NCBI RefSeq assembly: GCF_018118585.1
Contig: NZ_CP069421.1
Coordinates: 62,001 to 126,000, forward strand
Length of the DNA: 64,000 bases
Direction of reading: 5' to 3'
Source of the DNA: Aristaeella lactis
GTDB taxonomy: Bacteria > Bacillota > Clostridia > Christensenellales > Aristaeellaceae
Shown: positions 1 through 64,000 of the stretch, one piece after another
How the letters are laid out: each line of letters begins with the position of its first letter
Position numbering within the stretch: the first letter of the stretch is position 1
The notes under the pieces: generated by a model
Told to the model about the DNA's origin: nothing
The model's database searches: none
Seen by the model: only the letters and a program-made list of their open reading frames with translations
Program-made: the position numbers and the translations under genes

Positions 1-318
1 GACCACACTTTCGGGAATATCTCCCTGCTGCTGTACCTGGACTCCCTGGATATTCCCGCACGGATCCTGGATGATTATTCGGAGATGAGCGTTGTCTCCC
101 GTGTGCCCGCGGAAGTGGAGGACAGCTGTTCGTATTTCTCCCTGCTGAATATCAGCGGAACCGCAAAGGGCATCAGCATCCGAAACGCCAAATACCCGCT
201 TACGGACGGGGAGATCACCAGCGAATACCAGTACGGGATCAGCAATGAGGTTTTGCCGGGCAGAACCGCGCAGGTTTACGTGCGGGAGGGAAGACTGCTG
301 CTTGTGAAGGTTATATAA
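1..318 (+). CDS. Thiamine pyrophosphokinase, C-terminal part
   Basis: The reading frame is open from the first base of the window and ends at TAA 316-318, so only about the last 105 residues are present. It begins with DHTFGNISLLLYL, which fits the conserved DHT/N substrate-binding segment of thiamine pyrophosphokinases. The C-terminal half carries the beta-rich thiamine-binding domain of the family: KYPL, then GISNE, then a final VYVREGRLLLVKV strand. Family role: transfer of pyrophosphate from ATP to thiamine in the cytoplasm, giving thiamine diphosphate. The vor-type enzyme at 37.6 kb and other enzymes here need that cofactor. The start and the ATP-binding N-terminus lie outside the window, so completeness cannot be judged. 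Confidence 0.8.
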   Translation, partial: DHTFGNISLLLYLDSLDIPARILDDYSEMSVVSRVPAEVEDSCSYFSLLNISGTAKGISIRNAKYPLTDGEITSEYQYGISNEVLPGRTAQVYVREGRLLLVKVI

Positions 319-339
319 TGAAGCAGATTGTTTGTTTCT

Positions 340-662
340 TGTTCTTTCAGGAACTCTCCCCTTGACGGAGCCCGGCTTCCGTAATACCATGGCGTTGCGA
401 TGAAGGAGATCCAGTAAGTAAACAGGTATTCCGTACAGAGAGCTGCCGGGCGGTGTGAGGCAGCCGGAGCTGTTGAACCGAAATACTCTCCGGAGCTGTT
501 ATCTGAATCCCGACAGGGTAGTAGGAGAGCCGGGGGCGCCCGATACAGCGCAAAGGATATGAAAGTATCCGGAGGCCGTTTCCGACGGAACGGCAAAATA
601 AGAGGTGGTACCGCGATGATTATTCGCCCTCTGTGTCCAGACGGACACAGGGGCTTTTTTCA
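340..662 (+). promoter_or_regulatory. T-box leader, specifier CCG (proline)
   Basis: All landmarks of a T-box antitermination leader are present. Stem I has AGTA near 410, an AGAGAG bulge at about 437-442 and a distal loop GCGGTGTGAG at about 450-460. AACAG (5' side) pairs with CTGTT at 470-474. The specifier-loop 3' strand GAA-CCG-A follows at 475-481, giving codon CCG (proline) at 478-480 with the usual purine after it. The T-box sequence GGTGGTACCGCG is at 604-615. A terminator hairpin (CTCTGTGTCC / GGACACAGGGG plus T-run) spans about 626-660. The TGGT of the T-box would pair with an A discriminator base, as expected for tRNA-Pro. The leader should allow transcription of the symporter when proline is scarce. 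Confidence 0.85.
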
Positions 663-693
663 TGAAACGGTACCCCGGAAAGAAGGAAAACTT

Positions 694-2286
694 ATGGCAT
701 TCGGCGATCTGGCACTCAAACTCGGTATGCTTCTGGTCTTCTTTGGCGTCATGGTCTATGTGGGCTTCTACTGCAGGAAGCACTCCACCGATGTGAACGG
801 TTTCGTGCTCGGCGGACGGAGCGTTGGTCCCTGGCTGACAGCCTTTGCTTACGGTACATCCTATTTCTCTGCTGTTATTTTTGTCGGCTATGCCGGACAG
901 TTTGGCTGGAAATTCGGTATTGCTGCCACATGGGTCGGTATCGGCAACGCACTCATCGGTTCCCTGATGGCGTGGGTTATCCTTGGCCGGCGTACCCGGA
1001 TCATGACCCAGCACCTTTCCAGTGCAACTATGCCGGACTTCTTCAGCAAGCGCTTCTCGGCGCCTTCCCTGAAGATCGCGGCTTCCATTATTATTTTCAT
1101 CTTTATGATCCCTTATACAGCTTCCCTGTATAACGGCCTGAGCCGCCTGTTCAATATGGCTTTCAACGTGGATTATTCTGTCTGCGTGATCGTTATGGCG
1201 GTGCTGACTGCCATTTATGTGATCGTCGGCGGCTATATGGCCACCGCGGTGAATGACTTTATCCAGGGCCTGATCATGCTGGTGGGTATCGTCGCGGTGA
1301 TTGCCGCGGTACTCGGAAGCAAGGGCGGCTTCATGGCTTCTCTGCAGGGGCTGGCTGCCGCACAGGACGCGGGCATCGCAAACGGATCCGTTCCGGGCAT
1401 CTTCAATTCCTTCTTCGGGCCTGATCCGCTGAGCCTGTTTGGTGTGGTCATCCTGACATCCCTGGGTACCTGGGGCCTTCCCCAGATGGTCGGCAAGTTC
1501 TATGCGATCAAGAGTGAAGCACATATCCATAAAGGAACCATTATCTCCACCGTGTTCGCGATGGTGGTTGCGGGCGGATGCTATTTCCTGGGCGGATTTG
1601 GCCGGCTGTTTGCCGCAGAACTCGGTGCGGCGGAAGGCGGAACTCCCGCGGGCGGTTTTGACAACGTCATTCCGACCATGCTGAAAACCCTGTCTCCCTT
1701 CCTGATCGCGGTCGTAATCATCCTGGTGCTTTCCGCCTCCATGTCCACCCTGTCCTCCCTGGTGCTGACTTCCTCCTCCACAGTGACCCTGGATCTGCTC
1801 AAGGGCCGCGTTGTTAAGGAAATGGACGAGAAAAAGCAGCTGCTGGTTATGCGGGTGCTGATCGTGGTGTTTATTGTGATCTCCGCGGCGCTGGCAATTG
1901 TTCAGGCAAATTCAAGTGTAGCCTTTATCGCCCAGGCTATGGGCGTCAGCTGGGGCGCGATGGCCGGTGCTTTCCTGGCCCCCTTCCTCTACGGACTGTA
2001 CTGGAAGCGCACCACAAAGCAGGGCTGCTGGGCTGCCATGCTGTTCTCCTCTGTCTTTATGATCATTGACATGCTGGTGAACCTGAAGGTGCTGAGCCTG
2101 AACCTGGGCTTCCTGGCTTCTCCCATCAATGCCGGCGCATTCTGTATGCTGGCAGGCCTGGTGATCGTTCCCGCAGTCAGCATGCTGTTCAAGGCTCCGG
2201 ACAGGGATGAGGTTGACAGCATCTTCTCCTGCTACCAGCGGAAGGTCATTGTCGCGGCAAAGGATTCCATTGAGACGGAAGAATAA
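694..2286 (+). CDS. Sodium:solute symporter (SSS family), probably proline uptake
   Basis: A 530-residue polytopic membrane protein with about 13 hydrophobic segments and the sodium:solute symporter signature near the N-terminus (GGRSVGPWLTAFAYGTSYFS, about residues 38-57). The start is ATG 694, preceded by AGAAGGAAA at 681-689. An in-frame ATG at 559 lies inside the T-box leader and is rejected. Known family role: Na+-coupled import of amino acids, sugars or vitamins; PutP and OpuE take up proline. The leader's CCG specifier suggests proline or a proline-related substrate, but this comes from regulation and not from binding residues. The gene appears monocistronic, with a separate promoter at 2316-2344 for the next gene. 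Confidence 0.85.
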   Translation: MAFGDLALKLGMLLVFFGVMVYVGFYCRKHSTDVNGFVLGGRSVGPWLTAFAYGTSYFSAVIFVGYAGQFGWKFGIAATWVGIGNALIGSLMAWVILGRRTRIMTQHLSSATMPDFFSKRFSAPSLKIAASIIIFIFMIPYTASLYNGLSRLFNMAFNVDYSVCVIVMAVLTAIYVIVGGYMATAVNDFIQGLIMLVGIVAVIAAVLGSKGGFMASLQGLAAAQDAGIANGSVPGIFNSFFGPDPLSLFGVVILTSLGTWGLPQMVGKFYAIKSEAHIHKGTIISTVFAMVVAGGCYFLGGFGRLFAAELGAAEGGTPAGGFDNVIPTMLKTLSPFLIAVVIILVLSASMSTLSSLVLTSSSTVTLDLLKGRVVKEMDEKKQLLVMRVLIVVFIVISAALAIVQANSSVAFIAQAMGVSWGAMAGAFLAPFLYGLYWKRTTKQGCWAAMLFSSVFMIIDMLVNLKVLSLNLGFLASPINAGAFCMLAGLVIVPAVSMLFKAPDRDEVDSIFSCYQRKVIVAAKDSIETEE

Positions 2287-2315
2287 GAAATGTCTTTTCC
2301 AAATGTTACAAAAGT

Positions 2316-2344
2316 TTGACATTTTTCCCGTTGTGTGATAACAT
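2316..2344 (+). promoter_or_regulatory. SigA-type promoter for the YerB-like gene
   Basis: TTGACA at 2316-2321, a 17-base spacer and TAACAT at 2339-2344 stand 46 bases before the start codon at 2390. A TGTTACA word lies just upstream at 2304-2310. Confidence 0.65.
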
Positions 2345-2389
2345 ATCTGAGGTTTTTACAGTATGTACACATACAGGAGGGATATCTGA

Positions 2390-3676
2390 ATGAAAAAGAT
2401 CCTGAGTCTGATTCTTGCCCTTTCTATGCTTGCGGGAGTGTCAGCGGCGCTGGCAGATCCGACTGAAATTGACGGAGTTACCGAACGCAATATCAATATC
2501 AACCGTGCCGGCCTGAACCAAAGCGCTGACGAAGTCATCGGTGAAGGTTACAGCCCCACTACCGGCCGGGCCCTGGATGAGATCGATGCACCCGACGGGT
2601 TCCTGGGTGTGGCCGTGACCGGCCAATACCAGCCGATCATGGTGCAGATCTCCAACTCCGGCAACGGCATCGGAGTTTCCAAGAACGGCAAGCTGTATAT
2701 TGTTGCTCCGGTCAACGGATCCTATTCCGACGTGGTCTATGAAGCCGTTCAGAAGCGCGGCGGCGGTGAAAGCCGTATGACCATGGTCTTCTCTGATACG
2801 ATTCCGGACTATGTCGGCTTTGTCCGCAGCACACGCCTGACCCACTGCCGCCTCCGGCAGGAATGGGGATGCGCGTTCTGCACCTCCGGGTATTCCTCCG
2901 CGGACGTTCCCGGTGAATGGCGCAGGCTGGGTGTTAAGAACCCGCAGGGCGCCACTCCGAGCGATCCGGGCGTAGTGTACGTCGGCGACTATCCCAAGTG
3001 CTGGGAAGACTATGTATGGCGCCTCAGCGGCATTGAAAGCGCGAACAGCGAGATCTTCATGCTGGCGGACATTGTGAAGAACATCGTTCCGAAGGACAAT
3101 GTTCCTGCCAATCACACCTGGCTGTTTACGGATGATGTGCCGGACGGCGGCGATACCGCGAACATCATCTATGTGTCCCACGGCAATAAGTATGAGACGG
3201 ACAACCGTATGGAATACGATTCCGAGCTCAATGCCTACATCCGTTACAACTACGTTAAAAATCATGAAGACCTTCCCTACAAGGACACCGTGCTGGTGAA
3301 CCCGGTGATCAAGAAGGTCAAGAACAGCCAGGGCGAATCCGTGAAGAAGATCGTTGCGGAAAGCCGTGATGAAAACGAGATCATCACCTTCAACAACGTG
3401 ATCGTCCAGAGCATCCGCATGAACTGGATCGAAAGCACCCGGCCTGATCCGGAACTGGTGGGCAAAGGAAACGCCGATTACTTCATGGCCGGCAAACACT
3501 ACCAGGGCGTCTGGGAACGGACCGATGACAACAGCCGGACTGTTTTCTACGGTGAAGACGGTAATGAAATCAAGCTGCAGAAAGGCCGGACACTGATCAT
3601 CCTGATGCCTTACCTCCAGTCTTCCCACGGCGGAAAGATGAACAAGAACACAGACTGCAGTGTGAAATACGAATAA
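2390..3676 (+). CDS. YerB-like DUF3048 exported protein
   Basis: A 428-residue protein with a cleavable signal peptide (about residues 1-22, ending ALAD) after a good ribosome site (GGAGGG). The first DUF3048 domain is recognisable from PIMVQISNSGNG, then DVVYEAVQKRGGGESRMTMVF and DYVGFVRSTRL. The C-terminal DUF3048 domain shows the NVIVQ, GNADYFMAGKHYQGVWER and LQKGRTLIILMP blocks. Bacillus YerB is the reference member; the family is exported or lipid-anchored and its biochemical function is unknown. No lipobox is present, so this protein is probably secreted or cell-wall associated. An unusual CAFC pair lies near residue 165. It has its own promoter and a strong terminator at 3693-3726. Confidence 0.85.
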   Translation: MKKILSLILALSMLAGVSAALADPTEIDGVTERNININRAGLNQSADEVIGEGYSPTTGRALDEIDAPDGFLGVAVTGQYQPIMVQISNSGNGIGVSKNGKLYIVAPVNGSYSDVVYEAVQKRGGGESRMTMVFSDTIPDYVGFVRSTRLTHCRLRQEWGCAFCTSGYSSADVPGEWRRLGVKNPQGATPSDPGVVYVGDYPKCWEDYVWRLSGIESANSEIFMLADIVKNIVPKDNVPANHTWLFTDDVPDGGDTANIIYVSHGNKYETDNRMEYDSELNAYIRYNYVKNHEDLPYKDTVLVNPVIKKVKNSQGESVKKIVAESRDENEIITFNNVIVQSIRMNWIESTRPDPELVGKGNADYFMAGKHYQGVWERTDDNSRTVFYGEDGNEIKLQKGRTLIILMPYLQSSHGGKMNKNTDCSVKYE

Positions 3677-3692
3677 TTTTACAATGTAACCA

Positions 3693-3726
3693 AAGGAAAC
3701 CGCCATGAGGCGGTTTCCTTTTTTCG
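3693..3726 (+). terminator. Rho-independent terminator
   Basis: AAGGAAACCGCC / GGCGGTTTCCTT hairpin with an ATGA loop, followed by a T-run. It ends the YerB-like transcript. Confidence 0.9.
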
Positions 3727-3758
3727 TTACAGTTTTTACAATGCTTTGTAACAAACCC

Positions 3759-3787
3759 TTGCTTTTTTCTAATAATTATTATACAAT
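3759..3787 (+). promoter_or_regulatory. Promoter of the two-component operon
   Basis: TTGCTT at 3759-3764, 17-base spacer, TACAAT at 3782-3787. Upstream lie TTACA words (3727-3731, 3736-3740) and a TGTAACA at about 3747-3753, which could be regulator sites. Confidence 0.6.
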
Positions 3788-3820
3788 TTACCCAGTATTG
3801 GTTACGAAAGGGTGTTTTCA

Positions 3821-4513
3821 GTGGGTAAAAGGATCCTCCTTGTGGATGACGAGCCTCTGATCCTGAAAGGCCTGAAATATACGCTGGAGCAGGAAGGCTA
3901 CGAAACAGACAGCGCCATGGATGGCGAGGAAGCCCTGTCCAAGTTTGAAGCAGGGTCTTTTGACCTTATCCTTCTGGATGTGATGCTGCCGAAACTGGAC
4001 GGTATTGCTGTCTGCCAGCGGATCCGTGAACGCAGTGATGTTCCGATCATCATGCTGACCGCCAAGGGTGAGGATATGGATAAGATCCTCGGGCTTGAAT
4101 ACGGCGCGGATGATTATATGACCAAACCCTTCAATATTCTTGAAGTCAAAGCGCGGATCAAGACGATCCTCCGCCGTGTTTCCGGCAGCGTCCAGCAGCA
4201 GGAACACCGGGTGATCCGGGTCCACGATATGGAAGTGAACCTGATCAAGCGGAGCGTTACCCTTGGCGGAAAAGACATCAAGCTGACAGCCAAGGAATTT
4301 GACCTGCTCCAGATGTTCGTAACCAATCGCGGCACTGTGTTCAGCAGAGAGCAGATGCTCGAAACGGTCTGGAAATATGACTATGCCGGCGATGCCCGTA
4401 CGGTGGACGTCCATATCCGCCGTCTGAGGGAAAAGATTGAACGGGACACATCAAAGCCTGAATTCATCTTTACCAAATGGGGAGTTGGTTACTATTTCAC
4501 GGATCAGGACTAA
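3821..4513 (+). CDS. OmpR-family response regulator
   Basis: A 230-residue DNA-binding response regulator. The receiver domain (1-120) has the acidic pair DD at 9-10, phosphoacceptor Asp53 in LLDVMLP and Lys102 in TKPF. A winged-helix output domain (about 130-228) ends with the RRLREKIE and GVGYYF motifs of the OmpR/PhoB group. I chose GTG 3821 because AAAGGG at 3807-3812 is eight bases upstream. A GTG at 3812 would overlap that ribosome site. The histidine kinase gene follows at once and the GerMN lipoprotein overlaps the kinase, so the three form one operon. Overall it resembles WalR, PhoP or CssR, but the signal cannot be read from sequence. Confidence 0.95.
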   Translation: MGKRILLVDDEPLILKGLKYTLEQEGYETDSAMDGEEALSKFEAGSFDLILLDVMLPKLDGIAVCQRIRERSDVPIIMLTAKGEDMDKILGLEYGADDYMTKPFNILEVKARIKTILRRVSGSVQQQEHRVIRVHDMEVNLIKRSVTLGGKDIKLTAKEFDLLQMFVTNRGTVFSREQMLETVWKYDYAGDARTVDVHIRRLREKIERDTSKPEFIFTKWGVGYYFTDQD

Positions 4514-4523
4514 ACTCGCTTTT

Positions 4524-5957
4524 ATGGCCAGCATCAGGTGGAAAATCCTGCTGGCCTTTTTTCTCATTGTAGGCATTTCTTTTTTTGTTGCGGCGACCAG
4601 CCTGACCGGGCTGGTCAGTCAATATCTGTTTGATCAGAGGAAGCGGGATGACAGCCTCAAAACAGAGAAGCTGGCGATAGACGCGGCCTATTATTTTCAG
4701 TCTGTTTCCGCCAATGAGCTGAACGAACTGCTGGAGGACCACGCTGCCACCATGGACGGCCGGCTGATGCTGATCGATAATGACGGCAAGATCCAGTATG
4801 ACACCTTCCAGACCCTGTGCGGACAGCGGGTGCAGGTGGATGAGGTGCTCCGGGTCCTGGCAGGGGAAAAGGAAGCCTATAACATCCATTCTCCCGGAAA
4901 AGCCATTGTGGAAGCAATGAGCGGAGAACGCGGCGCTGAGTATGTAGCCTACAGTGCCCGTGAAATAGAGGGGTACCAGGGAAGAATAGGCGTAGCCCTG
5001 TATGTGGGCCGCGTCCAGAAGCTGATGGATTCCCTGAAGTCTGTCCGTGTGCAGCTTCTCAGCATATTTGCCATGATCGCGGTGGCAGCCCTGGTTGTGG
5101 CGCTGATCCTGAGCCGGATTCTGACGAATCCGATCACGGCGGTCAGCCGGACCATGAGGAAGATGGGAAAAGGCGACCTGAGCGTCCGTGTGCCTGTACG
5201 GGGCAGCGGGGAGCTGCGGGAACTGGCGGAAAACTATAACACGATGGCTGCTCAGCTTGAAAGTCTGGATAAATCAAGGAACCAGTTTGTTTCCAATGCA
5301 AGCCACGAACTGAAGACGCCGCTGGCGACCATGAAGATCCTGCTTGAATCCATGATCTATCAGCCGGATATGCCGGAAGAGGTCCGGGTGGATTTCATGA
5401 AGGATATGAATCATGAGATCGACCGGCTGACGGGAATTGTTACGGATCTGCTGGTGCTGACACGGCTGGACAACAAGGAAGATATGAAACGGGACTGCGT
5501 GGACATGAGTGAGCTGACGCTGGAAACGATCAGGATGCTTACGCCTGCCGCGGAACAGAATCACCAGGTGATTTCCGAGGACGTGGAGGGCGGCCTGTAC
5601 CTGTACGGGGACAGGAGCAAACTGAACCAGATCATCTACAATCTGATGGATAACGCCATCAAGTACACGCCGGAAGAGGGAACCATCTCCGTATCCCTGC
5701 GGGAGGAAGACGGCGACATTGTCTGGCGTGTGAAGGATAACGGCGTGGGTATTCCGAAGGAAGACCAGGAACATATTTTTGAACGTTTCTACAGGGTGGA
5801 CAAAGCACGGGGCAGGGATACCGGCGGTACGGGACTTGGCCTGAGCATTGTGAAACAGATGGTGAAAATGCACGGCGGAAGCATTTCCGTTCACAGCGAA
5901 CCCGGAAAGGGTTCGGAGTTTGTGGTGACGTTCCCGCAGGAAGGAGAAACGCCGTGA
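4524..5957 (+). CDS. Membrane sensor histidine kinase
   Basis: A 477-residue kinase. Domains in order: TM1 (about 7-30), an extracytoplasmic sensor region of about 150 residues, TM2 (about 180-203), a HAMP linker, the HisKA dimerisation helix with phospho-His261 in NASHELKTPLA, and the HATPase domain with N box DNAIKYTP, G1 DNGVGIP and G2 GGTGLGLSI. It should phosphorylate the regulator encoded just upstream. The start is uncertain: ATG 4524 gives a clean N-terminus but has a poor ribosome site. An in-frame TTG at 4485 follows GGGGAG and would overlap the regulator gene. The stop overlaps the next gene's GTG by four bases (GTGA). Confidence 0.93.
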   Translation: MASIRWKILLAFFLIVGISFFVAATSLTGLVSQYLFDQRKRDDSLKTEKLAIDAAYYFQSVSANELNELLEDHAATMDGRLMLIDNDGKIQYDTFQTLCGQRVQVDEVLRVLAGEKEAYNIHSPGKAIVEAMSGERGAEYVAYSAREIEGYQGRIGVALYVGRVQKLMDSLKSVRVQLLSIFAMIAVAALVVALILSRILTNPITAVSRTMRKMGKGDLSVRVPVRGSGELRELAENYNTMAAQLESLDKSRNQFVSNASHELKTPLATMKILLESMIYQPDMPEEVRVDFMKDMNHEIDRLTGIVTDLLVLTRLDNKEDMKRDCVDMSELTLETIRMLTPAAEQNHQVISEDVEGGLYLYGDRSKLNQIIYNLMDNAIKYTPEEGTISVSLREEDGDIVWRVKDNGVGIPKEDQEHIFERFYRVDKARGRDTGGTGLGLSIVKQMVKMHGGSISVHSEPGKGSEFVVTFPQEGETP

Positions 5958-7519
5958 AAAGAAGAGTGATCAGCCTGCTGACGGCTTTCTGCCTCCTTTT
6001 CCTGCTGACGGGCTGTACAGACAGCAGCATGGAGGAAAAGCATGCACCCGCGCCGACACTGCCGCCGGCGGAAGACCGGTACCATGCACCGGACGGGGAT
6101 GAGAGCCTCGGCATAAACAGGGAATACAGGATGTTTTTCCCGAGAACAGACGGCCTTTACCTGGTTTCCCGCACGACAGAGGTGGACGGAGAGAACCTGC
6201 TGGATACGGTGGAACATCTGCTGCTGAACCTGTTCGCTTTCAAGGGCGACACGGAAGCGCTGAAAATTGGCGGCAATAAACCGGTCGGACTGTACGGGAC
6301 CCATCCGGTGGAGATCAGCGGCGGCGTGTGTACCGTGAACCTGTCCGCTTCTATCCTTGATCAGCTTCGGAAGGAAAAGGTTTATAAGGATTACCTTGCG
6401 ATTACCGCCACGCTGTGCGAGCTGGATGAAATAAGCTATGTGAACTTCCTGATCGCCGGGCTGAGCCATGAAATGACCGGCAATATGCCCCTGGGAACAT
6501 TTGTGGGACAACCGGACAAAAATATCCAGGGATTCAATATCCAGACGGCCTGGGAACAGATGGAGGCCAAGCGTACCCCTACGGGAATGGACGCGGCAAA
6601 GATCCCGCTGAAAACCCCTGCAACGCTGTATTATCCGCTTCCGGACGGCCGGGGCGTTGGATGCACCATACGGGAAGTATCCTTTGCGGGCCAGACCCAG
6701 GCACAGCTTGTGACGGGGCTGATTGATACGGTGAGCACCGTCCTGAAGAGCATGCCGGAAGGGCAGAACATCCCGGAACTGAAGAGCCTGCTGCTTCGCG
6801 ATCCCCTTGTGATCGACAGGGAGGACGGAACACAGCAGCTTGTGCTGAGCCTGCGGGAGGACGCAGAGGAACGGCTGAGGGAAGGAAAGACAGACCCGGC
6901 CTGTTACGAAGCTGCCATGATCTATATGCTGACCACTTTTGTGCCGAATATCCGGTATGTATCCTTCCGCGTCGGAAACCAGAATCAGCTGGTTACAGAA
7001 CTGAAGGAAACGGAACATTTCAGCGCGGTTACGGCGCTGGGAGGCCTGTTCTCCCGTGATGTGGTTGAACCCTTTCTGAAGGGAAGCATCACCGTTTATT
7101 TTGCCCGGAACGGTATCCTGTGCGAGTGTGAACAGCCCATTACACGCAGGGCTGCCGACAGCCCCCGGGCTCAGCTGTGCGTGGTGATGGAAGGACCGGA
7201 TGCAACAGAGCGGGAAAACGGCGTCACCGCTACTCTGCCCGAAGGGATCCGGGAGGACGATATCCTTGGGATCTCCGCTGAAGGCGATACGCTGCTTGTG
7301 AACCTGAGCGAGAATTTCCGGGAAGCGATCCTGGAGAACGGCGCGGACAACGAAATGCTGCTGTGCTACAGCATGGTGAATACGCTTTGCAAGAACACCG
7401 GTATGAAGCGGGTGCGGTTCTATTTCGAAGGAAGACAGGAAGAGCATATAGCCGGAACCATCTACTGGGCGGGCGAGTTTATGTATAATATTGGTCTGGC
7501 GGAAAAAGGTCTTGGATGA
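5954..7519 (+). CDS. GerMN-domain lipoprotein, partner of the two-component system
   Basis: A 521-residue lipoprotein: hydrophobic leader, then the lipobox LLTGC with lipidated Cys21. It holds a GerMN-type domain (about 65-190; NREYRMFFPRTDG, LLLNLF, VNLSASI), and a second related region follows (about 330-510; VNLSENF). The GTG start overlaps the kinase stop, so translation is coupled and the three proteins are probably made together. The arrangement regulator-kinase-GerMN lipoprotein parallels MtrA-MtrB-LpqB of Actinobacteria, where the lipoprotein modulates the kinase from outside. A similar accessory role here is inference. Its terminator overlaps the stop codon. Confidence 0.8.
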   Translation: MKRRVISLLTAFCLLFLLTGCTDSSMEEKHAPAPTLPPAEDRYHAPDGDESLGINREYRMFFPRTDGLYLVSRTTEVDGENLLDTVEHLLLNLFAFKGDTEALKIGGNKPVGLYGTHPVEISGGVCTVNLSASILDQLRKEKVYKDYLAITATLCELDEISYVNFLIAGLSHEMTGNMPLGTFVGQPDKNIQGFNIQTAWEQMEAKRTPTGMDAAKIPLKTPATLYYPLPDGRGVGCTIREVSFAGQTQAQLVTGLIDTVSTVLKSMPEGQNIPELKSLLLRDPLVIDREDGTQQLVLSLREDAEERLREGKTDPACYEAAMIYMLTTFVPNIRYVSFRVGNQNQLVTELKETEHFSAVTALGGLFSRDVVEPFLKGSITVYFARNGILCECEQPITRRAADSPRAQLCVVMEGPDATERENGVTATLPEGIREDDILGISAEGDTLLVNLSENFREAILENGADNEMLLCYSMVNTLCKNTGMKRVRFYFEGRQEEHIAGTIYWAGEFMYNIGLAEKGLG

Positions 7520-7533
7520 ACCAAGACCTTTTT
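7503..7533 (+). terminator. Terminator overlapping the GerMN gene stop codon
   Basis: AAAAAGGTCTTGG / CCAAGACCTTTTT hairpin. The TGA stop (7517-7519) forms part of the loop, so there is no spacer between gene end and terminator. Confidence 0.85.
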
Positions 7534-7680
7534 CAATGCAGAATTAAGGATGCAGAATGCAGAATGATAGAGTCTTTTCCGCTTTATGAGAATTTATCAC
7601 AAGCTGAATACTGTTAAAAAATCAAAACACAAAGCAACTTTGGAGTCAGACCATTTCATTCAGCATTCTGTATTAAAAAA
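7534..7680. repeat. AT-rich repeat unit with inverted ends
   Basis: The left end has GCAGAAT-type words (7537-7565). The right end, CATTCAGCATTCTGTATT at about 7658-7676, reads in reverse complement as a similar word. The roughly 145-base interior has no gene I can support. It may be a small non-autonomous element, or it may belong to the dispersed repeat family seen elsewhere in the window. Confidence 0.35.
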
Positions 7681-7701
7681 GACACTGTCTTTTTTTGAGA
7701 G

Positions 7702-7744
7702 TTCATATTGCGTTCATATTCCGGACAAAAAAGGGGAATATACT
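7702..7744 (+). promoter_or_regulatory. htrA promoter with TTCATA direct repeat
   Basis: TTCATA occurs at 7702-7707 and again at 7713-7718, an 11-base period (one helical turn). That is the usual layout of an OmpR-family binding site. TATACT at 7739-7744 is a good -10, but no -35 hexamer is properly spaced, as expected for an activator-dependent promoter. The regulator encoded at 3821 is the natural candidate. Confidence 0.45.
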
Positions 7745-7775
7745 GATCGCGAAAACCGGAAAGGAGGTTTTTGAG

Positions 7776-9050
7776 ATGAGAAAGATCCTGAATCATAAAG
7801 TGATGGGCATTATCGCCCTGGCGCTTGTTTGTGTATTTGCGGGCACCGTGATCGGCGCCGCGCAGCCTGCCGCGAACGCGGAAGAAAAAGTGGTTCTGAC
7901 GTCTCCCTTTACCGAGGCAATCGCCAAGGTGCGGGACAGCGTTGTCGGCGTGAACAATTACCAGATTGTGAACAACAACTACGGCGGCTATGACAACTTC
8001 GGCGGATATTTCCCCTGGAGCTACTTCGGCGGCTACGGGAACGGTTATGGCAGCTACGGATATACCCAGCCTGATTCTTCCCAGGAAGTGAAATACGGCA
8101 GCGGATCCGGCGTAGTGATCGCCAAGGAATATGTACTGACCAACTATCACGTTGTGGAAGGCGCACACAGCCTGAAGATCTCTCTGGACGAGGATGAAAA
8201 GAACCTTTATGACGCAACAGTGGTTGCCAGCGACGCGGACAAGGACGTGGCCGTTCTGCAGGTGCCCGGCCTGCCGCTTGAACCGGTGGAACTGGGCAAC
8301 AGCGATGACCTGGTGATCGGTGACTGGGTTGTGTGTATCGGCAACCCCATCGGGTTTACCGGCACGGCAACCGCGGGTATTGTTTCCGGACTGAACCGGG
8401 AGATCGCCAGCGAGAGCAGCACGATTGACAAGTACGGAAGGAACAGCCAGATCGTAAACAGCATGATCCAGACTGACGCTGCCATCAACAGCGGCAACAG
8501 CGGCGGCGGCATGTTCAACACGGCCGGCCAGCTGGTCGGCATCCCGACGCTGAAGTACAGCGGCACCCGGTACAGCTCCAACGCTGCTGTTGAAAGCATC
8601 GGTATGTGCATCCCGATCAATGAGGCGAAAGACATTATTGAAGCCGCACTGAACGGAGAAGGCGCTGCAGCCGAACCGGCGGATACTGAAAATAATGAAA
8701 ACACCGGCAATGACCTGAAGGGCAAGCCGAGAATGGGCGTGACCGTCAGCACAGTGAAGGACACCAGGGGCCAGCTGCCCAGGGGCGTGTATATTGAAGA
8801 AGTGGAAAAGGACAGCCCCGCGGAGGCGGCAGGCCTGCAGGTGGGCGACATCATGGTGGAAGTCAACGGCCAAGTGATCACCAGCGTCACCGAAGAGGTG
8901 GAAATCATCGCAAAGCTGAAGGAAGGCGATGAAGTAGCTGTGAAGGTCTTCCGTCCCGACCAGGTATACGGCGACGGCAGGATCTCCTACGACGGTGAAT
9001 ATGTGGATCTGACGGTGAAGCTGGCCATGGTGGACAGCATTGCCCAGTAA
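7776..9050 (+). CDS. htrA: HtrA/DegP-type serine protease with PDZ domain
   Basis: A 424-residue membrane-anchored or exported protease. Domains: N-terminal hydrophobic segment (about 8-30), a Gly/Tyr/Asn-rich linker (about 65-100), a trypsin-like domain with catalytic His125 (TNYHVVEG), Asp157 (DKDVAVLQV) and Ser242 (NSGNSGGGMF), then one PDZ domain (about 320-410; PAEAAGLQVGD). ATG 7776 follows AAAGGAGG. Family role: degradation or refolding of misfolded proteins at the outer face of the membrane. It follows the two-component operon and has its own promoter with a possible response-regulator box. That recalls CssRS control of htrA in Bacillus; the link here is inference. Confidence 0.95.
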   Translation: MRKILNHKVMGIIALALVCVFAGTVIGAAQPAANAEEKVVLTSPFTEAIAKVRDSVVGVNNYQIVNNNYGGYDNFGGYFPWSYFGGYGNGYGSYGYTQPDSSQEVKYGSGSGVVIAKEYVLTNYHVVEGAHSLKISLDEDEKNLYDATVVASDADKDVAVLQVPGLPLEPVELGNSDDLVIGDWVVCIGNPIGFTGTATAGIVSGLNREIASESSTIDKYGRNSQIVNSMIQTDAAINSGNSGGGMFNTAGQLVGIPTLKYSGTRYSSNAAVESIGMCIPINEAKDIIEAALNGEGAAAEPADTENNENTGNDLKGKPRMGVTVSTVKDTRGQLPRGVYIEEVEKDSPAEAAGLQVGDIMVEVNGQVITSVTEEVEIIAKLKEGDEVAVKVFRPDQVYGDGRISYDGEYVDLTVKLAMVDSIAQ

Positions 9051-9063
9051 ACACAGATAAACC

Positions 9064-9097
9064 CAGAGCTCCGGAATCATCCGGAGCTCTTTTTTTG
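9064..9097 (+). terminator. Rho-independent terminator of htrA
   Basis: AGAGCTCCGG / CCGGAGCTCT hairpin followed by a run of seven T. Confidence 0.9.
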
Positions 9098-9130
9098 CGG
9101 GAAAGAAAAGACGGCGCAGGACGTCTCTCG

Positions 9131-9159
9131 TTGAGCTTTCCATCCGATCGTGATATAAT
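9131..9159 (+). promoter_or_regulatory. Promoter of the first PIG-L gene
   Basis: TTGAGC at 9131-9136, 17-base spacer, TATAAT at 9154-9159; start codon at 9197. Confidence 0.7.
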
Positions 9160-9196
9160 CAGCAGGATTTTCAGCAATGACAACGGTGGTTTTGAG

Positions 9197-10933
9197 ATGA
9201 AGAAAGCGATGCTGATCCTGGCTGCGGCCATTCTGTGTATTCTGTGCATAACTGCATCTGCGGAGGAAACGGTTCCGGAGATGACATTCTGTGATCTTTC
9301 CTTCCGCCTGGAACTGCGTCCGGCTTCGGGAGTGAAAAGCGCAGGAGTCTATCAGTCGGCTGATCTTTCCGGCAAACCCGCGGAGCGTATCGAGGCGGAT
9401 TCCGGGCTTGTCCTGCTCGGCTCGGGGAAAAAGAGCTGGAAGATCCAATACGGAGATAAGACCGGTTATGTTTCAAAGTCAAAAATGAACCTCGCCGGCA
9501 TTCCTGACGGCCATGTCCCTGTGAGCGGAGCGGTTTCTTCCTCCACGCTGCGGATGGCCAATACAATGGTCCGCCCAAAGGATGAGGATTATATCCTGCT
9601 GAACGGGGTCCAGGAGCTTTCTGCTCCGGTGGATTACTTTGCCTTCTTCCTGTGGGATGAATGGCAGGGAAAACTGGAACGCACCTGGCTGTATACACCG
9701 GAGAAACCGGTTTCAGCAGCGGACACAGCAGACTGGCAGCGGGTTATGCCGACCAAGGGGCTGAACGCGGGAAGAAAAATGCTCTGCATCCAGGGCTTTT
9801 CCTCCGGCAGCGGGATCGTACTGGCGCGCCTGCCGTTTTTTGTGGCCGGGAAGGCGGAAGATCCCGCAAACCTGAACAGCCTGTGTACTTTCCTGCCGAA
9901 TGACCAGAGGCTGCTGGATTCCAACCCGGAAACCTGCTGGAGCCCCACCGAAAAAAGGAAAGAACTGACCATCACACTGCCGGAGGATACTCCTGCCGCT
10001 CTTTTACAGGTGGAATGGTACAAGCCTCCGGAAAAAACAGAGATCAGGGTGTTTGACAAGGCAGGGAAGATCCTGCTGAACCGGACGCTGGAAACCGGCT
10101 TTTATGTGGATGCGGTTGAACTGCCGGAGAACGCCTGTACCGTGGTGATCCATCCGTACGGCACCCGGCTGCGTATGTCTTCCGTAAGGGTTTACGGAAA
10201 AGATTACCCCCGGGAAGTGGTTCAGCAGTGGCAGCCCATGCCGGACAAGCTGGATATGCTGCTTTTTTCCACCCACCAGGATGATGAAATCCTGTTCTTC
10301 TCAGGCCTGGTCCCCTGGTACAGTCATCTGGGAAAGAAACTGGGAATCGTCTATATGGCCAACTGCGGACGGGCCCGCTACCGGGAAGCGCTGGACGGAA
10401 TATGGATCTCCGGAATGAGAATCCATCCGGTTTTCCTGGGATATAAAGACGCTGATGTTTCCAGCTTTGACGTGGCAACAAACCTGTGGCCGGACTCCCA
10501 GACGGCAATTGTAAGGGAAATACGCCGCTGCAAGCCCGATGTGATCGTGGTGCAGGACCTGAATGGTGAATACGGCCATACCCAGCACCGCCTGACTTCT
10601 TCCCAGGTATGCCGCGGAACGGAACTGGCATCTGATCCTTCCTATGACCCGGAATCCGCAGCGCAGTATGGCACGTGGGACGTGAAAAAACTGTACGTTC
10701 ACCTGTACGAAAAAAACCAGGTGCATATGGACTGGCATATCCCCCTGGAGGAACTCGGCGGGTTCACGCCCTGGGAGATCGCGGTGGAAGCTTTTGAGAT
10801 GCATCATTCCCAGTACGGATACTTCCGTATGGAACGCCAGAGCATTACCTACGATTCATCCCTGTTCGGCCTGTACAGGTCTACTGTGGGACCGGACACC
10901 AAAGGCAATGATATGTTTGAACATATTGACTAA
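9197..10933 (+). CDS. Exported PIG-L family deacetylase (copy 1)
   Basis: A 578-residue protein with a signal peptide (about 1-20), an SH3b-like domain (about 50-95), a discoidin-like beta region, and a C-terminal PIG-L/LmbE deacetylase domain (about 350-530). Likely zinc ligands are His360 and Asp363 in THQDDE, with His461 and His464 in EYGHTQH. The usual PHPDD has become THQDD. Known relatives remove N-acetyl groups from GlcNAc-linked lipids or sugars; an exported member probably acts on an envelope glycan or glycolipid. It heads a cassette with a NAGPA enzyme and an Lgt-like membrane protein. A full-length paralogue is encoded at 18919-20667. ATG 9197 was chosen because a signal peptide follows it directly. 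Confidence 0.85.
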   Translation: MKKAMLILAAAILCILCITASAEETVPEMTFCDLSFRLELRPASGVKSAGVYQSADLSGKPAERIEADSGLVLLGSGKKSWKIQYGDKTGYVSKSKMNLAGIPDGHVPVSGAVSSSTLRMANTMVRPKDEDYILLNGVQELSAPVDYFAFFLWDEWQGKLERTWLYTPEKPVSAADTADWQRVMPTKGLNAGRKMLCIQGFSSGSGIVLARLPFFVAGKAEDPANLNSLCTFLPNDQRLLDSNPETCWSPTEKRKELTITLPEDTPAALLQVEWYKPPEKTEIRVFDKAGKILLNRTLETGFYVDAVELPENACTVVIHPYGTRLRMSSVRVYGKDYPREVVQQWQPMPDKLDMLLFSTHQDDEILFFSGLVPWYSHLGKKLGIVYMANCGRARYREALDGIWISGMRIHPVFLGYKDADVSSFDVATNLWPDSQTAIVREIRRCKPDVIVVQDLNGEYGHTQHRLTSSQVCRGTELASDPSYDPESAAQYGTWDVKKLYVHLYEKNQVHMDWHIPLEELGGFTPWEIAVEAFEMHHSQYGYFRMERQSITYDSSLFGLYRSTVGPDTKGNDMFEHID

Positions 10934-10983
10934 TCTCTTCTTTTGACAAATCCGTAATGAATGTAAAATTTCGTCCGGAAGCG

Positions 10984-11012
10984 TTGAAAATCAACGGAAA
11001 ATCCGGTAAAAT
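10984..11012 (+). promoter_or_regulatory. Promoter of the NAGPA gene
   Basis: TTGAAA at 10984-10989, 17-base spacer, TAAAAT at 11007-11012. A second possible set (TTGACA 10943-10948, TAAAAT 10964-10969) has only a 15-base spacer. Confidence 0.55.
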
Positions 11013-11060
11013 ATGTAAACGTGTATGGACGTTTCAGTCTGTCGTAAAAGGAGTATCTGT

Positions 11061-11984
11061 ATGCGCTTTCGTAAAAAATCTATTCTGTTCATCACAGCGG
11101 CTATCATGCTGCTTACTGTTTCCGCCTGGGCGGACGGACAGGTCCGTCCGCTGCCGATCGACCTGACCGGCGGCGCGCCTTATACGGCGGAGTATTCTCC
11201 CGACCTGCTGGTGTATGAAGATCCCTCCATCCGGGTGGAAAGAAGCCTCCGGACCCACAGCGACCTGATCAACCGGGAATACTATACCGTTGATATTGTG
11301 ATCAAGGATCCTTCCCAGATCCGCACCGCTTCCGCGGATCCGACCACCTTTATCACGGAACGCAGGCTGAGTGCCTCCACCATCGCGCAGCGTGTGAATG
11401 CTGTTTTTGCCATGAACGGCGATTACTGCGGCGATTTCCACGGCAATGAATCCTTCAAGTATGTCCTGCGCCAGGGTCAGGTTTTCCGTGATACGGTGGA
11501 TAAGCGCCTGGATATGCTGCTGATCGATGAAGCCGGGGATTTCCATATCCTGCCGGGCGGACCGGAACTGGAAACAATGGACAAAACGCAGATCAACGGA
11601 AAAAGAGTGATCAACGCGCTTCAGTTCGGACCGGCCATCATCCGGGACGGTGAAGTCATGGAAGACGACTACCTGATGGATGACGCCCATTCCCCTCAGT
11701 TTGCCGACGCAGACGGACGCTGCGACCGCCTCTGCCTGATGCAGCTTGGACCGCTCCATTATATGGCAGTGGCAACCAGGGACGGCGCGACCATGGCACA
11801 GTTCAAACAGCTGATCCTCAGCATTGCCCCTGATTGTCCCAACGCCTATATCCTGGACGGCGGCGGCTCCACCCAGCTTGTATTCCTGGGCAAGAAGGTC
11901 AACAATGTGAACGTCGAAACCAATCAGAACATCCGGAAACTGTCTGATATTGTCTATTTTGCCAGCGCCTGCTTTGAGAATTAA
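11061..11984 (+). CDS. Phosphodiester glycosidase (NAGPA domain) family exported protein
   Basis: A 307-residue exported protein: signal peptide about 1-25, then a phosphodiester glycosidase (NAGPA, PF09992-type) domain. Diagnostic blocks are VFAMNGDYCGDF, RQGQVF, ALQFGPAIIRDG and the C-terminal AYILDGGGSTQLVF. The family's human founder uncovers mannose-6-phosphate by removing GlcNAc from a phosphodiester. Bacterial members are linked to cell-surface polysaccharide, with substrates mostly unknown. ATG 11061 follows AAAGGAG. It is a close paralogue of the C-terminal half of the LRR fusion at 21705-23609; both begin their mature domain with L-PID-T and end with DIVYFAS or DIIYFAS. One base pair separates its stop from the first candidate start of the next gene. 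Confidence 0.85.
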   Translation: MRFRKKSILFITAAIMLLTVSAWADGQVRPLPIDLTGGAPYTAEYSPDLLVYEDPSIRVERSLRTHSDLINREYYTVDIVIKDPSQIRTASADPTTFITERRLSASTIAQRVNAVFAMNGDYCGDFHGNESFKYVLRQGQVFRDTVDKRLDMLLIDEAGDFHILPGGPELETMDKTQINGKRVINALQFGPAIIRDGEVMEDDYLMDDAHSPQFADADGRCDRLCLMQLGPLHYMAVATRDGATMAQFKQLILSIAPDCPNAYILDGGGSTQLVFLGKKVNNVNVETNQNIRKLSDIVYFASACFEN

Positions 11985-11996
11985 GTGAGGTGCGGT

Positions 11997-12950
11997 ATGA
12001 ACGTTAATATTCCTGCTTATCTCCTGTTTATTGCCTGCAGTTCTATATTATGCTGCCTGCTGTTTATGCTTTCAGCTATGAAAGCACTGAAGCTTCCGGC
12101 AGGAAAGGCGGCGGCGTTCAGCGGACTGGTGCTGCTGCTGGGCACTGTGCTGGGCCTGGCAGGCGCCAAACTGCTGTATTTCCTGTTCCGTTTTTCCTAT
12201 ATCCTGAAAACAGGTTTTTTCACTTACCTGTTTTCCCTGAACCAGAATGAGCTGTCCTATTACGGCGGCGCCGCGGGTGTATGCCTGGCAGCAGCTCTTG
12301 CCGCACGGATCATGAAGGTGAAAACGGGCAAGGCACTGAACGCGTTCGCAGCGCCCGGTGCTCTGCTGGCGGCGCTTTTCCGGTTTGCGGAGTACTGGCT
12401 CGGCGCCCTGGGCACCGGTGATTACCTGGAGCAGGGTCTGCCGTTCCCGTTTGCGGTATCGGAAGTATGGAATCCGGATTTTCCTGAATACTACCTGGCG
12501 GTCTTTATGCTGGAAGGAATGGTTTACCTGAGGATCGCCCTTTTCGCATTCAGAAACCGCAAAGACAGGCTGTGCTTCCTGCGGACTGTTTTCTATCTGT
12601 GCATTGCGCAGATTATTCTTGAAAGCATGCGGGCCCAAAGCATCCGCTGGCTGTTTGTGCGCTATGAGCAGCTGCTGTGCTACCTGATCGCTGAAGGGAT
12701 CCTGATCTGGTATGCCTTCGCGGGAAGGAAAGCCGGAAAGAGAAACTGGGGAGCTGCACTGTGGGGACTGGTTGTCTGCGGCCTGACGGTCCTGGCAGAA
12801 TATATGCTGGACGGCAAGATCTCATTTAACGGCGCAGACCTGCCGCCGGTTGTGATCTATGGGTTTATGGCCTGGATACTGCTGGAGCTTACCGTAGCAG
12901 AACATGCGGCCCGGAAGAAACTGCCCGATGAATCCGAAGTAAAAGCATGA
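11997..12950 (+). CDS. Lgt-like polytopic membrane protein (copy 1)
   Basis: A 317-residue protein with about 7-8 hydrophobic segments. A YYGGAAGV block and a segment APGALLAALFRFAEYW...PFPFAV line up loosely with the prolipoprotein diacylglyceryl transferase (Lgt) fold. The Lgt catalytic RxGNFxNxE signature is absent: the same place reads FRFAEYW. A normal Lgt role is therefore doubtful and a related transferase is more likely. ATG 11997 follows GTGAGG at 11985-11990. The gene sits 12 bases after the NAGPA gene, so the two are co-transcribed. A second copy at 20657-21685 is also paired with a PIG-L gene, which argues that the two products act together. Confidence 0.6.
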   Translation: MNVNIPAYLLFIACSSILCCLLFMLSAMKALKLPAGKAAAFSGLVLLLGTVLGLAGAKLLYFLFRFSYILKTGFFTYLFSLNQNELSYYGGAAGVCLAAALAARIMKVKTGKALNAFAAPGALLAALFRFAEYWLGALGTGDYLEQGLPFPFAVSEVWNPDFPEYYLAVFMLEGMVYLRIALFAFRNRKDRLCFLRTVFYLCIAQIILESMRAQSIRWLFVRYEQLLCYLIAEGILIWYAFAGRKAGKRNWGAALWGLVVCGLTVLAEYMLDGKISFNGADLPPVVIYGFMAWILLELTVAEHAARKKLPDESEVKA

Positions 12951-12956
12951 CTGAAT

Positions 12957-12997
12957 AAGCGAAGCCCCCGGGAATCGAATCCCGGGGGCTTCGCTGT
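12957..12997. terminator. Shared bidirectional terminator
   Basis: GCGAAGCCCCCGGGA / TCCCGGGGGCTTCGC perfect hairpin between the convergent Lgt-like gene and prs. The inner GGGAATCGAATCCC looks like a tRNA T-arm but is only the hairpin tip. Confidence 0.8.
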
Positions 12998-13007
12998 ATA
13001 TTCAGAA

Positions 13008-14225
13008 TCAGATGAAACGCATACCGGCAGCCATCTGCTCGTTGTTGTAACGCTTGATCAGCGCGTGAATCCGGTCATAGGGATTCAGGAGCTTGCTGAG
13101 GCTGCGGTCATGGTTCAGGGTGGCGATGATGAAGGAGATATACTTGCTCAGGTCGGCTTCGACAAACCATTCGGTCTGGGCAAGCTCCGGCTTGCGGTAG
13201 GTGAGGTTTGTGGAGATCACCCGGTCGATGAAGCCGTTGCGGTATGCTTCTTCAAAAGCATCAATGCCGTTGGTGAACAGGGCAAAGGTGGCACCGGCAA
13301 AGATGCGGTTGGCCTTGCGCTTTTTCAGCTCTTTGGCCAGGTCAATGATGCTTTCACCGCTGGAGATCATATCGTCCGCGACGAAAACGTCTTTGCCTTC
13401 CACACTGTCACCCAGGTATTCATGGGCAACGATGGGGTTGCGGCCGTTCACGATGCGGGTGTAGTCACGCCGCTTATAGAACAGGCCCATGTCCAGTCCC
13501 AGGACGGAAGCATAGAAGATGTTGCGGTCGATAGCACCTTCGTCCGGGGAGACGATCATCATGTGATCCTTGTCGATCCGGAGGGTTTTATCTTTCTTCA
13601 GCAGAGCCTTGAAGATCTGGTAGCTGGGCATGATGCTTTCGAAACCGGTGGTCGGGATCGCGTTCTGAACCCGGGGATCGTGGGCATCAAAGGTGATGAT
13701 GTTGCTGACGCCCATGTTTTCCAGTTCCTGCAGCGCCATGGCGCAGTCCAGGCTTTCACGGGCGGAGCGGCGATGCTGCCGGCCTTCATACAGCATAGGC
13801 ATGATCACCGTAACCCGCTTGGCCTTGCCGCCCATCGCGGCGATAATCCGCTTCAGATTGGCGAAATGCTCGTCCGGGCTCATGGGAACACGCTGCCCGA
13901 ACATCTCGTATTCAATGTTGTAGGCACCCGGGTCACAAAGGATATACATATCGTAACCACGGATACTCTCTTTGATCATACCCTTGCATTCACCGTTGCC
14001 GAAACGGGGACAGGTGACCTCGATCAGGAAGTCCTGCCTTTCCGCACCGGGGGTGGTGCTCATGTCTCCGGGCATCGATTCCTCGGTATGATCCTGCCAC
14101 TTTTTCAGCCAGCTGTTGACTTTTACGCCCATCTCCTCGGTTCCGGGCATGGCGATGAGCCCAAGAGGACCAACCGGATAAGTCAGAAATGAGTCCTTGT
14201 TCCACGTACTGACAAAATCTGTCAT
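13008..14225 (-). CDS. prs: Ribose-phosphate pyrophosphokinase (long form)
   Basis: A 405-residue PRPP synthetase. The PRPP-binding loop reads DVFVADDMISSGESIIDLA. Upstream are the ATP-side blocks (MPMLYEGRQHRR, TFDAHDPRVQNAIP) and a phosphate-binding MIVSPDEGA. Reaction: ribose 5-phosphate plus ATP to PRPP plus AMP, feeding purine, pyrimidine, His, Trp and NAD synthesis. It is about 90 residues longer than the usual 315. The extra length is an N-terminal stretch and an insertion near residues 60-110, as in other clostridial long forms. GGAGGATCGTC precedes the ATG. The downstream terminator is shared. Confidence 0.92.
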   Translation of the reverse strand: MTDFVSTWNKDSFLTYPVGPLGLIAMPGTEEMGVKVNSWLKKWQDHTEESMPGDMSTTPGAERQDFLIEVTCPRFGNGECKGMIKESIRGYDMYILCDPGAYNIEYEMFGQRVPMSPDEHFANLKRIIAAMGGKAKRVTVIMPMLYEGRQHRRSARESLDCAMALQELENMGVSNIITFDAHDPRVQNAIPTTGFESIMPSYQIFKALLKKDKTLRIDKDHMMIVSPDEGAIDRNIFYASVLGLDMGLFYKRRDYTRIVNGRNPIVAHEYLGDSVEGKDVFVADDMISSGESIIDLAKELKKRKANRIFAGATFALFTNGIDAFEEAYRNGFIDRVISTNLTYRKPELAQTEWFVEADLSKYISFIIATLNHDRSLSKLLNPYDRIHALIKRYNNEQMAAGMRFI

Positions 14226-14339
14226 GACGATCCTCCCTCTGCGATCAGGAAAATACGAACATAGTCATTATACACCATATTTTTAGAATGAGAAGTGAGA
14301 ATCTGGTTTTTTATGATGCTATTTTTGCCATGTTAACGC

Positions 14340-14368
14340 TTGCACGTAAAGATTGATTTTATTATAAT
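14340..14368 (+). promoter_or_regulatory. Promoter of the CE4 deacetylase gene
   Basis: TTGCAC at 14340-14345, 17-base spacer and a perfect TATAAT at 14363-14368. On the minus strand an isolated TATAAT (14267-14272) without a clear -35 may serve prs. Confidence 0.75.
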
Positions 14369-14399
14369 TATGCATCATGCCGGAAAGGAGGCGCGGGGA

Positions 14400-15752
14400 A
14401 TGACAAGACTGAAAAAAGCAGGAATCCTGCTGCTGATCCTGCTGATCTGCTTTATGAATATGCCTGTTTCAGGCGCGGAATCCCTGCGGGACTGCCACCG
14501 GGTGACCAATAAAGCCAGTGTGACCACACAGAAGAATAAGTCACAGGTGAAACTGTGGCATGTGGAAACCGCCCATCCCGCGGTTACGGAAGAGATCAAC
14601 GGGATTGCGCAGGCCTGGGCTGACGAACTGAGCCCGGATCTGCCCAAAGCGGGAAACAACGGCAAAAAAAACAGCCGGCTGGATGTGGAGATCCGCTACA
14701 GCCGGACAGGACTGACCTGGCTGAGCTTTCTGGTGCAGGCCAGGACAACCTACCACCAGAAGCTGACGGCCCAGCAGTTTACGACCCGGACCTATAATAT
14801 GGAAACCGGGGACAGGATCCTGCTGACAGATATCTTTGAAGACGATGACGAAACCTGGAACATGCTCGGTGAAACTGTGCGCCAGGCTCTGACAGATTAC
14901 TGGCCCGATGTGGAGCCGGATGCGGAAGCACTGAACAAGCTGTGCACACGGGAGGCCCTTGAGCAGGCGGATTTCACCCTTCATGGTATGTCCCTTGTGC
15001 TGCATTATCCAGCCCAGACGCTGTATCCCGATCAGTATACACTGATGGATGTGACGTTCTTCTATCCGGATATCCGGGACAGGATGACGGAAGAGGGAAA
15101 AACAGAAACGGATAACCTGTCTTATTACAGAACGTGCGCGCTGACCTTTGATGACGGACCCAGTGCCAAGAATACCCCCGGTGTCCTGGACGCACTGATG
15201 GAAACAGGCGCCCGGGGAACCTTCTTTGTGGTCGGCAACCGGATCAAGGAGAACCGGTGGCTGGTACAGCGCGAGCATGACAACGGGAATGCCATAGGCG
15301 CCCATAACTGGCACCACGGCAACGTAACCAAATCATCCGGGTCAGCCCTCCGGGCCATGCCGCAGAAGGTCAATACCGCCATGATCAAATCCATCGGTAT
15401 TCCGGTCCGCTATGACCGGGTGCCGGGCGGACGTTATCCGCGAATGATCGAAGTAAAGGTCGGCTGGGCTTATATACAGTGGAGCCTTGATACTTATGAC
15501 TGGCGCGGGATCAGCACCGCGGCGGTGATGAGAAAAGTGAAAAACAAGCTGCGTGACGGTGATATCATCCTGTGCCACGACATTAAAAACAACACAGCCG
15601 AATCCACCCGGCAGATTGCCCGGTACCTGGAGGAGGAAGGCTATATGCTTCTCACGATCGATGAACTTTTCGCGAAAGACGGGGTTAAGCTGGAGCCCAA
15701 CAAAGTCTACTACCACTGTGAACAGGGAGATACATCCATCCGGAAGGATTAA
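14400..15752 (+). CDS. Polysaccharide deacetylase (CE4/NodB) with N-terminal sensor-like domain
   Basis: A 450-residue protein: signal peptide or anchor (about 1-24), a DUF3298/RsiV-like domain (about 30-220) and a C-terminal NodB domain (about 245-425). Catalytic motifs: TFDDGPS at 249-255, zinc ligands His302 and His306 in AHNWHHGN, and the RxPGG block in RVPGGRY. Family role: removal of acetyl groups from peptidoglycan or other N-acetyl sugars at the cell surface, which protects against lysozyme. ATG 14400 follows AAAGGAGG at 14384-14391. The gene converges on the cyclase gene with only three bases between the two stop codons and no terminator that I can see. Confidence 0.92.
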   Translation: MTRLKKAGILLLILLICFMNMPVSGAESLRDCHRVTNKASVTTQKNKSQVKLWHVETAHPAVTEEINGIAQAWADELSPDLPKAGNNGKKNSRLDVEIRYSRTGLTWLSFLVQARTTYHQKLTAQQFTTRTYNMETGDRILLTDIFEDDDETWNMLGETVRQALTDYWPDVEPDAEALNKLCTREALEQADFTLHGMSLVLHYPAQTLYPDQYTLMDVTFFYPDIRDRMTEEGKTETDNLSYYRTCALTFDDGPSAKNTPGVLDALMETGARGTFFVVGNRIKENRWLVQREHDNGNAIGAHNWHHGNVTKSSGSALRAMPQKVNTAMIKSIGIPVRYDRVPGGRYPRMIEVKVGWAYIQWSLDTYDWRGISTAAVMRKVKNKLRDGDIILCHDIKNNTAESTRQIARYLEEEGYMLLTIDELFAKDGVKLEPNKVYYHCEQGDTSIRKD

Positions 15753-15755
15753 GCG

Positions 15756-17717
15756 TTAAGATTTCGGAAGGTTCCGGTTTATCCACAGAGGCTGCCCTTC
15801 AGCGGCAGCTTTTTTCTTTTGCTTGTTCTGATACATCAGGGAATCCGCCGCCTTGATGCAGTCATCCAGGGGGAGACGTTCCGATGCGTCTGTACGGACA
15901 GCACCGACAGAGAGACTCAGGCCGAAGGGCATTCCGGAAGCGCGGTTATACTCATCGGCGGCTGCGATGATCTCCGCACCGAGAGACCGGTTTTTTCCGG
16001 AGTCGATGATGATGAATTCATCACCGCCATAGCGCATGATAAAGGCGTTTTCGGAACAGATCCGCTGTAGAATGCGGGCGGAAACCTTCAGCGACGCATC
16101 ACCGGACTCATGGCCGAAATGGTCATTGATATACTTCATATCGTCCATGTCGATGAAAAGAACCTGAACAGAGCCCTCAGAGGCGAGCAGGTCATCATAG
16201 CGCTGCTGTCCGCAGCGTGACAGGCCGAAACGGTTATACAGACCGGTCAGCGCGTCATGAACATACAGGTCATCCAGGGTGTCATTCAGGTTGTGGAGCA
16301 GGCTCTTTTTCCGGACGTTTTCAATGGCGATCTCCAGGAAGTTCAGGATGCTCTCGTGCAGGTTATGCTTGGCGGCGGCACAGATGCCGTTCAGGACGAT
16401 ATAGCCGATGGAATAGGTGTTGTAGTGGAGCGGGTAAAAGATCAGGAACGGTTCGGTTTTCATCATGCTCTCCGGCAGGAGGTCAGAGGTGGGGAAGCGG
16501 AGTACTTCCTCCCGGCCGTTTCCGTTATCGTTGACAAGGACCATGGTGGTGTCAAAGCATTCCGCGTAATTCGGCCACATGCTCTTGTCATAGTTGTCAT
16601 AATAATACTCATTGATGCACAGGTAAACATTGTCACAGCCGAATATGGCGTGGCTCCTGCTGAAAATGCGCATCAGGTCCGGCAGATCCGCAGCCTCGAA
16701 CAGGTCTTCAGCCATCTTGTCCTGCTGGACATAAAAGGACCGGAGGAACCGGGTCTGCTGGAAATAAAGATCACGGATGACACCGCGGCGCGGCGCGTTA
16801 TGGCAGCCGCAGGATTCGGAACAGATCAGATCATAGCCGAAGGGAATCTTGCTGCGCTTTTCCTCTCCGCGAATGATATTCAGCAGCACATCCGCGGCGT
16901 AATAATCCAGTTTGCTGTGGTCGGTGTGAACGGTGGAAAGCCGCGGACTGGACAGCTCGGCGCTGGAGAGATTGTCAAACCCGCAGACCAGCACGTCCCG
17001 CGGTACGCGGATCCCGTTTTCCTGCAGCGTTTCCATGAGACCGAGGGCCATTTCATCATTTGCGCAGACGAAGGCATCCGGCAGGGGACGACCCTCGCTG
17101 ATCCAGCGGCGCGCAACGTCAACACCATCGGTGGTTCGCCAGGTGCAGTGGATGACCTCTATGTTTTCATCCGGAATGCCGTTATCCCGGCAGGCTGCCT
17201 GGAAGCCGGCCAGCCTGTCACGACCTTCTGTGCTGTTGTTCATATTGCCGGTCAGGTAAACAATATGGCGGGCGCCGTGCTCAAGGACGATATGCTCTGC
17301 CATATCATACTGCGCGCGGATATTGTCAAAATAAACCAGGGAACAGCCCTTCAGTTCGCAGCCTATGGAAACGGCAGGAATGCCGGTTTCCAGGATTTTG
17401 GCTTCAACCTTTTCCCAGGCATCCCGAAGGACGATCTGGTTGCTTTGGATCAGCAGACCGTCAAAACGGGACAGATCCGGAAGCTGGAAAACGGAGTATT
17501 CGCTCCTGTCCTTATCATTCCCCTGGTCTTTACCGAAACAGTCAAAAACGCAGATCTGTACATTGGGATGGTCAACCGTGTACTGAAGAAGCCCGTGAAG
17601 CGTATTCTCCACGAGTTCATAGTTCCAGTCCACGGTGAAAAAAGCGATCCGATACCGTCTGCCTGATCCGGGTTCAACGGTATTTGGCGGAAAGCTTCGG
17701 CCAATGATGTTATTCAC
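15756..17717 (-). CDS. Diguanylate cyclase with a LacI-type sugar-sensor module
   Basis: A 653-residue cytoplasmic protein with no membrane segment. Residues about 20-300 match the periplasmic-binding-like ligand core of LacI/GalR repressors (RIAFFTVDW, GLLIQSNQ, PDAFVCANDEMALG, VCGFDNL), but there is no helix-turn-helix. A middle region (about 300-480) has SESCGCH and probably a GAF-like fold. Residues about 485-640 form a GGDEF domain with active site RYGGDEF. The inhibitory RxxD site is absent (SENA at that place). Predicted reaction: two GTP to cyclic di-GMP, controlled by binding a small sugar-like ligand. GTG start with a modest AGCAGG site. Confidence 0.88.
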   Translation of the reverse strand: MNNIIGRSFPPNTVEPGSGRRYRIAFFTVDWNYELVENTLHGLLQYTVDHPNVQICVFDCFGKDQGNDKDRSEYSVFQLPDLSRFDGLLIQSNQIVLRDAWEKVEAKILETGIPAVSIGCELKGCSLVYFDNIRAQYDMAEHIVLEHGARHIVYLTGNMNNSTEGRDRLAGFQAACRDNGIPDENIEVIHCTWRTTDGVDVARRWISEGRPLPDAFVCANDEMALGLMETLQENGIRVPRDVLVCGFDNLSSAELSSPRLSTVHTDHSKLDYYAADVLLNIIRGEEKRSKIPFGYDLICSESCGCHNAPRRGVIRDLYFQQTRFLRSFYVQQDKMAEDLFEAADLPDLMRIFSRSHAIFGCDNVYLCINEYYYDNYDKSMWPNYAECFDTTMVLVNDNGNGREEVLRFPTSDLLPESMMKTEPFLIFYPLHYNTYSIGYIVLNGICAAAKHNLHESILNFLEIAIENVRKKSLLHNLNDTLDDLYVHDALTGLYNRFGLSRCGQQRYDDLLASEGSVQVLFIDMDDMKYINDHFGHESGDASLKVSARILQRICSENAFIMRYGGDEFIIIDSGKNRSLGAEIIAAADEYNRASGMPFGLSLSVGAVRTDASERLPLDDCIKAADSLMYQNKQKKKAAAEGQPLWINRNLPKS

Positions 17718-17771
17718 GGGAATACCTGCTTTCTGTCTTTTCCGTTCCGGGGTAGATAACGATTGGTATGC

Positions 17772-18815
17772 TTATTCGGCCTCGCCGGGGAGGGGCTGAT
17801 CGAAGGGGATCCAGGTGCTGTTGCGCAGGCACCAGATGTAATGCTTATACCGGGGATGCTTCCGCCAGCCGTTGGTGGTGGCATGGGATCCTTTAAAATC
17901 AACTTCAGTGTTCGGGTGGACTTCCATGAAACGCTGCTGCTCTTCTTCGGGAAGTCCGCGGATCATGGTGGCCCAGAACCTTTCCAGGTTTTCAAGCCCG
18001 TCGATCGGGGAAAAGTCGTGTACAGGGCAGTAGCAGATGTTCAGGTCCAGCAGCTCCGTACAGGCGGCCAGGGGGGTCAGGTCGGTGAAATAATTGGAGA
18101 ACAGTTCCGCGTATTTCAGGTGTTTGCACTGTGAGATCGGCGTCAGGTCGTGGATCTGGTTATCTCCGACGATCAGGAATTCCAGGTCCGGAAGAAACTG
18201 GAGGAACTCAAGGTCCTTGAGTTCGTTGTGGCCGAGGTCCAGCGCCTTCAGGCGGGAGCAGTACCTGATCCGCTCATACAGCTGTTTGGATGTCAGGGCA
18301 TCCGGGTCAAAAGGCTCGTTGAATGTGGAGAAGGCGGTTGCCTTTGTGGAACAATAATGGTTTTTGCCCAGCCAGACCTTCCACTCAAAGGTGATATCCG
18401 GATACTTTTCAATGAGCGGGATCATAAACTTGTAGGAAGGTCCGGTGTGGTTGGAATTGTCGATCAGCTTCAGGTTCGGGCACAGGTCAATGAAGCCCTG
18501 GAATTCCGCGTCCGGAACCCCTGTGCTCCTGACGGTGAGGTCGATCTCCGTGGATTCATCGGAGAACTGGACCTTTCCCCAGGTGGAGGTGAAATGGAAG
18601 ACGGATCCTTCCAGCATGGCGTCACGGATCTTAAGCAGGTCCGTGGGCTTGAACTTGACATTCTCAATGGTCAGTTCAGCCGGCTGGTTGTTTTTGATAT
18701 ACCTGAGCGCTTCGCTGACGGAAGAGAAGGTTTTATTCTCCGCGGCAGCGGAGCCCGCCAGCACCAGAAGAAGCAGTATAAGAAGCACGCACAGGCGGCG
18801 GAAGGAAAGTCTCAA
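17772..18815 (-). CDS. Exported leucine-rich-repeat protein
   Basis: About 347 residues with an N-terminal signal peptide ending AGSAAAE. From about residue 175 to 290 there are 4-5 leucine-rich repeats of about 22 residues (LKALDLGHNELKDLEFL, LEFLIVGDNQIHDLTPI, LKYAELFSNYFTDLTPL, LLDLNICYC). The repeat block is clearly paralogous to the one in the LRR-NAGPA fusion at 21705. The C-terminal end (HPRYKHYIW...STWIPF) also matches the segment after the LRRs there. TTG 18815 is preferred: AAGGAG lies about 11 bases upstream, while GTG 18827 overlaps that site. Likely a surface-exposed binding protein; its ligand is unknown. Confidence 0.8.
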   Translation of the reverse strand: MRLSFRRLCVLLILLLLVLAGSAAAENKTFSSVSEALRYIKNNQPAELTIENVKFKPTDLLKIRDAMLEGSVFHFTSTWGKVQFSDESTEIDLTVRSTGVPDAEFQGFIDLCPNLKLIDNSNHTGPSYKFMIPLIEKYPDITFEWKVWLGKNHYCSTKATAFSTFNEPFDPDALTSKQLYERIRYCSRLKALDLGHNELKDLEFLQFLPDLEFLIVGDNQIHDLTPISQCKHLKYAELFSNYFTDLTPLAACTELLDLNICYCPVHDFSPIDGLENLERFWATMIRGLPEEEQQRFMEVHPNTEVDFKGSHATTNGWRKHPRYKHYIWCLRNSTWIPFDQPLPGEAE

Positions 18816-18864
18816 GAAAATGTTCACTCCTTACAGATTCAGCTGAAAACATCCATTTTTTGGC

Positions 18865-18893
18865 ATTGTATCATGAACCGGGACTGTTGTCAC
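18865..18893 (-). promoter_or_regulatory. Possible promoter of the LRR gene
   Basis: On the minus strand GTGACA (18893-18888), 17-base spacer, TACAAT (18870-18865). It would let the LRR gene be expressed apart from the upstream PIG-L cassette. Confidence 0.45.
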
Positions 18894-18918
18894 TGCTATG
18901 GCAAAGAATTTACAACTC

Positions 18919-20667
18919 TTACCGGGGAATGTTTTCCATAAAGTCGTTTTTCTGTACATCGGGACCGACGGAGGTGTAATAGAGGCCGAACAGGTGATTG
19001 TCGTAAAGGTTGCCGTGGCGTTCCATGCTGAAGTAGGCCTGCTGGCTTTTGCTCTTGTCAAAGCCTTCCTTGGCAAGGAACATGGGTGTAATGACCGGAT
19101 CCTCCAGCGGCTGTTCCCAGTCCATGCGGATGGTATTTTGGTCATACAGGTGGATATAAAGCTTTTTCACGGACCAGGTACCGAATGATTCAACGGATTC
19201 CGGATCGAAATCCTCCTGCTCCGCCAGCTTCAGGCAGTCCGCGACCAGCTGGGCTGTTACCTCGTGCTGGGCATGACCGTATTCGCCGTTGAAATCCTGG
19301 GTCAGGATCACCTCGGGACGGTACTGCCGGATGACGCGGGTCAGCAGCTTTTCCGGTTCGTCGCTCCGCCAACGGGCGGCTGCTTCCTGGAAATTGTAGG
19401 TCAGGTAGTCTTCCAGGCCCAGGAATAACGGATGGTATTTCAGCCCGGCACACCACAGGCCGTTGAGGGCTTCGCGGTAGCGGAGCCTGCCGCAGTTTGC
19501 CATATACAGCACACCGATGGTCACATCATCCCGCCAGGAATAATAGGGAATGGAACCGCCGAAGAACAGGAACTCGTCATCCTGGTGGGTGGAAACCAGC
19601 AGGATATCGATCTTTTCGGGCATGGGGTCCCACTGCTGGACGGCGTGGCCCGGGAAGCCTTCCGCGTAAACCCGGAGTTCAGACAGGGCACAGGTGTCAT
19701 CGTCACCGGGCCTGAGGATCACTTTTCTTGTTTTGTCAGACAGGGAAACCGAACGCATATAGAAGCGTTCTTCCTTCAGCTCCTCGCTGATGACGCCGCC
19801 GTTTTCATCCAGTTGGGTGATGTTCAGGGAGACAGAGGGAACTTTCCACTCCAGGGTGATCAGGGACGCGTGCCCATCCTCGGGAAGCGTGATTTCCAGT
19901 GCGCCTTTCTTTGCGGTGGGGACCCAGGCGGTACTGACCTTGCCGTCTTTCAGGATACCGGGAACTCCGCCGCAGCGGCCGGTGATGTGTTTAGGCTCCT
20001 CCAGCTCCCTGCTGATATACGCGGGGGAGCGGAACAGGACAAAGGTATCTTTTTCGCCGCAGCCTTCCACGACAATCTGCTTGCGGCCGCCGGAAATCTT
20101 GTTGAGGGGAACGGCCCGGTCCAGGATCCCCGCAGCCAGCTCAGAGGCGGGCTTTTCCAGCTGTTTGACATAGGTTCGCTCGACCTTGCGGAGCGTTTCG
20201 TCCCAAACATACAGGATCAGGGCATCCACCGGTTCTTCGGTGCGGATCGTACCTGACAGGGTCAGGTATTCCTCTTTGCGGAAGGGAGCCGGCTCCGTCA
20301 GCGAAAGATCATCGCACAGGGCGTCCCGGAGCGCGGGTTCCGCGACACGGGAATCAACGGTCAGCTGGCTTTTGGGAACATAACCGAAGCCGCCGTTTTC
20401 GGGCAGGCGGACCCGATAGTATTTCCCGTTCTCATCGATGACCTCCAGGCTGTCTCCGGAAGGAACGCGGACCAGTTCAGCCGCGCCTTTGGCCGGGGAA
20501 GCGTATACAGGTGTATCCCCGCTCTTCTTTTTCGCCTGGCCGGCGCGCAGGAAGGAAAGGGGAGACATGGAAAAACGGGAATCGACGGTATTCTCTCCCA
20601 GGACCGGCAGGGCAGCCAGCGTCAGGATAAAAGCAAGAAATGCCGCGGTGATCCGTTTAAGCTTCAT
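18919..20667 (-). CDS. Exported PIG-L family deacetylase (copy 2)
   Basis: A 582-residue paralogue of the protein at 9197, with the same order: signal peptide, SH3b domain (SGDSLEVIDENGKYYRVRL, FGYVPKSQL), beta-rich middle domain, PIG-L domain. The metal site STHQDDEFLFF and EYGHAQH match copy 1, including the unusual THQDD. The C-terminal FGTWSVKKLYIHLYDQN and GLYYTSVGPD blocks are also shared. ATG 20667 follows GGTGA; an upstream in-frame GTG at 20676 is possible. The start overlaps the end of the Lgt-like gene, so translation is coupled. Predicted to deacetylate an envelope amino sugar; the substrate is unknown. Confidence 0.84.
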   Translation of the reverse strand: MKLKRITAAFLAFILTLAALPVLGENTVDSRFSMSPLSFLRAGQAKKKSGDTPVYASPAKGAAELVRVPSGDSLEVIDENGKYYRVRLPENGGFGYVPKSQLTVDSRVAEPALRDALCDDLSLTEPAPFRKEEYLTLSGTIRTEEPVDALILYVWDETLRKVERTYVKQLEKPASELAAGILDRAVPLNKISGGRKQIVVEGCGEKDTFVLFRSPAYISRELEEPKHITGRCGGVPGILKDGKVSTAWVPTAKKGALEITLPEDGHASLITLEWKVPSVSLNITQLDENGGVISEELKEERFYMRSVSLSDKTRKVILRPGDDDTCALSELRVYAEGFPGHAVQQWDPMPEKIDILLVSTHQDDEFLFFGGSIPYYSWRDDVTIGVLYMANCGRLRYREALNGLWCAGLKYHPLFLGLEDYLTYNFQEAAARWRSDEPEKLLTRVIRQYRPEVILTQDFNGEYGHAQHEVTAQLVADCLKLAEQEDFDPESVESFGTWSVKKLYIHLYDQNTIRMDWEQPLEDPVITPMFLAKEGFDKSKSQQAYFSMERHGNLYDNHLFGLYYTSVGPDVQKNDFMENIPR

Positions 20668-21685
20668 CGGATTCACCAGCTTTCGCTTTGGGATCGGTAT
20701 CCGCCCGGTCTTTCCGGAAAGAAAGATGGTACAGAACCAGCATGCAGACAGCGGTCAGCAGCATGACGCCATAGCAGACCTGCTCCAGGTGGCTGCTCAG
20801 CCAGCTGAAAACCGTTTCGGAGAAAAGACCGGAAAAACGCCAGGCTTTATCCAGGAAGTACTGGCTGAAACCGTTCAGCGCGACACACAGGAGAAAAAGA
20901 CCGGCCGGAAGCCAGGGAAGCCGCCTGCCCGCGCGGGAAAGCCGGGAGCAAAGGCGGATCAGCAGGCCGAGCATCACCAGGGCGCTGAGCAGCTGTTCAA
21001 TATGCACATAGTAGAATACAACGCCGGAGATCTTGGCGGTTTCAAAGAAAAGGCCAAAGGCGCAGAGCATGAAAAGGGCGGGCTCAATGAGGGTGCCTTT
21101 GCGGGGCACAGAAAGGACGCGCTTTCCGGCGGTGTCATGGCGGATCACGAGGATCGCGGCGATCACCGCACCGATTGTTTCCAGGGTGGAAAGGGCCAGC
21201 AGCCACTGTCCCCACTGATCCCGGACGGCGAACGGGAAAAACGCCAGGGCGGAACCGTCGGAGATCTCATCCAGACCAAAGGTTGCCATTTCAGCCAGGC
21301 CCAGATCACCGGCAAAGGCTTCCGCAAACCGCACAAAGGCGGCCAGGATACAGCAGGGTAAAGCAAAACTGTCCAGTACCGAAGGTACCGGACGTCTGGC
21401 GGCAAGGGCTGACAGTGCCACCCCCAGCACCAGGCCAACAAGGCAGCCGGTGAAGGAAAACTCTGAGGGCGCGAAACTGAACAGGCCGGCAAAAGACAGC
21501 TGATAGCTGTTAAAAAGCAGGAAGAAGGCCTTGCCGAGGATAAAGGCCAGCAGGAGGCCTGCGGCTGTGAAAGGAAGCGCGTATACAGGAGCAATATCCC
21601 TGCGCTTCAGGCCGCGGGCAAACAGGATCACCGCGGCCATACAGCCCGCGGCGATCAGAATGGGGTATAAAGTGTCTGTCATCAT
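20657..21685 (-). CDS. Lgt-like polytopic membrane protein (copy 2)
   Basis: A 342-residue protein with about 8-9 hydrophobic segments, paralogous to the one at 11997. Shared blocks include GLLLAFILGKAFFLLF (compare GTVLGLAGAKLLYFLF), ALPCCILAAFVRFAEAF (compare APGALLAALFRFAEYW) and FPFAV. Like copy 1 it lacks the Lgt catalytic signature. The C-terminus is a charged tail (about 320-342). It lies between the LRR-NAGPA gene (20 bases upstream) and the PIG-L gene (overlap). Two independent pairings with PIG-L support a joint pathway, perhaps one protein moving a lipid-linked group and the other deacetylating it. That role is inference. Confidence 0.58.
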   Translation of the reverse strand: MMTDTLYPILIAAGCMAAVILFARGLKRRDIAPVYALPFTAAGLLLAFILGKAFFLLFNSYQLSFAGLFSFAPSEFSFTGCLVGLVLGVALSALAARRPVPSVLDSFALPCCILAAFVRFAEAFAGDLGLAEMATFGLDEISDGSALAFFPFAVRDQWGQWLLALSTLETIGAVIAAILVIRHDTAGKRVLSVPRKGTLIEPALFMLCAFGLFFETAKISGVVFYYVHIEQLLSALVMLGLLIRLCSRLSRAGRRLPWLPAGLFLLCVALNGFSQYFLDKAWRFSGLFSETVFSWLSSHLEQVCYGVMLLTAVCMLVLYHLSFRKDRADTDPKAKAGESDEA

Positions 21686-21704
21686 GGCATCATGTCCGTT
21701 TCTG

Positions 21705-23609
21705 TTATTCCGCCGAGGCGAAATAGATGATATCCATCAGCTTGCGGCCTGTGCTTCCCAGGTCATTGACCTTGGCACCCTTGAAATAGAGCCAGGTGGA
21801 ATCTCCGCCGTCCAGGTTATAGGCGACGAGGACATCCTGGGTTTTGACGAGGCGGGCAAACTGGGCAATGGTCATGCCGGTGTTGCCTTTGTAGGGACCG
21901 GCACAGCAGATGACTTTGTAGTGGAGCGGCCCGGCCTGGCAGATGCAGATCCGCTGACGGTATTCATCCGCGGCCATGTTGATCCAGCGGTCGGCTCCCT
22001 GGAAATCCTCAATCAGTTCGCCGTTGTCAACCAGGGCGGGACCGAAGGAGAAGGAGTTCAGGATGGTTCCGTTATCCGGTACGGTGATAACCGCGTCTTT
22101 CACGGGCTGGTAGACGATATGGAAATCACCGTTGCTGTCGATGAGAAGTACATCCATGAAGCGGGCATCCCAGGGGCCGGGCTCATCCAGGTTATTCCGG
22201 AACAGGGTGCCCTGCCGGAGGATAAAGCCGCGGGATTTCCGCTCTGTGCTGTCATAGTAATCGCCGTTCAGCGCGACAACGGCTTTGGAACGCTCGGCGA
22301 GCGCTTCCGGACGGCGCTGGGCATTTCTTTCAAAAGAACCGTTATCCGTGGCGGACATGGTGCGCAGCTGGGAGGCGTCCTTAATATGGATATCCGCGAC
22401 CCAGTAAACACAGTCTTCAAAGAGCCCGGAATCAACTGTCACCTGGATGGTGGAGTCGGAGTAGCCGTTTTCGGTATAGCCTTCGGGAGAAGGATCCTTA
22501 CCGGGTGTGAAGTCAATGGGGAGCAGGTAATCCGTCCTGGGTTCGGCCGGCACGGGAGTGGGTTCATCAGCCGGAGCAGGGGTCGCTTCCGGTTCGGGAA
22601 CGGGCGTTTCAGCCGGTTCCTCAGCGGATGCTTCCGGTGCGGCGGCAGGCGCTTCTTCCGTCAGAGGGAAGCTGTCCTCGAAAGGAATGTATTCATAATG
22701 CGGATGGAGATGATCCTCTCCGAACATCCGAACAATGGCATCGTAATGCGGATGGCGGGTATTGCCGTAAAGGAACCTCCAGGTTCCTGCGGTGGAATAA
22801 TGGGTGGAGTCCACCTGCGTATCGGGCAGGGATTCCTTCAGGAAACGGACGATGTTGTCCGGCGGGGACTGGTTCGGAACGCGGCTGGAATAGATCCAGA
22901 GGCGCTTCAGGCTCTTCAGGTTCTGCAGGGGATCATAATCCTCCACAAAATTGAAGCAGATGTTCAGGTCCAGGAGATGATCCAGCCCGGACAGGGGGCT
23001 CAGGTCCTTGATCTTATTCTTGAACAGTTCCGCGTATTCCAGGTTTTTCAGGTCCGCAAGGGGAGAAATGTCCGTAACCTGGTTGCAGGCAACGATCAGC
23101 ACACGGAGGTTCGGAAGATCCCGGAGGAACTCCAGATCTGTGACGCTGTTGTGGCCCACGTCCAGGGCCATCAGGTTCCAGCAGTAGCGGAGGATGGAGA
23201 AGTCTTCGCTGTTATGGTGGGAAGTGGTGTTGTTATGCAGTGTGGACCAGGATGTATAGTCGGTGCGGATCAGGTGCTGGTGGTCTTTGCCCTGCAGTAC
23301 CATGGTCCAGCCCCATTTCATGCCGGGGTAGCGGGCAGCCAGGCGGTCGCACATGGCAGCAGGCATTTTGGTTTCCCACATATCAACCTGCTTCAGTCCG
23401 GTAAAACGGTCCAGGAAGGCTTCGAACGCGTCAAAATCCTGTACGACGGTATCCCCAAGGCTGATGTACTCAGCATCCAGGGGGAAGGACATCCCGTTGA
23501 ATTCAGCGGTGGTGTCCGCCGCGGGCGCGGTTTCCGCCAGGGCACAGCCGGATAAGGCAAGCAGCAGCAGAAGCAGCACCAGGAAACAGGGAAGCGTTTT
23601 ACGAAGCAT
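21705..23609 (-). CDS. Lipoprotein: leucine-rich repeats fused to NAGPA phosphodiester glycosidase
   Basis: A 634-residue lipoprotein. The lipobox LALSGC places the lipidated Cys near residue 21. Then comes an LRR region (about 135-260; LMALDVGHNSVTDLEFL, LRVLIVACNQVTDISPL), a Pro/Glu/Ala/Thr-rich linker (about 330-375), and a C-terminal NAGPA domain (about 380-634) with ALNGDYYDS, RQGTLFRN, SFGPALVDNG and AYNLDGGDSTWLYF. Start ATG 23609 follows AGAAAGGG; the longer frame to 23645 overlaps the upstream gene. It combines, in one surface-anchored chain, a binding scaffold like the protein at 17772 and an enzyme like the one at 11061. That makes a fusion of two genes that are separate elsewhere in the window. 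Confidence 0.85.
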   Translation of the reverse strand: MLRKTLPCFLVLLLLLLALSGCALAETAPAADTTAEFNGMSFPLDAEYISLGDTVVQDFDAFEAFLDRFTGLKQVDMWETKMPAAMCDRLAARYPGMKWGWTMVLQGKDHQHLIRTDYTSWSTLHNNTTSHHNSEDFSILRYCWNLMALDVGHNSVTDLEFLRDLPNLRVLIVACNQVTDISPLADLKNLEYAELFKNKIKDLSPLSGLDHLLDLNICFNFVEDYDPLQNLKSLKRLWIYSSRVPNQSPPDNIVRFLKESLPDTQVDSTHYSTAGTWRFLYGNTRHPHYDAIVRMFGEDHLHPHYEYIPFEDSFPLTEEAPAAAPEASAEEPAETPVPEPEATPAPADEPTPVPAEPRTDYLLPIDFTPGKDPSPEGYTENGYSDSTIQVTVDSGLFEDCVYWVADIHIKDASQLRTMSATDNGSFERNAQRRPEALAERSKAVVALNGDYYDSTERKSRGFILRQGTLFRNNLDEPGPWDARFMDVLLIDSNGDFHIVYQPVKDAVITVPDNGTILNSFSFGPALVDNGELIEDFQGADRWINMAADEYRQRICICQAGPLHYKVICCAGPYKGNTGMTIAQFARLVKTQDVLVAYNLDGGDSTWLYFKGAKVNDLGSTGRKLMDIIYFASAE

Positions 23610-23610
23610 T

Positions 23611-24483
23611 TTATTCGCCCTTTCTGACAATGATACAGGGGTCATCCATGGAGCCGGTGCCGGAGGTGACAGTATAGGAACCCTGGGCCAGGTAAATCAT
23701 CGGCCTTGCGCCGAGATTGTCCCGGCCGACCTCCAGGCGGCCGATGCCGCCGGTGGCTTTGGTGCAGCGTGCCTGGCGGCCGTCGGACGCGGAAGCATCG
23801 CGGGTCCAGTAGGGGCTGTGTTTGCCTTTGCCGTTGCTGTATTCAAACAGGCGCAGTTCCTTCAGCGGCATTTCCTTTCTGGAAGAACCTTCGTATTTCT
23901 TTTTCAGGTCCGTATATTCGGCCGGGTCATATCCGTTGTTCCGGATGGCCCATTCGGTACCCCAGGCACGAAGGCCGGGATTGGCCAGGATCTTTTTGAC
24001 ATTTTCCGAACCCACCAGCGTTTCGCCCAGGCCGTAGCTTTTGTTTTTGAGCTCGTCCACACTGGGCAGGAAGACCTTCCCGACACCTTCCAGGGGAAGC
24101 AGCATGGCGGCTTCATCTTCGGTGAAAGTGTCCTGGAGGAAAACGGTGTTGAGGTAGGTGCACAGGTCTGTGCGGCTGAAATCCCCTTTGAACTCATCCC
24201 GGTAGGCGGTCAGGCTTGCGTTCATGCAGCGGGCAAAGAGGATATATTCGCTCAGCAGGATGCACTTCTCATCATCCGCGGCCAGCACACGCCAGAGGAC
24301 CGGCTGGACCTGCCCGTCTGCCGTCTGGGGATACTGCCCCAGGGAAACGTAGACATATCCGTCCTCCTGGGTGTATCCGCGAAGCGCTGTCTCGGCGGAA
24401 ACACAGGCGGGAATGACGGTCATAATACAGAGGAAAAGAAGCATCAGACGAAGGAGAAAAGAGCGGTGCAAACCATGGCTCAC
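23611..24483 (-). CDS. Exported DUF6273-like protein
   Basis: A 290-residue exported protein with a signal peptide (about 1-30, ending ACVSAE). The N-terminal motif VSLGQYPQT, then PVLWRVLAADDEKCILLSEYI, is typical of DUF6273 proteins. A block YWTRDASA and a C-terminal GARPMIYL fit the same family. Its function is unknown; such domains often occur on clostridial surface proteins. GTG 24483 follows GGAGGG. It is the first gene of the minus-strand cassette, one base before the LRR-NAGPA start, and is driven by the promoter at 24541-24569. Confidence 0.7.
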   Translation of the reverse strand: MSHGLHRSFLLRLMLLFLCIMTVIPACVSAETALRGYTQEDGYVYVSLGQYPQTADGQVQPVLWRVLAADDEKCILLSEYILFARCMNASLTAYRDEFKGDFSRTDLCTYLNTVFLQDTFTEDEAAMLLPLEGVGKVFLPSVDELKNKSYGLGETLVGSENVKKILANPGLRAWGTEWAIRNNGYDPAEYTDLKKKYEGSSRKEMPLKELRLFEYSNGKGKHSPYWTRDASASDGRQARCTKATGGIGRLEVGRDNLGARPMIYLAQGSYTVTSGTGSMDDPCIIVRKGE

Positions 24484-24540
24484 GGCGTTTCTCCCTCCTT
24501 GCTTTACAGTATCTCCGGTATGTATAAACCCAGATATTAT

Positions 24541-24569
24541 ATTCTATGAAATAATAGGAAAAGTGTCAA
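24541..24569 (-). promoter_or_regulatory. Promoter of the minus-strand PIG-L/LRR cassette
   Basis: On the minus strand TTGACA (24569-24564), 17-base spacer, TAGAAT (24546-24541). Confidence 0.7.
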
Positions 24570-24601
24570 CCTGAAAGCGTCTTCCGGAACGGGGTTTCTT
24601 C

Positions 24602-24630
24602 TTTACAATCAGTAGTGAGTCTGATAAAAT
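24602..24630 (+). promoter_or_regulatory. Promoter of the rnf operon
   Basis: TTTACA at 24602-24607, 17-base spacer, TAAAAT at 24625-24630. The 33 bases between it and the divergent minus-strand -35 could hold a shared regulator site. Confidence 0.65.
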
Positions 24631-24636
24631 AAAAAT

Positions 24637-24783
24637 TGGCAAATTGCGCATTCCGGGGTGATGAAGATCCCGGACACAATTCCATGAGATTCGACCGGAG
24701 AGCTGGCTGCGGAAGAACGCATTCCGTACCTGCTCTGTTCCGGCTGAGCGAGAAAGTATAAGACGAAAGGAGTCGGCACTGCA
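24637..24783 (+). promoter_or_regulatory. Long structured leader of rnfC
   Basis: About 150 untranslated bases. An imperfect long hairpin at 24695-24743 pairs CCGGAGAGC with GCTCTGTTCCGG around an inner CGGAA / TTCCG stem. No known riboswitch class is recognised. The ribosome site AAAGGAG is at 24766-24772. Confidence 0.35.
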
Positions 24784-26133
24784 GTGAAAAACACATTTCG
24801 CGGCGGCGTACATCCCGCAGGCCATAAGGACCTGAGCCGGGAAAGCCGTCTGCGTCTCTTCGATCCGAAGGGAGAGATGGTTTTCCCGCTTTCCATGCAC
24901 ATTGGAAAACCCGCGAAACCGGTGGTACAAAAGAATGATGAGGTAAAGGTGGGACAATTGCTCGCCGAAGCGGACGGCTTTGTTTCAGCACCGATTCATT
25001 CCAGCTGCTCGGGCAAGGTTAAGGCAATCGAAAAGCGCCGTGTGCTTGGCGGCGGAATGGCCGAATGCATTATCATTGACAATGACGGCCAGTTCACGCC
25101 CTATGCGGACTATACGCAGAAGATTGACGCGGCCAAGCTGTCCAACAGTGAAATCATCCAGCGGGTTCAGGCGGCAGGTATTGTCGGACTTGGCGGCGCG
25201 GGCTTCCCGACAGCGGTGAAACTTCAGCCCAAAGATCCTGACGCGATCGAGTATGTTATTGCCAACGGTGCGGAGTGCGAACCGTACCTGACCTGTAACG
25301 ACCAGCTGATGAGGATCCATTCCAATGAAATCGCGGAGGGACTGGAGCTGGTGCTCCGTCTGTTCCCGAACGCGGAGGGCGTGATCTGCATTGAGGACAA
25401 CAAGCCCGAAGCGATCGCGGCCATGAGCATCGCGGTTTCCGACAAACCCAGGATCAGCGTTAAGACCATGATCACCAAATATCCCCAGGGCGGTGAACGC
25501 AGCCTGATCCAGGCTGTGGCGGGTGTTGATTTCCCCACCAGCAAGCTGCCTGCGGACGTTGGCTGCGTGGTGCAGAACGTTGGTACGCTCTACGCGATCC
25601 AGCGGGCGGTGCTTTACGGAGAACCGCTGTTCAGCCAGTGCTTCACCATCACCGGCGAAGCCGTTGCCGAACCCGGTAACTATTTCGTCCGGGTGGGCAC
25701 CAGCTATGCCGAGCTGCTGGAAGCGGCCGGCGGAGTCAAGGAAGGCATGGAGATCCGGAAAGCGCTTTCCGGCGGACCCATGATGGGTATCGCCATCGGC
25801 TCCCTGAACATCCCGATCCAGAAGCAGAACAACGGCCTGACGCTGCTTGCCGAAGATCCGGTGGAAGCGGCGGAAGCCGTGATGACCAGCTGCCTGCGCT
25901 GCGGCCGGTGCACCACCGTCTGCCCGATGGGCCTGACGCCCCAGCTGATGGCGGACGCGGCGATCGCCGGAGACCTGGAACGGTATGAAAAGAAGCTGTA
26001 CGGCATGGACTGCATCCAGTGCGGCAGCTGCAGCTTTGCCTGCCCGGCCAAGCGCCCGCTGACGCCGACCTTCAAGCAGGCCAAAGCCGAGATCCTTGAG
26101 AAGAGAAAACGGGAAGGAGGCGCTAAGAAGTGA
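24784..26133 (+). CDS. rnfC: Electron transport complex subunit RnfC
   Basis: A 449-residue peripheral membrane subunit. The N-terminal barrel-sandwich domain (about 30-110) is followed by the NADH/FMN-binding SLBB-type region (VGLGGAGFPTAVKL, NGAECEPYLTCND, TKYPQGGERSLIQAV). The C-terminal part has two [4Fe-4S] motifs, CLRCGRCTTVCP and CIQCGSCSFACPAKRP (about 365-420). Role: electron exchange between NAD(H) and the rest of the Rnf complex. GTG start with AAAGGAG eleven bases upstream. First gene of the operon; its stop overlaps the next GTG start. Only two clusters and no long C-terminal repeats, as in other clostridial RnfC. Confidence 0.96.
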   Translation: MKNTFRGGVHPAGHKDLSRESRLRLFDPKGEMVFPLSMHIGKPAKPVVQKNDEVKVGQLLAEADGFVSAPIHSSCSGKVKAIEKRRVLGGGMAECIIIDNDGQFTPYADYTQKIDAAKLSNSEIIQRVQAAGIVGLGGAGFPTAVKLQPKDPDAIEYVIANGAECEPYLTCNDQLMRIHSNEIAEGLELVLRLFPNAEGVICIEDNKPEAIAAMSIAVSDKPRISVKTMITKYPQGGERSLIQAVAGVDFPTSKLPADVGCVVQNVGTLYAIQRAVLYGEPLFSQCFTITGEAVAEPGNYFVRVGTSYAELLEAAGGVKEGMEIRKALSGGPMMGIAIGSLNIPIQKQNNGLTLLAEDPVEAAEAVMTSCLRCGRCTTVCPMGLTPQLMADAAIAGDLERYEKKLYGMDCIQCGSCSFACPAKRPLTPTFKQAKAEILEKRKREGGAKK

Positions 26134-27686
26134 ATACGATGCTGAATCTTTCCGCGGCTCCTCACGCAAGGGATAAATGGACAACTCCCTTTATCATGCG
26201 GATGGTCACCCTGAGCCTGCTGCCTGCCACAATCGTCGGTATCCTGGTTTACGGCTGGAATGCCTTCGGGATTGTAGCGCTGGCAATCGTTTCCGCGGTG
26301 GCGTCTGAATGGCTTTTCTGCAAAGTATGTAAAAAACCGAGCACGATCTGGGACGGCAGCGCGGTGGTCACGGGACTGCTGCTTGCCCTGTCCCTGGGAC
26401 CGCAGACACCCCTGTATATCCCGGTGATCGGTTCCGTGTTCGCCATCGTGGTCTGCAAGGGCTGCTTCGGCGGACTGGGCAAGAACTTCATCAACCCCGC
26501 GCTGGCCGCGCGGTGCTTCCTGCTGATCTCCTTCGCCAACGCGATGGCGATCAAGCCGGTGGTGGACGCTGTAGCGACAGCGACACCGGTAGGCGCCATG
26601 AAAGCCGGTGAGGTTGTGGACATCACAAAGATGTTCCTGGGTACCGCGGACGGCGTTATCGGCAGCTCCATCCTGGCGCTGCTTGCCGGCGGTCTCCTGC
26701 TGTGGAGCATGGACATCATCCACGGCCAGATCTGCTTCTCTGTGCTGATCGGCTTCACCGTGTTCCTGGGCCTGTTCGGCGGCAAGGGATTTGATCCCGC
26801 CTACCTGCTGGCGCACCTGTGCGGCGGCGGTGTTGTGATGGGCGCCTTCTTCATGGCCACGGACTATGTGACCAGCCCCGTCAGCCGCCTGGGTCAGTTC
26901 ATCTACGGATGCCTGATCGGCGTGCTGGGAGGCCTGTTCCGCCTGAAGGGCAACACAGCCGACTCCTTCAGCTACGCGATCATCATCGGAAACGTATGTT
27001 CTCCGCTGATCGATACCTATATCGTCCAGAAGCCTTTCGCCTACCGGAAGATCGGCAAGACCCGGAAGACCAGCAAGGAACCCTTCCGGATCCCGAAGCC
27101 TGTGATCGCCCTGACCCTGATCGCTGCCCTGGCTGGCGTGGCGCTCAGCGGCGTGTATTCCATGACGAAAGACACCATCGAAGAACAGAAAGCGATGGCG
27201 GAACGCGCTTCCTATAATGAAGTGTGTCCCGGAACGGATAAGTTCGAAACTTCCGAAGCCGCAAAGGCGAAACTGGAAGAACTGGCCGGCGGAAACTGGG
27301 GCACGGAATACGGCTCCACCCGCATCAATGAGGCCTTTGTCGGCAAAGACGCTGACGGCAACGTGACGGGCTACGCCCTGAGCGTTTCCTCCAAGGGCTT
27401 CGGCGGCGACGTGACCATGGCCCTCGGCCTGACGCCGGACGGCAAGGTCAACAAGATCTCCTTTACGGAGCTGAACGAAACCGCCGGCCTGGGTATGCGG
27501 GCGGACGAGGATTCCTTCAAGGATCAGTTCCCCGGCAAGAGCGGCAGCGTGGCCCTGGTCAAGGGCGCCGCGGGGGAGAATGAGATCAGCGCCATCACCG
27601 GCGCCACCGTGACCTCCACCGCGGTTACCAACGCCCTGAATGCCGGTCTGAACTTCTATGAGACTGTGCTGAAAGGAGGCAACTAA
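26130..27686 (+). CDS. rnfD: RnfD-RnfG fusion protein
   Basis: A 518-residue natural fusion. Residues 1 to about 320 are RnfD: about nine TM helices, WDGSAVVTGLLLALSLGP, FGGLGKNFINPALAARCFL and FFMATDYVTSP. Residues about 330-518 are RnfG: one TM helix (ALTLIAALAGVALSGVYSM) and an outside FMN domain with GFGGDVTMALGL, NETAGLGMRAD and the flavinylation motif ITGATVTS. Normally these are two genes (order C-D-G-E-A-B); here the G slot is filled by the fusion and no separate rnfG exists. Thr in TGAT should carry covalent FMN, attached by an ApbE-type enzyme that is not in this window. GTG start overlapping rnfC. Confidence 0.95.
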   Translation: MNTMLNLSAAPHARDKWTTPFIMRMVTLSLLPATIVGILVYGWNAFGIVALAIVSAVASEWLFCKVCKKPSTIWDGSAVVTGLLLALSLGPQTPLYIPVIGSVFAIVVCKGCFGGLGKNFINPALAARCFLLISFANAMAIKPVVDAVATATPVGAMKAGEVVDITKMFLGTADGVIGSSILALLAGGLLLWSMDIIHGQICFSVLIGFTVFLGLFGGKGFDPAYLLAHLCGGGVVMGAFFMATDYVTSPVSRLGQFIYGCLIGVLGGLFRLKGNTADSFSYAIIIGNVCSPLIDTYIVQKPFAYRKIGKTRKTSKEPFRIPKPVIALTLIAALAGVALSGVYSMTKDTIEEQKAMAERASYNEVCPGTDKFETSEAAKAKLEELAGGNWGTEYGSTRINEAFVGKDADGNVTGYALSVSSKGFGGDVTMALGLTPDGKVNKISFTELNETAGLGMRADEDSFKDQFPGKSGSVALVKGAAGENEISAITGATVTSTAVTNALNAGLNFYETVLKGGN

Positions 27687-27687
27687 G

Positions 27688-28398
27688 ATGAAAAAGTATA
27701 TCGAACGCCTCTGGAACGGCCTGGTTAAGGAAAACCCGGTACTGGTGCTGATGCTGGGCATGTGTCCCGCCCTGGCGGTCTCCACCCAGGCATCCAACGG
27801 TATCGGCATGGGCCTGAGCACACTTGCCGTGCTGGTGCTGAGCAACTTTGTGATCAGCTGCCTGCGCAAGGTCATCCCGGACCAGATCCGGCTTCCTGCC
27901 TACATCGTGATCGTTGCCAGCCTGGTGACGGTGACGGAACTGCTGATTGAAGCCTACCTTCCCAGCCTTTATGAGGCGCTGGGCATTTATATCCCCCTGA
28001 TCGTTGTGAACTGCATCATCCTGGGCCGCGCGGAAGCCTATGCCAACAAGCATACTCCGCTGCTGTCCGTGATGGACGGTATCGGCATGGGCCTGGGCTT
28101 CACGATTGCCCTGACCCTGGCGGGTATGATCCGTGAGCTTCTGGGCGCCGGATCTGTCTTCGGACTCCGCCTGCTGCCGGAAGGCTTCGGAATGACCATC
28201 TTCATCCAGCCTCCGGGAGCCTTCCTGGTCTTTGCGCTGATCATCGCCGTGATGAATGCCATCGGCATCAAGACGCGCCAGCGCAAGCTGGTTGAGAGCG
28301 GCTGCGACGGTAACTGCTCCCTGTGCAGCGCTGCCTGCGAAACCCGGGATACCGAACCGGAAGCCAAAGCTGAAGAGAAGGGAGGCGCGGACGCATGA
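27688..28398 (+). CDS. rnfE: Electron transport complex subunit RnfE with cysteine-rich tail
   Basis: A 236-residue membrane subunit with six TM helices (RnfE/NqrD family): ENPVLVLMLGMCPALAVSTQ, VVNCIILGRAEAYA and the GFGMTIFIQPPGAF block. Beyond the usual end it has a cytoplasmic or periplasmic tail of about 35 residues with four cysteines (SGCDGNCSLCSAACE, about 209-223) and then acidic residues. The spacing C-x3-C-x2-C-x3-C could bind metal, though this is not a standard ferredoxin pattern. Rnf pumps Na+ or H+ while moving electrons between ferredoxin and NAD+. The stop overlaps the rnfA start (ATGA). Confidence 0.95.
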   Translation: MKKYIERLWNGLVKENPVLVLMLGMCPALAVSTQASNGIGMGLSTLAVLVLSNFVISCLRKVIPDQIRLPAYIVIVASLVTVTELLIEAYLPSLYEALGIYIPLIVVNCIILGRAEAYANKHTPLLSVMDGIGMGLGFTIALTLAGMIRELLGAGSVFGLRLLPEGFGMTIFIQPPGAFLVFALIIAVMNAIGIKTRQRKLVESGCDGNCSLCSAACETRDTEPEAKAEEKGGADA

Positions 28399-28979
28399 AC
28401 AACACGAGCCTGATTATGATCATCGTGACCAGCGCGCTGGTACACAACGTCGTGCTGAACCAGTTCCTGGGCATCTGCTCTTTCCTGGGCGTCAGCAAAC
28501 AGATGAAAGCCTCCATCAGCCTGGGCGGCGCTGTGATCTTCGTTATCACCATCGCCTCCGCTGTGGCAAGCCTGCTGTATGACTACGTTCTCAAGCCCCT
28601 GGGCATGGACTTCATGAAGACGATCATCTTCATCCTGGTCATCGCTGCCCTGGTGCAGATCGTGGAAATGTTCCTGAAGAAAAAGTCCCCTGCGGTCTAC
28701 AAGGCCCTGGGTATCTATCTTCCCCTGATCACCACCAACTGCGCGGTGCTGGGTGTTGCCCTGACCAACGTGCAGGACGGTTACAATTTCATCCAGTGTG
28801 TGACGAGCGGCTTCGGCACCGCGGTGGGCTATACCATCGCTATTGTGCTGCTGGCGGGCATCCGTTCCCGGATCAACGAGAAGGATCTGCCCCGTCCGCT
28901 GCGCGGCGCGCCTATTGTCATGATCGCCGCGGCGCTGATGTCCATCGCGTTTATGGGCTTCGGCGGCCTGGTACTGTGA
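28395..28979 (+). CDS. rnfA: Electron transport complex subunit RnfA
   Basis: A 194-residue membrane protein with six TM helices, the standard length. Family blocks: HNVVLNQFLGICSFLGVS, PLITTNCAVLGVAL and GFGTAVGYTIAIVLLAGIR. RnfA and RnfE are inverted-topology homologues that hold an intramembrane iron-sulfur centre between them: one conserved Cys in GICSFLG and one in TNCAVLG are visible here. Start ATG overlaps the rnfE stop. Confidence 0.96.
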   Translation: MNNTSLIMIIVTSALVHNVVLNQFLGICSFLGVSKQMKASISLGGAVIFVITIASAVASLLYDYVLKPLGMDFMKTIIFILVIAALVQIVEMFLKKKSPAVYKALGIYLPLITTNCAVLGVALTNVQDGYNFIQCVTSGFGTAVGYTIAIVLLAGIRSRINEKDLPRPLRGAPIVMIAAALMSIAFMGFGGLVL

Positions 28980-28995
28980 GAGGAGGGGCGGACAG

Positions 28996-29790
28996 ATGAA
29001 TATTATCCTGATCACGACCCTGGTTATCGCGGTTATCGGCGTATGCGTCGGTGCGGGCCTTGTATTCACAGGCAAGAAGTTCGCTGTTGAAGTGGATGAG
29101 CGTGAAGTGGCTGTGCGTGAAAAGCTGCCCGGCAACAACTGCGGTGCCTGCGGCTTTGCCGGCTGTGACGCGCTGGCTGCTGCCATCGCCAAAGGCGAGG
29201 CTCCTGTCAATGCCTGCCCCGTGGGCGGTGCTCCTGTTGCCCAGGAGATCGGTGACATCATGGGTACTTCCGCCGGTGCCATGGAACGGAAAGTCGCGTT
29301 TGTGGCCTGCAAAGGCACCTGCAACGTGACGAAGAACCAGGGCAACTATGTGGGCATCAAGGACTGCCGGACCGCTGTGCTTTCCGGCATGAATATCACG
29401 GAGTGCACTTACGGGTGCCTGGGTTTCGGCTCCTGTGCCGAGGTGTGCCCGGAACAGGCGATCACGATTCAGAACGGTGTTGCCGTTGTAAACCGGAACC
29501 GCTGCGTCAGCTGCGGCCTGTGCGCCAAGACCTGCCCGAGGGGTCTGATCTCCCTGGTTCCGGAAAGCCGGATCATCCGGGTGCAGTGTTCCAACAAGGA
29601 CAAGGGACCTGTTGTCCGGAAGATGTGCACCGCAGGCTGCATCGGCTGCGGTCTGTGCGTAAAGCAGTGCGAGTTTGAAGCCATCGAGTTTGACGGCTCC
29701 CTGGCCCGGATCAATCCGGATAAGTGTACCCTGTGCGGCAAGTGCGCTGAGAAGTGCCCTGCCAAAGTAATCATGACCACTCCGAATTGA
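28996..29790 (+). CDS. rnfB: Electron transport complex subunit RnfB
   Basis: A 264-residue iron-sulfur subunit. One N-terminal TM helix, then the Fe-S domain NNCGACGFAGCDALA ending in NACPVGG, a central cysteine-rich region (CKGTCN, CTYGCLGFGSCAEVCP) and two or more ferredoxin-like clusters (CVSCGLCAKTCP, CIGCGLCVKQC, CTLCGKCAEKCP). It is the entry point for reduced ferredoxin. ATG 28996 follows GAGGAGGGG. The next gene starts 13 bases after the stop, with GGAGGG in between, so transcription should continue into the flavin/heme protein. Confidence 0.96.
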   Translation: MNIILITTLVIAVIGVCVGAGLVFTGKKFAVEVDEREVAVREKLPGNNCGACGFAGCDALAAAIAKGEAPVNACPVGGAPVAQEIGDIMGTSAGAMERKVAFVACKGTCNVTKNQGNYVGIKDCRTAVLSGMNITECTYGCLGFGSCAEVCPEQAITIQNGVAVVNRNRCVSCGLCAKTCPRGLISLVPESRIIRVQCSNKDKGPVVRKMCTAGCIGCGLCVKQCEFEAIEFDGSLARINPDKCTLCGKCAEKCPAKVIMTTPN

Positions 29791-29803
29791 TGGAGGGAAG
29801 AAA

Positions 29804-32800
29804 ATGGACTATTTTGCTAAGAAACAATGGATCCGGATCGCGGTCTGCGCCGTACTGGTGGGGGCAATTGTCCTGGGTATGACCGGCGTGTTCAGCGGAA
29901 CCGGTTCACTGAAATATGATCCGTCCGCAAAGAATCTGCCTGCCGGCGCTTCCGAAGCGGAAGTGACGGAGCAGGGCTTCGGCGGCGACGTGACGGCTCA
30001 TGTTGTGCTGAACGGGAATACGGTCCAGGAACTGACCATTGATACGCCGAACGAAACCGAAGGCCTGGGCAAACGGGCATCTGACGCGGAATTTACCGAG
30101 CAGTTTATCGGCAAGGAAGGCCCCTTCACCTTCGGTGAAAACGGAATTGAAGCGCTGTCCGGCGCGACAGTGACCTCCACTGCTGCCCTGAAGGCGATCA
30201 ACAAGGCGATCACGGGCGAGGACGCGGCGGAAGAACCCGCGCCTGAAGCCACGGAAGAACCTGCGGCTGAAACCGCTGCCGAACCTGCCGTGGATGACAG
30301 TGCCATCACTGCCGCCGAACAGGGCTTCGGCGGAGACGTGACGGTGCATGTGACCCTGGACGGAGAAAACAGAATCCAGGCGCTGACCATTGACACGCCG
30401 AACGAAACCGCGGGCCTGGGCCAGCGGGCATCCGAAGCGGCGTTTACCGAGCAGTTTATCGGCAAGAGCGGCCCTTTCACCTATGGTGAAGACGGGATTG
30501 ACGCCCTGGCCGGCGCGACAGTGACCTCCAACGCTGTGCTGAAGGCCATCAACAGCGCTGTGCCCGCCGCGGAAAAAGCGGAAGAACCCGCGGCTGAAGC
30601 CACGGAGGAACCTGCGGCTGAACCCGCCGCTGAGCCTGCCGCGGATGACAATGCCATCACTGCTGCTGAACAGGGCTTCGGCGGAGACGTGACAGTGCAT
30701 GTGACCCTCGACGGAGAAAACAGGATCCAGGCGCTGACCATTGACACGCCGAACGAAACCGCGGGCCTGGGTCAGCGGGCTTCCGAAACGGCGTTTACTG
30801 ACCAGTTTATCGGAAAGAGCGGCCCCTTCACCTACGGCGAAAACGGGATTGACGCCCTGGCCGGCGCAACGGTGACCTCCAACGCTGTGCTGAAGGCGAT
30901 CAACAGCGTTGTGCCTGCCGGTGAACAGAAGGAAGAAGCCGCCGCAACAGAGGAACCTGCTCCGGAAGCAACAGCGGAACCCGCTGCGGAAGAGACGGAA
31001 GCGCCCGCAGAGAAGGCTGAAACAAATAAGGAAGCCGCTTCTGACGGACAGGCCTACGGCGTTTACCGCGTGACAAAAGAAAACACCTTCAGCAAGGTGA
31101 CAGTCACTGCTTCCGCGAAGAACGGAACCCTGACCGATGTGAAGATCACTTCCGAAGGAGAAGAAGGCAAAGACCTGCTGACGGACGCGATCCGCGAAGA
31201 ATGGGCCAAGGCCATCCTGGAAAGCGGCAGCGCCGCACCGGATGCCATTACCGGCGCCACACTGAAATTCTCCGCCGGTTCCGTGCAGGAAGCTATGGAA
31301 GAGATCCTGGCCCGGATGAACGGGGAAGCCGCTGCAGCTCCCTCGGAGGAGCCCGCGGCCGAAGAACCTGCCGCGGAAAAGACGTCCGGAAACGGAAACG
31401 ATATTCTGTCAGCGATCGCTGTCTCCATGGGAAAAGAAAAGGATAACAGCTATGTGACTGACTATCTGGAGCAGGATCCTTATCTGGTCAATATTTATGA
31501 AGGATACGGCTTTGCCAAGGATTACGGCAGCGCCAGGGGTCATGCCTATACACTGGAAGACGTGCAGAAAACCCAGCGGCCGCATGCAAAGGCTAACTGC
31601 CTGACCTGCAAGACGCCGGATATGCATAAGCTGATTGCAGAACAGGGTGTGAGCGTTTATTCCATGCCTTTTGATGAAATGATGGCGCAGACGACCAATG
31701 CCATCAGCTGCTATACCTGCCACGGAGCAGATGATGGGAACGACGGAAAGATGGTTGTGACCCATCAGTACGTGAATGAAGCGTTGGGTGAAAACGTCAG
31801 CGAGATCAAGGCGGCTTCCCTGTCCTGCGGCCAGTGCCATATTGAGTACTATTTCACGCCGGAAGACAGCGAAGCCATGATGCCGTATCACAGCAAGGCT
31901 GAGATGACTCCCGAAGCGATCCTGGCATACTACGATGCGCTGGGCTTCTATGACTGGGAACAGCCTGGCACCGGAACAAAGATGCTCAAGGCGCAGCATC
32001 CGGAACTGGAGACCTGGGCTTACGGCAAGCATGCGGCTATGCTGAGCTGCGCGGACTGCCATATGCCGGTTGAAACAACGGAAAGCGGCGCCCAGTATCA
32101 TGATCACCACCTGGTCAGTCCGCTGGAAAACGAAACCCTGCTGGCAAAATGCGCTTCCTGTCACGGAAGTGCGGACAACACGACCGCACTGGTGAAGGGA
32201 ATCCAGGAAAAAGTGACAGCCAGGGAAACAGATGTGGGAAACAAGCTGTCTGAACTGAAGGATGAACTGACAGCGGCAGTTACTGCCGGCGCAATGAGCG
32301 AGGAAGAACTGGACGCGGTGCGGAAACTGCATCGGGAAGCCCAGTGGTTCTTCGATTTCTGCTATGTGGAGAATTCGGAAGGTGCTCATAATTCCGCACT
32401 GGCATATAACTGCCTGGATACTTCGGAATCCAAAATCAACGAAGCAAAGGGACTGCTTGCTTCTGCCGGCAAATCCGATGTAACCGGATCTGCTCCTGCT
32501 GCGGCGGAAGAGGAGACTCCGAAAAAACCGCCGCTTTATGCAGGCTACCGGGCTGAAAAGGAGAATGCCTTCAGCAAGGTGACGGTCATCGCGTACGCGA
32601 AGAACGGAACCCTGACCGACGTGAAGATCACTTCCGAAGGAGAAGAGGGCAAAGACCTGCTGACGGACACGATCCGCGATGAATGGGCCAAAGCCATCCT
32701 GGAAAGCGGCAGCGCCGCTCCGGATGCCGTTACCGGCGCTACGCTGACATTCTCCGCCGGCTCAGTTCAGGAGGCCATGACAGAAATTCTTGACAAAATA

Positions 32801-32812
32801 AACGGGAAATGA
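29804..32812 (+). CDS. nrfA: Membrane-anchored multi-FMN / NrfA pentaheme fusion (predicted ammonia-forming nitrite reductase)
   Basis: A 1002-residue protein. One N-terminal TM anchor (about 10-30). Three tandem RnfG-like FMN domains follow, with predicted flavinylated Thr122 (SGATVTS), Thr239 and Thr356 (AGATVTS), separated by Pro/Ala/Glu linkers. A different FMN domain has Thr486 (TGATLKF). A NrfA domain (about 540-890) has five heme motifs: CLTCK (Cys599-Lys603, catalytic heme), CYTCH 636, CGQCH 675, CADCH 749, CASCH 783. Other NrfA residues are present: EQDPYLVN, Arg578 in RGHA, QCHIEYYF, and KAQHP with His732. A fifth FMN domain has Thr980. It follows rnfB by 13 bases and precedes ResB/CcsA. 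No NrfH is present. Nitrite is the likely acceptor; hydroxylamine or sulfite are possible. Confidence 0.93.
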   Translation: MDYFAKKQWIRIAVCAVLVGAIVLGMTGVFSGTGSLKYDPSAKNLPAGASEAEVTEQGFGGDVTAHVVLNGNTVQELTIDTPNETEGLGKRASDAEFTEQFIGKEGPFTFGENGIEALSGATVTSTAALKAINKAITGEDAAEEPAPEATEEPAAETAAEPAVDDSAITAAEQGFGGDVTVHVTLDGENRIQALTIDTPNETAGLGQRASEAAFTEQFIGKSGPFTYGEDGIDALAGATVTSNAVLKAINSAVPAAEKAEEPAAEATEEPAAEPAAEPAADDNAITAAEQGFGGDVTVHVTLDGENRIQALTIDTPNETAGLGQRASETAFTDQFIGKSGPFTYGENGIDALAGATVTSNAVLKAINSVVPAGEQKEEAAATEEPAPEATAEPAAEETEAPAEKAETNKEAASDGQAYGVYRVTKENTFSKVTVTASAKNGTLTDVKITSEGEEGKDLLTDAIREEWAKAILESGSAAPDAITGATLKFSAGSVQEAMEEILARMNGEAAAAPSEEPAAEEPAAEKTSGNGNDILSAIAVSMGKEKDNSYVTDYLEQDPYLVNIYEGYGFAKDYGSARGHAYTLEDVQKTQRPHAKANCLTCKTPDMHKLIAEQGVSVYSMPFDEMMAQTTNAISCYTCHGADDGNDGKMVVTHQYVNEALGENVSEIKAASLSCGQCHIEYYFTPEDSEAMMPYHSKAEMTPEAILAYYDALGFYDWEQPGTGTKMLKAQHPELETWAYGKHAAMLSCADCHMPVETTESGAQYHDHHLVSPLENETLLAKCASCHGSADNTTALVKGIQEKVTARETDVGNKLSELKDELTAAVTAGAMSEEELDAVRKLHREAQWFFDFCYVENSEGAHNSALAYNCLDTSESKINEAKGLLASAGKSDVTGSAPAAAEEETPKKPPLYAGYRAEKENAFSKVTVIAYAKNGTLTDVKITSEGEEGKDLLTDTIRDEWAKAILESGSAAPDAVTGATLTFSAGSVQEAMTEILDKINGK
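29953..31005 (+). repeat. Three tandem repeats coding RnfG-like FMN domains
   Basis: Units at about 29953-30303, 30304-30654 and 30655-31005. Units 2 and 3 have an exact 351-base period (117 codons) and are nearly identical. Unit 1 lacks one codon between its GFGG motif and its flavinylation site. The pattern points to recent tandem duplication. Confidence 0.85.
31071..31311 (+). repeat. FMN-domain repeat, copy before the heme domain
   Basis: Nearly identical to 32553-32793, with a constant offset of 1482 bases (494 codons) and no indel seen between the shared CCTTCAGCAAGGTGAC and TGAT codons. Confidence 0.8.
32553..32793 (+). repeat. FMN-domain repeat, copy after the heme domain
   Basis: Second copy of the 31071-31311 unit, at the C-terminal end of the same gene. 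The two copies bracket the NrfA domain, so a single duplication placed one on each side. Confidence 0.8.
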
Positions 32813-32837
32813 TATCCAGATATGGGTGAATCATTAC

Positions 32838-32870
32838 GGAGACCGCGGACGGAATGCATCTGCGGTCTCC
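32838..32870 (+). other. Hairpin without T-run between nrfA and resB
   Basis: GGAGACCGC pairs with GCGGTCTCC around a loop of about 15 bases. There is no T-run, so it is not a classic terminator. It could protect the upstream transcript end or set a lower level of resB. Confidence 0.5.
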
Positions 32871-32892
32871 CTTGTATATGGGATCGTTTAAA

Positions 32893-34197
32893 ATGAAAAG
32901 AATCGGGAAGTTTCTCTCTTCCATGCCTTTTGCGATCACGCTGCTTGTTTTGCTTGCCGGAGCGTGCGCACTGAGCTCGACAATCCCGCAGGGAGCAACC
33001 TGGGAACAGTATGCCGCACAATACGGTGAACGGATTGCCGGATGGATCCTGGGACTGCGGCTGGATGACGCTTTTCACAGCTGGTGGTTTATCGGGTTGA
33101 GCGCCTTTCTGTGCCTGAATCTCCTGTGCTGCAACCTGATCCGGCTGCCTTCGCTGCTGAAGAGGATCAAGGCATTCGGAGATCCGGAAAAGATGACAGC
33201 TGCCAAAGCGAACGCCGAAGCGAAGGGAACAGGAGATCCGCACCAGGTGTTTACCACACTGCGGATGAGAAAACCGGTGAACAGGGAAACCGGTACCGGC
33301 CGGGAACTGCTCTTTTCTGCCGGGAACAAGGCCGGATTCTGGGGCGCATGGATCTGCCACCTGGGGATCCTGCTGCTGATCCTCGGATTTGCCCTGGGTC
33401 AGATGACCGCGGAAAACTATACGGTATACGCACTTCCGGGACAGACAAAACCGCTGGATAACACAGGTCTCACGGTGCGGGTGGACGATTTCCGGACAGA
33501 ACGGACAGAAAACGGAACGGTTCAGCAGTATACAGCGATGCTGACTGTCGCGGATCCGGAAGCACATACGGTTGAAAGCGGATCCGCCAGCGTGAACGCT
33601 CCGGCCGGTCTCTTCGGTTATAAATTCTTCCAGAATTCAGTTGGCTGGGGCGCTGATGTGACGGTACTGAAGAACGGTGAAGTGCTTCAGGAGGATTCCC
33701 TGTGTGCCGGTGAATACATTCCGGTGAAGGACAAGCAGGAACTGGTGGTTTACCTCCAGGCCTTCTATCCGGATTATGTTCAGATGGCGGGAATGAGCCC
33801 GATGACCGCTTCAGAAGAACTGAACAATCCGGCATATCTGTACAGGATCTATTACAGGGGAGAACTTCTTGGCATGAATGTCCTGATGCCCGGGGAAGAA
33901 GTGACTATCGATGAGTATACGGTGCGTTTTGATAATCCCCGGAATTATACGCTTCTGGCAGTCAAACGGGACCGGTTTACCTTCCTGGTGCTGCTGGGAG
34001 GCCTGATCACTCTGGCCGGACTTATTTTGGCTTTCTGGATGCAGCCCCGCGCTGTGTGGGCGGTCAGGGAGGAAACAGGCTGGCATATTTACGGAACGAA
34101 CAGGAAAGGCGGGGCGCTGTTCCGGGAAGAGTTCAGCAAAGCAGCCTCCGCGGCGGGATTTATTACTGAAGACACAGACAGGGGAGGAATTGATTGA
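32893..34197 (+). CDS. resB: Cytochrome c biogenesis protein ResB/Ccs1
   Basis: About 434 residues from ATG 32893. TM helices near 8-28, about 65-90, about 155-175 and about 380-400, with a large outside domain between the third and fourth. Family blocks: FLSSMPFAITLLVLLA, STIPQG, WWFIGLSAFLCLNLLCC, GFWGAWICHLGILLLILG, GLFGYKFFQNS. System II cytochrome c maturation: ResB and CcsA move heme across the membrane and attach it to CxxCH. The only c-type cytochrome visible here is the pentaheme protein just upstream. The ribosome site is weak and in-frame ATGs at 32854 and 32878 are alternatives. The stop overlaps ccsA (TGATG). Confidence 0.9.
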   Translation: MKRIGKFLSSMPFAITLLVLLAGACALSSTIPQGATWEQYAAQYGERIAGWILGLRLDDAFHSWWFIGLSAFLCLNLLCCNLIRLPSLLKRIKAFGDPEKMTAAKANAEAKGTGDPHQVFTTLRMRKPVNRETGTGRELLFSAGNKAGFWGAWICHLGILLLILGFALGQMTAENYTVYALPGQTKPLDNTGLTVRVDDFRTERTENGTVQQYTAMLTVADPEAHTVESGSASVNAPAGLFGYKFFQNSVGWGADVTVLKNGEVLQEDSLCAGEYIPVKDKQELVVYLQAFYPDYVQMAGMSPMTASEELNNPAYLYRIYYRGELLGMNVLMPGEEVTIDEYTVRFDNPRNYTLLAVKRDRFTFLVLLGGLITLAGLILAFWMQPRAVWAVREETGWHIYGTNRKGGALFREEFSKAASAAGFITEDTDRGGID

Positions 34198-35012
34198 TGC
34201 TGCAGGCAGAAAACACGCTGTTTACGATCGTGGTTATTGGATACTTTGTGCTGACAATCCTGAATTTTGTTTTTGTGGCACTGAAAAAGGAAAAACTGGC
34301 TTCCGCAGCGTTCTTCCTGCAGGCAGGATTGCTTGTGCTTCATACGGCGGCTCTTGTTCTCAGGGGAATCGGCGCGGGACGCTGGCCGATGACAAACCAG
34401 TATGAGTTTGCGACCAGCTTTGCCTGGGCATTATGCCTGGTGAGCCTGATCTTTATCCGGAAGTACCATTTTCCGGTACTGGGTGCTTTTTCCTCTCCTC
34501 TGATCCTGCTGATGATCGGTTATGCTGCCATGCAAAGCAGGGAGGTAAGGGATCTGATGCCTTCCCTGCGTTCCAGTTGGCTGGCTTTTCATGTATCCAC
34601 TGCGATTATTGGCTACGGAGCATTTGGCGTGGCGTTTGTCCTGTCCCTGATATTCCTGTTCCGCGGGAAAATGAAGGAAGACAGTTTCTGGGGGCAGCAT
34701 ATTCCGAAGCCTGAGAAGGTGGACCTGATCAGCTACAGAAGCGTATGCCTCGGCATGCTGTTCCTGTCCCTGACCATCCTGACTGGTGCTATCTGGGCTG
34801 AACAGGCCTGGGGCAGCTACTGGTCCTGGGATCCAAAGGAGACCTGGTCGCTGGTAACCTGGATCATTTACGCGGTGTACCTGCATCTGCGGCTGCGCAG
34901 GGGCTGGAAGGGGAAGACAGCTGCCTGGTTTGCCGTGATTGGATTTATCTGCGTCATCTTTACCTATATCGGTGTGAATACATTCCTGCCGGGAATTCAC
35001 AGTTATGCGTAA
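34197..35012 (+). CDS. ccsA: Cytochrome c biogenesis protein CcsA/ResC
   Basis: A 271-residue protein with eight TM helices. The heme-handling WWD region reads WGSYWSWDPKETWSLVTW (about 203-220), with conserved flanking residues TNQYE and a late HSYA. It is the heme-lyase half of the ResB-ResC pair. ATG 34197 follows GGGGAGG at 34181-34187; its A is the last base of the resB stop. NrfA's CxxCK heme normally needs a dedicated lyase in enterobacteria (NrfEFG) or a special CcsA in epsilonproteobacteria. Only this one CcsA is seen, so it may serve both CxxCH and CxxCK. Last gene of the rnf-nrfA unit. Confidence 0.93.
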   Translation: MLQAENTLFTIVVIGYFVLTILNFVFVALKKEKLASAAFFLQAGLLVLHTAALVLRGIGAGRWPMTNQYEFATSFAWALCLVSLIFIRKYHFPVLGAFSSPLILLMIGYAAMQSREVRDLMPSLRSSWLAFHVSTAIIGYGAFGVAFVLSLIFLFRGKMKEDSFWGQHIPKPEKVDLISYRSVCLGMLFLSLTILTGAIWAEQAWGSYWSWDPKETWSLVTWIIYAVYLHLRLRRGWKGKTAAWFAVIGFICVIFTYIGVNTFLPGIHSYA

Positions 35013-35018
35013 GTCAAT

Positions 35019-35046
35019 AAACAATGGATAATGCATAATGAATCCG
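35019..35046. repeat. AT-rich dispersed repeat fragment
   Basis: AATGGATAATGCATAATGAAT-like words directly after ccsA, related to the other intergenic repeats. Confidence 0.4.
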
Positions 35047-35102
35047 CCGCGCGAGAGAGAGAACAGGGCTGTTTTACATATCTGGAAAAGTGAGGGCTTC
35101 TT

Positions 35103-36155
35103 ATGAGTTTTGTGAACATGAAGATCACAGCGTCCACGCCGGGTATTCGCCTGATGGGCAGGATGGATCCCGCACAGGATCCTTTAGCCATGGACTGGAC
35201 CGGAAGCGGCATAGAGTTCCGGTTCAGGGGAACGGACGCCTGGGCAAAGCTTGAGGCGCCGGCTGCGGCACCTATTATGTGGATGATTGTACTGGCGGAC
35301 GGACAACCGGTTACCCGTTTCCCTGTGGAACCGGGAATCCGCATGTACCCGCTGCTGCTGGGCCTGGAAGCGGAACAGGAGCGGACTGTGACCCTGATGA
35401 AAGAAACCCAGTGCATGCCGGACAGTCCCGCATCCACGGTGCTGCTTCACAGCCTGAGGATTGACGGGGAACTGACGGAACTGCCGAAGCGGGATCTGAA
35501 AATCGAGTTTATCGGCGACAGCCTGACCAGCGGGGAAGGCGCACTGGCTGCCAGGGACAACATGGAATGGGTGACCCCCTGGTTCACCGCCCGTGGGAAC
35601 TATTCCTGGTATGCCTGCGAGGCACTGAACGCGGAGCGGAGCATCCTTTCCCAGAGCGGCTGGGGTGTCTGCTGGGACTGGCAGCACACGGAAGCCAATA
35701 ATCTGTATGAGGCTTATGAATACACCGTGGGTGTACTGCACGGGCCGGATGCGGAAGCGCGGGGATGCCGGAAACTGTGGGATTTCAGTTCCTGGCAGCC
35801 GGATATTGTCTGCATCCGCCTGCTGACAAACGACAACAACGGAATGAACGAGAAGCAGTCCTTTGAGAAGGATCGGGAGACGGTCATACGCGGCGCGGCG
35901 GACATGATCCGGAAGGCGCGGAAATACAACCCCGGGGCGAAGATTGTGTGGATCCTGCCAGGCACGGACTGCCATCCGGAACTGGCCGCAGAGGCTGTGA
36001 AACAGGTGCAGGCTGAGGGTATGAAGGATGTCTGCTCCTTTGTACTCCCGGACTACGGCCCGGAAGATATGGGAGCCCGGTGGCATCCGAACGCGGAATA
36101 CAACCGGAGGGCAGGGAAGCTGCTGGGAGAGTTCCTGAAACAAATTCAGAATTAA
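35103..36155 (+). CDS. SGNH/GDSL esterase, CE2-like
   Basis: A 350-residue protein without a signal peptide. N-terminal jelly-roll-like domain (about 1-130), then an SGNH hydrolase domain with FIGDSLTSGEG (nucleophile Ser about 142), an asparagine-containing LTNDNNG block and the catalytic RWHPNAEYNRRAG near residue 325. This order matches carbohydrate esterase family 2 (acetyl-xylan or oligosaccharide deacetylases). Role: removal of acetyl groups from plant-sugar oligomers, here probably inside the cell. That suits the GH10 xylanase at 46.4 kb. TGAGGG precedes the ATG. Its last codons run into an AT-rich dispersed repeat. Confidence 0.85.
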   Translation: MSFVNMKITASTPGIRLMGRMDPAQDPLAMDWTGSGIEFRFRGTDAWAKLEAPAAAPIMWMIVLADGQPVTRFPVEPGIRMYPLLLGLEAEQERTVTLMKETQCMPDSPASTVLLHSLRIDGELTELPKRDLKIEFIGDSLTSGEGALAARDNMEWVTPWFTARGNYSWYACEALNAERSILSQSGWGVCWDWQHTEANNLYEAYEYTVGVLHGPDAEARGCRKLWDFSSWQPDIVCIRLLTNDNNGMNEKQSFEKDRETVIRGAADMIRKARKYNPGAKIVWILPGTDCHPELAAEAVKQVQAEGMKDVCSFVLPDYGPEDMGARWHPNAEYNRRAGKLLGEFLKQIQN

Positions 36156-36179
36156 GAATTCAGAATTCAGAATTAATGG
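36141..36179. repeat. AT-rich dispersed repeat (AATTCAGAATT units)
   Basis: Tandem AATTCAGAATT / AAGAATTCAG units. The stop codon of the esterase gene (36153-36155) lies inside the repeat. The rest of the gap to 36256 has a small palindrome GCATTCCGGTTTCGGAATGC. Confidence 0.65.
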
Positions 36180-36255
36180 AAGAATCCACCGGAAAACGTT
36201 TCTCTTTCAGCATTCCGGTTTCGGAATGCTGTTCGGTATTTTTCCTGTACCTTCG

Positions 36256-36284
36256 TTGACTCTCAACAGTCAGAAACCTATAAT
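36256..36284 (+). promoter_or_regulatory. Promoter of the 2-oxoacid oxidoreductase operon
   Basis: TTGACT at 36256-36261, 17-base spacer, perfect TATAAT at 36279-36284; start codon at 36316. Confidence 0.8.
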
Positions 36285-36315
36285 AGGCTTAATCATTTTT
36301 AAGGAGGCGGAAGTC

Positions 36316-36519
36316 ATGGCCAAACTGACCATCGACCGTGAGACCTGCAAGGGCTGCGGCCTCTGCGCCGATGTCTGTCCCAAGCATCTGCTTGCCCTGA
36401 GCAAGGAGATCAACACCAAAGGTTATCATCCCATCGGAATTACGGACCAGGGAGCCTGCATCGGCTGCGCGTTCTGCGCACGGATGTGCCCGGATGCCGT
36501 AATCAAGGTAGAAAAATAA
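36316..36519 (+). CDS. 2-oxoacid:ferredoxin oxidoreductase, ferredoxin-like subunit
   Basis: A 67-residue protein with two [4Fe-4S] motifs: CKGCGLCADVCP (about 11-22) and CIGCAFCARMCP (about 47-58). It is the delta subunit of the VOR/KOR type and passes electrons from the TPP centre to free ferredoxin. ATG 36316 follows AAGGAGG. First of four genes (delta-alpha-beta-gamma) with 0-16 base gaps. Reduced ferredoxin made here is a plausible fuel for the Rnf complex encoded upstream. Confidence 0.92.
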   Translation: MAKLTIDRETCKGCGLCADVCPKHLLALSKEINTKGYHPIGITDQGACIGCAFCARMCPDAVIKVEK

Positions 36520-36535
36520 AGGAGGAAGCGAGTCC

Positions 36536-37612
36536 ATGGGTGAAAAAATGCTCATGAAGGGGAATGAAGCCATCGCCGAAGCCGCGATCCAGGCAGGATG
36601 CCGCTTCTTCTTCGGCTATCCCATTACCCCCCAGAACCAGATCCCGGAATACATGTCCAAGCGGCTGCCCAAGATGGAAGGCGGCTGTTTCCTGCAGGCG
36701 GAAAGTGAAGTTGCCGCCATCAATATGGTATACGGCGCTGCCGGTGCCGGCGCGAGGGTTATGACATCCTCCTCCAGCCCGGGAATCTCCCTGAAGCAGG
36801 AAGGCATCAGCTATATCGTCGGCGCGGAACTGCCCTGCGTTATCGTGAACATGGTGCGCGGAGGCCCCGGACTGGGATCCATCCAGCCTGCCCAGAGCGA
36901 CTACTATCAGTCCACCCGCGGCGGCGGACACGGCGATTACCGCATGCTGGTGCTGGCACCCTCTTCCGTACAGGAAGCGGTAGAGCTGACCCAGGAAGCT
37001 TTTGACCTGGCTGACAAGTACCGGAACCCTGTGCTGATCATGGGTGACGGTCTGATCGGCCAGATGATGGAGCCTGTGGAAATGCCGGAACGCAAGGAAC
37101 GGACCGACCTGCCCGCAAAGACCTGGGCAGCCACCGGCTGGACTCCCGACTGCGGCCGCGAACGGGCGATCATCAATTCCCTGTACATCGATCCCGCTGT
37201 GCTGGAAAAGCATGTGAACAAGCTGTACGCCAAGTACGCTGTGATGGAAGAGCAGGAATGCCGCTGGCAGGAAGAAATGACCGAGGACGCGGACTATGTG
37301 ATCGTAGCCTACGGCACCACTGCCCGTATTGCCCGCAGCGCCATGCGCAAGCTGCGCGAAGAAGGCATCAAGGCCGGCCTGATCCGTCCCATCACCCTGT
37401 GGCCCTTCCCGGCGGCTCCCATCGCGAAGGCTGCTGAGCACGCGAAGGCTTTCCTGACCGTGGAAATGAGCATGGGCCAGATGGTGGACGACGTGAAGCT
37501 GGCTGTGGACGGCAAAAAGCCCGTACACTTCTTTGGCCGCACCGGCGGTATTGTGCCGACGGTCCGGGAGATCATCACCCAGGTGGAAGAACTTGCGAAA
37601 GGGGGCAAATGA
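36536..37612 (+). CDS. vorB: 2-oxoacid:ferredoxin oxidoreductase, alpha subunit (VorB/KorA-like)
   Basis: A 358-residue alpha subunit. N-terminal pyrimidine-binding domain with [20 protein letters not shown] and PITPQNQ, then [34 protein letters not shown], and a C-terminal transketolase-like domain ([24 protein letters not shown]). The pattern resembles VorB annotations (branched-chain 2-oxoacids), but 2-oxoglutarate or pyruvate cannot be excluded by sequence alone. GGAGGAAG precedes the ATG. The stop overlaps the beta-subunit ATG. Confidence 0.93.
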
Positions 37613-38352
37613 GCATGGCTGTTGTATATGAAAAAACAAAGCTGCTGACAGACAAGCCGCTGCATTACTGCCCCGGCTGCACACACGGCATTATTCACCG
37701 CCTGGTGGCGGAAGCCATTGACGAACTGGGCATCCAGGGAAAGACCATCGGTATCGCGCCGGTTGGCTGCGCCGTGTTTGCCTATGACTATTTCAACTGT
37801 GACATGATGGAAGCTGCCCACGGCCGTGCTCCGGCGGTGGCGACCGGCTGCAAGCGGGTGAATCCGAACAATATCGTTTTCACCTACCAGGGCGACGGCG
37901 ACCTGGCCTCCATCGGCGCGGCGGAGATCACCCATGCGGCGACCCGCGGTGAGAACATCACGGTTATCTTTGTGAACAACGCCATTTACGGCATGACCGG
38001 CGGCCAGATGGCTCCCACGACCCTGCCCGGACAGGTGACCACCACCTCTCCCTACGGCCGGGATCCCAAACTGTGCGGCTATCCCATCCGGGTCAGCGAA
38101 ATGCTGGCAACCCTGGACGGACCGGCTTATATTTCCCGGGTGTCCGTGCACGACGTGAAGCACATCATGGAAGCGAAGAAGGCCATCAAAAAGGCTTTCG
38201 AAATGCAGATTGCCGGCAAGGGCTTCTCGCTGGTTGAAGTGCTGTCCGCCTGCCCCACCAACTGGGGCATGACTCCCCAGGAAGCGCTTAAGTGGGTGGA
38301 AAGCAACATGATTCCCCAGTATCCGCTGGGTGTGAAAAAGGAGGTTGAGTGA
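37609..38352 (+). CDS. 2-oxoacid:ferredoxin oxidoreductase, beta (TPP-binding) subunit
   Basis: A 247-residue subunit. [12 protein letters not shown] near the N-terminus, the thiamine diphosphate motif [12 protein letters not shown] followed by [14 protein letters not shown], and CPTNWGMTP near the end. Catalyses oxidative decarboxylation of a 2-oxoacid to an acyl-CoA with the other three subunits. Start ATG 37609 overlaps the alpha stop; an ATG six bases later is possible. No iron-sulfur cysteine set of its own, as usual for the four-subunit form. Confidence 0.93.
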
Positions 38353-38355
38353 TCC

Positions 38356-38892
38356 ATGGAAGCTCAATTCCTCATTGCCGGATTCGGCGGACAGGGCGTG
38401 CTGCTGATCGGCCAGCTGCTTGCCAAGGCTGCCATGCATGAAGGGATGAACGTCTCCTGGATGCCGTCCTACGGCCCGGAGATGCGCGGCGGCGAAGCCA
38501 ACTGCGCTGTGGTTATTTCCGATGAACCCATCGGTTCCCCGCTGGTGACGGAAATCCCGATCGCTGTTATCATGAATAAGCCCAGCATGATCAAGTTCAC
38601 TCCCGCTATGGAAAAGGGCGGCATCATGCTGTATAACTCCTCCCTGATCGATATCACCCCGGACCGGGACGATATCACCGCGATCCCCGTGGACTGCAAC
38701 GGTATCGCGGAACAACTGGGGAACAGCCGTACCGCCAACATGGTTATGCTCGGTGCGATCATCGCCAAAACCGGCGTGATCAGCATCGATTCCGCCATGG
38801 AAGCCCTGAAAGCCACCTTTGGACCGAAGAAGGAACATCTGCTGCCTATCAACCGGCAGGCGATGGAGAAAGGCGCGGAAGCGGTCAAATAA
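38356..38892 (+). CDS. 2-oxoacid:ferredoxin oxidoreductase, gamma subunit
   Basis: A 178-residue subunit starting with the typical FLIAGFGGQGVLLIGQLLA and followed by SYGPEMRGGEANCAVVIS and a NSRTANMVMLGA block. It completes the delta-alpha-beta-gamma set. GGAGG at 38340-38344 precedes ATG 38356. A terminator follows the stop. Confidence 0.93.
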   Translation: MEAQFLIAGFGGQGVLLIGQLLAKAAMHEGMNVSWMPSYGPEMRGGEANCAVVISDEPIGSPLVTEIPIAVIMNKPSMIKFTPAMEKGGIMLYNSSLIDITPDRDDITAIPVDCNGIAEQLGNSRTANMVMLGAIIAKTGVISIDSAMEALKATFGPKKEHLLPINRQAMEKGAEAVK

Positions 38893-38904
38893 ACCCTGTA
38901 AAGC

Positions 38905-38936
38905 AACAGCCCGCGGCGTTCAGCCGCGGGCTGTTA
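38905..38936. terminator. Bidirectional terminator
   Basis: AACAGCCCGCGG / CCGCGGGCTGTT hairpin between the convergent gamma-subunit gene and psuG. Confidence 0.85.
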
Positions 38937-38950
38937 TTCTGTTCTGACGC

Positions 38951-39871
38951 TTATTTGCACAGCGCAGCAGCGACCTGCGCGCCGAGCCTTGCATTGTTGT
39001 AAACCAGCTGGATGTTCGCCTTCAGGGAATCACCGCCGGTCAGCTTCTGGATCTTGTCCAGAAGGTAGGGAGTCGTTTGCTTGCCATGGATGCCGAGACG
39101 TTCACATTCGGCAATGGCTTCATTGATATTGGCGTTGATGTAGTCAGGATCCATGGAATATTCTTCAGGAATCGGGTTTGTGACCAGCATACCGCCCTGC
39201 AGGCCGCATTCCAGCTTGACCCGGAAAGCTTCCGCAATCTCTTTGGGCGTGTCGAGACGGTAATCCACTTTGAAACCGGAAGAGCGGGTGTAGAAGGCAG
39301 GAAGCTCTTCGGTTCCGTAGCCGATCACCGGCACACCATGGGTCTCAAGATATTCCAGAGTCAGGCCCAGGTCCAGGATGCTCTTGGCACCGGCACAGAT
39401 GACCATCACAGGGGTCTGTGCCAGTTCTTCCAGATCGGCAGAGATATCCATGGTGGTTTCGGCTCCGCGATGGACACCGCCGATGCCGCCGGTGGCGAAG
39501 ACACGGATGCCTGCCAGTGCGGCGCCGATCATGGTAGTGGTTACGGTGGTGGCACCGTCCTCACCGCGCATCAGCAGTACGGGCAGATCGCGGCGGCTGG
39601 CCTTGGTCACCGCCAGGCCCTTTTTGCCCAGGTATTCGATCTGTTCCGGCGTGCAGCCGACAGTGATCTTTCCCTGGATAATGGCAATGGTGGCGGGCAC
39701 AGCACCGTTTTCACGGATGATCTTTTCCACGTTCAGCGCGGTCTCCACATTCTGGGGATAGGGCATGCCGTGGGAGATGATGGTGGATTCCAGGGCCACA
39801 ACGGGTTTGTTGGCGGCCAGGGCTTCCTGCACCTCAGGGGAGACGGAAAGGTATTTGCTCAGGTTATTCAT
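38951..39871 (-). CDS. psuG: Pseudouridine-5'-phosphate glycosidase
   Basis: A 306-residue enzyme, usual length. Conserved blocks: PVVALESTIISHGMPYP (with Glu28), VTKASRRDLP, GATTVTTTMIGA, FATGGIGGVHRG, CAGAKSILDLGLTLEYLET and the late NPIPEEYSMD. Reaction: pseudouridine 5'-phosphate plus water to uracil and ribose 5-phosphate. AAAGGAG precedes the ATG. It lies 63 bases after psuK in the same direction, forming the PsuK-PsuG route for salvage of pseudouridine from RNA breakdown. Confidence 0.95.
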   Translation of the reverse strand: MNNLSKYLSVSPEVQEALAANKPVVALESTIISHGMPYPQNVETALNVEKIIRENGAVPATIAIIQGKITVGCTPEQIEYLGKKGLAVTKASRRDLPVLLMRGEDGATTVTTTMIGAALAGIRVFATGGIGGVHRGAETTMDISADLEELAQTPVMVICAGAKSILDLGLTLEYLETHGVPVIGYGTEELPAFYTRSSGFKVDYRLDTPKEIAEAFRVKLECGLQGGMLVTNPIPEEYSMDPDYINANINEAIAECERLGIHGKQTTPYLLDKIQKLTGGDSLKANIQLVYNNARLGAQVAAALCK

Positions 39872-39934
39872 GATGACACTCCTTTTTTATCGTGTCCCTC
39901 CGCTGTGTCAGGGCGGAAGGAATGTCTGATGTGA

Positions 39935-40924
39935 TCACATCTGGAAACTCAGTTTCAGGTCAATGGCTTCCGGGGAAAGACGGGGGCTGACCGCGGAAGA
40001 ATCCTCGGCACAGATGGCGGCGGCAGCCAGGGCGCGCCTTGCTCCTTCCATGGTATTCAGGCCGGTCAGGTAGGCATCGGCGGCGGCGGCCACAAAGGCA
40101 TCTCCGCAGCCGGTGGTGTTGACAATGACTCCCGGAATACAGGGGAGAAGCGCTCCGCCATCCCGCATGTCATCCGCCCAGACGCCCCGGTCTCCCAGAG
40201 ACAGATAAACCCGGCGTACACCCAGACGGTGCAGCGCATCCGCCGCACGGCTCAGGTTCAGGTCACCCTGGATGGTCATGCCGGTCAGCAGTTCCGCTTC
40301 CGGAATGTTGGGCTTGAGCAGGGTCAGGCGGGACAGCAGCGGCCTGAGCCTGGATGCTTTGGAAACGGAAACCGGATCCGCAGCTATGGGAACGGTAATG
40401 TTTTTCGCGATCCACGCAAGGGTTTCCTCCGGCAGGTTTGCGTCTGCGACAACCATGGCCCCATGGTTCAGAACCGGCAGGAGAGGCTCCAGTTTTGCGG
40501 GGGTCAGTTCGTCACAGATGTCCATGTCGGAAACAGCCGCGTTCAGGTCTCCGTTCTGTTCATTGACGCACAGGTAGACAGAGGTCCGGCCGGCGGGTTC
40601 AATGAAACTGTACTGCAGGTCGATCCCGACATTCAGGCAGTGCTCGCGGATCACGCTGGCATAAGGATCATCACCCATAATGGTGATCAGGGAAACCGGC
40701 CTGCCCAGCAGGCGAAGGTTTTCCGCAATGTTACGGCCGACACCGCCCGGTGAAAGCATGACCCGGCCGGGATTGGAATCTCCCGGACGGAGCGGACCGG
40801 CAGGCGTGCCGGACATATCCATATTCACCGCACCGATGACATAGACAGGACTGTCGGTGCGCAGCAGGGTGCGGTCAAAGATGGATCTTTCCCTGTGCGG
40901 AACAGGGGATGTGAACAGGTTCAA
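39935..40924 (-). CDS. psuK: PfkB-family kinase, probable pseudouridine kinase
   Basis: A 329-residue PfkB sugar/nucleoside kinase: VIGAVNMDMSGTP, the first signature GGVGRNIAENLRLLG, and the second signature with catalytic Asp, NTTGCGDAFVAAA (about 268-280). Its neighbour psuG identifies the substrate as pseudouridine. It begins with TTG 40924, supported by GGAGGG at about the right distance. The start lies about 100 bases after gpmI on the same strand, so read-through from gpmI is possible past a weak hairpin at about 40994-41018. Confidence 0.88.
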   Translation of the reverse strand: MNLFTSPVPHRERSIFDRTLLRTDSPVYVIGAVNMDMSGTPAGPLRPGDSNPGRVMLSPGGVGRNIAENLRLLGRPVSLITIMGDDPYASVIREHCLNVGIDLQYSFIEPAGRTSVYLCVNEQNGDLNAAVSDMDICDELTPAKLEPLLPVLNHGAMVVADANLPEETLAWIAKNITVPIAADPVSVSKASRLRPLLSRLTLLKPNIPEAELLTGMTIQGDLNLSRAADALHRLGVRRVYLSLGDRGVWADDMRDGGALLPCIPGVIVNTTGCGDAFVAAAADAYLTGLNTMEGARRALAAAAICAEDSSAVSPRLSPEAIDLKLSFQM

Positions 40925-41026
40925 TGGATTCCCTCCCCGGTGACAGATTGTGTATGATGCAGAACAGGTCCAAGGGTTCGGGATGACAGACAGACAGCCG
41001 GGCGATGAGCCCGGCTGCCTTTTATG

Positions 41027-42607
41027 TCATTTCAGCATTGACTTTTCCCAGCAGTCATAAGGCTTCAGCCCCAGCAGCTCCACCACTGTGGGAGCCACGT
41101 TGGCCAGGCCGAAAGGACTTTCGGTGTCCATTTCATGCCGTTCGTCCGCATCATGGATGATGAAGGGAACGGGACGCAGACTGTGGGCGGTACGGACGGA
41201 AACAACGCCCTTCTTGTTCTTTTCGAGCATCTGGTCACTGTTGCCGTGGTCAGCGGTTACCACCAGGATGCAGCCGTGCTCATCGCAGGCTTTGAGGATC
41301 CGGGTCAGGCAGAGGTCCACGGTCTCCACGGCGATTTCCGTGGCTTCCAGGTTACCGGTGTGGCCGACCATATCTCCGTTGGGGAAATTGCAGCGGATAA
41401 AGCCGTATTTGCCGCTTTCGATCGCTTCAATCACCAGGTCGGTGATCTCGGTGCCCTTCATCCAGGGGCATTCATCAAAGGAGCGGACATCGGAAGGAAC
41501 TTCCTGCCAGGTTTCCAGCTCTTCGCTGAATTTTTCACTGCGGTTGCCGTTCCAGAAGTAGGTCACATGACCGTATTTCTGGGTTTCGGAGCAGGCGTAC
41601 TCGTTGATGCCGTTTTCCACCAGCAGCTCGGTCAGTGTGTTGCGGATTTGGGGCGGATTCACCAGGTACTTGTGCGGAATGTGCAGGTCTCCGTCATACT
41701 CCAGCATGCCGGCGTAGAGCACGTTCGGCACTGCGCCGCGGTCAAACTTGTCGAAGGAGGCATCGCCGTCAAAGGCCATGGAGAGCTCCAGGGCGCGGTC
41801 GCCGCGGAAGTTGAAGAGGATGACGCTGTCGCCGTCCTTCATGGCACCGACGGGGGTTCCGTTTTCAGCGATCACGAAGCCGGGCAGATCCTGGTCGATG
41901 ACACCGGGCTGTTCAGCGCGGAAGGTTTCGATGGCTTCCTTCGCGGAGGCAAAGGCGCGGCCTTCACCGTGCACGTGGATGTTCCATCCCTTTTCAACCA
42001 TGCTCCAGTTGGCCTGGTAGCGGTCCATGGTGATCTGCATACGGCCGCCGCCGGAAGCGATGCGGACGTCATAGGAGGCATCCTTCAGCTCGGCGATGGT
42101 GTTTTCCAGCTGATCCACATATTCCAGGGCGGAGGTGGCGGGAACGTCACGGCCGTCCAGCAGGATGTGAACGCGGGCCTTGCTGACGCCTTCAGCCTTG
42201 GCTTCCTTCAGCATGGCGAGCAGGTGTCCGATATTGCTGTGGACGTTACCGTCGCTCAGCAGGCCAATAAAATGAAGGGCTCCGCCGGAAGCTTTCACAC
42301 CGGCAACCAGGGTCTTCCAGGTTTCGGAAGCGTAGATGTTTCCGCTTTCGATGGATTCGTTGACCAGCTTGGCACCCTGGGAATAGATCTGGCCGCAGCC
42401 CAGCGCGTTGTGGCCGACTTCACTGTTGCCCATATCATCATCTGAGGGAAGGCCGACAGCCGTTCCGTGGGCTTTGATGATCCGGAAGGGATCATTGGCT
42501 TTCAGTTTATCCAGCGTGGGAGTGGTGGCCTGCATGACCATGTTTCCGAGCGCGTCGGATGATTCACCCACACCGTCCATGACGACCAGTACAACGGGCT
42601 TTTTCAT
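41027..42607 (-). CDS. gpmI: 2,3-bisphosphoglycerate-independent phosphoglycerate mutase
   Basis: A 526-residue alkaline-phosphatase-fold mutase. Metal ligand Asp11 (VMDGVG), catalytic Ser62 in DDDMGNSEVGHNALG, LLSDGNVHSN, and metal-binding NFPNGDMVGHTG plus VTADHGNSDQM near the C-terminus. Interconverts 3- and 2-phosphoglycerate in glycolysis, Mn2+-dependent. CAGGAGGA precedes the ATG. A minus-strand promoter probably lies between 42672 and 42718 (TTTGAC and TATAGG with about 17 bases between), weaker than others in this window. Confidence 0.96.
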   Translation of the reverse strand: MKKPVVLVVMDGVGESSDALGNMVMQATTPTLDKLKANDPFRIIKAHGTAVGLPSDDDMGNSEVGHNALGCGQIYSQGAKLVNESIESGNIYASETWKTLVAGVKASGGALHFIGLLSDGNVHSNIGHLLAMLKEAKAEGVSKARVHILLDGRDVPATSALEYVDQLENTIAELKDASYDVRIASGGGRMQITMDRYQANWSMVEKGWNIHVHGEGRAFASAKEAIETFRAEQPGVIDQDLPGFVIAENGTPVGAMKDGDSVILFNFRGDRALELSMAFDGDASFDKFDRGAVPNVLYAGMLEYDGDLHIPHKYLVNPPQIRNTLTELLVENGINEYACSETQKYGHVTYFWNGNRSEKFSEELETWQEVPSDVRSFDECPWMKGTEITDLVIEAIESGKYGFIRCNFPNGDMVGHTGNLEATEIAVETVDLCLTRILKACDEHGCILVVTADHGNSDQMLEKNKKGVVSVRTAHSLRPVPFIIHDADERHEMDTESPFGLANVAPTVVELLGLKPYDCWEKSMLK

Positions 42608-42736
42608 TTCGGATATTCCTCCTGTTGAAGATAATTGGAATCCCTTTCCGCCAAGGGCGGAACGGGAGATGTCTAACCCTATAAACGATACAGGAAACCG
42701 GTCAAAAAGTCAATGTCGGGATTTCGTGAAAAGGTG

Positions 42737-42766
42737 TTGCCGGGAACGGCAGGAACAACGTATAAT
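42737..42766 (+). promoter_or_regulatory. Promoter of the esterase gene
   Basis: TTGCCG at 42737-42742, 18-base spacer, perfect TATAAT at 42761-42766; start codon at 42804. Confidence 0.6.
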
Positions 42767-42803
42767 GAAAGAACAGAGATCCGAAACGGAAAGGGGAATC
42801 CCC

Positions 42804-43592
42804 ATGGCATTTTTACAGGTTCAGTTTTTCTCCGCGGCACTGAACGTCGCGTCCACCGTCAATGTGATCCTTCCCGAGGCAAACCAGGGAATCGGAATGG
42901 GCGCGTCCAGGGATGAAAGGCTGCCGAAGGTGCTTTACCTGCTCCACGGATACAGCGACGATCATTCCATCTGGATGCGCAGAACCTCTGTGGAACGGTA
43001 CGCGGCGAATCACAACCTGGCTATTATCATGCCGGCAGTCAATCACAGCTTTTACTGCAATGAGACTTACGGGGAGAAATACTGGGATTATGTGAGCGAT
43101 GAGCTGCCCAGGACCATGCACCGCTTTTTCCGGCTGAGCAACAAGCCGGAGGATACCTATGTGGCCGGTCTGAGCATGGGCGGCTACGGCGCCATGCGGC
43201 TGGCCCTGACCTATCCGGAGCACTTTGCCGGCGCGGCTTCCTTCAGCGGCGCGGTGGACCTGGAGACGATCTTCTACCAGCGGCACATCGGAACTGAGAT
43301 TGACCGCGTGTTCGGAGACCAGAAGCAGATCAAAGGCACGGAATACGATCTGTTTTACCTGACAGAAAAGAACGCGAAGGCCGCACACAAGCCCTGGCTG
43401 TATGTCAGCTGCGGCACAAAGGATTTCCTTTTCGACCAGCACAAGGCGTTCGTCCCGAACCTGAGAAAGAACGGCTGGGACGTGATGAGCTATGAGGAAC
43501 CGGATGCCATTCATGAGTGGGGATTCTGGGATCAGCAGATCAAGGCGTTCATTGAACTGATTTATGCAAGGGAAGACACAGAAGGGGATTGA
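42804..43592 (+). CDS. Alpha/beta-hydrolase esterase (EstA/FrmB type)
   Basis: A 262-residue cytoplasmic esterase of the esterase-D/putative esterase group. LYLLHGYSDDHSIW forms the oxyanion region, nucleophile Ser124 sits in GLSMGGYGA, and the late DAIHEWGFW supplies the catalytic His. Likely acts on small acyl esters or acetylated sugars, in line with the acetyl-xylan theme. ATG 42804 follows GGAAAGGGGA. The next promoter (for ribU) overlaps its last codons. Confidence 0.88.
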   Translation: MAFLQVQFFSAALNVASTVNVILPEANQGIGMGASRDERLPKVLYLLHGYSDDHSIWMRRTSVERYAANHNLAIIMPAVNHSFYCNETYGEKYWDYVSDELPRTMHRFFRLSNKPEDTYVAGLSMGGYGAMRLALTYPEHFAGAASFSGAVDLETIFYQRHIGTEIDRVFGDQKQIKGTEYDLFYLTEKNAKAAHKPWLYVSCGTKDFLFDQHKAFVPNLRKNGWDVMSYEEPDAIHEWGFWDQQIKAFIELIYAREDTEGD

Positions 43593-43617
43593 CGAACAGG
43601 ACAGAAGTCCCTATAAT
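43589..43617 (+). promoter_or_regulatory. Promoter of the FMN-riboswitch ribU unit
   Basis: TTGACG at 43589-43594, 17-base spacer, perfect TATAAT at 43612-43617. The -35 overlaps the esterase stop codon. Confidence 0.75.
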
Positions 43618-43643
43618 GTACCCGTACATTGCGTACCGCTTAA

Positions 43644-43850
43644 AGCTTCTTCGGGGATGGGTGAAATTCCCTACCGGCGGTAAAGCCCGCGAACTGAGCC
43701 CTGCTCAGCCGATCCGGTCAGATTCCGGAGCCGACAGTAAAGTCTGGATGAGAGAAGAACGGAACAGAGTTAAATATGCGCCTGCGCGCTTTTAAAGCTC
43801 TCCGCCCCTTGAAGCAAACCGAGAAGTTGCTTTGAGGGGCGCGCTTATTT
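43644..43850 (+). promoter_or_regulatory. FMN riboswitch (RFN element) with terminator
   Basis: The conserved RFN core is visible: CTTCGGGGATGGGTGAAATT, CCCTACCGGCGGTAAAGCCC, GCGAACTGAGC, a GATCCGGTCAGATTCCGGAG arm, GCCGACAGTAAAGTCTGGAT and a closing GAGAGAAGAA to about 43762. A terminator follows (CGCCCCTTGAAGCAA / TTGCTTTGAGGGGCG, 43803-43841). High FMN should stop transcription before ribU. Confidence 0.95.
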
Positions 43851-43865
43851 GAGGAGGGCTTTTCC

Positions 43866-44459
43866 ATGACCAGTACCACACAAACCCGTTTTTCTGTCGG
43901 CGTGATGACCCGCATTGCCATTCTGGCGGCGGCGGCATCCATCCTGTTCCTGCTTGAGATTCCTGTGGTGGCTTTCTATAAGCTGGACCTTTCCAACATT
44001 CCGGTCCTGCTGGGCGCCTTCTCCATGGGAACTGTTCCCGGACTGATCATCCTGGGCATCAAGAGCGCTATCGGCCTGCTGCATTCCTCCAGCGCCGGCG
44101 TCGGCGAACTGGCGGACTTCATTATGGGTGCGGCTCTGGTGATTCCGGCTTCGCTGATCTATCACCGGAACAAGACCCGTAAGAACGCGATCATCGGTAT
44201 GGCCGTCGGCACCGTGTGCATGATCATTGCCGGCATCCTGATGAACAAGTATGTGCTGATCCCCTTCTACATGGGCGCGTATCATATGGATATGGAAGGC
44301 ATCATCCGGTTCGCCAAGGTGGCCTTCGTTGACAGCGAATGGAAACTGCTGCTCCTGATCACCGGCCCCTTCAATCTGCTGAAGGGCGTTGTGCTGAGCA
44401 TTGTGGCCGGGCTGATCTACAAGCCCCTGTCCCCGATCCTGCACGGCAAGATCCGTTAA
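43866..44459 (+). CDS. ribU: Riboflavin ECF transporter substrate-binding subunit RibU
   Basis: A 197-residue membrane protein with five to six TM helices, typical RibU length. Motifs: FLLEIPVVAFYKLDLSNIPV and LLGAFSMGTVPGLIILGIKS near the N-terminus, and a C-terminal FNLLKGVVLSIVAGLIYKPL. It binds riboflavin outside and works with the shared ECF energising module, not encoded here. The FMN riboswitch directly upstream confirms the substrate. GAGGAGGGC precedes the ATG. It supplies flavin to a cell with at least seven predicted covalent FMN sites in this window alone. Confidence 0.94.
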   Translation: MTSTTQTRFSVGVMTRIAILAAAASILFLLEIPVVAFYKLDLSNIPVLLGAFSMGTVPGLIILGIKSAIGLLHSSSAGVGELADFIMGAALVIPASLIYHRNKTRKNAIIGMAVGTVCMIIAGILMNKYVLIPFYMGAYHMDMEGIIRFAKVAFVDSEWKLLLLITGPFNLLKGVVLSIVAGLIYKPLSPILHGKIR

Positions 44460-44473
44460 ACAGCCTCTTCCTT

Positions 44474-44515
44474 GAGGGCTGAGTTGGGAGAAATCCCTCT
44501 CAGCCCTCTTTTTTT
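44474..44515 (+). terminator. Terminator of ribU
   Basis: GAGGGCTGAGTTGGGA / TCCCTCTCAGCCCTC hairpin with seven Ts. Confidence 0.88.
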
Positions 44516-44536
44516 CATGCTTTTTCACGGCGTTCA

Positions 44537-44545
44537 TGGTATAAT
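44537..44545 (+). promoter_or_regulatory. Extended -10 promoter of rqcH
   Basis: TGGTATAAT: an extended TGn plus perfect TATAAT, with no good -35. Confidence 0.5.
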
Positions 44546-44607
44546 CCGTATAACCTGACGCCCGGAAGACGCGGTCAGGGACTGACGGAGAAGGGAAAGA
44601 AAAAACG

Positions 44608-46350
44608 ATGCCGATGGACGGACTGACGGTAGGATTTGCCGCCAGGGAACTGGATGATATCCTCCGGGACGGACGGATCGACAAGATCACCCAGCCGGAG
44701 CGTGATACGGTTGTGCTGGTGATCCGCGCGGGAGGCGCGAACCACAGGCTTCTTTTATGTGCCTCGCCGAACAATGCCCGGTGCCACCTGACCATGAACA
44801 GCTATTCCAACCCCCTTGAACCGCCGGCTATGTGCATGCTGATGCGCAAGCAGATCGCCGGTGCCAGGATCACAGGTGTCCGCCAGGTGGAGGGGGATCG
44901 GATCGTTCATGTGGACATGGACGCGGTCAACGAACTGGGGGATCATGTGCTCCGCCGCCTTGTGCTGGAGATCATGGGCCGGCATTCCAACCTGCTTCTG
45001 CTGGATGAGAATGACCGCATCCTGGAAGCAACCCGTCATGTGAATCCGGAAATGAGCCGTGTGAGGCAGATCCAGCCCGGCATGACCTACCTGCCGCCGC
45101 CTGCCCAGGACAAACTGAATCCGCAGACGGTGACAGCGGACGAATTATACGCCCGGCTGGTCAGCCTTCCGGAAGGAAAACTGAGCCGCAGCCTGGCGGA
45201 TACCGTGACCGGACTCAGCCGCGCTGCGGCGGAGGAACTGGCATGCCGTGTACTGCAGCCCGGCGAGGAATGGCCGGGGAACCTGCGGGATGCCTGTGAA
45301 CGGCTGGCAGATTTTCTGGGAAGACTTCCCCAAATGGCGGATCCGCGGGTGCTTTTCGGGGAGAACGGGGAAACAGAAGACGTTTTTCCTTTCCCGTATC
45401 TGTCCAGACGGACGGACAGTCAGCGGCCGTACAAGACCCTGAGCGAGGCGCTGGAAGTGTATTTCGGAACCCGGGATGCCCGGGACCGGCTGAACCAGAA
45501 AAGCGCTTCCATGGTTCGGATGCTGAAGGGGCAGATGGACCGCTGCCAGCGGAAGCTGGCGCTCCAGGAGGAAGAGCTTTCCTCCGCGGAACGGATGGAG
45601 GAATACCGCCGGATGGGGGAGGTGATCAACGCCAACCTGTACCAGCTGAAGAAGGGTATGACGGAAGCGGTGCTGCCGGACTGGAACGATCCGGACGGCG
45701 GAACGATCACCGTGCCGATGGATATCAGACTGACGCCGAGCCAGAACGCCCAGAAGTATTTCAAAAAATACCAGAAGGCCCGCTCGGCCCGGGAAGTTGC
45801 CGCACAGCAGCGGGATAAGACCCTGGAGGAGATGGATTATCTCGAGGGCATGCTGCTGGACGTGGACAAGTGCGTCGGGGAAAGCGAACTGGAGGAAATC
45901 CGGCAGGAGCTTGTACGCACGGGCTACATGAAAAAAACAGCCAACCGCCGCCAGCAGCGCCAGCTGCCGGGCAGCAAGCCGTACCGTTATCAGTCTGATG
46001 ACGGAATTGAGATCCTTGTGGGAAAGAACGCGGCTCAGAATGACCGGATCACCCTGGGAGCAAAGCCGGAGGAGACCTGGCTTCACGCCAAGGATATGCC
46101 GGGAAGTCACGTGATCATCTGCCGGGAGGGAGAAATCCCCCTGACCACAATGAAGCAGGCCGCCCTGCTGGCTGCCTGGTACAGCAAAGGACAGCGGAGT
46201 TCCCTGGTGCCGGTTGACTATACCCTGCGCAAATACGTCAAAAAACCTTCCGGAGCTGCACCCGGAAAGGTGATCTATACGCACCAGAAAACAGCGTATA
46301 TGACACCGGAAGAGGAAGAAATAAAGAAGATCAGGCTTTTAGAAGCCTGA
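44608..46350 (+). CDS. rqcH: Rqc2/RqcH ribosome quality-control protein (NFACT family)
   Basis: A 580-residue NFACT protein. NFACT-N domain (about 1-175) includes Asp97-Arg98 in EGDRIVHVD, the pair needed for tRNA-dependent tailing in B. subtilis RqcH, and GRHSNLLLLDE. A long coiled-coil middle (about 280-430) is followed by NFACT-R (about 455-560; YRYQSDDGIEILVGKNAAQN, TWLHAKDMPGSHVII). Role: binds split 50S subunits carrying peptidyl-tRNA and recruits Ala-tRNA to add C-terminal alanine tails that mark stalled products for degradation. Full length. The terminator begins inside the last codons. Confidence 0.95.
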   Translation: MPMDGLTVGFAARELDDILRDGRIDKITQPERDTVVLVIRAGGANHRLLLCASPNNARCHLTMNSYSNPLEPPAMCMLMRKQIAGARITGVRQVEGDRIVHVDMDAVNELGDHVLRRLVLEIMGRHSNLLLLDENDRILEATRHVNPEMSRVRQIQPGMTYLPPPAQDKLNPQTVTADELYARLVSLPEGKLSRSLADTVTGLSRAAAEELACRVLQPGEEWPGNLRDACERLADFLGRLPQMADPRVLFGENGETEDVFPFPYLSRRTDSQRPYKTLSEALEVYFGTRDARDRLNQKSASMVRMLKGQMDRCQRKLALQEEELSSAERMEEYRRMGEVINANLYQLKKGMTEAVLPDWNDPDGGTITVPMDIRLTPSQNAQKYFKKYQKARSAREVAAQQRDKTLEEMDYLEGMLLDVDKCVGESELEEIRQELVRTGYMKKTANRRQQRQLPGSKPYRYQSDDGIEILVGKNAAQNDRITLGAKPEETWLHAKDMPGSHVIICREGEIPLTTMKQAALLAAWYSKGQRSSLVPVDYTLRKYVKKPSGAAPGKVIYTHQKTAYMTPEEEEIKKIRLLEA

Positions 46351-46361
46351 TCTTCTTTATT
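46323..46361 (+). terminator. Terminator overlapping the rqcH stop codon
   Basis: AAAGAAGATCAGGCTT / AAGCCTGATCTTCTTT hairpin. The 5' arm is coding sequence for the last rqcH residues and the stop lies in the 3' arm. Confidence 0.85.
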
Positions 46362-46446
46362 TCAATGCAGAATGCAGAATTATATATGGTTTACTGCCGG
46401 GATATATCCAATTATCCATTATGAATTATGAATTGTGAATTATGAA
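46362..46446. repeat. AT-rich dispersed repeat cluster
   Basis: GCAGAATGCAGAATTAT on the left and CATTATGAATTATGAATTGT with further TGAATTATGAATTC on the right, between rqcH and the convergent xylanase gene. Confidence 0.65.
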
Positions 46447-46447
46447 T

Positions 46448-47677
46448 TCACTGGTCTCCCTTGAGGGTGTGGTAGATGGCGTCGAAGCAGGTTTTGATCT
46501 TGTACTTCGTGGTCAGGAGGCAGCCGTAGGGGCTGTTCAGGTTATAGACATAATTGCCCTTCATGCCCTCATAGGCATCCACAAGGCCCCAGATACACAC
46601 AGCGGTCAGCGGAGCGCTTTCTTCTGTGTTGGCCTTCATGAAGACGTCACTGAACAGCTTGGAATAGAAGGCATCATGTTCCGCGACTTTGGTTTTGTCA
46701 AAGTTGCGGACAGCCATTTCCGTCAGCTGGACGTCCACACCGAGGGCCGCGTAGGTCTGGATGGATTTCTTCACATTGGTGATGATGGAAGGATCCAGGC
46801 AGCCGCTCTGTGTACCGTAGCCGCCCATATATCCCTGCATGCCGATACCATCGATGAGAGAACGGGGATTGCCCTCCTCGTCGGTGGCGTAGGACTGGAT
46901 GCGCTTGACCAGCGCACAGGCAGCGCCGCGCTTGTCCGGGAAGAACAGGTTATAGTCGTTATAGAAGAGCTTGATATCCGCGCCAAGCTTTTCCTGGGTG
47001 TTCCGGGCGCAGAGGAAGGCATATTCAACGTAATCCGGTCCGACATAGTCCAGGAAGCAGTTGCTTTCACCGCTGCGCTTTGTGCGGATATGGCACGGAT
47101 CGGAGGCCTTGTACTCGCCGCCGTTATCGCCGATGGCTTCATTGACCACATCCCAGCAGTAGATAACGCCGGGGAACTTTTCCTCAAAGTGGGTCATAAC
47201 CTGGTCAATATAGCTGGCCAGGCGGGCACGCATGGTTTCCCGGTCCGCAATGGGCTTGGTCACGTCATAGTCTTCATGGAAGAACCACTGGGTCATGTAG
47301 GCATCCCAGACCAGCACGTGGCCCCGGATGCTGATGCCCTGCTTCTGTGCCCAGGAGATCATATAATCCGCCTGGGAGTAATTCATGCGGGGCATGCCGT
47401 CCTCTGCCTTCTGGGATTTCCGCTGGTCCAGCAGGGAGTAAGCCTTGGTTTCGTTGCAGCAGGTGAGGGAGTTGAAATGCCGGGACAGGAAGGAAAGGAA
47501 GGTCTTGTTGTTCATGTCCTGGGCACCGAAAGCACCGCCCAGCTTAAAGCCGTAGGGTTCTGCCAGTTTCCAGAGAGGATCATAGTCATCGGATACGGTG
47601 CCGGCTTCCTCGGCCGGAACAGCGAGGGGAATCAGGCAGATCAGGAGGGCGAGGAGCAGGGAAAGAAAGCGTTTCAT
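46448..47677 (-). CDS. Secreted GH10 endo-1,4-beta-xylanase
   Basis: A 409-residue protein with a signal peptide (about 1-22) and a single GH10 barrel. Acid/base Glu180 in WDVVNEA, nucleophile Glu320 in VQLTEMAV, plus CNETKAY, RGHVLVWDA, LFYNDYN, GIGMQGY and the late VCIWGL. It cuts the main chain of xylan outside the cell. No carbohydrate-binding module or anchor is present. ATG 47677 follows AAAGGAG; the longer frame to 47758 lacks a signal peptide at its start. The gene is followed by an AT-rich repeat. Confidence 0.95.
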   Translation of the reverse strand: MKRFLSLLLALLICLIPLAVPAEEAGTVSDDYDPLWKLAEPYGFKLGGAFGAQDMNNKTFLSFLSRHFNSLTCCNETKAYSLLDQRKSQKAEDGMPRMNYSQADYMISWAQKQGISIRGHVLVWDAYMTQWFFHEDYDVTKPIADRETMRARLASYIDQVMTHFEEKFPGVIYCWDVVNEAIGDNGGEYKASDPCHIRTKRSGESNCFLDYVGPDYVEYAFLCARNTQEKLGADIKLFYNDYNLFFPDKRGAACALVKRIQSYATDEEGNPRSLIDGIGMQGYMGGYGTQSGCLDPSIITNVKKSIQTYAALGVDVQLTEMAVRNFDKTKVAEHDAFYSKLFSDVFMKANTEESAPLTAVCIWGLVDAYEGMKGNYVYNLNSPYGCLLTTKYKIKTCFDAIYHTLKGDQ

Positions 47678-47757
47678 AAGGGGAAGTCTCCTTTGGGGGA
47701 AAGTGATGAGTTTAGATTTAAGAGTTAATAGTTTAGAGTTGTCTGATGATGCGGTCA

Positions 47758-49404
47758 TCAGACTTCCTCCATCGTGCAGCCGCCGATGAATTCCCGCAGC
47801 AGGGACAGCGGCGGAATCTCATTCAGGACCTCCTCGTCCACATCCGGCAGGTAGTTCAGTACCTTGATCAGGCGGCGGGAGAGCAGGTAGTTGGGGGAAG
47901 AGGACGGCACATCCATCAGCAGTTTATAGGCGAACAGCTTCAGGATGGGCAGTTCATACTGGAGGGCAGTGTTGAACATGCTGTCCGCGTTCTCCTGATA
48001 GGTGAAGATGTATTTCTCTTCCGCACTGCGAACCCGGGGCCACATCTCCAGCGTGGTTTCCGGCGGATAGCCGCGGAACTGGTTGTCCCGGACAATCCGG
48101 CGCAGCAGGCGGACGTCTGTGGTTCGGATCCGGTTATGGTCATCCAGGTTCAGGACGGTCAGCGCACTGGCGAAGATCTTGTAGATCTCGTCCGCGGGCA
48201 GCATCTCGCATACCTGCGGATTCAGGCCGTGGATTCCCTCCATGATGATGATCTCACCGGGAGCAAGGGAGGTGGGAGGCGTCATGTAATCCTTGGTACC
48301 GGAGGCGAAGTCGAAGTTGGGCATGAAGACTTCCTCGCCGTTCAGCAGCCCGGTCAGGGTGTCGGAGAGCAGCTTCAGATCCAGGGCGTCTATGGAATCA
48401 TAGTCCTTGGTTCCGTCTACCTGCAGGGGCATCTCATCACGGTTGATAAAGAAGTCATCCATGGAGATCCGGCGGCAGGCGTGGCCGTACATCTGCAGGT
48501 GCACACCGAGGCGTCCGGAAAAGGTGGTCTTGCCGCTGGAAGAGGGACCGGCCACAAGCACGATGTGTTTATTCTGCTCATGGATGTTTTTGGCGATCTT
48601 ATGAATGGCGGCTTCATGAAGCGCTTCGTTCACACGGATGAAGTTCCGCAGCTTTTTATGCTCGATCATTCCGGAAAGATCGGAAACATTGGTGACGCCC
48701 AGGATCTCGCACCATTCAGCACTCTGATTGAAAATTTCCAGGTGTTTCGGGCGGTAGACATAAGGCGCGGCGTGATCGAAGTCCGCTCCGGCAGGAAGCT
48801 GCAGGACGAAACCGCCCCGGAGCTCAAACATGGTGAAGACTTTCACGTAGCCGGTGGATACGGTCATGGCGCCGTAGAAATATTCCCACATTCCGTCGAT
48901 GCAGTACATATTGAAATAGGGAACGGTACGATGCTTCAGCAGGTTGACCTTGTCCGGCATCTGCTCTTCCTCAAAATACCGGATGGCTTCTTCCTGGGTC
49001 CAGCGCTTCTTTTCAAAGACCAGGTCCAGTTCCGCGATGCGGCGCATCTCGTTCTCGATCCGGACAATATCCTGGCGGTGCAGCTCGATGCCGGGCAGGC
49101 GGACAAACACGCCGTAGCCCACGGAATACTCAATGCGAACCCGCTGATAAGGATAAAGATGACGAAGGGCCAGCAGCATCACAAAGCGCAGGGAACGCTC
49201 GTAAATGCGGCGGCCTTCCTCGTTTTCCAGCGTCAGGGGAGTCAGAGTACAGTCCTGGCGAAGCACGTCATTGAGCTCGCAGACCACGCCGCCGGACTGG
49301 GCTGCCAGGGTGCCGCGGGGAAACGCGCCAAGCGCTTCCAGGCAAGCCTTGACAGTGGTGCCTTCCGGGAATTCTTTTTCGTTGTTCATTGAACGGATAA
49401 TCAT
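47758..49404 (-). CDS. Nucleoside (uridine) kinase with TGS/ThrRS-like N-terminus
   Basis: A 548-residue protein. N-terminal TGS-like stretch (about 10-65), a threonyl-tRNA-synthetase second-additional-domain-like region (about 70-240), and a C-terminal P-loop kinase with Walker A AGPSSSGKTTFS (about 287-298), SMDDFF and YDSIDALDL blocks. This three-part build occurs in many Bacillota as a uridine-kinase-like protein, with phosphorylation of nucleosides by ATP or GTP as the expected reaction. The AlaRS/ThrRS-like part has no proven role. GGAGGG precedes the ATG. Confidence 0.9.
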   Translation of the reverse strand: MIIRSMNNEKEFPEGTTVKACLEALGAFPRGTLAAQSGGVVCELNDVLRQDCTLTPLTLENEEGRRIYERSLRFVMLLALRHLYPYQRVRIEYSVGYGVFVRLPGIELHRQDIVRIENEMRRIAELDLVFEKKRWTQEEAIRYFEEEQMPDKVNLLKHRTVPYFNMYCIDGMWEYFYGAMTVSTGYVKVFTMFELRGGFVLQLPAGADFDHAAPYVYRPKHLEIFNQSAEWCEILGVTNVSDLSGMIEHKKLRNFIRVNEALHEAAIHKIAKNIHEQNKHIVLVAGPSSSGKTTFSGRLGVHLQMYGHACRRISMDDFFINRDEMPLQVDGTKDYDSIDALDLKLLSDTLTGLLNGEEVFMPNFDFASGTKDYMTPPTSLAPGEIIIMEGIHGLNPQVCEMLPADEIYKIFASALTVLNLDDHNRIRTTDVRLLRRIVRDNQFRGYPPETTLEMWPRVRSAEEKYIFTYQENADSMFNTALQYELPILKLFAYKLLMDVPSSSPNYLLSRRLIKVLNYLPDVDEEVLNEIPPLSLLREFIGGCTMEEV

Positions 49405-49499
49405 ATGGTAACCCTCCTGTCAATAATCTTGGGGGACTATTGCGCCATTATCGTGCCAAATGAGCCGGGCAAAGGGTTGGGGTTATGAATGATGGAGAT

Positions 49500-50501
49500 T
49501 TAATCAAAAGGCATACTGGAAACTTCCGCGTTCAGCAGTTCCTCATCCGGGTCGGGAAGGGAACCGTGCTCCGCCAGGTAATGCTCCAGGCGCTGCTGCA
49601 TCTGCAGCTGCTTGGTATGGACATAAGCTACGTTGGCGTGAGTTGCCGGCGCGGTGGTGCGGGTCATGATCTTCTTGCCGTCATCATCAATACGGAAACG
49701 GAGGCGGATCAGGATCCGGCCGTGGCTTTTGCATTTGGCAACAGCGATATATTTGTCGGCACTCTGTTTAATATATTCGCCATCCAGGGCCAGAACCCTT
49801 CCGCACCGGGGACAGGTGGGATGAATGGCGGAATCACTCGCAAGTGCTTCCCTGACGGAGACAAAGACTTCACCGGGGGTCTTTTCACGGGCGGAACGGC
49901 GGCCGTGGATCAGTTCTTTCGGCTGGCGGGCATAATTCAGTACCGCGGAAGGATCCGGCAGGGTGCGGAATACCAGCGCGGTATACCAGGCATCGTTCAG
50001 CGCGTTGTGGAAAGCCATGCTTTCATCCGGCTCGATGTTCATCATTTCCATGGCGGCTTTCAGGCCGGCACGGTCCTTCAGTTTGTGCTCCTGGCTGAAA
50101 AGCTGCTGGATGTCGCACAGGGAGGGAAGGGGGATATCTTCACAGTGGAAGAAATGAATATTCTGGTACAGGACGCTGACGTCATCAATTCCCCAGGTGA
50201 GCAGGGTATAATCGTCCCCGCACCAGGCGGCGAACTGCTCTAGCGCTTCCCGGAAAGCCGGGGCTCCGGCCAGGGTTTCCGAGTCCAGTCCGGTCATCCG
50301 GCGGATTCTGGGATGGATACGCAGGTAGTGGGTCGGGGCGATGGGAATGGAAATGGAATCGGCGGGATTCAGGTCCGTGTCGAGCTTTACGGCACCGATC
50401 TGGATCATTTCAAAAATCAGTTTGTCGCCCACCTCACGATAGGTACGGCTCTGGTAGGAGATGGGCTGGTTCCATTCCAGGTCAAGGATGATGTAGGTCA
50501 T
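49500..50501 (-). CDS. DEDD 3'-5' exonuclease with C-terminal zinc-ribbon
   Basis: A 333-residue protein. Residues 1 to about 180 form an exonuclease fold: YIILDLEWN (first acidic pair Asp7/Glu9), a TWGIDDVSVL block with the second Asp, and SMAFHNALNDAWYTA with the final His and Asp. It resembles the Eri-1/KapD-like group. The C-terminal part has CPRCG and AKCKSHGR, a possible zinc-ribbon (about 222-252). Substrate could be RNA or DNA. The start has GAGGA and lies beside an AT-rich repeat. Confidence 0.85.
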   Translation of the reverse strand: MTYIILDLEWNQPISYQSRTYREVGDKLIFEMIQIGAVKLDTDLNPADSISIPIAPTHYLRIHPRIRRMTGLDSETLAGAPAFREALEQFAAWCGDDYTLLTWGIDDVSVLYQNIHFFHCEDIPLPSLCDIQQLFSQEHKLKDRAGLKAAMEMMNIEPDESMAFHNALNDAWYTALVFRTLPDPSAVLNYARQPKELIHGRRSAREKTPGEVFVSVREALASDSAIHPTCPRCGRVLALDGEYIKQSADKYIAVAKCKSHGRILIRLRFRIDDDGKKIMTRTTAPATHANVAYVHTKQLQMQQRLEHYLAEHGSLPDPDEELLNAEVSSMPFD

Positions 50502-50509
50502 AGTTTCCT

Positions 50510-50544
50510 CAATTCATAATTCACAATTCATAATTCATAATTAC
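50510..50544. repeat. AT-rich dispersed repeat (AATTCATAATT units)
   Basis: Four AATTCATAATT / AATTCACAATT units in the gap between the exonuclease start and the next upstream gene's stop. Confidence 0.7.
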
Positions 50545-51782
50545 AGAGTGTGATCACATGCGGACGCGCTTTGTCCGGCTAACGCCCCTGTGCTCCAGGA
50601 AATCTGAAGATTATACCCGCCGGTATGGGCGTCGACGTCGATCATTTCGCCGGCGAAATACAGGTTGGGGATCAGTTTGCTGCGCATGGTGCCGGGCTCA
50701 ATCTCTTTCACGCTGACACCGCCGCGGGTAACCACCGCCTCATCGATGGGGCGCGGCGCTTTGATGGTCAGGGGAAGGGCCTTGAGCGCCGCAAGCAGCT
50801 GCTCCCGCTGGGCGGCAGTGATCTGGTTGCAGGGCAGATCCGGGGAAATACCGCACAGCCCGGAAAAGATCGAGGCAAAGCTGGCGGGCAGCAGGCCGGG
50901 CAGGACGCTTTTCAGCTGCTTTTTTCCGGCTTCTGTGAAGTCCCGGCGAAGACGGGCGTCCAGCTGTTCCCGGGTAAGTCCGGGTTTCAGGTCAATGAAC
51001 AGCCGGCCTCCCTTGGCGGGCTGGGGCAGGTGACAGCTTGCCTCCAGGACCAGGGGACCGGAGATCCCGAAGTGGGTGAAGAGCATTTCGCCCAGTTCCG
51101 AATACAGTGTTTTTTTCCCGGAAACCAGGGACAGGGTCACATTCCTCAGGCTAAGCCCCTGCAGGGAACGAGGCCAGGTTTCCTCTGTTTCCAGTCCCAC
51201 AAGGACAGGAGAAGGAGGAGTGACGGTATGTCCGAGGGCTTCGGCAAAACGGAAACCGTCTCCGGTGGAACCGGTGGAGGGGTAGCTCAGTCCGCCGCAG
51301 GCCAGGATGACCGCGTCCGCGGAAAGAAAGGTTCCGTCTGTCAGCTCGGCGCCGGTGATCAGTCCGTTTTCGGTTTTCAGGCAGCGGACATCACAGTTCA
51401 GGCGGATTCGGACATTCCATTTCCGAAGGAGCCCTGTGAGGGCTTTGGTGACATCGCTTGCTTTTTCGGAGGAGGGGAAGACCCGACGGCCGCGCTGAAC
51501 GGTGACAGGACATCCGTTTTCCTCCATCAGGGCCATCATATCCCGGGACGAAAAAAAACTCAGCGCGCTGTACAGGAACCTCGGATTGCGGGGAACCTGG
51601 GCGAGGAATTCGTCCAGATCGCAGTCGTTGGTCAGGTTGCAGCGGCCTTTGCCTGTAATATAGACTTTCTTTCCGAGTTTTTCGTTCTTTTCCAGCAGGG
51701 TCACTTCTGCGCCTGCGCGGGCGGCAAAAACAGCAGCCATCATGCCGGCTGCGCCGCCACCGATGACCAGTATTTCAGCCAT
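50541..51782 (-). CDS. HI0933/YhiN-family flavoprotein
   Basis: A 413-residue FAD-dependent protein. N-terminal dinucleotide motif ILVIGGGAAGMMAAVFAARAG, then LLEKNEKLGKKVYITGKGRCN, ACGGLSYPSTGSTGDGF and the C-terminal GVSVKEI, FAGEMIDVDAHTGGYNLQ. The family includes BaiN and other flavin-dependent reductases of poorly known substrate. No signal peptide, so it is cytoplasmic. GGAGGCTG precedes the ATG. Confidence 0.9.
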   Translation of the reverse strand: MAEILVIGGGAAGMMAAVFAARAGAEVTLLEKNEKLGKKVYITGKGRCNLTNDCDLDEFLAQVPRNPRFLYSALSFFSSRDMMALMEENGCPVTVQRGRRVFPSSEKASDVTKALTGLLRKWNVRIRLNCDVRCLKTENGLITGAELTDGTFLSADAVILACGGLSYPSTGSTGDGFRFAEALGHTVTPPSPVLVGLETEETWPRSLQGLSLRNVTLSLVSGKKTLYSELGEMLFTHFGISGPLVLEASCHLPQPAKGGRLFIDLKPGLTREQLDARLRRDFTEAGKKQLKSVLPGLLPASFASIFSGLCGISPDLPCNQITAAQREQLLAALKALPLTIKAPRPIDEAVVTRGGVSVKEIEPGTMRSKLIPNLYFAGEMIDVDAHTGGYNLQISWSTGALAGQSASACDHTL

Positions 51783-51894
51783 GATTGATCAGCCTCCAAA
51801 TCGAAACGGCAGAAACGGCGGAAACGCTTTCCGTTGTTCCTGTGAAAGTATACGGGAAAAGGAGAAATTATGCAAGAAAACCGAAAAAAAGAGC

Positions 51895-51923
51895 TTGACT
51901 TTAGCTCGGTAAAGTGATAATGT
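51895..51923 (+). promoter_or_regulatory. Promoter of the amino-acid ABC operon
   Basis: TTGACT at 51895-51900, 17-base spacer, TAATGT at 51918-51923; start codon at 51980. Confidence 0.65.
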
Positions 51924-51979
51924 ACTGATGTGATCCGAAAAGCGGATCCGTATCTGATTATCTGAGGAGGATATCACTC

Positions 51980-52756
51980 ATGAAAAAACTGCTTGCTCTG
52001 GTGCTGACCCTGTGCCTGGCCCTCGGTGTTTCTCTGGCTTCCGCGGAAACGTTTAAAATGGGTATCGACCCTGAATATGATCCCTTCAGCTATATGGGAA
52101 ATGACGGTGATTACACCGGCTTTGATGTTGCTGTATGCAAGGCTGCCTGCGAACTGGCCGGTCTTGAATGGGAAGCCGTCCCGGTGGACTGGGACTTCAA
52201 ACTGCAGATGCTGGACGCGAAGGATGTTGACTGCGTATGGTCCGGTATGACTATTAAGCAGTCCATGATCGACGCCGGATACGTACTTTCCGCTCCCTAC
52301 TATGAGAGCTGGCAGGTTCTGGTGGTTCGCGCGGACAGCGGAATTGAAACTTCCGCGGATCTGGCGGGCAAGGTGGTTGCCGTTCAGCTGGGCACCTCCG
52401 GCCAGGATCTGCTGGAAGGAGACCTGACGGATCTGTCTTCCACCTTCAGCGCACTGACCACCCTGAGCAGCTTCAACCTGTGCTTCAAGGAACTGGAAGG
52501 CAATGCTGCGGACGCGGTGTTCGTGGACTTCCCCGTGGCAGAGAAGTACGTGGCGGAGCATCCTGAACTGAAGATTCTTGATGAGAAACTGGGCTTCGAA
52601 GAATACGGCATATGCTTCCGCAAGGACGACACGGAACTGTGCAAGAAGATCGAAGACGCCGTGGCTGAACTGGTCGCCAGCGGAAAATACGCGGAGATCG
52701 CCGCGGAGTATCCCAACATTGTGGATAACCTGATTTTCCTCAAGAACGCTGAATAA
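51980..52756 (+). CDS. Amino-acid ABC transporter substrate-binding protein
   Basis: A 258-residue family 3 binding protein with a signal peptide (about 1-22). KMGIDPEYDPFSYMGNDGDYTG, then FDVAVCKAACELAG and DCVWSGMTI are the conserved ligand-pocket blocks. The family takes polar or charged amino acids or cystine. No lipobox: it has no Cys at the cleavage site, unusual in a monoderm, so it may be held by the permease or secreted. A hairpin after the gene probably lowers permease expression relative to it. Confidence 0.9.
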   Translation: MKKLLALVLTLCLALGVSLASAETFKMGIDPEYDPFSYMGNDGDYTGFDVAVCKAACELAGLEWEAVPVDWDFKLQMLDAKDVDCVWSGMTIKQSMIDAGYVLSAPYYESWQVLVVRADSGIETSADLAGKVVAVQLGTSGQDLLEGDLTDLSSTFSALTTLSSFNLCFKELEGNAADAVFVDFPVAEKYVAEHPELKILDEKLGFEEYGICFRKDDTELCKKIEDAVAELVASGKYAEIAAEYPNIVDNLIFLKNAE

Positions 52757-52774
52757 GCAAATCAGGCATTTATT

Positions 52775-52813
52775 CCCCGGAAGTGTTCAGCGCTCCCGGG
52801 GACTTTCATTTTC
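52775..52813 (+). terminator. Attenuator hairpin between binding protein and permease
   Basis: CCCCGGAAGTG / CGCTCCCGGGG hairpin followed by a weak, mixed T-run (ACTTTCATTTT). Likely partial termination, so more binding protein is made than permease. Confidence 0.55.
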
Positions 52814-52834
52814 TGACAGAGAAGGGGATCAACC

Positions 52835-53482
52835 ATGCCGCTGATAACCATGATCACCAAGATGGGAGAAGGCCTGGAAAAAACCTGTTACATTTTTTTC
52901 CTGACTCTCCTGTTCAGTCTTCCGCTGGGACTGATTGTGTCGCTGCTGCGGATAAGCAAGAACAAAATCATATCCTCTATTGCAAAAGTATATATATCCA
53001 TCCTGCGGGGTACTCCGCTGATGCTGCAGCTGCTGGCTGTAACCTACGGACCCTACTACCTGTTCGGACTTAGCGTTTCCCGGAATAAACTGATTCCGGT
53101 GGTGATTGCCTTTTCCCTGAACTACGCGGCCTATTTTGCCGAGATCTACCGCGGCGGCATTGAGTCCATGAGCCAGGGACAGTATGAGGCGGCGGAGGTG
53201 CTGGGCTATACAAAGTTCCAGTGTTTCATGCGGATCATCCTGCCCCAGGTGATCAAACGGATCCTGCCCTCGGTGACCAACGAGATCGTGACCCTGGTGA
53301 AAGATACATCCATGGCTTTTACCGTGGCCTATCAGGAGATGTTCACCATCGGCAAGCAGATCGCGAATTCCCAGACCAGCTTTATGCCCTTTGTGATCGC
53401 GGGTGTGTTCTATTTCCTGTTTAACGCGATTGTGGGCTGGGTTATGGGACGGTTTGAAAAGAGACTGAGCTATTATAAGTAA
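52835..53482 (+). CDS. Amino-acid ABC transporter permease
   Basis: A 215-residue His/Glu/Gln/Arg-type permease with five TM helices. The ATPase-docking EAA loop reads EAAEVLGYTKFQCFMRIILPQ (read in two parts: EAAEVLGYT, then FMRIILPQ). RGTPLMLQLL near residue 60 is another hallmark. ATG 52835 follows GAAGGGG. It functions with the binding protein upstream and the ATPase downstream. Confidence 0.94.
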   Translation: MPLITMITKMGEGLEKTCYIFFLTLLFSLPLGLIVSLLRISKNKIISSIAKVYISILRGTPLMLQLLAVTYGPYYLFGLSVSRNKLIPVVIAFSLNYAAYFAEIYRGGIESMSQGQYEAAEVLGYTKFQCFMRIILPQVIKRILPSVTNEIVTLVKDTSMAFTVAYQEMFTIGKQIANSQTSFMPFVIAGVFYFLFNAIVGWVMGRFEKRLSYYK

Positions 53483-53512
53483 TTCATAATTCAGAATTCA
53501 TAATTCAGAATG
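53480..53512. repeat. AT-rich dispersed repeat
   Basis: AATTCATAATTCAGAATTCA units immediately after the permease stop and inside the operon. Confidence 0.65.
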
Positions 53513-53526
53513 GATCGGGAGAGTAT

Positions 53527-54291
53527 ATGAGCAAGCTTCTTGAGATTAATCACTGCCGGAAGCAGTTTGGTGCAACAGAGGTGCTGACGGATCTGAACGT
53601 TTCGGTGGAGGAAGGCCAGGTGCTGTCTGTTATCGGCCCCAGCGGCAGCGGTAAATCCACGCTGCTGCGCTGTGCCACGCTTCTGGAAACCATGGACGGC
53701 GGAGACCTGATCTATCTGGGCAACTATGCCGCAAAGGACGTGAATGGTAAAGCCGTTTACGCTCCGCAGCCGGAGCTGCAGAAGATCCGGGGCATGTTTG
53801 GCCTTGTGTTCCAGAACTTCAATCTTTTTCCGCATTATTCTGTGTTGAAAAACGTCATGGAAGCACCTATGCTGGTACAGAAACGACAGGAGAAGGAAGT
53901 CCGGGAGGAAGCAATGTCCCTGTTGGAGCAGATGGGGCTTTCAGACAAGGCGGATGCCTATCCCTACCAGCTGTCCGGCGGCCAGCAGCAACGGGTATCC
54001 ATTGCCCGGGCGCTGGCGATGAATCCGAAAATCCTGTTCTTTGACGAGCCAACCTCGGCGCTGGATCCGGAACTGACGGGAGAAATTCTGAAGGTTATTC
54101 GGAAACTGGCAGAGAAGAAAATGACCATGGTCATCGTAACCCATGAGATGAGCTTTGCCCGGGATGTGTCGGACTGGGTGGTGTTCATGAACGGCGGTGT
54201 GATCGTGGAACAGGGAGATCCGCGGGATGTGATCGACAATCCGACCCAGGAGCGGACGATCCAGTTCCTGAGGAGACTGCAGGAAAAATGA
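53527..54291 (+). CDS. Amino-acid ABC transporter ATP-binding protein
   Basis: A 254-residue ABC ATPase of the GlnQ/HisP group. Walker A GPSGSGKSTLLR (about 38-49), Q-loop VFQNFNLFPH, signature LSGGQQQRVSIARAL, Walker B ILFFDEPTSALDP, and H-loop VTHEM. Hydrolyses ATP to drive import. GGGAG precedes the ATG. The stop overlaps the start of the racemase-like gene by four bases (ATGA). Confidence 0.96.
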   Translation: MSKLLEINHCRKQFGATEVLTDLNVSVEEGQVLSVIGPSGSGKSTLLRCATLLETMDGGDLIYLGNYAAKDVNGKAVYAPQPELQKIRGMFGLVFQNFNLFPHYSVLKNVMEAPMLVQKRQEKEVREEAMSLLEQMGLSDKADAYPYQLSGGQQQRVSIARALAMNPKILFFDEPTSALDPELTGEILKVIRKLAEKKMTMVIVTHEMSFARDVSDWVVFMNGGVIVEQGDPRDVIDNPTQERTIQFLRRLQEK

Positions 54292-55082
54292 GAAGCTATC
54301 GGTATGTGAAACTGAATCCCACAGGAAATCTTACCTGCCTTGTACTGGACAGGACCAGCCCGGAGGATGAAAAGATCCTTACCAGGGAACTGCTGAAGGA
54401 ATGCGAGCAGGTGGCTTATCTGGAAGAACCGGAGAACCACGGCGCTGTCGCGGCTGTCCGCCTGATGGGCGGGGAGTTCTGCGGCAACGCGGCTATGGCA
54501 GCGGCCGCCTGGCTGGTTCGGGATGAACTGGCGGAAGGGGAGGAAAAATCCCTGCTGCTGGAGATGTCCGGCACTGAGGAACCGGTTTTCTGTACCATCC
54601 GGAAAACTGCGGACGGTTACGAAGGTATGGTGGCCATGCCGCCAATCCGGGAGATCCGGGAGGAGAGTTTCTCCGGGAGGAGTTTCACGCTGGTGCGGAT
54701 GGACGGTATTGCGCACCTGATCTGTACCGGCCCTGAAATGGGCAGACAGGAAGCGGAAGAACTGCTGAAGAAAGCAGCTGCCAGCCTGCCGGATGAGGCG
54801 GCGGGCCTGCTGCAGTGGAACCGGGAAACCGGATTCCTCCGGCCTTTGGTATGGGTGCGGGGAAGCGGAAGCCTGGTCTGGGAAAACGGCTGCGGCAGCG
54901 GCAGTGCAGCCGTCGGTGCGGCGGAAGCTCTTGCTGCCGGGGACGGGACGCTGACCACGGCGGTGAAGCAGCCCGGCGGCGTGATCAGCGTTACGGCGGA
55001 CGCGCAGGAGGGAAGTCTCCTGTCGGTCAGGATCACCGGAAAGGTTAAACTGGATACAGAAACAGTCATTGAGCTCCCGTAA
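54288..55082 (+). CDS. DapF-fold amino-acid epimerase/racemase
   Basis: A 264-residue protein of the diaminopimelate epimerase fold. Two catalytic cysteines are present: Cys65 in GGEFCGNAAMAA and Cys202 in ENGCGSGSAAVG, in the two symmetry-related halves. The flanking residues differ from true DapF (which has GNGxR and ECGTG). CntK-type histidine racemase is a close alternative. Translational overlap with the ABC ATPase suggests that the transported amino acid is racemised after uptake, or that a D-amino acid is made from it. Substrate unknown. Confidence 0.78.
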   Translation: MRSYRYVKLNPTGNLTCLVLDRTSPEDEKILTRELLKECEQVAYLEEPENHGAVAAVRLMGGEFCGNAAMAAAAWLVRDELAEGEEKSLLLEMSGTEEPVFCTIRKTADGYEGMVAMPPIREIREESFSGRSFTLVRMDGIAHLICTGPEMGRQEAEELLKKAAASLPDEAAGLLQWNRETGFLRPLVWVRGSGSLVWENGCGSGSAAVGAAEALAAGDGTLTTAVKQPGGVISVTADAQEGSLLSVRITGKVKLDTETVIELP

Positions 55083-55098
55083 GGGGTTGTGCTATACT
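55069..55098 (+). promoter_or_regulatory. Promoter of the AraC sensor gene
   Basis: TTGAGC at 55069-55074, 18-base spacer, TATACT at 55093-55098. It overlaps the end of the racemase-like gene. Confidence 0.55.
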
Positions 55099-55134
55099 CT
55101 TCTCAGCAAAAAAGAAGACAGAAGGTTCAGGACC

Positions 55135-57045
55135 ATGATACGAAGAGCGGGAAACAAAACACGCCATCGCAGGGTTCAGCTGCAGATGGTTGTTTTGCTT
55201 TTGCTCTTTACTATTCTGACTACTTCGCTGACGGGTTGGATTATCTATGACCGGATGTCAGACCAGGTGATCCGGGATACCTGGCAGCAGCAGGAGGCCC
55301 TGCTGCGCAGTGCCTGCGCCTCGGTAAACAGGGAAATTGATCAGATCAGGTCTTTTTCCTGGCAGATCAGCAATGACAACGGCGTGCAGAAATACCTGCA
55401 TCTGACGGAACAGACACCGAAGGATATCCTGACCAAACGAGGAATCATTGAAAAGCTGCAGCAGATGAAGGCCTTCAGCAACACAATGGCTGATATCGGA
55501 ATCTATGCGGAAGGCATGGATATTATCATTACGGGAGAAAGCAGCTATCAGGCGGAGGACTATTACAGCCGTACGGAAGGCATTACAAAGCAGGGGATGA
55601 TTGCAAAACGTTCCGAACCGGGAAAAGTTGCACTGAGCCGCTTTGCCGGCAGCGGAACAATTCACAGGATCCTGAGCGCAGAACCGGTGCTGGCGTTTGT
55701 CAGCAGCCTGCCGCTGAACGCACAGGCGGGAGAAAGCTATGCCTTTTTTCACCTGAATGCGGAACGGCTGTACGCGTGCCTGCCGGAAAGCGACTCCGGT
55801 ACGTTGCTGCTGACAGATCGGGAAGGGAATCCTGTAATACCGGAGGATGCAGGGGAAGAGGGAGAAATCAGCCGTCTCTACATGCAGGAACCGAAAAACA
55901 GAATACGGAACAACGGCAGTGAATACGGTGTGGTGAGTATGGAGACCGCTGCGGAAGGACTGTACTGCATGGCGGTGATTCCATACGGTGAACTGCTGAA
56001 ACCCAGTCTGCAGCTGCGGGACGTGGTGATGGCGGTTATGGGCTCCTGCATGGTAATCGGCCTGCTGGCAGCTGTGCTGGCTTCCAGACGCCTGTACGCA
56101 CCGCTGGAACGGCTGCTGGGCAATGTGCGTCAGCTGTGCCGGGAACTTCCGGATGACAGCCGGGGCAACGAGTACAAGATGCTGGATGACGCCATTCACC
56201 TGATATCGGCGGAAAACCATGAGCTGACGCTTTCCAATCGGGAAGTAAACCGGCTGCTGAAGAACCGCCTGCTGAATGACTGGATGGAGGGACGCCTCAA
56301 GGGCGACGCAGACGAGACACTGGCCAAAGCCGGGGTGGAACTGCCCTATCAGATGATCCGGATTGCGGTGGTTGAAACGGCCCTGCGGGACCTGGAACGC
56401 CTGGAAGCACGGAATGGCGAAAACACAGCGGACCGGATCGAAACCCTGGCAGCGGAATCTGACCTGGGACTGATGCGAGTCTGGTGCGCCCGGCGGACGG
56501 ACGGCATGATCCTGATCCTGTTCAACCTGGACGGGCTGCCGGCAGCTACCGTTCCTGCGGAAAAATGGCTGCTGACCTGCAGGGAACAGGTGTTCGGAGA
56601 CTGTCCCTGCGCCATCGGCCTGGGCGGCGCCCGGGAGAAGGAACGGGCGGCGGAGGCGCTGGTGGATGCGATGATCGATCTGCGCAGCGGAGAGGAAAGC
56701 CGGGAGGAAAAACATTACGCACGACTGACGGAATACATCCGGAAGGAATATATGCATGAAATCTCCCTGGACAGCGCCGGGGAGACGCTGGGCATGTCGC
56801 CCAGCTACATCGGCCTGGTGTTCCGGAAGGTGGGGGAGACCAGTTTCCTGAAATACCTGACGGACATCCGGATGGAAGAAACGAAACGGCTGCTGACCAC
56901 GACGGACCTGACACTGCGGGAAATCGGGGAAGAAGTAGGCATCACAAACCAGAACACACTGATTCGCACGTTCAAAAAGGCAACGGGGGTTACGCCCGGA
57001 CAATACCGGGTGGCGAATCAGGCGATGAATTCGCAGAATGGATGA
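55135..57045 (+). CDS. Membrane AraC-family sensor-regulator
   Basis: A 636-residue regulator. TM1 (about 17-38), an extracytoplasmic dCache-like sensor (about 40-290), TM2 (about 295-318), a cytoplasmic linker with helical region, and a C-terminal AraC DNA-binding domain (about 535-630): ISLDSAGETLGMSPSYIGLV, FLKYLTDIRMEETKRLL and IGITNQ-like VGITNQNTLIRTFKKATG. This build is typical of regulators beside LplB/LplC sugar ABC systems, as here. ATG 55135 was chosen by its GAAGG site and the basic N-terminus before TM1. A terminator at 57087-57120 separates it from the transporter genes. Confidence 0.9.
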   Translation: MIRRAGNKTRHRRVQLQMVVLLLLFTILTTSLTGWIIYDRMSDQVIRDTWQQQEALLRSACASVNREIDQIRSFSWQISNDNGVQKYLHLTEQTPKDILTKRGIIEKLQQMKAFSNTMADIGIYAEGMDIIITGESSYQAEDYYSRTEGITKQGMIAKRSEPGKVALSRFAGSGTIHRILSAEPVLAFVSSLPLNAQAGESYAFFHLNAERLYACLPESDSGTLLLTDREGNPVIPEDAGEEGEISRLYMQEPKNRIRNNGSEYGVVSMETAAEGLYCMAVIPYGELLKPSLQLRDVVMAVMGSCMVIGLLAAVLASRRLYAPLERLLGNVRQLCRELPDDSRGNEYKMLDDAIHLISAENHELTLSNREVNRLLKNRLLNDWMEGRLKGDADETLAKAGVELPYQMIRIAVVETALRDLERLEARNGENTADRIETLAAESDLGLMRVWCARRTDGMILILFNLDGLPAATVPAEKWLLTCREQVFGDCPCAIGLGGAREKERAAEALVDAMIDLRSGEESREEKHYARLTEYIRKEYMHEISLDSAGETLGMSPSYIGLVFRKVGETSFLKYLTDIRMEETKRLLTTTDLTLREIGEEVGITNQNTLIRTFKKATGVTPGQYRVANQAMNSQNG

Positions 57046-57086
57046 TTCCTGTTCGGCAAATCTGAAACCGGTTTCACAGAATCGCG

Positions 57087-57120
57087 GATAGCACGGAAAC
57101 TTTTTTCTGTGCTATCTTTT
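57087..57120 (+). terminator. Terminator after the AraC sensor gene
   Basis: GATAGCACGGAAA / TTTCTGTGCTATC hairpin followed by TTTT. It ends 24 bases before the first permease start. Confidence 0.75.
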
Positions 57121-57143
57121 GTTTGCGTGGAGGTGAACTACAT

Positions 57144-58085
57144 ATGAACAAATCCCGCGGAGCACGGCTGCGGCGGAGATTGTGGGCAGGAAGGTACCTG
57201 TACCTGATGTTTCTGCCTGTGCTTCTTTATTATATCATTTTCCGTTACGGTCCTATGCTGGGCCTGGTTATTTCCTTTGAGAAATACAATTTGCTGAAGG
57301 GAAACAAAAACCTGATTACCGGGATCCTGGAAAGTCCATGGGTTGGGTTCAAACACTTTGAAAGCTTTTTCAATTCTATCTTTATATGGAGACTGCTCCG
57401 GAATACACTGCTGATCAATCTGTATGACCTGCTGTTCAATTTCCCGGCAGCCATTATGCTGGCACTGCTGATTAATGAAATACAGAACCGCCGCTTCAAA
57501 AAAGCGGTGCAGACGATTACCTATATGCCCTACTTTATCTCCAGTGTGGTCATAGCCAGTATGGTGGTTCAGTTTCTGTCGCCCTCAAGCGGCATTGTCA
57601 ACAACGTTATAGCAGCCTTTGGCGGTGAACGGCAGTATTTCATGGTTCAGCCGGAATCCTTCAGGACGATCTATACGATGATGAACATGTGGAAGAATGT
57701 GGGCTATAACTCCATTATCTTTCTGGCGGCCATCAGCGGGATTAACGGGGAACTGTATGAGGCCTGCCGGGTGGACGGCGGCGGTTATCTCCGGCAGATG
57801 TGGCACATTACGCTGCCCGGGATTGCCAGCACAATCGTAGTGCTGATGATTATGCGGCTGGGACATGTGCTGGATGCGGGTTATGAAACCATCCTGCTGC
57901 TGAAAAATAACACGAACCAGGAAACCAGTGAAGTAATCGGTACGTTTGTTTACCGGCGCGGTATCGAAAAGGGCGAATACAGCTATGCTACCGCTGTAGG
58001 CATGTTCCAGAGCGTGATCGGGTTCGGACTGGTCATTTTCGCGAACTGGCTCAGCCGGCGCTACAGCGACACAAGCCTGTGGTAA
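57144..58085 (+). CDS. Sugar ABC permease, LplB type
   Basis: A 313-residue CUT1 permease with six TM helices. LFLPVLLYYIIFRYGPMLGL-like N-terminus and the EAA loop ELYEACRVDGGGYLRQMWHI are recognisable. ATG 57144 follows GGAGGTGA; the frame extends to 57123 without a ribosome site. Partner of the next gene. It probably imports a plant oligosaccharide, such as a xylan fragment, but the sequence does not give the substrate. Confidence 0.92.
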   Translation: MNKSRGARLRRRLWAGRYLYLMFLPVLLYYIIFRYGPMLGLVISFEKYNLLKGNKNLITGILESPWVGFKHFESFFNSIFIWRLLRNTLLINLYDLLFNFPAAIMLALLINEIQNRRFKKAVQTITYMPYFISSVVIASMVVQFLSPSSGIVNNVIAAFGGERQYFMVQPESFRTIYTMMNMWKNVGYNSIIFLAAISGINGELYEACRVDGGGYLRQMWHITLPGIASTIVVLMIMRLGHVLDAGYETILLLKNNTNQETSEVIGTFVYRRGIEKGEYSYATAVGMFQSVIGFGLVIFANWLSRRYSDTSLW

Positions 58086-58102
58086 AGGAGGCGGAAGAAG
58101 AA

Positions 58103-58993
58103 ATGGAATTGACACGCAAACACACCGGAACCATCCGGGTTTCCGCCAGCCGCAGGGCATTCCTGATCTTCAACACTCTGTTTATGCTGCTGATCAGCTT
58201 TGCCATGCTGTATCCGGTCATTTATGTAACAGCGGCTTCCTTTTCAGATGAACTGGCAATCCTGAAAGGGGAAGTGTTCATGCTGCCGGTGCGGCCTTAT
58301 GTGAAAGCCTATGAGAAGGTTTTCAGATATCCGCTGCTGTGGCAGAGCTACGGCAATACCCTTCTGTATACTGTCCTGGGGACAGCCATCAACCTGATCC
58401 TGACAGTGTTCGGCGCATGGTCCCTGAGCCAGAAGAAGATGGCCGGTCGCCGCTTTTTCACCCTGATGTGTACTTTTACCATGTTCTTCAGCGGCGGAAT
58501 GATTCCGACCTTCCTTGTGGTGAAAGGGCTTGGACTTCGGGATACGATCTGGGCCATGGTGCTGCCCGGAGCGGTCAGTACCTATAATATGATCCTGATG
58601 CGAACCTTCTTCCGCCAGATTCCGGAAAGTCTGGTGGAAGCAGCGGAACTGGACGGATGCAGGGATTTCGGAATCCTTTTCCGGATTGTGCTTCCCCTGA
58701 GCCTGGCCAGCCTGATGACCATCGGAATGTTCTATGCTGTGGGACACTGGAACAGTTATTTCCCGGCGGTCCTTTACCTGGATAAACGGGAATTATTCCC
58801 CCTGCAGATCATCCTGCGCCAGGTGGTGCTGCTGAATGAAATTGTGGAGAACTCCAGCAGTACGGAAAATGTGATGGCGGAAGGAATCAAATATGCCACC
58901 ATCGTGGTGGCCATGCTGCCGATCCTGTGCATCTATCCCTTTGTACAGCGCTATTTTGTGAAGGGCGTCATGATCGGCTCCGTGAAGGAGTGA
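58103..58993 (+). CDS. Sugar ABC permease, LplC/YtcP type
   Basis: A 296-residue CUT1 permease with six TM helices and an EAA loop LVEAAELDGCRDFGILFRI. N-terminal FNTLFMLLISFAMLYPVIYV and the late IVVAMLPILCIYPFVQRYF with the final GVMIGSVKE are typical of the LplC branch. ATG 58103 follows AAAGGAGG; an in-frame GTG at 58079 overlaps the previous gene and lacks a site. No ATPase gene is near; such systems commonly share one MsmK-type ATPase. Confidence 0.92.
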   Translation: MELTRKHTGTIRVSASRRAFLIFNTLFMLLISFAMLYPVIYVTAASFSDELAILKGEVFMLPVRPYVKAYEKVFRYPLLWQSYGNTLLYTVLGTAINLILTVFGAWSLSQKKMAGRRFFTLMCTFTMFFSGGMIPTFLVVKGLGLRDTIWAMVLPGAVSTYNMILMRTFFRQIPESLVEAAELDGCRDFGILFRIVLPLSLASLMTIGMFYAVGHWNSYFPAVLYLDKRELFPLQIILRQVVLLNEIVENSSSTENVMAEGIKYATIVVAMLPILCIYPFVQRYFVKGVMIGSVKE

Positions 58994-59011
58994 TCCCCCT
59001 TTATCGGTCCG

Positions 59012-59034
59012 GACCCCGGGAACGGGGTTAAGAT
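59012..59034 (+). other. Small hairpin before the sugar-binding protein gene
   Basis: A GC-rich CCCCG / CGGGG stem-loop (about 59015-59028) with no T-run lies in the 76-base gap. It may stabilise the downstream part of the transcript so that more binding protein is made. Confidence 0.35.
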
Positions 59035-59069
59035 AGACAGTTTATCAAAGAACAGAAGGAGGAAAAACC

Positions 59070-60602
59070 ATGAAACACTTTTCCCGTCTCCTGGCACTGC
59101 TGCTGGCAGTCTGCCTGCTGCCGCTGACCTTTGTGGAAGCCGCTTCCGCAGAGGAACCCGTGACGATCACGATCTGGGGATCCGACCGTGAGAACATGCC
59201 CTTCCGTAACGGCCTGTGGACCATTGACAAGCTGCAGGAAAAACTGGGCATCAAGATCGAGATCATCTCCGCTCCGACCGAGAACCTGGCTGAGAAATAC
59301 GGCCTGCTGATCGCCGGCGGAGATTTCCCCACCATCGTTCAGTACAAGGCGAAGGATCTGCTGTTGTACAAAGATGCCTGGACGCCCCTGAATGACCTGA
59401 TCAATGAAACCGATACGCCGAACCTGTGGAAGGTTTACAGCGATCCGGACATCCGCCGGAAGGTTTCCGACGCGGACGGCATCATGCGCTTCATCGGCCA
59501 GCGGACTGCCATCACTGCCGGCAAGCTTTACTTCTGGCGCCAGGACTGGCTGGACAAGCTGGGACTGGAAACCCCAAAGACCACCGAGGATCTTTACAAC
59601 GTGTTCAAAGCCATCAAGGAAGGCGATCCGAACGGCAACGGCCAAGCGGACGAAATTCCCTTTGCTGTACGCAAGAACGGCAGCAACAACCGGGGCAACG
59701 TGATCCCCTTCATCAATAACTGGGGCATTGCCGAGACCTTCTTCGCGGAAGACGGACAGGTGAAGTTTGGCGCGACCGATCCCCGGATGAAGGAAGCGCT
59801 GGAATGGCTGAACCGCTGCTACGCCGAAGGCCTGATCGACCAGGAATACCTGACCCGGGACAAGACGTCCTGGTACAGCGCCTGGACCAACAACCAGGTG
59901 TTCATGAGCTATGACTGGAGCGCCTATATTGACAACGTAGCCAACCTGTTCAAGGATGTGGAAAGCGACATCAACATCGTGGGTGCCGTGCCTCCGGAAG
60001 GACCCACCGGCATCAGCGAAACCCGTGACCAGCTGCAGCCCATCACTGTAGATGAGGACTGGAACGCCGGTATCTATGACGGAGCTACGGATGAACAGAA
60101 GAAGGCTGCCCTGAAACTTCTGGACTACGTTTACAGCGACGAAGGCATGATCCTGATGAACTTCGGTGAAGAGGGAACCCACTTCAATGTTGTGGACGGC
60201 GATTACAAGTATTCCGACCTGATCATGAACAATCCCGACGGCCTGTCTCCCCAGGACGCGCTGCGCTCCTTCGGTATCCAGAGCATGCTGACCCTGCTGC
60301 AGGATGCCCGTTATGAGCGCGCTTTCGTGAGCGACGAAGTGAACCGCATCCGCGATATCTATGAACAGGAAGGCCACATAGGCGATGCGTTCCCGACACT
60401 GGCGTTCACGGAGGATGAACAGGATATCATCAATGAAAAGTACACCGAAATTGAAACCTATATGAACGAGACTATCGACAAGTTCATTATGGGTACAGAG
60501 TCCCTGGACAAGTTTGACGACTATGTGGCGCAGGTGGAGAGCATGGGACTGGCGGACGTGCTGGCTGTCTATCAGGCTGCCTATGACCGCTACATGAAAT
60601 AA
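59070..60602 (+). CDS. Sugar ABC transporter extracellular binding protein
   Basis: A 510-residue family 1 binding protein with a signal peptide (about 1-27, ending AASAEE). VTITIWGSDRENMPF opens the mature domain. DGIMRFIGQRTAITAGKLYFW, WLDKLGLETPKTTEDLYNVF and WTNNQVFMSYDW are blocks found in LplA/YtcQ-type proteins. There is no lipobox Cys at the cleavage site. GGAGGAAAAACC precedes the ATG. A strong terminator follows. It belongs with the two permeases and the AraC sensor upstream. Confidence 0.92.
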   Translation: MKHFSRLLALLLAVCLLPLTFVEAASAEEPVTITIWGSDRENMPFRNGLWTIDKLQEKLGIKIEIISAPTENLAEKYGLLIAGGDFPTIVQYKAKDLLLYKDAWTPLNDLINETDTPNLWKVYSDPDIRRKVSDADGIMRFIGQRTAITAGKLYFWRQDWLDKLGLETPKTTEDLYNVFKAIKEGDPNGNGQADEIPFAVRKNGSNNRGNVIPFINNWGIAETFFAEDGQVKFGATDPRMKEALEWLNRCYAEGLIDQEYLTRDKTSWYSAWTNNQVFMSYDWSAYIDNVANLFKDVESDINIVGAVPPEGPTGISETRDQLQPITVDEDWNAGIYDGATDEQKKAALKLLDYVYSDEGMILMNFGEEGTHFNVVDGDYKYSDLIMNNPDGLSPQDALRSFGIQSMLTLLQDARYERAFVSDEVNRIRDIYEQEGHIGDAFPTLAFTEDEQDIINEKYTEIETYMNETIDKFIMGTESLDKFDDYVAQVESMGLADVLAVYQAAYDRYMK

Positions 60603-60632
60603 AGAGGACCAGGTTACCCCCCCCTGACTCTG

Positions 60633-60664
60633 GGAACGGATCCGCGGATCCGTTCCCTTTTTTC
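60633..60664 (+). terminator. Terminator of the sugar ABC operon
   Basis: GGGAACGGATCC / GGATCCGTTCCC palindrome followed by six Ts. Confidence 0.9.
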
Positions 60665-60677
60665 AGGCTGGAAAAGA

Positions 60678-60707
60678 TTGACAGCTTTTCCGCGGATGCT
60701 GTAAAAT
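60678..60707 (+). promoter_or_regulatory. Promoter of the FMN/FAD reductase gene
   Basis: TTGACA at 60678-60683, 18-base spacer, TAAAAT at 60702-60707. Confidence 0.65.
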
Positions 60708-60761
60708 AATAAAGGATGACAACTGCCTGACAACTGAACAGTGCCGAATGGAGGAAAAACG

Positions 60762-62522
60762 ATGAAAAAGCTGTTATGCCTTCTGCTTACGTTTGCTATG
60801 CTGCTGGTTTCCGCAACGGCATTTGCCGAGGCGCAGCCGGAAGAGTCCCTTTTTAAGCCCGGCAGTTATACCGGGGAAGCCCAGGGCATTTTTGTACCGG
60901 TGAAGGTGACGGTACGGGTAAGTGAGACCGAGATCGAGACCGTGCTGATCGACGCTACCGGCGAGACGCCTGAACTGGGCGGCGTTGCCGCGGAAAAGAT
61001 GGCCATGGCGATCATGATGGCACAGACTCCGAACGTGGACACCGTGAGCGGCGCCACCGTGACCAGCAACGCGATCATCGCTGCAGCGACATCCGCCCTG
61101 GAGCAGGCCGGCGCGGACATTGCCGTGCTGGACGCAAACCGGAAGGACACGAAAGACGACGGACCCAAGGAAGAAAAAACGATTGACACGGAAATCGTGA
61201 TCATCGGCGCCGGCGGCGCGGGTATGACCGCGGCCATCATGCTGAAACAGGCCGGAAAGGATTTTGTGATCCTGGAGAAGATGCCTTATGTGGGCGGCAA
61301 CACCACCAAGGCCACCGGCGGTATGAACGCATCCGAAACCCATTACCAGAAGGAACAGGGGATTGAGGATTCCAACGCGCTGTTTGCGGCCGATACGATG
61401 AAGGGCGGCCACGCGCTGAACGATTCCGCCCTGGTGGCGATGATGGCCAACAGCTCGGCGGGAGCCATTGACTGGCTGGACACCATCGGCGCGGAACTGC
61501 CGAAGATCTCCTTCTCCGGCGGTGCTTCCGTGAACCGTATTCACGCGCCGGAGGACGGCTCCGGCGTCGGAGCGTACCTGGTGGACCGTTTCTCCGCCAA
61601 GCTGAATGAGCTGGGCGTGAAAGTGATGCTGGAAACCGCGGCAACCGAACTGCTGGCAGACGCGGACGGAAAGATTACCGGCGTAAAGGCGGAGGGTCCG
61701 GACGCAATCTATACGATTAACACGAAGGCCGTGATCCTGGCCAGCGGCGGATTCGGCGCAAACGAGGAAATGTATACCACTTACCGGCCTGACCTGAAGG
61801 GGACGGTAACCACCAACGCGCCCGGCGCAACCGGTGACGGCATCGTGATGGCGCAGGCACTGGGTGCTGACCTGGTGGATATTGAACAGATTCAGCTGCA
61901 TCCCACCGTGGAACAGACGACCTCCATCCTGATTACCGAATCTGTCCGCGGAGACGGCGCTATCCTGGTGAATCAGAGCGGCGAGCGTTTCACCAACGAA
62001 CTGTTGACCCGCGACGCGGTTTCCGCAGCGGAACTGGCGCAGGAAGGCAGCTATGCCTATATCATCTTCGACCAGAAGCTGAGGGATAACCTGAAGGCCA
62101 TTGAAAAATATGTGAAGAGCGGCATTACCGTCCAGGCAGACACGATTGAGGGACTGGCGGAGCAGCTGGCCATTGCTCCGGCCACACTGGCAAAGACACT
62201 GGCAGACTGGAACGAAATCGTGAAGAACCAGCGGGATACCCAGTTCGGCCGGACCACAGGCATGAAGGAAGACCTGACCACCCCGCCGTATTATGCCATC
62301 AGGATCGCTCCCGGTATCCACCACACCATGGGCGGCGTGAAGATCAACGTGGCAGCGGAAGTTATCAATACCGAAGGCGCGGCTATTCCCGGCCTGTTCG
62401 CGGCCGGCGAAGTCTGCGGCGGTGTTCACGGCGGAAACCGCCTTGGCGGAAACGCGGTGGCTGACATCGTGATCTTCGGAAGAATCGCTGCTGAGAGCGC
62501 GATGGCGTATATCGGAGAATAA
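60762..62522 (+). CDS. Exported FMN/FAD fumarate-reductase-like flavoprotein
   Basis: A 586-residue exported enzyme: signal peptide (about 1-22), an FMN-binding domain with flavinylation motif TVSGATVTS (Thr99), then a FAD-binding reductase domain with dinucleotide motif VIIGAGGAGMTAAIML (about 148-163). The substrate site has HPTVEQT, ITESVRGDGAILVNQSGERF and GIHHTMGGVKIN, with GNRLGGNAVADIVIFGR at the end. These match the fumarate reductase/UrdA family. Electron donor would be an exported FMN or a quinol-independent flavin chain. Fumarate, urocanate or another unsaturated acid is possible. ATG 60762 follows GGAGGA. Confidence 0.9.
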   Translation: MKKLLCLLLTFAMLLVSATAFAEAQPEESLFKPGSYTGEAQGIFVPVKVTVRVSETEIETVLIDATGETPELGGVAAEKMAMAIMMAQTPNVDTVSGATVTSNAIIAAATSALEQAGADIAVLDANRKDTKDDGPKEEKTIDTEIVIIGAGGAGMTAAIMLKQAGKDFVILEKMPYVGGNTTKATGGMNASETHYQKEQGIEDSNALFAADTMKGGHALNDSALVAMMANSSAGAIDWLDTIGAELPKISFSGGASVNRIHAPEDGSGVGAYLVDRFSAKLNELGVKVMLETAATELLADADGKITGVKAEGPDAIYTINTKAVILASGGFGANEEMYTTYRPDLKGTVTTNAPGATGDGIVMAQALGADLVDIEQIQLHPTVEQTTSILITESVRGDGAILVNQSGERFTNELLTRDAVSAAELAQEGSYAYIIFDQKLRDNLKAIEKYVKSGITVQADTIEGLAEQLAIAPATLAKTLADWNEIVKNQRDTQFGRTTGMKEDLTTPPYYAIRIAPGIHHTMGGVKINVAAEVINTEGAAIPGLFAAGEVCGGVHGGNRLGGNAVADIVIFGRIAAESAMAYIGE

Positions 62523-62552
62523 TCCATAATTCACAATTCATAATTCATAATG
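62520..62552. repeat. AT-rich dispersed repeat
   Basis: CATAATTCACAATTCATAAT-type units begin at the stop codon of the reductase gene and run into the start of the T-box leader region. Confidence 0.65.
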
Positions 62553-62629
62553 TGTAGTGTCCTGAGCTATCCGGCACAGAATGATTATGGAAAATGAATT
62601 GTAGTACAGGAGAAATACAAATCTTATGC

Positions 62630-62937
62630 TTGACATATAAGGCTGAGAGAGAGTATCCTGCATCTAAACCAATGAGGAAGAATAGTAGCAACCCCGCGGC
62701 ACGGAACAGGGAGCCGCCGACAGTGGAACGGCGGTGCGTGCGGAGGATGTGAATGGACTTCTGAGGGCGCTCCGAAAAGCAATGAGTAGGAAGCGACGGG
62801 GGACGCACCCGTTACCAGGGCGGCACGTATCAGGGGTACGTGATGAAAGAGATGACGATCCTCCGGGAAAGTCAAACTGAGTGGCACCGCGAAATATTCG
62901 CCTCAGTACACAGGGATCCTGTGTGCTGAGGTTTTTT
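62630..62937 (+). promoter_or_regulatory. T-box leader, specifier TGG (tryptophan)
   Basis: AGTA is at 62684-62687. The specifier-loop 3' strand reads GAA-TGG-A at 62751-62757, giving codon TGG (tryptophan) at 62754-62756. The T-box GTGGCACCGCG is at 62881-62891, and a terminator (CCTCAGTACACAGG / CCTGTGTGCTGAGG plus T-run) spans 62901-62937. TGGC of the T-box should pair with a G discriminator, which is what bacterial tRNA-Trp carries. The leader should switch on the transporter below when tryptophan is short. Confidence 0.92.
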
Positions 62938-62999
62938 GTTTCCGGCTCAAAACCTTCCCCTGTATTTCAGGACAGACAAATGAAAGGAAGGACAAAACA

Positions 63000-64000
63000 A
63001 TGAAAAAGGCACTGGCACTGGTACTGACCCTGGTTATGGTATTCTCCATGATTTCCCTGGCTTCCGCGGAGGAAAAGACAAGCTTCAAAATCGGCATCTG
63101 CAACTTTGTGGACGACGCGAGCCTGAACCAGATCATCGCGAACATCCGGGAACGGCTGGGCGAGATCGGGCAGGAAAAGGGAGTTACCTTTGAAATCGTC
63201 GAAGACAACTGCAACCTGGACACCAGCGTGATGCAGCAGATTATTGCCAACTTCATCGCCGATGAAGTGGACCTGATGGTGGGCGTTGCGACGCCTGTGG
63301 CGATCGGTATGCAGGGTATGACCACGGATAACGGAATTCCGGTGGTTTTCGCTGCCGTGTCTGATCCGGTGGGAGCCGAACTGGTGGAAAGCCTGGAAAA
63401 GCCCGGCGCCAACATCACCGGCACCTCTGACTACCTGGACACCGCCGCAGTACTGAACCTGATCTTCGCCGCCAATCCGGATGCAAAGAAGGTCGGCCTG
63501 CTTTACAATCCCTCTGAGGACGCTTCCACGGCTCCCGTTGCCGCGGCAAAGGAAATCCTGACTGAAAAGGGCGTTGAAGTGAAGGAATACACCGGCGCCA
63601 ACGTGACTGAGGTTATGCAGGCAGCTGAAGCCATCGTGAGCGATGGCATGGATGCCGTCTTTACCCCCACGGACAACACGATCATGAAAGCCGAGCTTTC
63701 CATTTATGAGACCCTGGCTGAAGCGAAGATTCCGCACTATACCGGCGCTGACTCTTTCGCCCTGAACGGCGCCTTCCTGGGCTACGGCGTGGACTATGCC
63801 AACCTGGGCCGCGTTACTGGCGATATGATTGCCGCGATCCTGGTGGACGGTGCGGATCCTGCCGTGACTCCCGTACAGACCTTCGACAACGGCACTGCCA
63901 CTGTAAACACCGAAACCTGTGCTGCGATCGGCTTCGACTTTGAAGCGATCAAGGAAGCCTTCGGACCTTACTGCACCAAGGTGCAGGAAATCACCACGGC
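63000..64000 (+). CDS. trpX: TrpX-like ABC transporter substrate-binding protein (partial)
   Basis: The first 333 residues; the gene runs off the window. Signal peptide (about 1-23), then an ABC substrate-binding fold of the TrpX/YcjN type: FKIGICNFVDDASLNQII, GVATPVAIGMQGM, PVVFAAVSDPVGA, KKVGLLYNPSED, AVFTPTDNTI and AFLGYGVDYANLGR. Control by a tryptophan T-box supports tryptophan as ligand. The permease (TrpY) and ATPase (TrpZ) genes are expected just downstream. ATG 63000 follows AAAGGAAGG. No lipobox Cys is seen. Confidence 0.9.
   Translation, partial: MKKALALVLTLVMVFSMISLASAEEKTSFKIGICNFVDDASLNQIIANIRERLGEIGQEKGVTFEIVEDNCNLDTSVMQQIIANFIADEVDLMVGVATPVAIGMQGMTTDNGIPVVFAAVSDPVGAELVESLEKPGANITGTSDYLDTAAVLNLIFAANPDAKKVGLLYNPSEDASTAPVAAAKEILTEKGVEVKEYTGANVTEVMQAAEAIVSDGMDAVFTPTDNTIMKAELSIYETLAEAKIPHYTGADSFALNGAFLGYGVDYANLGRVTGDMIAAILVDGADPAVTPVQTFDNGTATVNTETCAAIGFDFEAIKEAFGPYCTKVQEITT

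Follow-up and report, generated by a model that had tools for sequence, protein, structure and literature searches.

The window, the whole stretch of 64,000 nucleotides of DNA of the gut bacterium Aristaeella lactis that was analyzed, encodes an Rnf complex followed by a fusion of FMN_bind and NrfA domains and by two genes for cytochrome c synthesis.

24602..24630 (+): promoter-like site upstream of rnfC, TTTACA-17-TAAAAT with TG before the second hexamer (consensus scan only, 10/12 matches)
24784..26133 (+): rnfC with Complex1_51K, SLBB and Fer4 domains (TIGR01945, 491.6 bits, cut-off 246)
26130..27686 (+): fused rnfD-rnfG gene; RnfD aa 7-303, RnfG aa 326-511 with one FMN_bind domain (TIGR01946, TIGR01947)
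27688..28398 (+): rnfE (PF02508, 1.7e-67; name from gene order)
28395..28979 (+): rnfA (PF02508, 7.4e-59; name from gene order)
28996..29790 (+): rnfB with FeS and Fer4 domains (TIGR01944, 90.7 bits, cut-off 68.7)
29804..32812 (+): FMN-NrfA fusion protein, an uninterrupted ORF of 1002 aa (ORF reading of the window, Pfam, AlphaFold2, Foldseek)
32854..34197 (+): resB, half of a system II cytochrome c synthase (PF05140, 9.2e-50; no NCBIfam match)
34194..35012 (+): ccsB/resC, the other synthase half (TIGR03144, 257 bits, cut-off 188)

All six Rnf domains (C, D, G, E, A and B) are present in order, with D and G fused in one chain that scored 228.9 bits with TIGR01946 (cut-off 207) and missed the cut-off of TIGR01947 (92.9 versus 102 bits). 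Alignments to RnfDG extended over at least 450 residues in 62 of the 64 relatives with a match. A profile search of the source genome revealed one RnfDG; a match at C1:2014878, considered as a second RNF, proved to be an FMN_bind protein with no other rnf genes nearby. Promoter-like sites of the strength of that upstream of rnfC numbered 11 in the region versus 6.0±2.7 in shuffled sequence. The end of rnfB at 29790 is separated from the fusion gene by 13 bases, the distance given in the sequence-only reading, and a ribosome-binding-like GGAGG lies in the gap; the genes are presumably read as one transcript. The resB and ccsB products together are a candidate heme lyase for CXXCK.

Along the fusion chain, a membrane helix is followed by four FMN_bind domains, the NrfA domain and one further FMN_bind domain.

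29810..29884 (+): N-terminal membrane helix, aa 3-27 (hydropathy peak and AlphaFold2 helix 3-27)
29954..30214 (+): FMN_bind domain 1, aa 51-137, EALSGAT, Thr122 (PF04205 E 4.1e-13; motif)
30299..30568 (+): FMN_bind domain 2, aa 166-255, DALAGAT, Thr239 (PF04205 E 1.8e-16; motif)
30647..30916 (+): FMN_bind domain 3, aa 282-371, DALAGAT, Thr356 (PF04205 E 5.5e-16; motif)
31058..31339 (+): FMN_bind domain 4, divergent subtype, aa 419-512, DAITGAT, Thr486 (PF04205 E 4.5e-5, 24.5 bits)
31439..32473 (+): NrfA pentaheme domain, aa 546-890 (PF02335 3.2e-82; phmmer; fold)
32528..32809 (+): FMN_bind domain 5, divergent subtype, aa 909-1002, DAVTGAT, Thr980 (PF04205 E 2.6e-5, 25.2 bits)

Searched whole against Pfam, the protein matched Cytochrom_C552 at aa 547-920 (E 3.2e-82) and FMN_bind (E 2.3e-49). 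Hydropathy peaked at 2.54 at aa 12 and was at most 1.15 beyond aa 45. The AlphaFold2 model, with 43 of 59 sequences (window plus 58 references) as fold input, showed one helix at 3-27 and beta-rich FMN folds connected with the NrfA part through low-confidence linkers (mean pLDDT 73.4, pTM 0.45). The top Foldseek match was E. coli NrfA (2rdz, E 1.3e-18), and flavin-type matches were weak (CPE2226 3o6u, RnfG 7zc6 and CbFMN4 8p2b, E 0.003-0.04). Pfam, motifs, hydropathy and model thus confirm the anchor, the four FMN domains, the pentaheme NrfA and the fifth FMN domain described from the letters of the sequence. An artefact or misjoin was ruled out by the same architecture in a 94% identical relative and in others; the architecture is far beyond chance. 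Neither is the whole protein simply RnfG, since it missed the NCBIfam rnfG cut-offs (TIGR01947, 96.5 of 102 bits; NF045876, 146.6 of 205) and RnfG is encoded elsewhere, fused to RnfD; the fusion protein is additional to it.

Scanned singly against PF04205, all five FMN_bind domains exceeded the Pfam gathering score of 22 bits, domains 4 and 5 narrowly. Domains 1-3 are RnfG-like, as had been proposed for those nearest the membrane, with 70-94% mutual likeness; domains 4 and 5 show 82% likeness to each other and 26-33% to domains 1-3. All five contain GAT, the Thr of which is the predicted FMN acceptor. Compared with the published flavinylation motif D-x-x-[S/T]-G-A-[S/T] (PMC12052999), two sites fit exactly, one has Glu for Asp and two have Ala for Ser/Thr. 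A Lys two residues past GAT had raised the idea that domain 4 is unflavinylated, which was dismissed because the acceptor Thr for FMN belongs to GAT itself. With five domains the protein is of the multi-flavinylated kind (more than one FMN_bind domain with a motif-like site), for which covalent FMN is predicted, and the single ApbE gene of the source genome makes such attachment possible.

The NrfA domain scored 277 bits with PF02335 (gathering score 24.1) and was matched by phmmer to S. oneidensis 3ubr (1.1e-51) and E. coli 1gu6 (1.8e-45), with 29.7% identity to E. coli NrfA. The NCBIfam cut-offs were missed (NF008339, 225 of 595 bits; TIGR03152, 185 of 692) and by this test the domain is related but divergent and falls outside the curated equivalogs; the NCBIfam models may be narrow. 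Alignment with E. coli NrfA located the following residues, counted over 122 distinct NrfA domains with identical copies merged and the short rows L044 and L045 left out.

31577..31579 (+): Arg592, E. coli catalytic Arg106 (Arg in 86/87 Rnf-type rows)
31598..31612 (+): heme 1, CLTCK; Lys603 is E. coli Lys126 (Lys in 87/87 Rnf-type rows)
31709..31723 (+): heme 2, CYTCH
31826..31840 (+): heme 3, CGQCH
31847..31849 (+): Tyr682, E. coli Tyr216 (Tyr in 87/87 Rnf-type rows)
31997..31999 (+): His732, E. coli His264 (His in 87/87 Rnf-type rows)
32048..32062 (+): heme 4, CADCH
32150..32164 (+): heme 5, CASCH

The Ca site (E681, K729 and Q731) is present, as are all nine His kept in at least 121 of the 122 rows. 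The sequence-only reading had correctly assigned the CxxCK heme with Lys603, the four CxxCH hemes and His732; its catalytic residue, Arg578, aligns instead with E. coli Arg92, likewise invariant, the catalytic Arg being Arg592. The near-complete retention of the catalytic Lys, Tyr, His and Arg indicates that the active site is under selection. With every catalytic residue present, the domain is an intact predicted reductase of nitrite to ammonia. Nitrite, hydroxylamine or sulfite had been offered as substrates. In W. succinogenes NrfA, the Tyr218Phe replacement abolishes nitrite reduction and leaves sulfite reduction (PMC8840924); since this Tyr is conserved here, nitrite is favored over sulfite and is presumably the true substrate.

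NrfA is said to rely on a quinol-oxidizing partner, of which three are named, NrfH, CymA and NrfB with NrfCD, in a 2025 review (PMC12285233) whose available text holds no mention of Rnf or flavin. The source genome yielded no UbiA prenyltransferase (found in 14 of 14 controls), so that it probably contains no quinone, the test being indirect. Also missing were NapC/NrfH (PF03264, with E. coli as the only positive control), molybdopterin reductases (found in 11 of 14 controls) and hybrid cluster protein; within the 20-40 kb segment of the window no ORF besides the fusion gene reached three heme motifs, and neither NrfC nor NrfD was among the neighboring genes identified. A small NrfH-like multiheme ORF adjoined none of the 99 loci of the Rnf-linked type, a set in which many contigs occur twice, once per collection, versus 29 of 30 NrfA loci with high scores from the rest of the phylum. 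In 30 genomes hand-picked from those already listed, UbiA was absent from 18 of the 20 that combine NrfA of this type with fused RnfDG (matches in G011 and G270) and present in all 10 of the NrfH type. Molybdopterin enzymes were likewise absent from 18 of the 20, for which reason nitrite would have to come from neighbors.

Relatives numbered 273 among species-representative genomes, and 79 drawn from the best 80 of these were examined. By distances that are approximate (measured from where the tblastn match ends to the frame's first Met), rnfB precedes nrfA in the same orientation in 68 of 71 relatives with a testable locus, in 63 of them within 155 bases, and resB lies downstream in 74 of 76. 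NrfA-ResB without rnfB upstream was found at three loci (L104, L111 and L124); at five more, 450-3520 bases separate rnfB from nrfA, and in G278 nrfA and the rnf genes sit on different contigs. The domain HMM found plain anchored NrfA in the same rnf neighborhood in 61 of 91 tree rows, including a few truncated ones. The 5' end is missing from L058, L060, L061, L071, L074 and L120, L063 looks broken, and L143 (G202) was scored plain only through a short flank, its full chain holding FMN and FAD_binding_2 domains. Since most relatives carry plain NrfA, the FMN domains are a later addition, and the flavin wire put forward in the sequence-only reading is not the defining feature. One large clade carries RnfG-like FMN domains fused to NrfA, and L047 has such a fusion separately. 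The tree of the 122 distinct domains is a quick one with 44 of 119 inner branches open, and the split between E. coli, outgroup and Rnf-type NrfA, where long branches meet, may be drawn too surely. For a sister clade of four rows, approximately 47% identical, the stretches read contained no rnf.

Fused RnfDG occurred without an NrfA match in 4 of 28 genomes (among 40 hand-picked), indicating that this Rnf also works without NrfA; genomes behind such small absences are incomplete (G002, G003, G012 and G019, 87-89% complete, the G019 contig ending soon after rnfB). In G003 and G012, which lack NrfA, multi-FMN and FMN/FAD_binding_2 proteins follow rnf, and in G202, L082 and L086 FAD_binding_2 is fused with NrfA. 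Thus, in some relatives the outer reductases swap at this locus, the FMN/FAD type standing instead of NrfA or fused to it.

On the direct evidence of domains, residues, gene order, conservation and the absence of the tested quinol-route families from the source genome, rnfC-DG-E-A-B-nrfA-resB-ccsB probably encodes a quinone-free electron path to NrfA. Rnf would oxidize reduced ferredoxin, or NADH through RnfC, on the inside, and electrons would pass through the membrane to the outer RnfG flavin and from there, by contact, reach the membrane-anchored NrfA, which would reduce nitrite to ammonium outside the membrane; Na+ or H+ would be pumped on this branch. In the lineage of the window the NrfA chain has gained FMN_bind domains, here five, that would be flavinylated by ApbE and, on flexible linkers, would shuttle or store electrons and take them from RnfG to the hemes. 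The neighboring ResB/CcsB pair would attach the hemes, probably the odd CXXCK one too. The related Anaerozeibacter had no benefit from nitrite (PMC12694931), which would count against this reading if it carries these genes. The earlier proposal of electrons passing from Rnf by flavins with no quinone is supported in part, by the conserved rnf neighborhood and the absence of the tested quinone-route families from the source genome; the flavin domains are not a general feature.

The claim that no described protein has this order was too strong, as Meheust et al. (2021) reported, for Christensenellales, RnfGs that are multi-flavinylated and bear a multi-heme cytochrome domain (PMC8238504, Fig. 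6H) and proposed an RNF cluster in which the electron path is bifurcated. Those proteins are very probably the same group; however, the main text available does not name the heme domain as NrfA (0 matches) or give a terminal reaction, nor does it cover relatives without FMN domains, the lack of quinone genes or the exchange of reductases. The literature searched held no other earlier account. The NrfHA and NrfABCD systems likewise have a pentaheme NrfA with a CXXCK active site, the same Arg, Tyr, His and Ca residues and heme synthase genes close by (E. coli nrfEFG), but are fed from quinol, whereas the present locus has rnf neighbors and no NrfH-like gene. In Methanosarcina acetivorans, Rnf is modeled as reducing the membrane multiheme cytochrome c MmcA as terminal reductase (PMC6703419); that system differs in being archaeal, with AQDS as acceptor and methanophenazine present, and the source text available mentions no flavin fusion or NrfA identity. 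SaFMN3 and CbFMN4 resemble the fusion protein in tandem covalent-FMN domains (predicted here) on flexible linkers, although no enzyme domain is mentioned in the text available (PMC10339131); domain 1 of CbFMN4 was a weak structural match (Foldseek E 0.013). In fumarate- and urocanate-type reductases with FMN_bind and FAD_binding_2, an FMN domain similarly passes electrons to an extracytosolic reductase (PMC8238504), with a flavin active site in place of heme.

Detoxification is a possible but less probable reading than respiration, Rnf serving as the reductant source to remove nitrite, NO or hydroxylamine from other gut microbes with little or no energy gain. The lack of any molybdopterin enzyme, hence of Nap/Nar nitrate reductase, and of hybrid cluster protein in the source genome is in agreement with it, as are the absence of molybdopterin enzymes from 18 of the 20 chosen genomes and the reduction of NO and hydroxylamine by NrfA (PMC8840924). 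Ion-pump coupling with a dedicated synthase pair looks costly for that purpose, and the FMN/FAD reductase modules at the locus point to respiratory acceptors. Sulfite or another oxyanion is quite unlikely to be the physiological substrate: NrfA also converts sulfite to sulfide (PMC8840924) and identity to the E. coli enzyme is low, yet the Tyr dispensable for sulfite is invariant and Foldseek matches to the sulfite reductase MccA were weak (E 0.004 or worse).

An unseen donor such as formate, H2 or quinone from neighbors, with rnf linkage reflecting co-regulation alone, is unlikely. The few relatives with broken or stretched linkage and the genomes that keep RNF without NrfA would suit it, against which stand the prevailing linkage to rnfB, the two separate fusions of RnfG-like FMN domains to NrfA and the lack of NapC/NrfH. 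Very unlikely is a heme domain acting mainly as electron exit to extracellular metals or humics, a role suggested in general terms for multi-flavinylated, multi-heme RnfG (PMC8238504) and paralleled by the AQDS respiration modeled for MmcA (PMC6703419), because a pure conduit would not need the strictly kept active-site residues and CXXCK heme.

If direct feeding of NrfA by Rnf is correct, it is a further route besides the three quinol partners (PMC12285233), ties ammonification to the ferredoxin pool of fermenters and would give those without quinones a ferredoxin-driven, ion-pumping nitrite respiration. It also bears on which organisms remove rumen nitrite and compete for reducing power; one rumen study credited nrfA mainly to Prevotella and Bacteroides (PMC12918512). 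The ResB/CcsB pair is a candidate for the system II synthase acting on CXXCK in organisms other than Wolinella, whose identity the 2025 review calls unknown (PMC12285233). The results somewhat favor a quinone-independent fourth class of NrfA, membrane-anchored and fed directly by Rnf, spread through gut Clostridia, that carries covalent-flavin extensions and belongs to a set of interchangeable reductase modules (NrfA, a fumarate-reductase-like FMN/FAD type, or the two combined in a single chain). Plain NrfA, NrfA with FMN domains at either end and FAD reductase joined to NrfA would form a natural series for the role of tandem covalent flavins. At one locus (L099), tat genes and an FMN/FAD_binding_2 gene lie between rnfB and nrfA.

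The open reading frame at 29804-32812 (plus strand) is uninterrupted and encodes a product of 1002 residues. Comparison of the whole protein with Pfam revealed a Cytochrom_C552 (NrfA) domain at residues 547-920 (E 3.2e-82) and FMN_bind repeats (E 2.3e-49), bearing out the sequence-only reading that NrfA and five FMN_bind domains are fused in one chain. When excised singly, all five FMN_bind domains scored above the Pfam gathering score, domains 1-3 clearly and domains 4 and 5 narrowly. Domains 1-3 are RnfG-like with a mutual identity of 70-94%, and domains 4 and 5 share 82% identity, each being 26-33% identical to domains 1-3. The first three linkers are composed of 77-92% Glu, Ala, Pro and Thr. 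An AlphaFold2 model obtained with 43 aligned sequences (window and loci carrying relatives) had a mean pLDDT of 73.4 and a pTM of 0.45, and showed a single N-terminal helix and compact domains joined by linkers of low confidence, so that the model speaks for the single domains and not for their relative placement. The top Foldseek matches were NrfA crystal structures (E. coli 2rdz, E 1.3e-18), the FMN_bind matches (CPE2226, RnfG, CbFMN4) being far weaker (E 0.003-0.04).

To evaluate the active site, 122 distinct NrfA domains were aligned, E. coli NrfA serving as reference; the NrfA domain in the window is 29.7% identical to the E. coli protein over 354 columns. The window protein did not reach the cut-offs of the NCBIfam NrfA models (225 of 595 and 185 of 692 bits). 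Residues Lys603, Arg592, Tyr682 and His732 are the equivalents of E. coli K126, R106, Y216 and H264, and the Ca-site residues and conserved heme His are also present. Arg578, listed in the sequence-only reading of the NrfA domain, aligns with E. coli Arg92 and is not the catalytic residue. All 87 rows of the window's type (Rnf-type) retain Lys, Tyr and His, and 86 retain Arg; the four sister-clade rows keep all four residues, and the remaining 31 rows keep Lys, Tyr and His without exception and Arg in 24. Passages of a review report that the Tyr218Phe replacement in Wolinella NrfA nearly abolished reduction of nitrite but not of sulfite (PMC8840924). Since the Tyr is strictly kept, the alignment argues for nitrite as the substrate of the Rnf-type NrfA.

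ApbE is described, in the part of PMC12052999 consulted, as attaching FMN to the last residue of the motif D-x-x-[S/T]-G-A-[S/T]. The corresponding sites in domains 1-5 are EALSGAT, DALAGAT, DALAGAT, DAITGAT and DAVTGAT, of which two match exactly, one has Glu for Asp and two have Ala for Ser/Thr, with the Thr kept in all five. The genome contains one match to ApbE, a family detected in 7 of 14 control genomes. Given the fit to the motif, the retained Thr and the ApbE gene, covalent FMN on the fusion protein is likely.

The fusion gene is preceded, in order, by rnfC, fused rnfDG, rnfE, rnfA and rnfB, begins 13 bases after the end of rnfB, and is followed by resB and ccsB. Features of the surrounding region are as follows.

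21705-23645, minus strand: gene for a protein fusing leucine-rich repeats and a phosphodiester glycosidase (NAGPA) domain
24602-24630: promoter-like site 5' of rnfC (consensus match only)
26130-27686: RnfD and RnfG as a single polypeptide
36226-38892: 2-oxoacid:ferredoxin oxidoreductase cluster, located beside rnf in several close relatives
36256: promoter-like site of that cluster (consensus match only)
38905-38935: longest terminator-like hairpin among those listed, 3' of that cluster (consensus match only)
38951-40924, minus strand: Indigoidine_A-family gene with an adjoining sugar-kinase-like ORF (by eye), ordinary in appearance

Terminator-like sites numbered 16, compared with 14.0 ± 4.0 in shuffled sequence. 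Because the promoter and terminator sites are consensus matches, it is from spacing and order that we infer an rnf-nrfA-resB-ccsB operon. The downstream oxidoreductase cluster may possibly supply reduced ferredoxin.

When genome contigs were scanned with the NrfA part, 273 relatives emerged, and the top 80 among them fall in 79 loci. The record titles of many name ruminant gut sites, RUG denoting rumen genomes. With the 8 loci of too short upstream sequence left out, 68 of 71 loci (all but L104, L111 and L124) have a co-oriented rnfB upstream of nrfA, at a distance of 155 bases or less in 63 and of 450-3520 bases in 5. Likewise resB lies downstream in 74 of 76 loci (all but L085 and L125), 3 loci being too short. 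RnfDG aligned as one chain in 62 of the 64 loci with a match, the other 2 matching FMN domains only. The NrfA part matched 20 of the 60 nearest relatives, own genome not counted. Sampling of 396 genomes across the order detected PF02335 in 17, representing 7 of 139 genera. For the majority of tested family members without NrfA, the top RnfDG match spans the RnfD part alone (39-44% identity), and genome G331 contains both the fused RnfDG and an RnfD-only match.

A small, NrfH-like multiheme ORF (137-235 residues, three or four heme motifs) adjoins nrfA in 29 of 30 loci of high-scoring NrfA elsewhere in the phylum, and in none of the 99 loci that represent the window's type and its sister clade. 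The genome, 98.8% complete, yielded no UbiA-family prenyltransferase as an indicator of quinone synthesis (14 of 14 control genomes match), Cytochrom_NNT (among controls only E. coli matches), molybdopterin oxidoreductase (11 of 14) or hybrid cluster protein (5 of 14). Among chosen genomes, which are mutually related so that the counts are not independent, UbiA was absent from 18 of 20 with Rnf-type NrfA and fused RnfDG (present in G011 and G270) and molybdopterin enzymes likewise from 18 of 20 (one each in G270 and G096), both being present in 10 of 10 NrfH-type genomes.

Rnf oxidizes ferredoxin or NADH and the flavin of RnfG faces outward, and NrfA consumes six electrons per nitrite. The window protein is probably an NrfA in which supply by Rnf and flavins replaces quinol. 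Electrons would pass from the RnfG flavin through the extra FMN domains to the NrfA hemes, or directly to the hemes in plain forms, and this branch would retain the energy-conserving step; the CXXCK heme would be attached by ResB/CcsB. A published parallel is found in Methanosarcina, for which the relevant part of PMC6703419 models Rnf as reducing MmcA. Multi-flavinylated RnfGs with a multi-heme cytochrome domain were reported in Christensenellales by Meheust et al., the main text of which, as far as consulted, does not mention NrfA (PMC8238504). The NrfA partners given in the consulted text of a 2025 review are NrfH, CymA and NrfB (PMC12285233); Rnf is unmentioned in the portions consulted of that review and of PMC8840924, and neither Rnf nor Christensenell- occurs in those of an nrfA survey (PMC10716430). 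No further description of an Rnf-linked NrfA was found among the titles and abstract openings listed (e.g. the best 20 of 1,206), mostly from open-access main texts.

A quick tree was built from 122 rows. It separates the window's family (91 rows) from the remaining 31 with full support, at a node where the program warns of long branches meeting. The sister group comprises four rows approximately 47% identical to the window NrfA, and outside it the background state in the family is plain NrfA with an N-terminal helix. FMN domains, located N-terminal, C-terminal or on both sides of NrfA, were detected in 30 rows, 28 of them within a single 31-row clade (support 99); the exceptions are L086 and L047, the FMN-NrfA fusion of the latter being of separate origin, in the sister clade. 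With plain NrfA as background and FMN rows mostly in one clade, the link to Rnf seems to predate the flavin extensions, and the system cannot strictly depend on the FMN "wire" of the sequence-only reading.

Equivalent rnf genes in the NrfA-less genomes G003 and G012 are followed by a multi-FMN protein (778 and 653 residues) and an FMN_bind plus FAD_binding_2 protein (588 and 583 residues). G202 encodes a separate four-FMN protein, then a single FMN-FAD_binding_2-NrfA chain, and L082 and L086 combine FMN, FAD_binding_2 and NrfA in one chain. At L099:4279-7748, tatA, a short tatA-like gene (by eye), tatC and an FMN_bind plus FAD_binding_2 gene lie between rnfB and nrfA. Two genomes speak against a strict rule: the rnf genes of G019 are followed by a GDSL-type gene and the contig end, and the fused RnfDG run of G002 has no NrfA or FMN protein downstream within the stretch examined. 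The picture suggested is of an Rnf pump whose outer reductase can be exchanged, and which in some genomes has none. The observation of an NrfA fused to flavin domains beside rnf is confirmed, with one residue corrected; its interpretation as an Rnf-fed, quinone-free enzyme is supported in part and widened to plain NrfA and swapped reductases.

Several loci showed further variations. The L099 FMN_bind plus FAD_binding_2 protein is twin-arginine-looking. L047:5310-10113 encodes Hpre_diP_synt_I, ApbE and an NrfA bearing five consecutive FMN_bind domains; ccsB-resB come next, and the 19 kb examined contain no rnf gene. The N-terminus of this NrfA chain resembles full RnfG (by eye). The NrfA chains of L059, L062, L065, L066 and L067 contain repeated FMN_bind-like domains with SGVT, SSAT or a similar motif, not SGAT, and also a short segment, likewise repeated, that ends in RPRP and lies N-terminal of NrfA. 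At L109:7779-10214, immediately 3' of rnfB, is encoded an 811-residue chain with two tandem NrfA domains and ten heme motifs.
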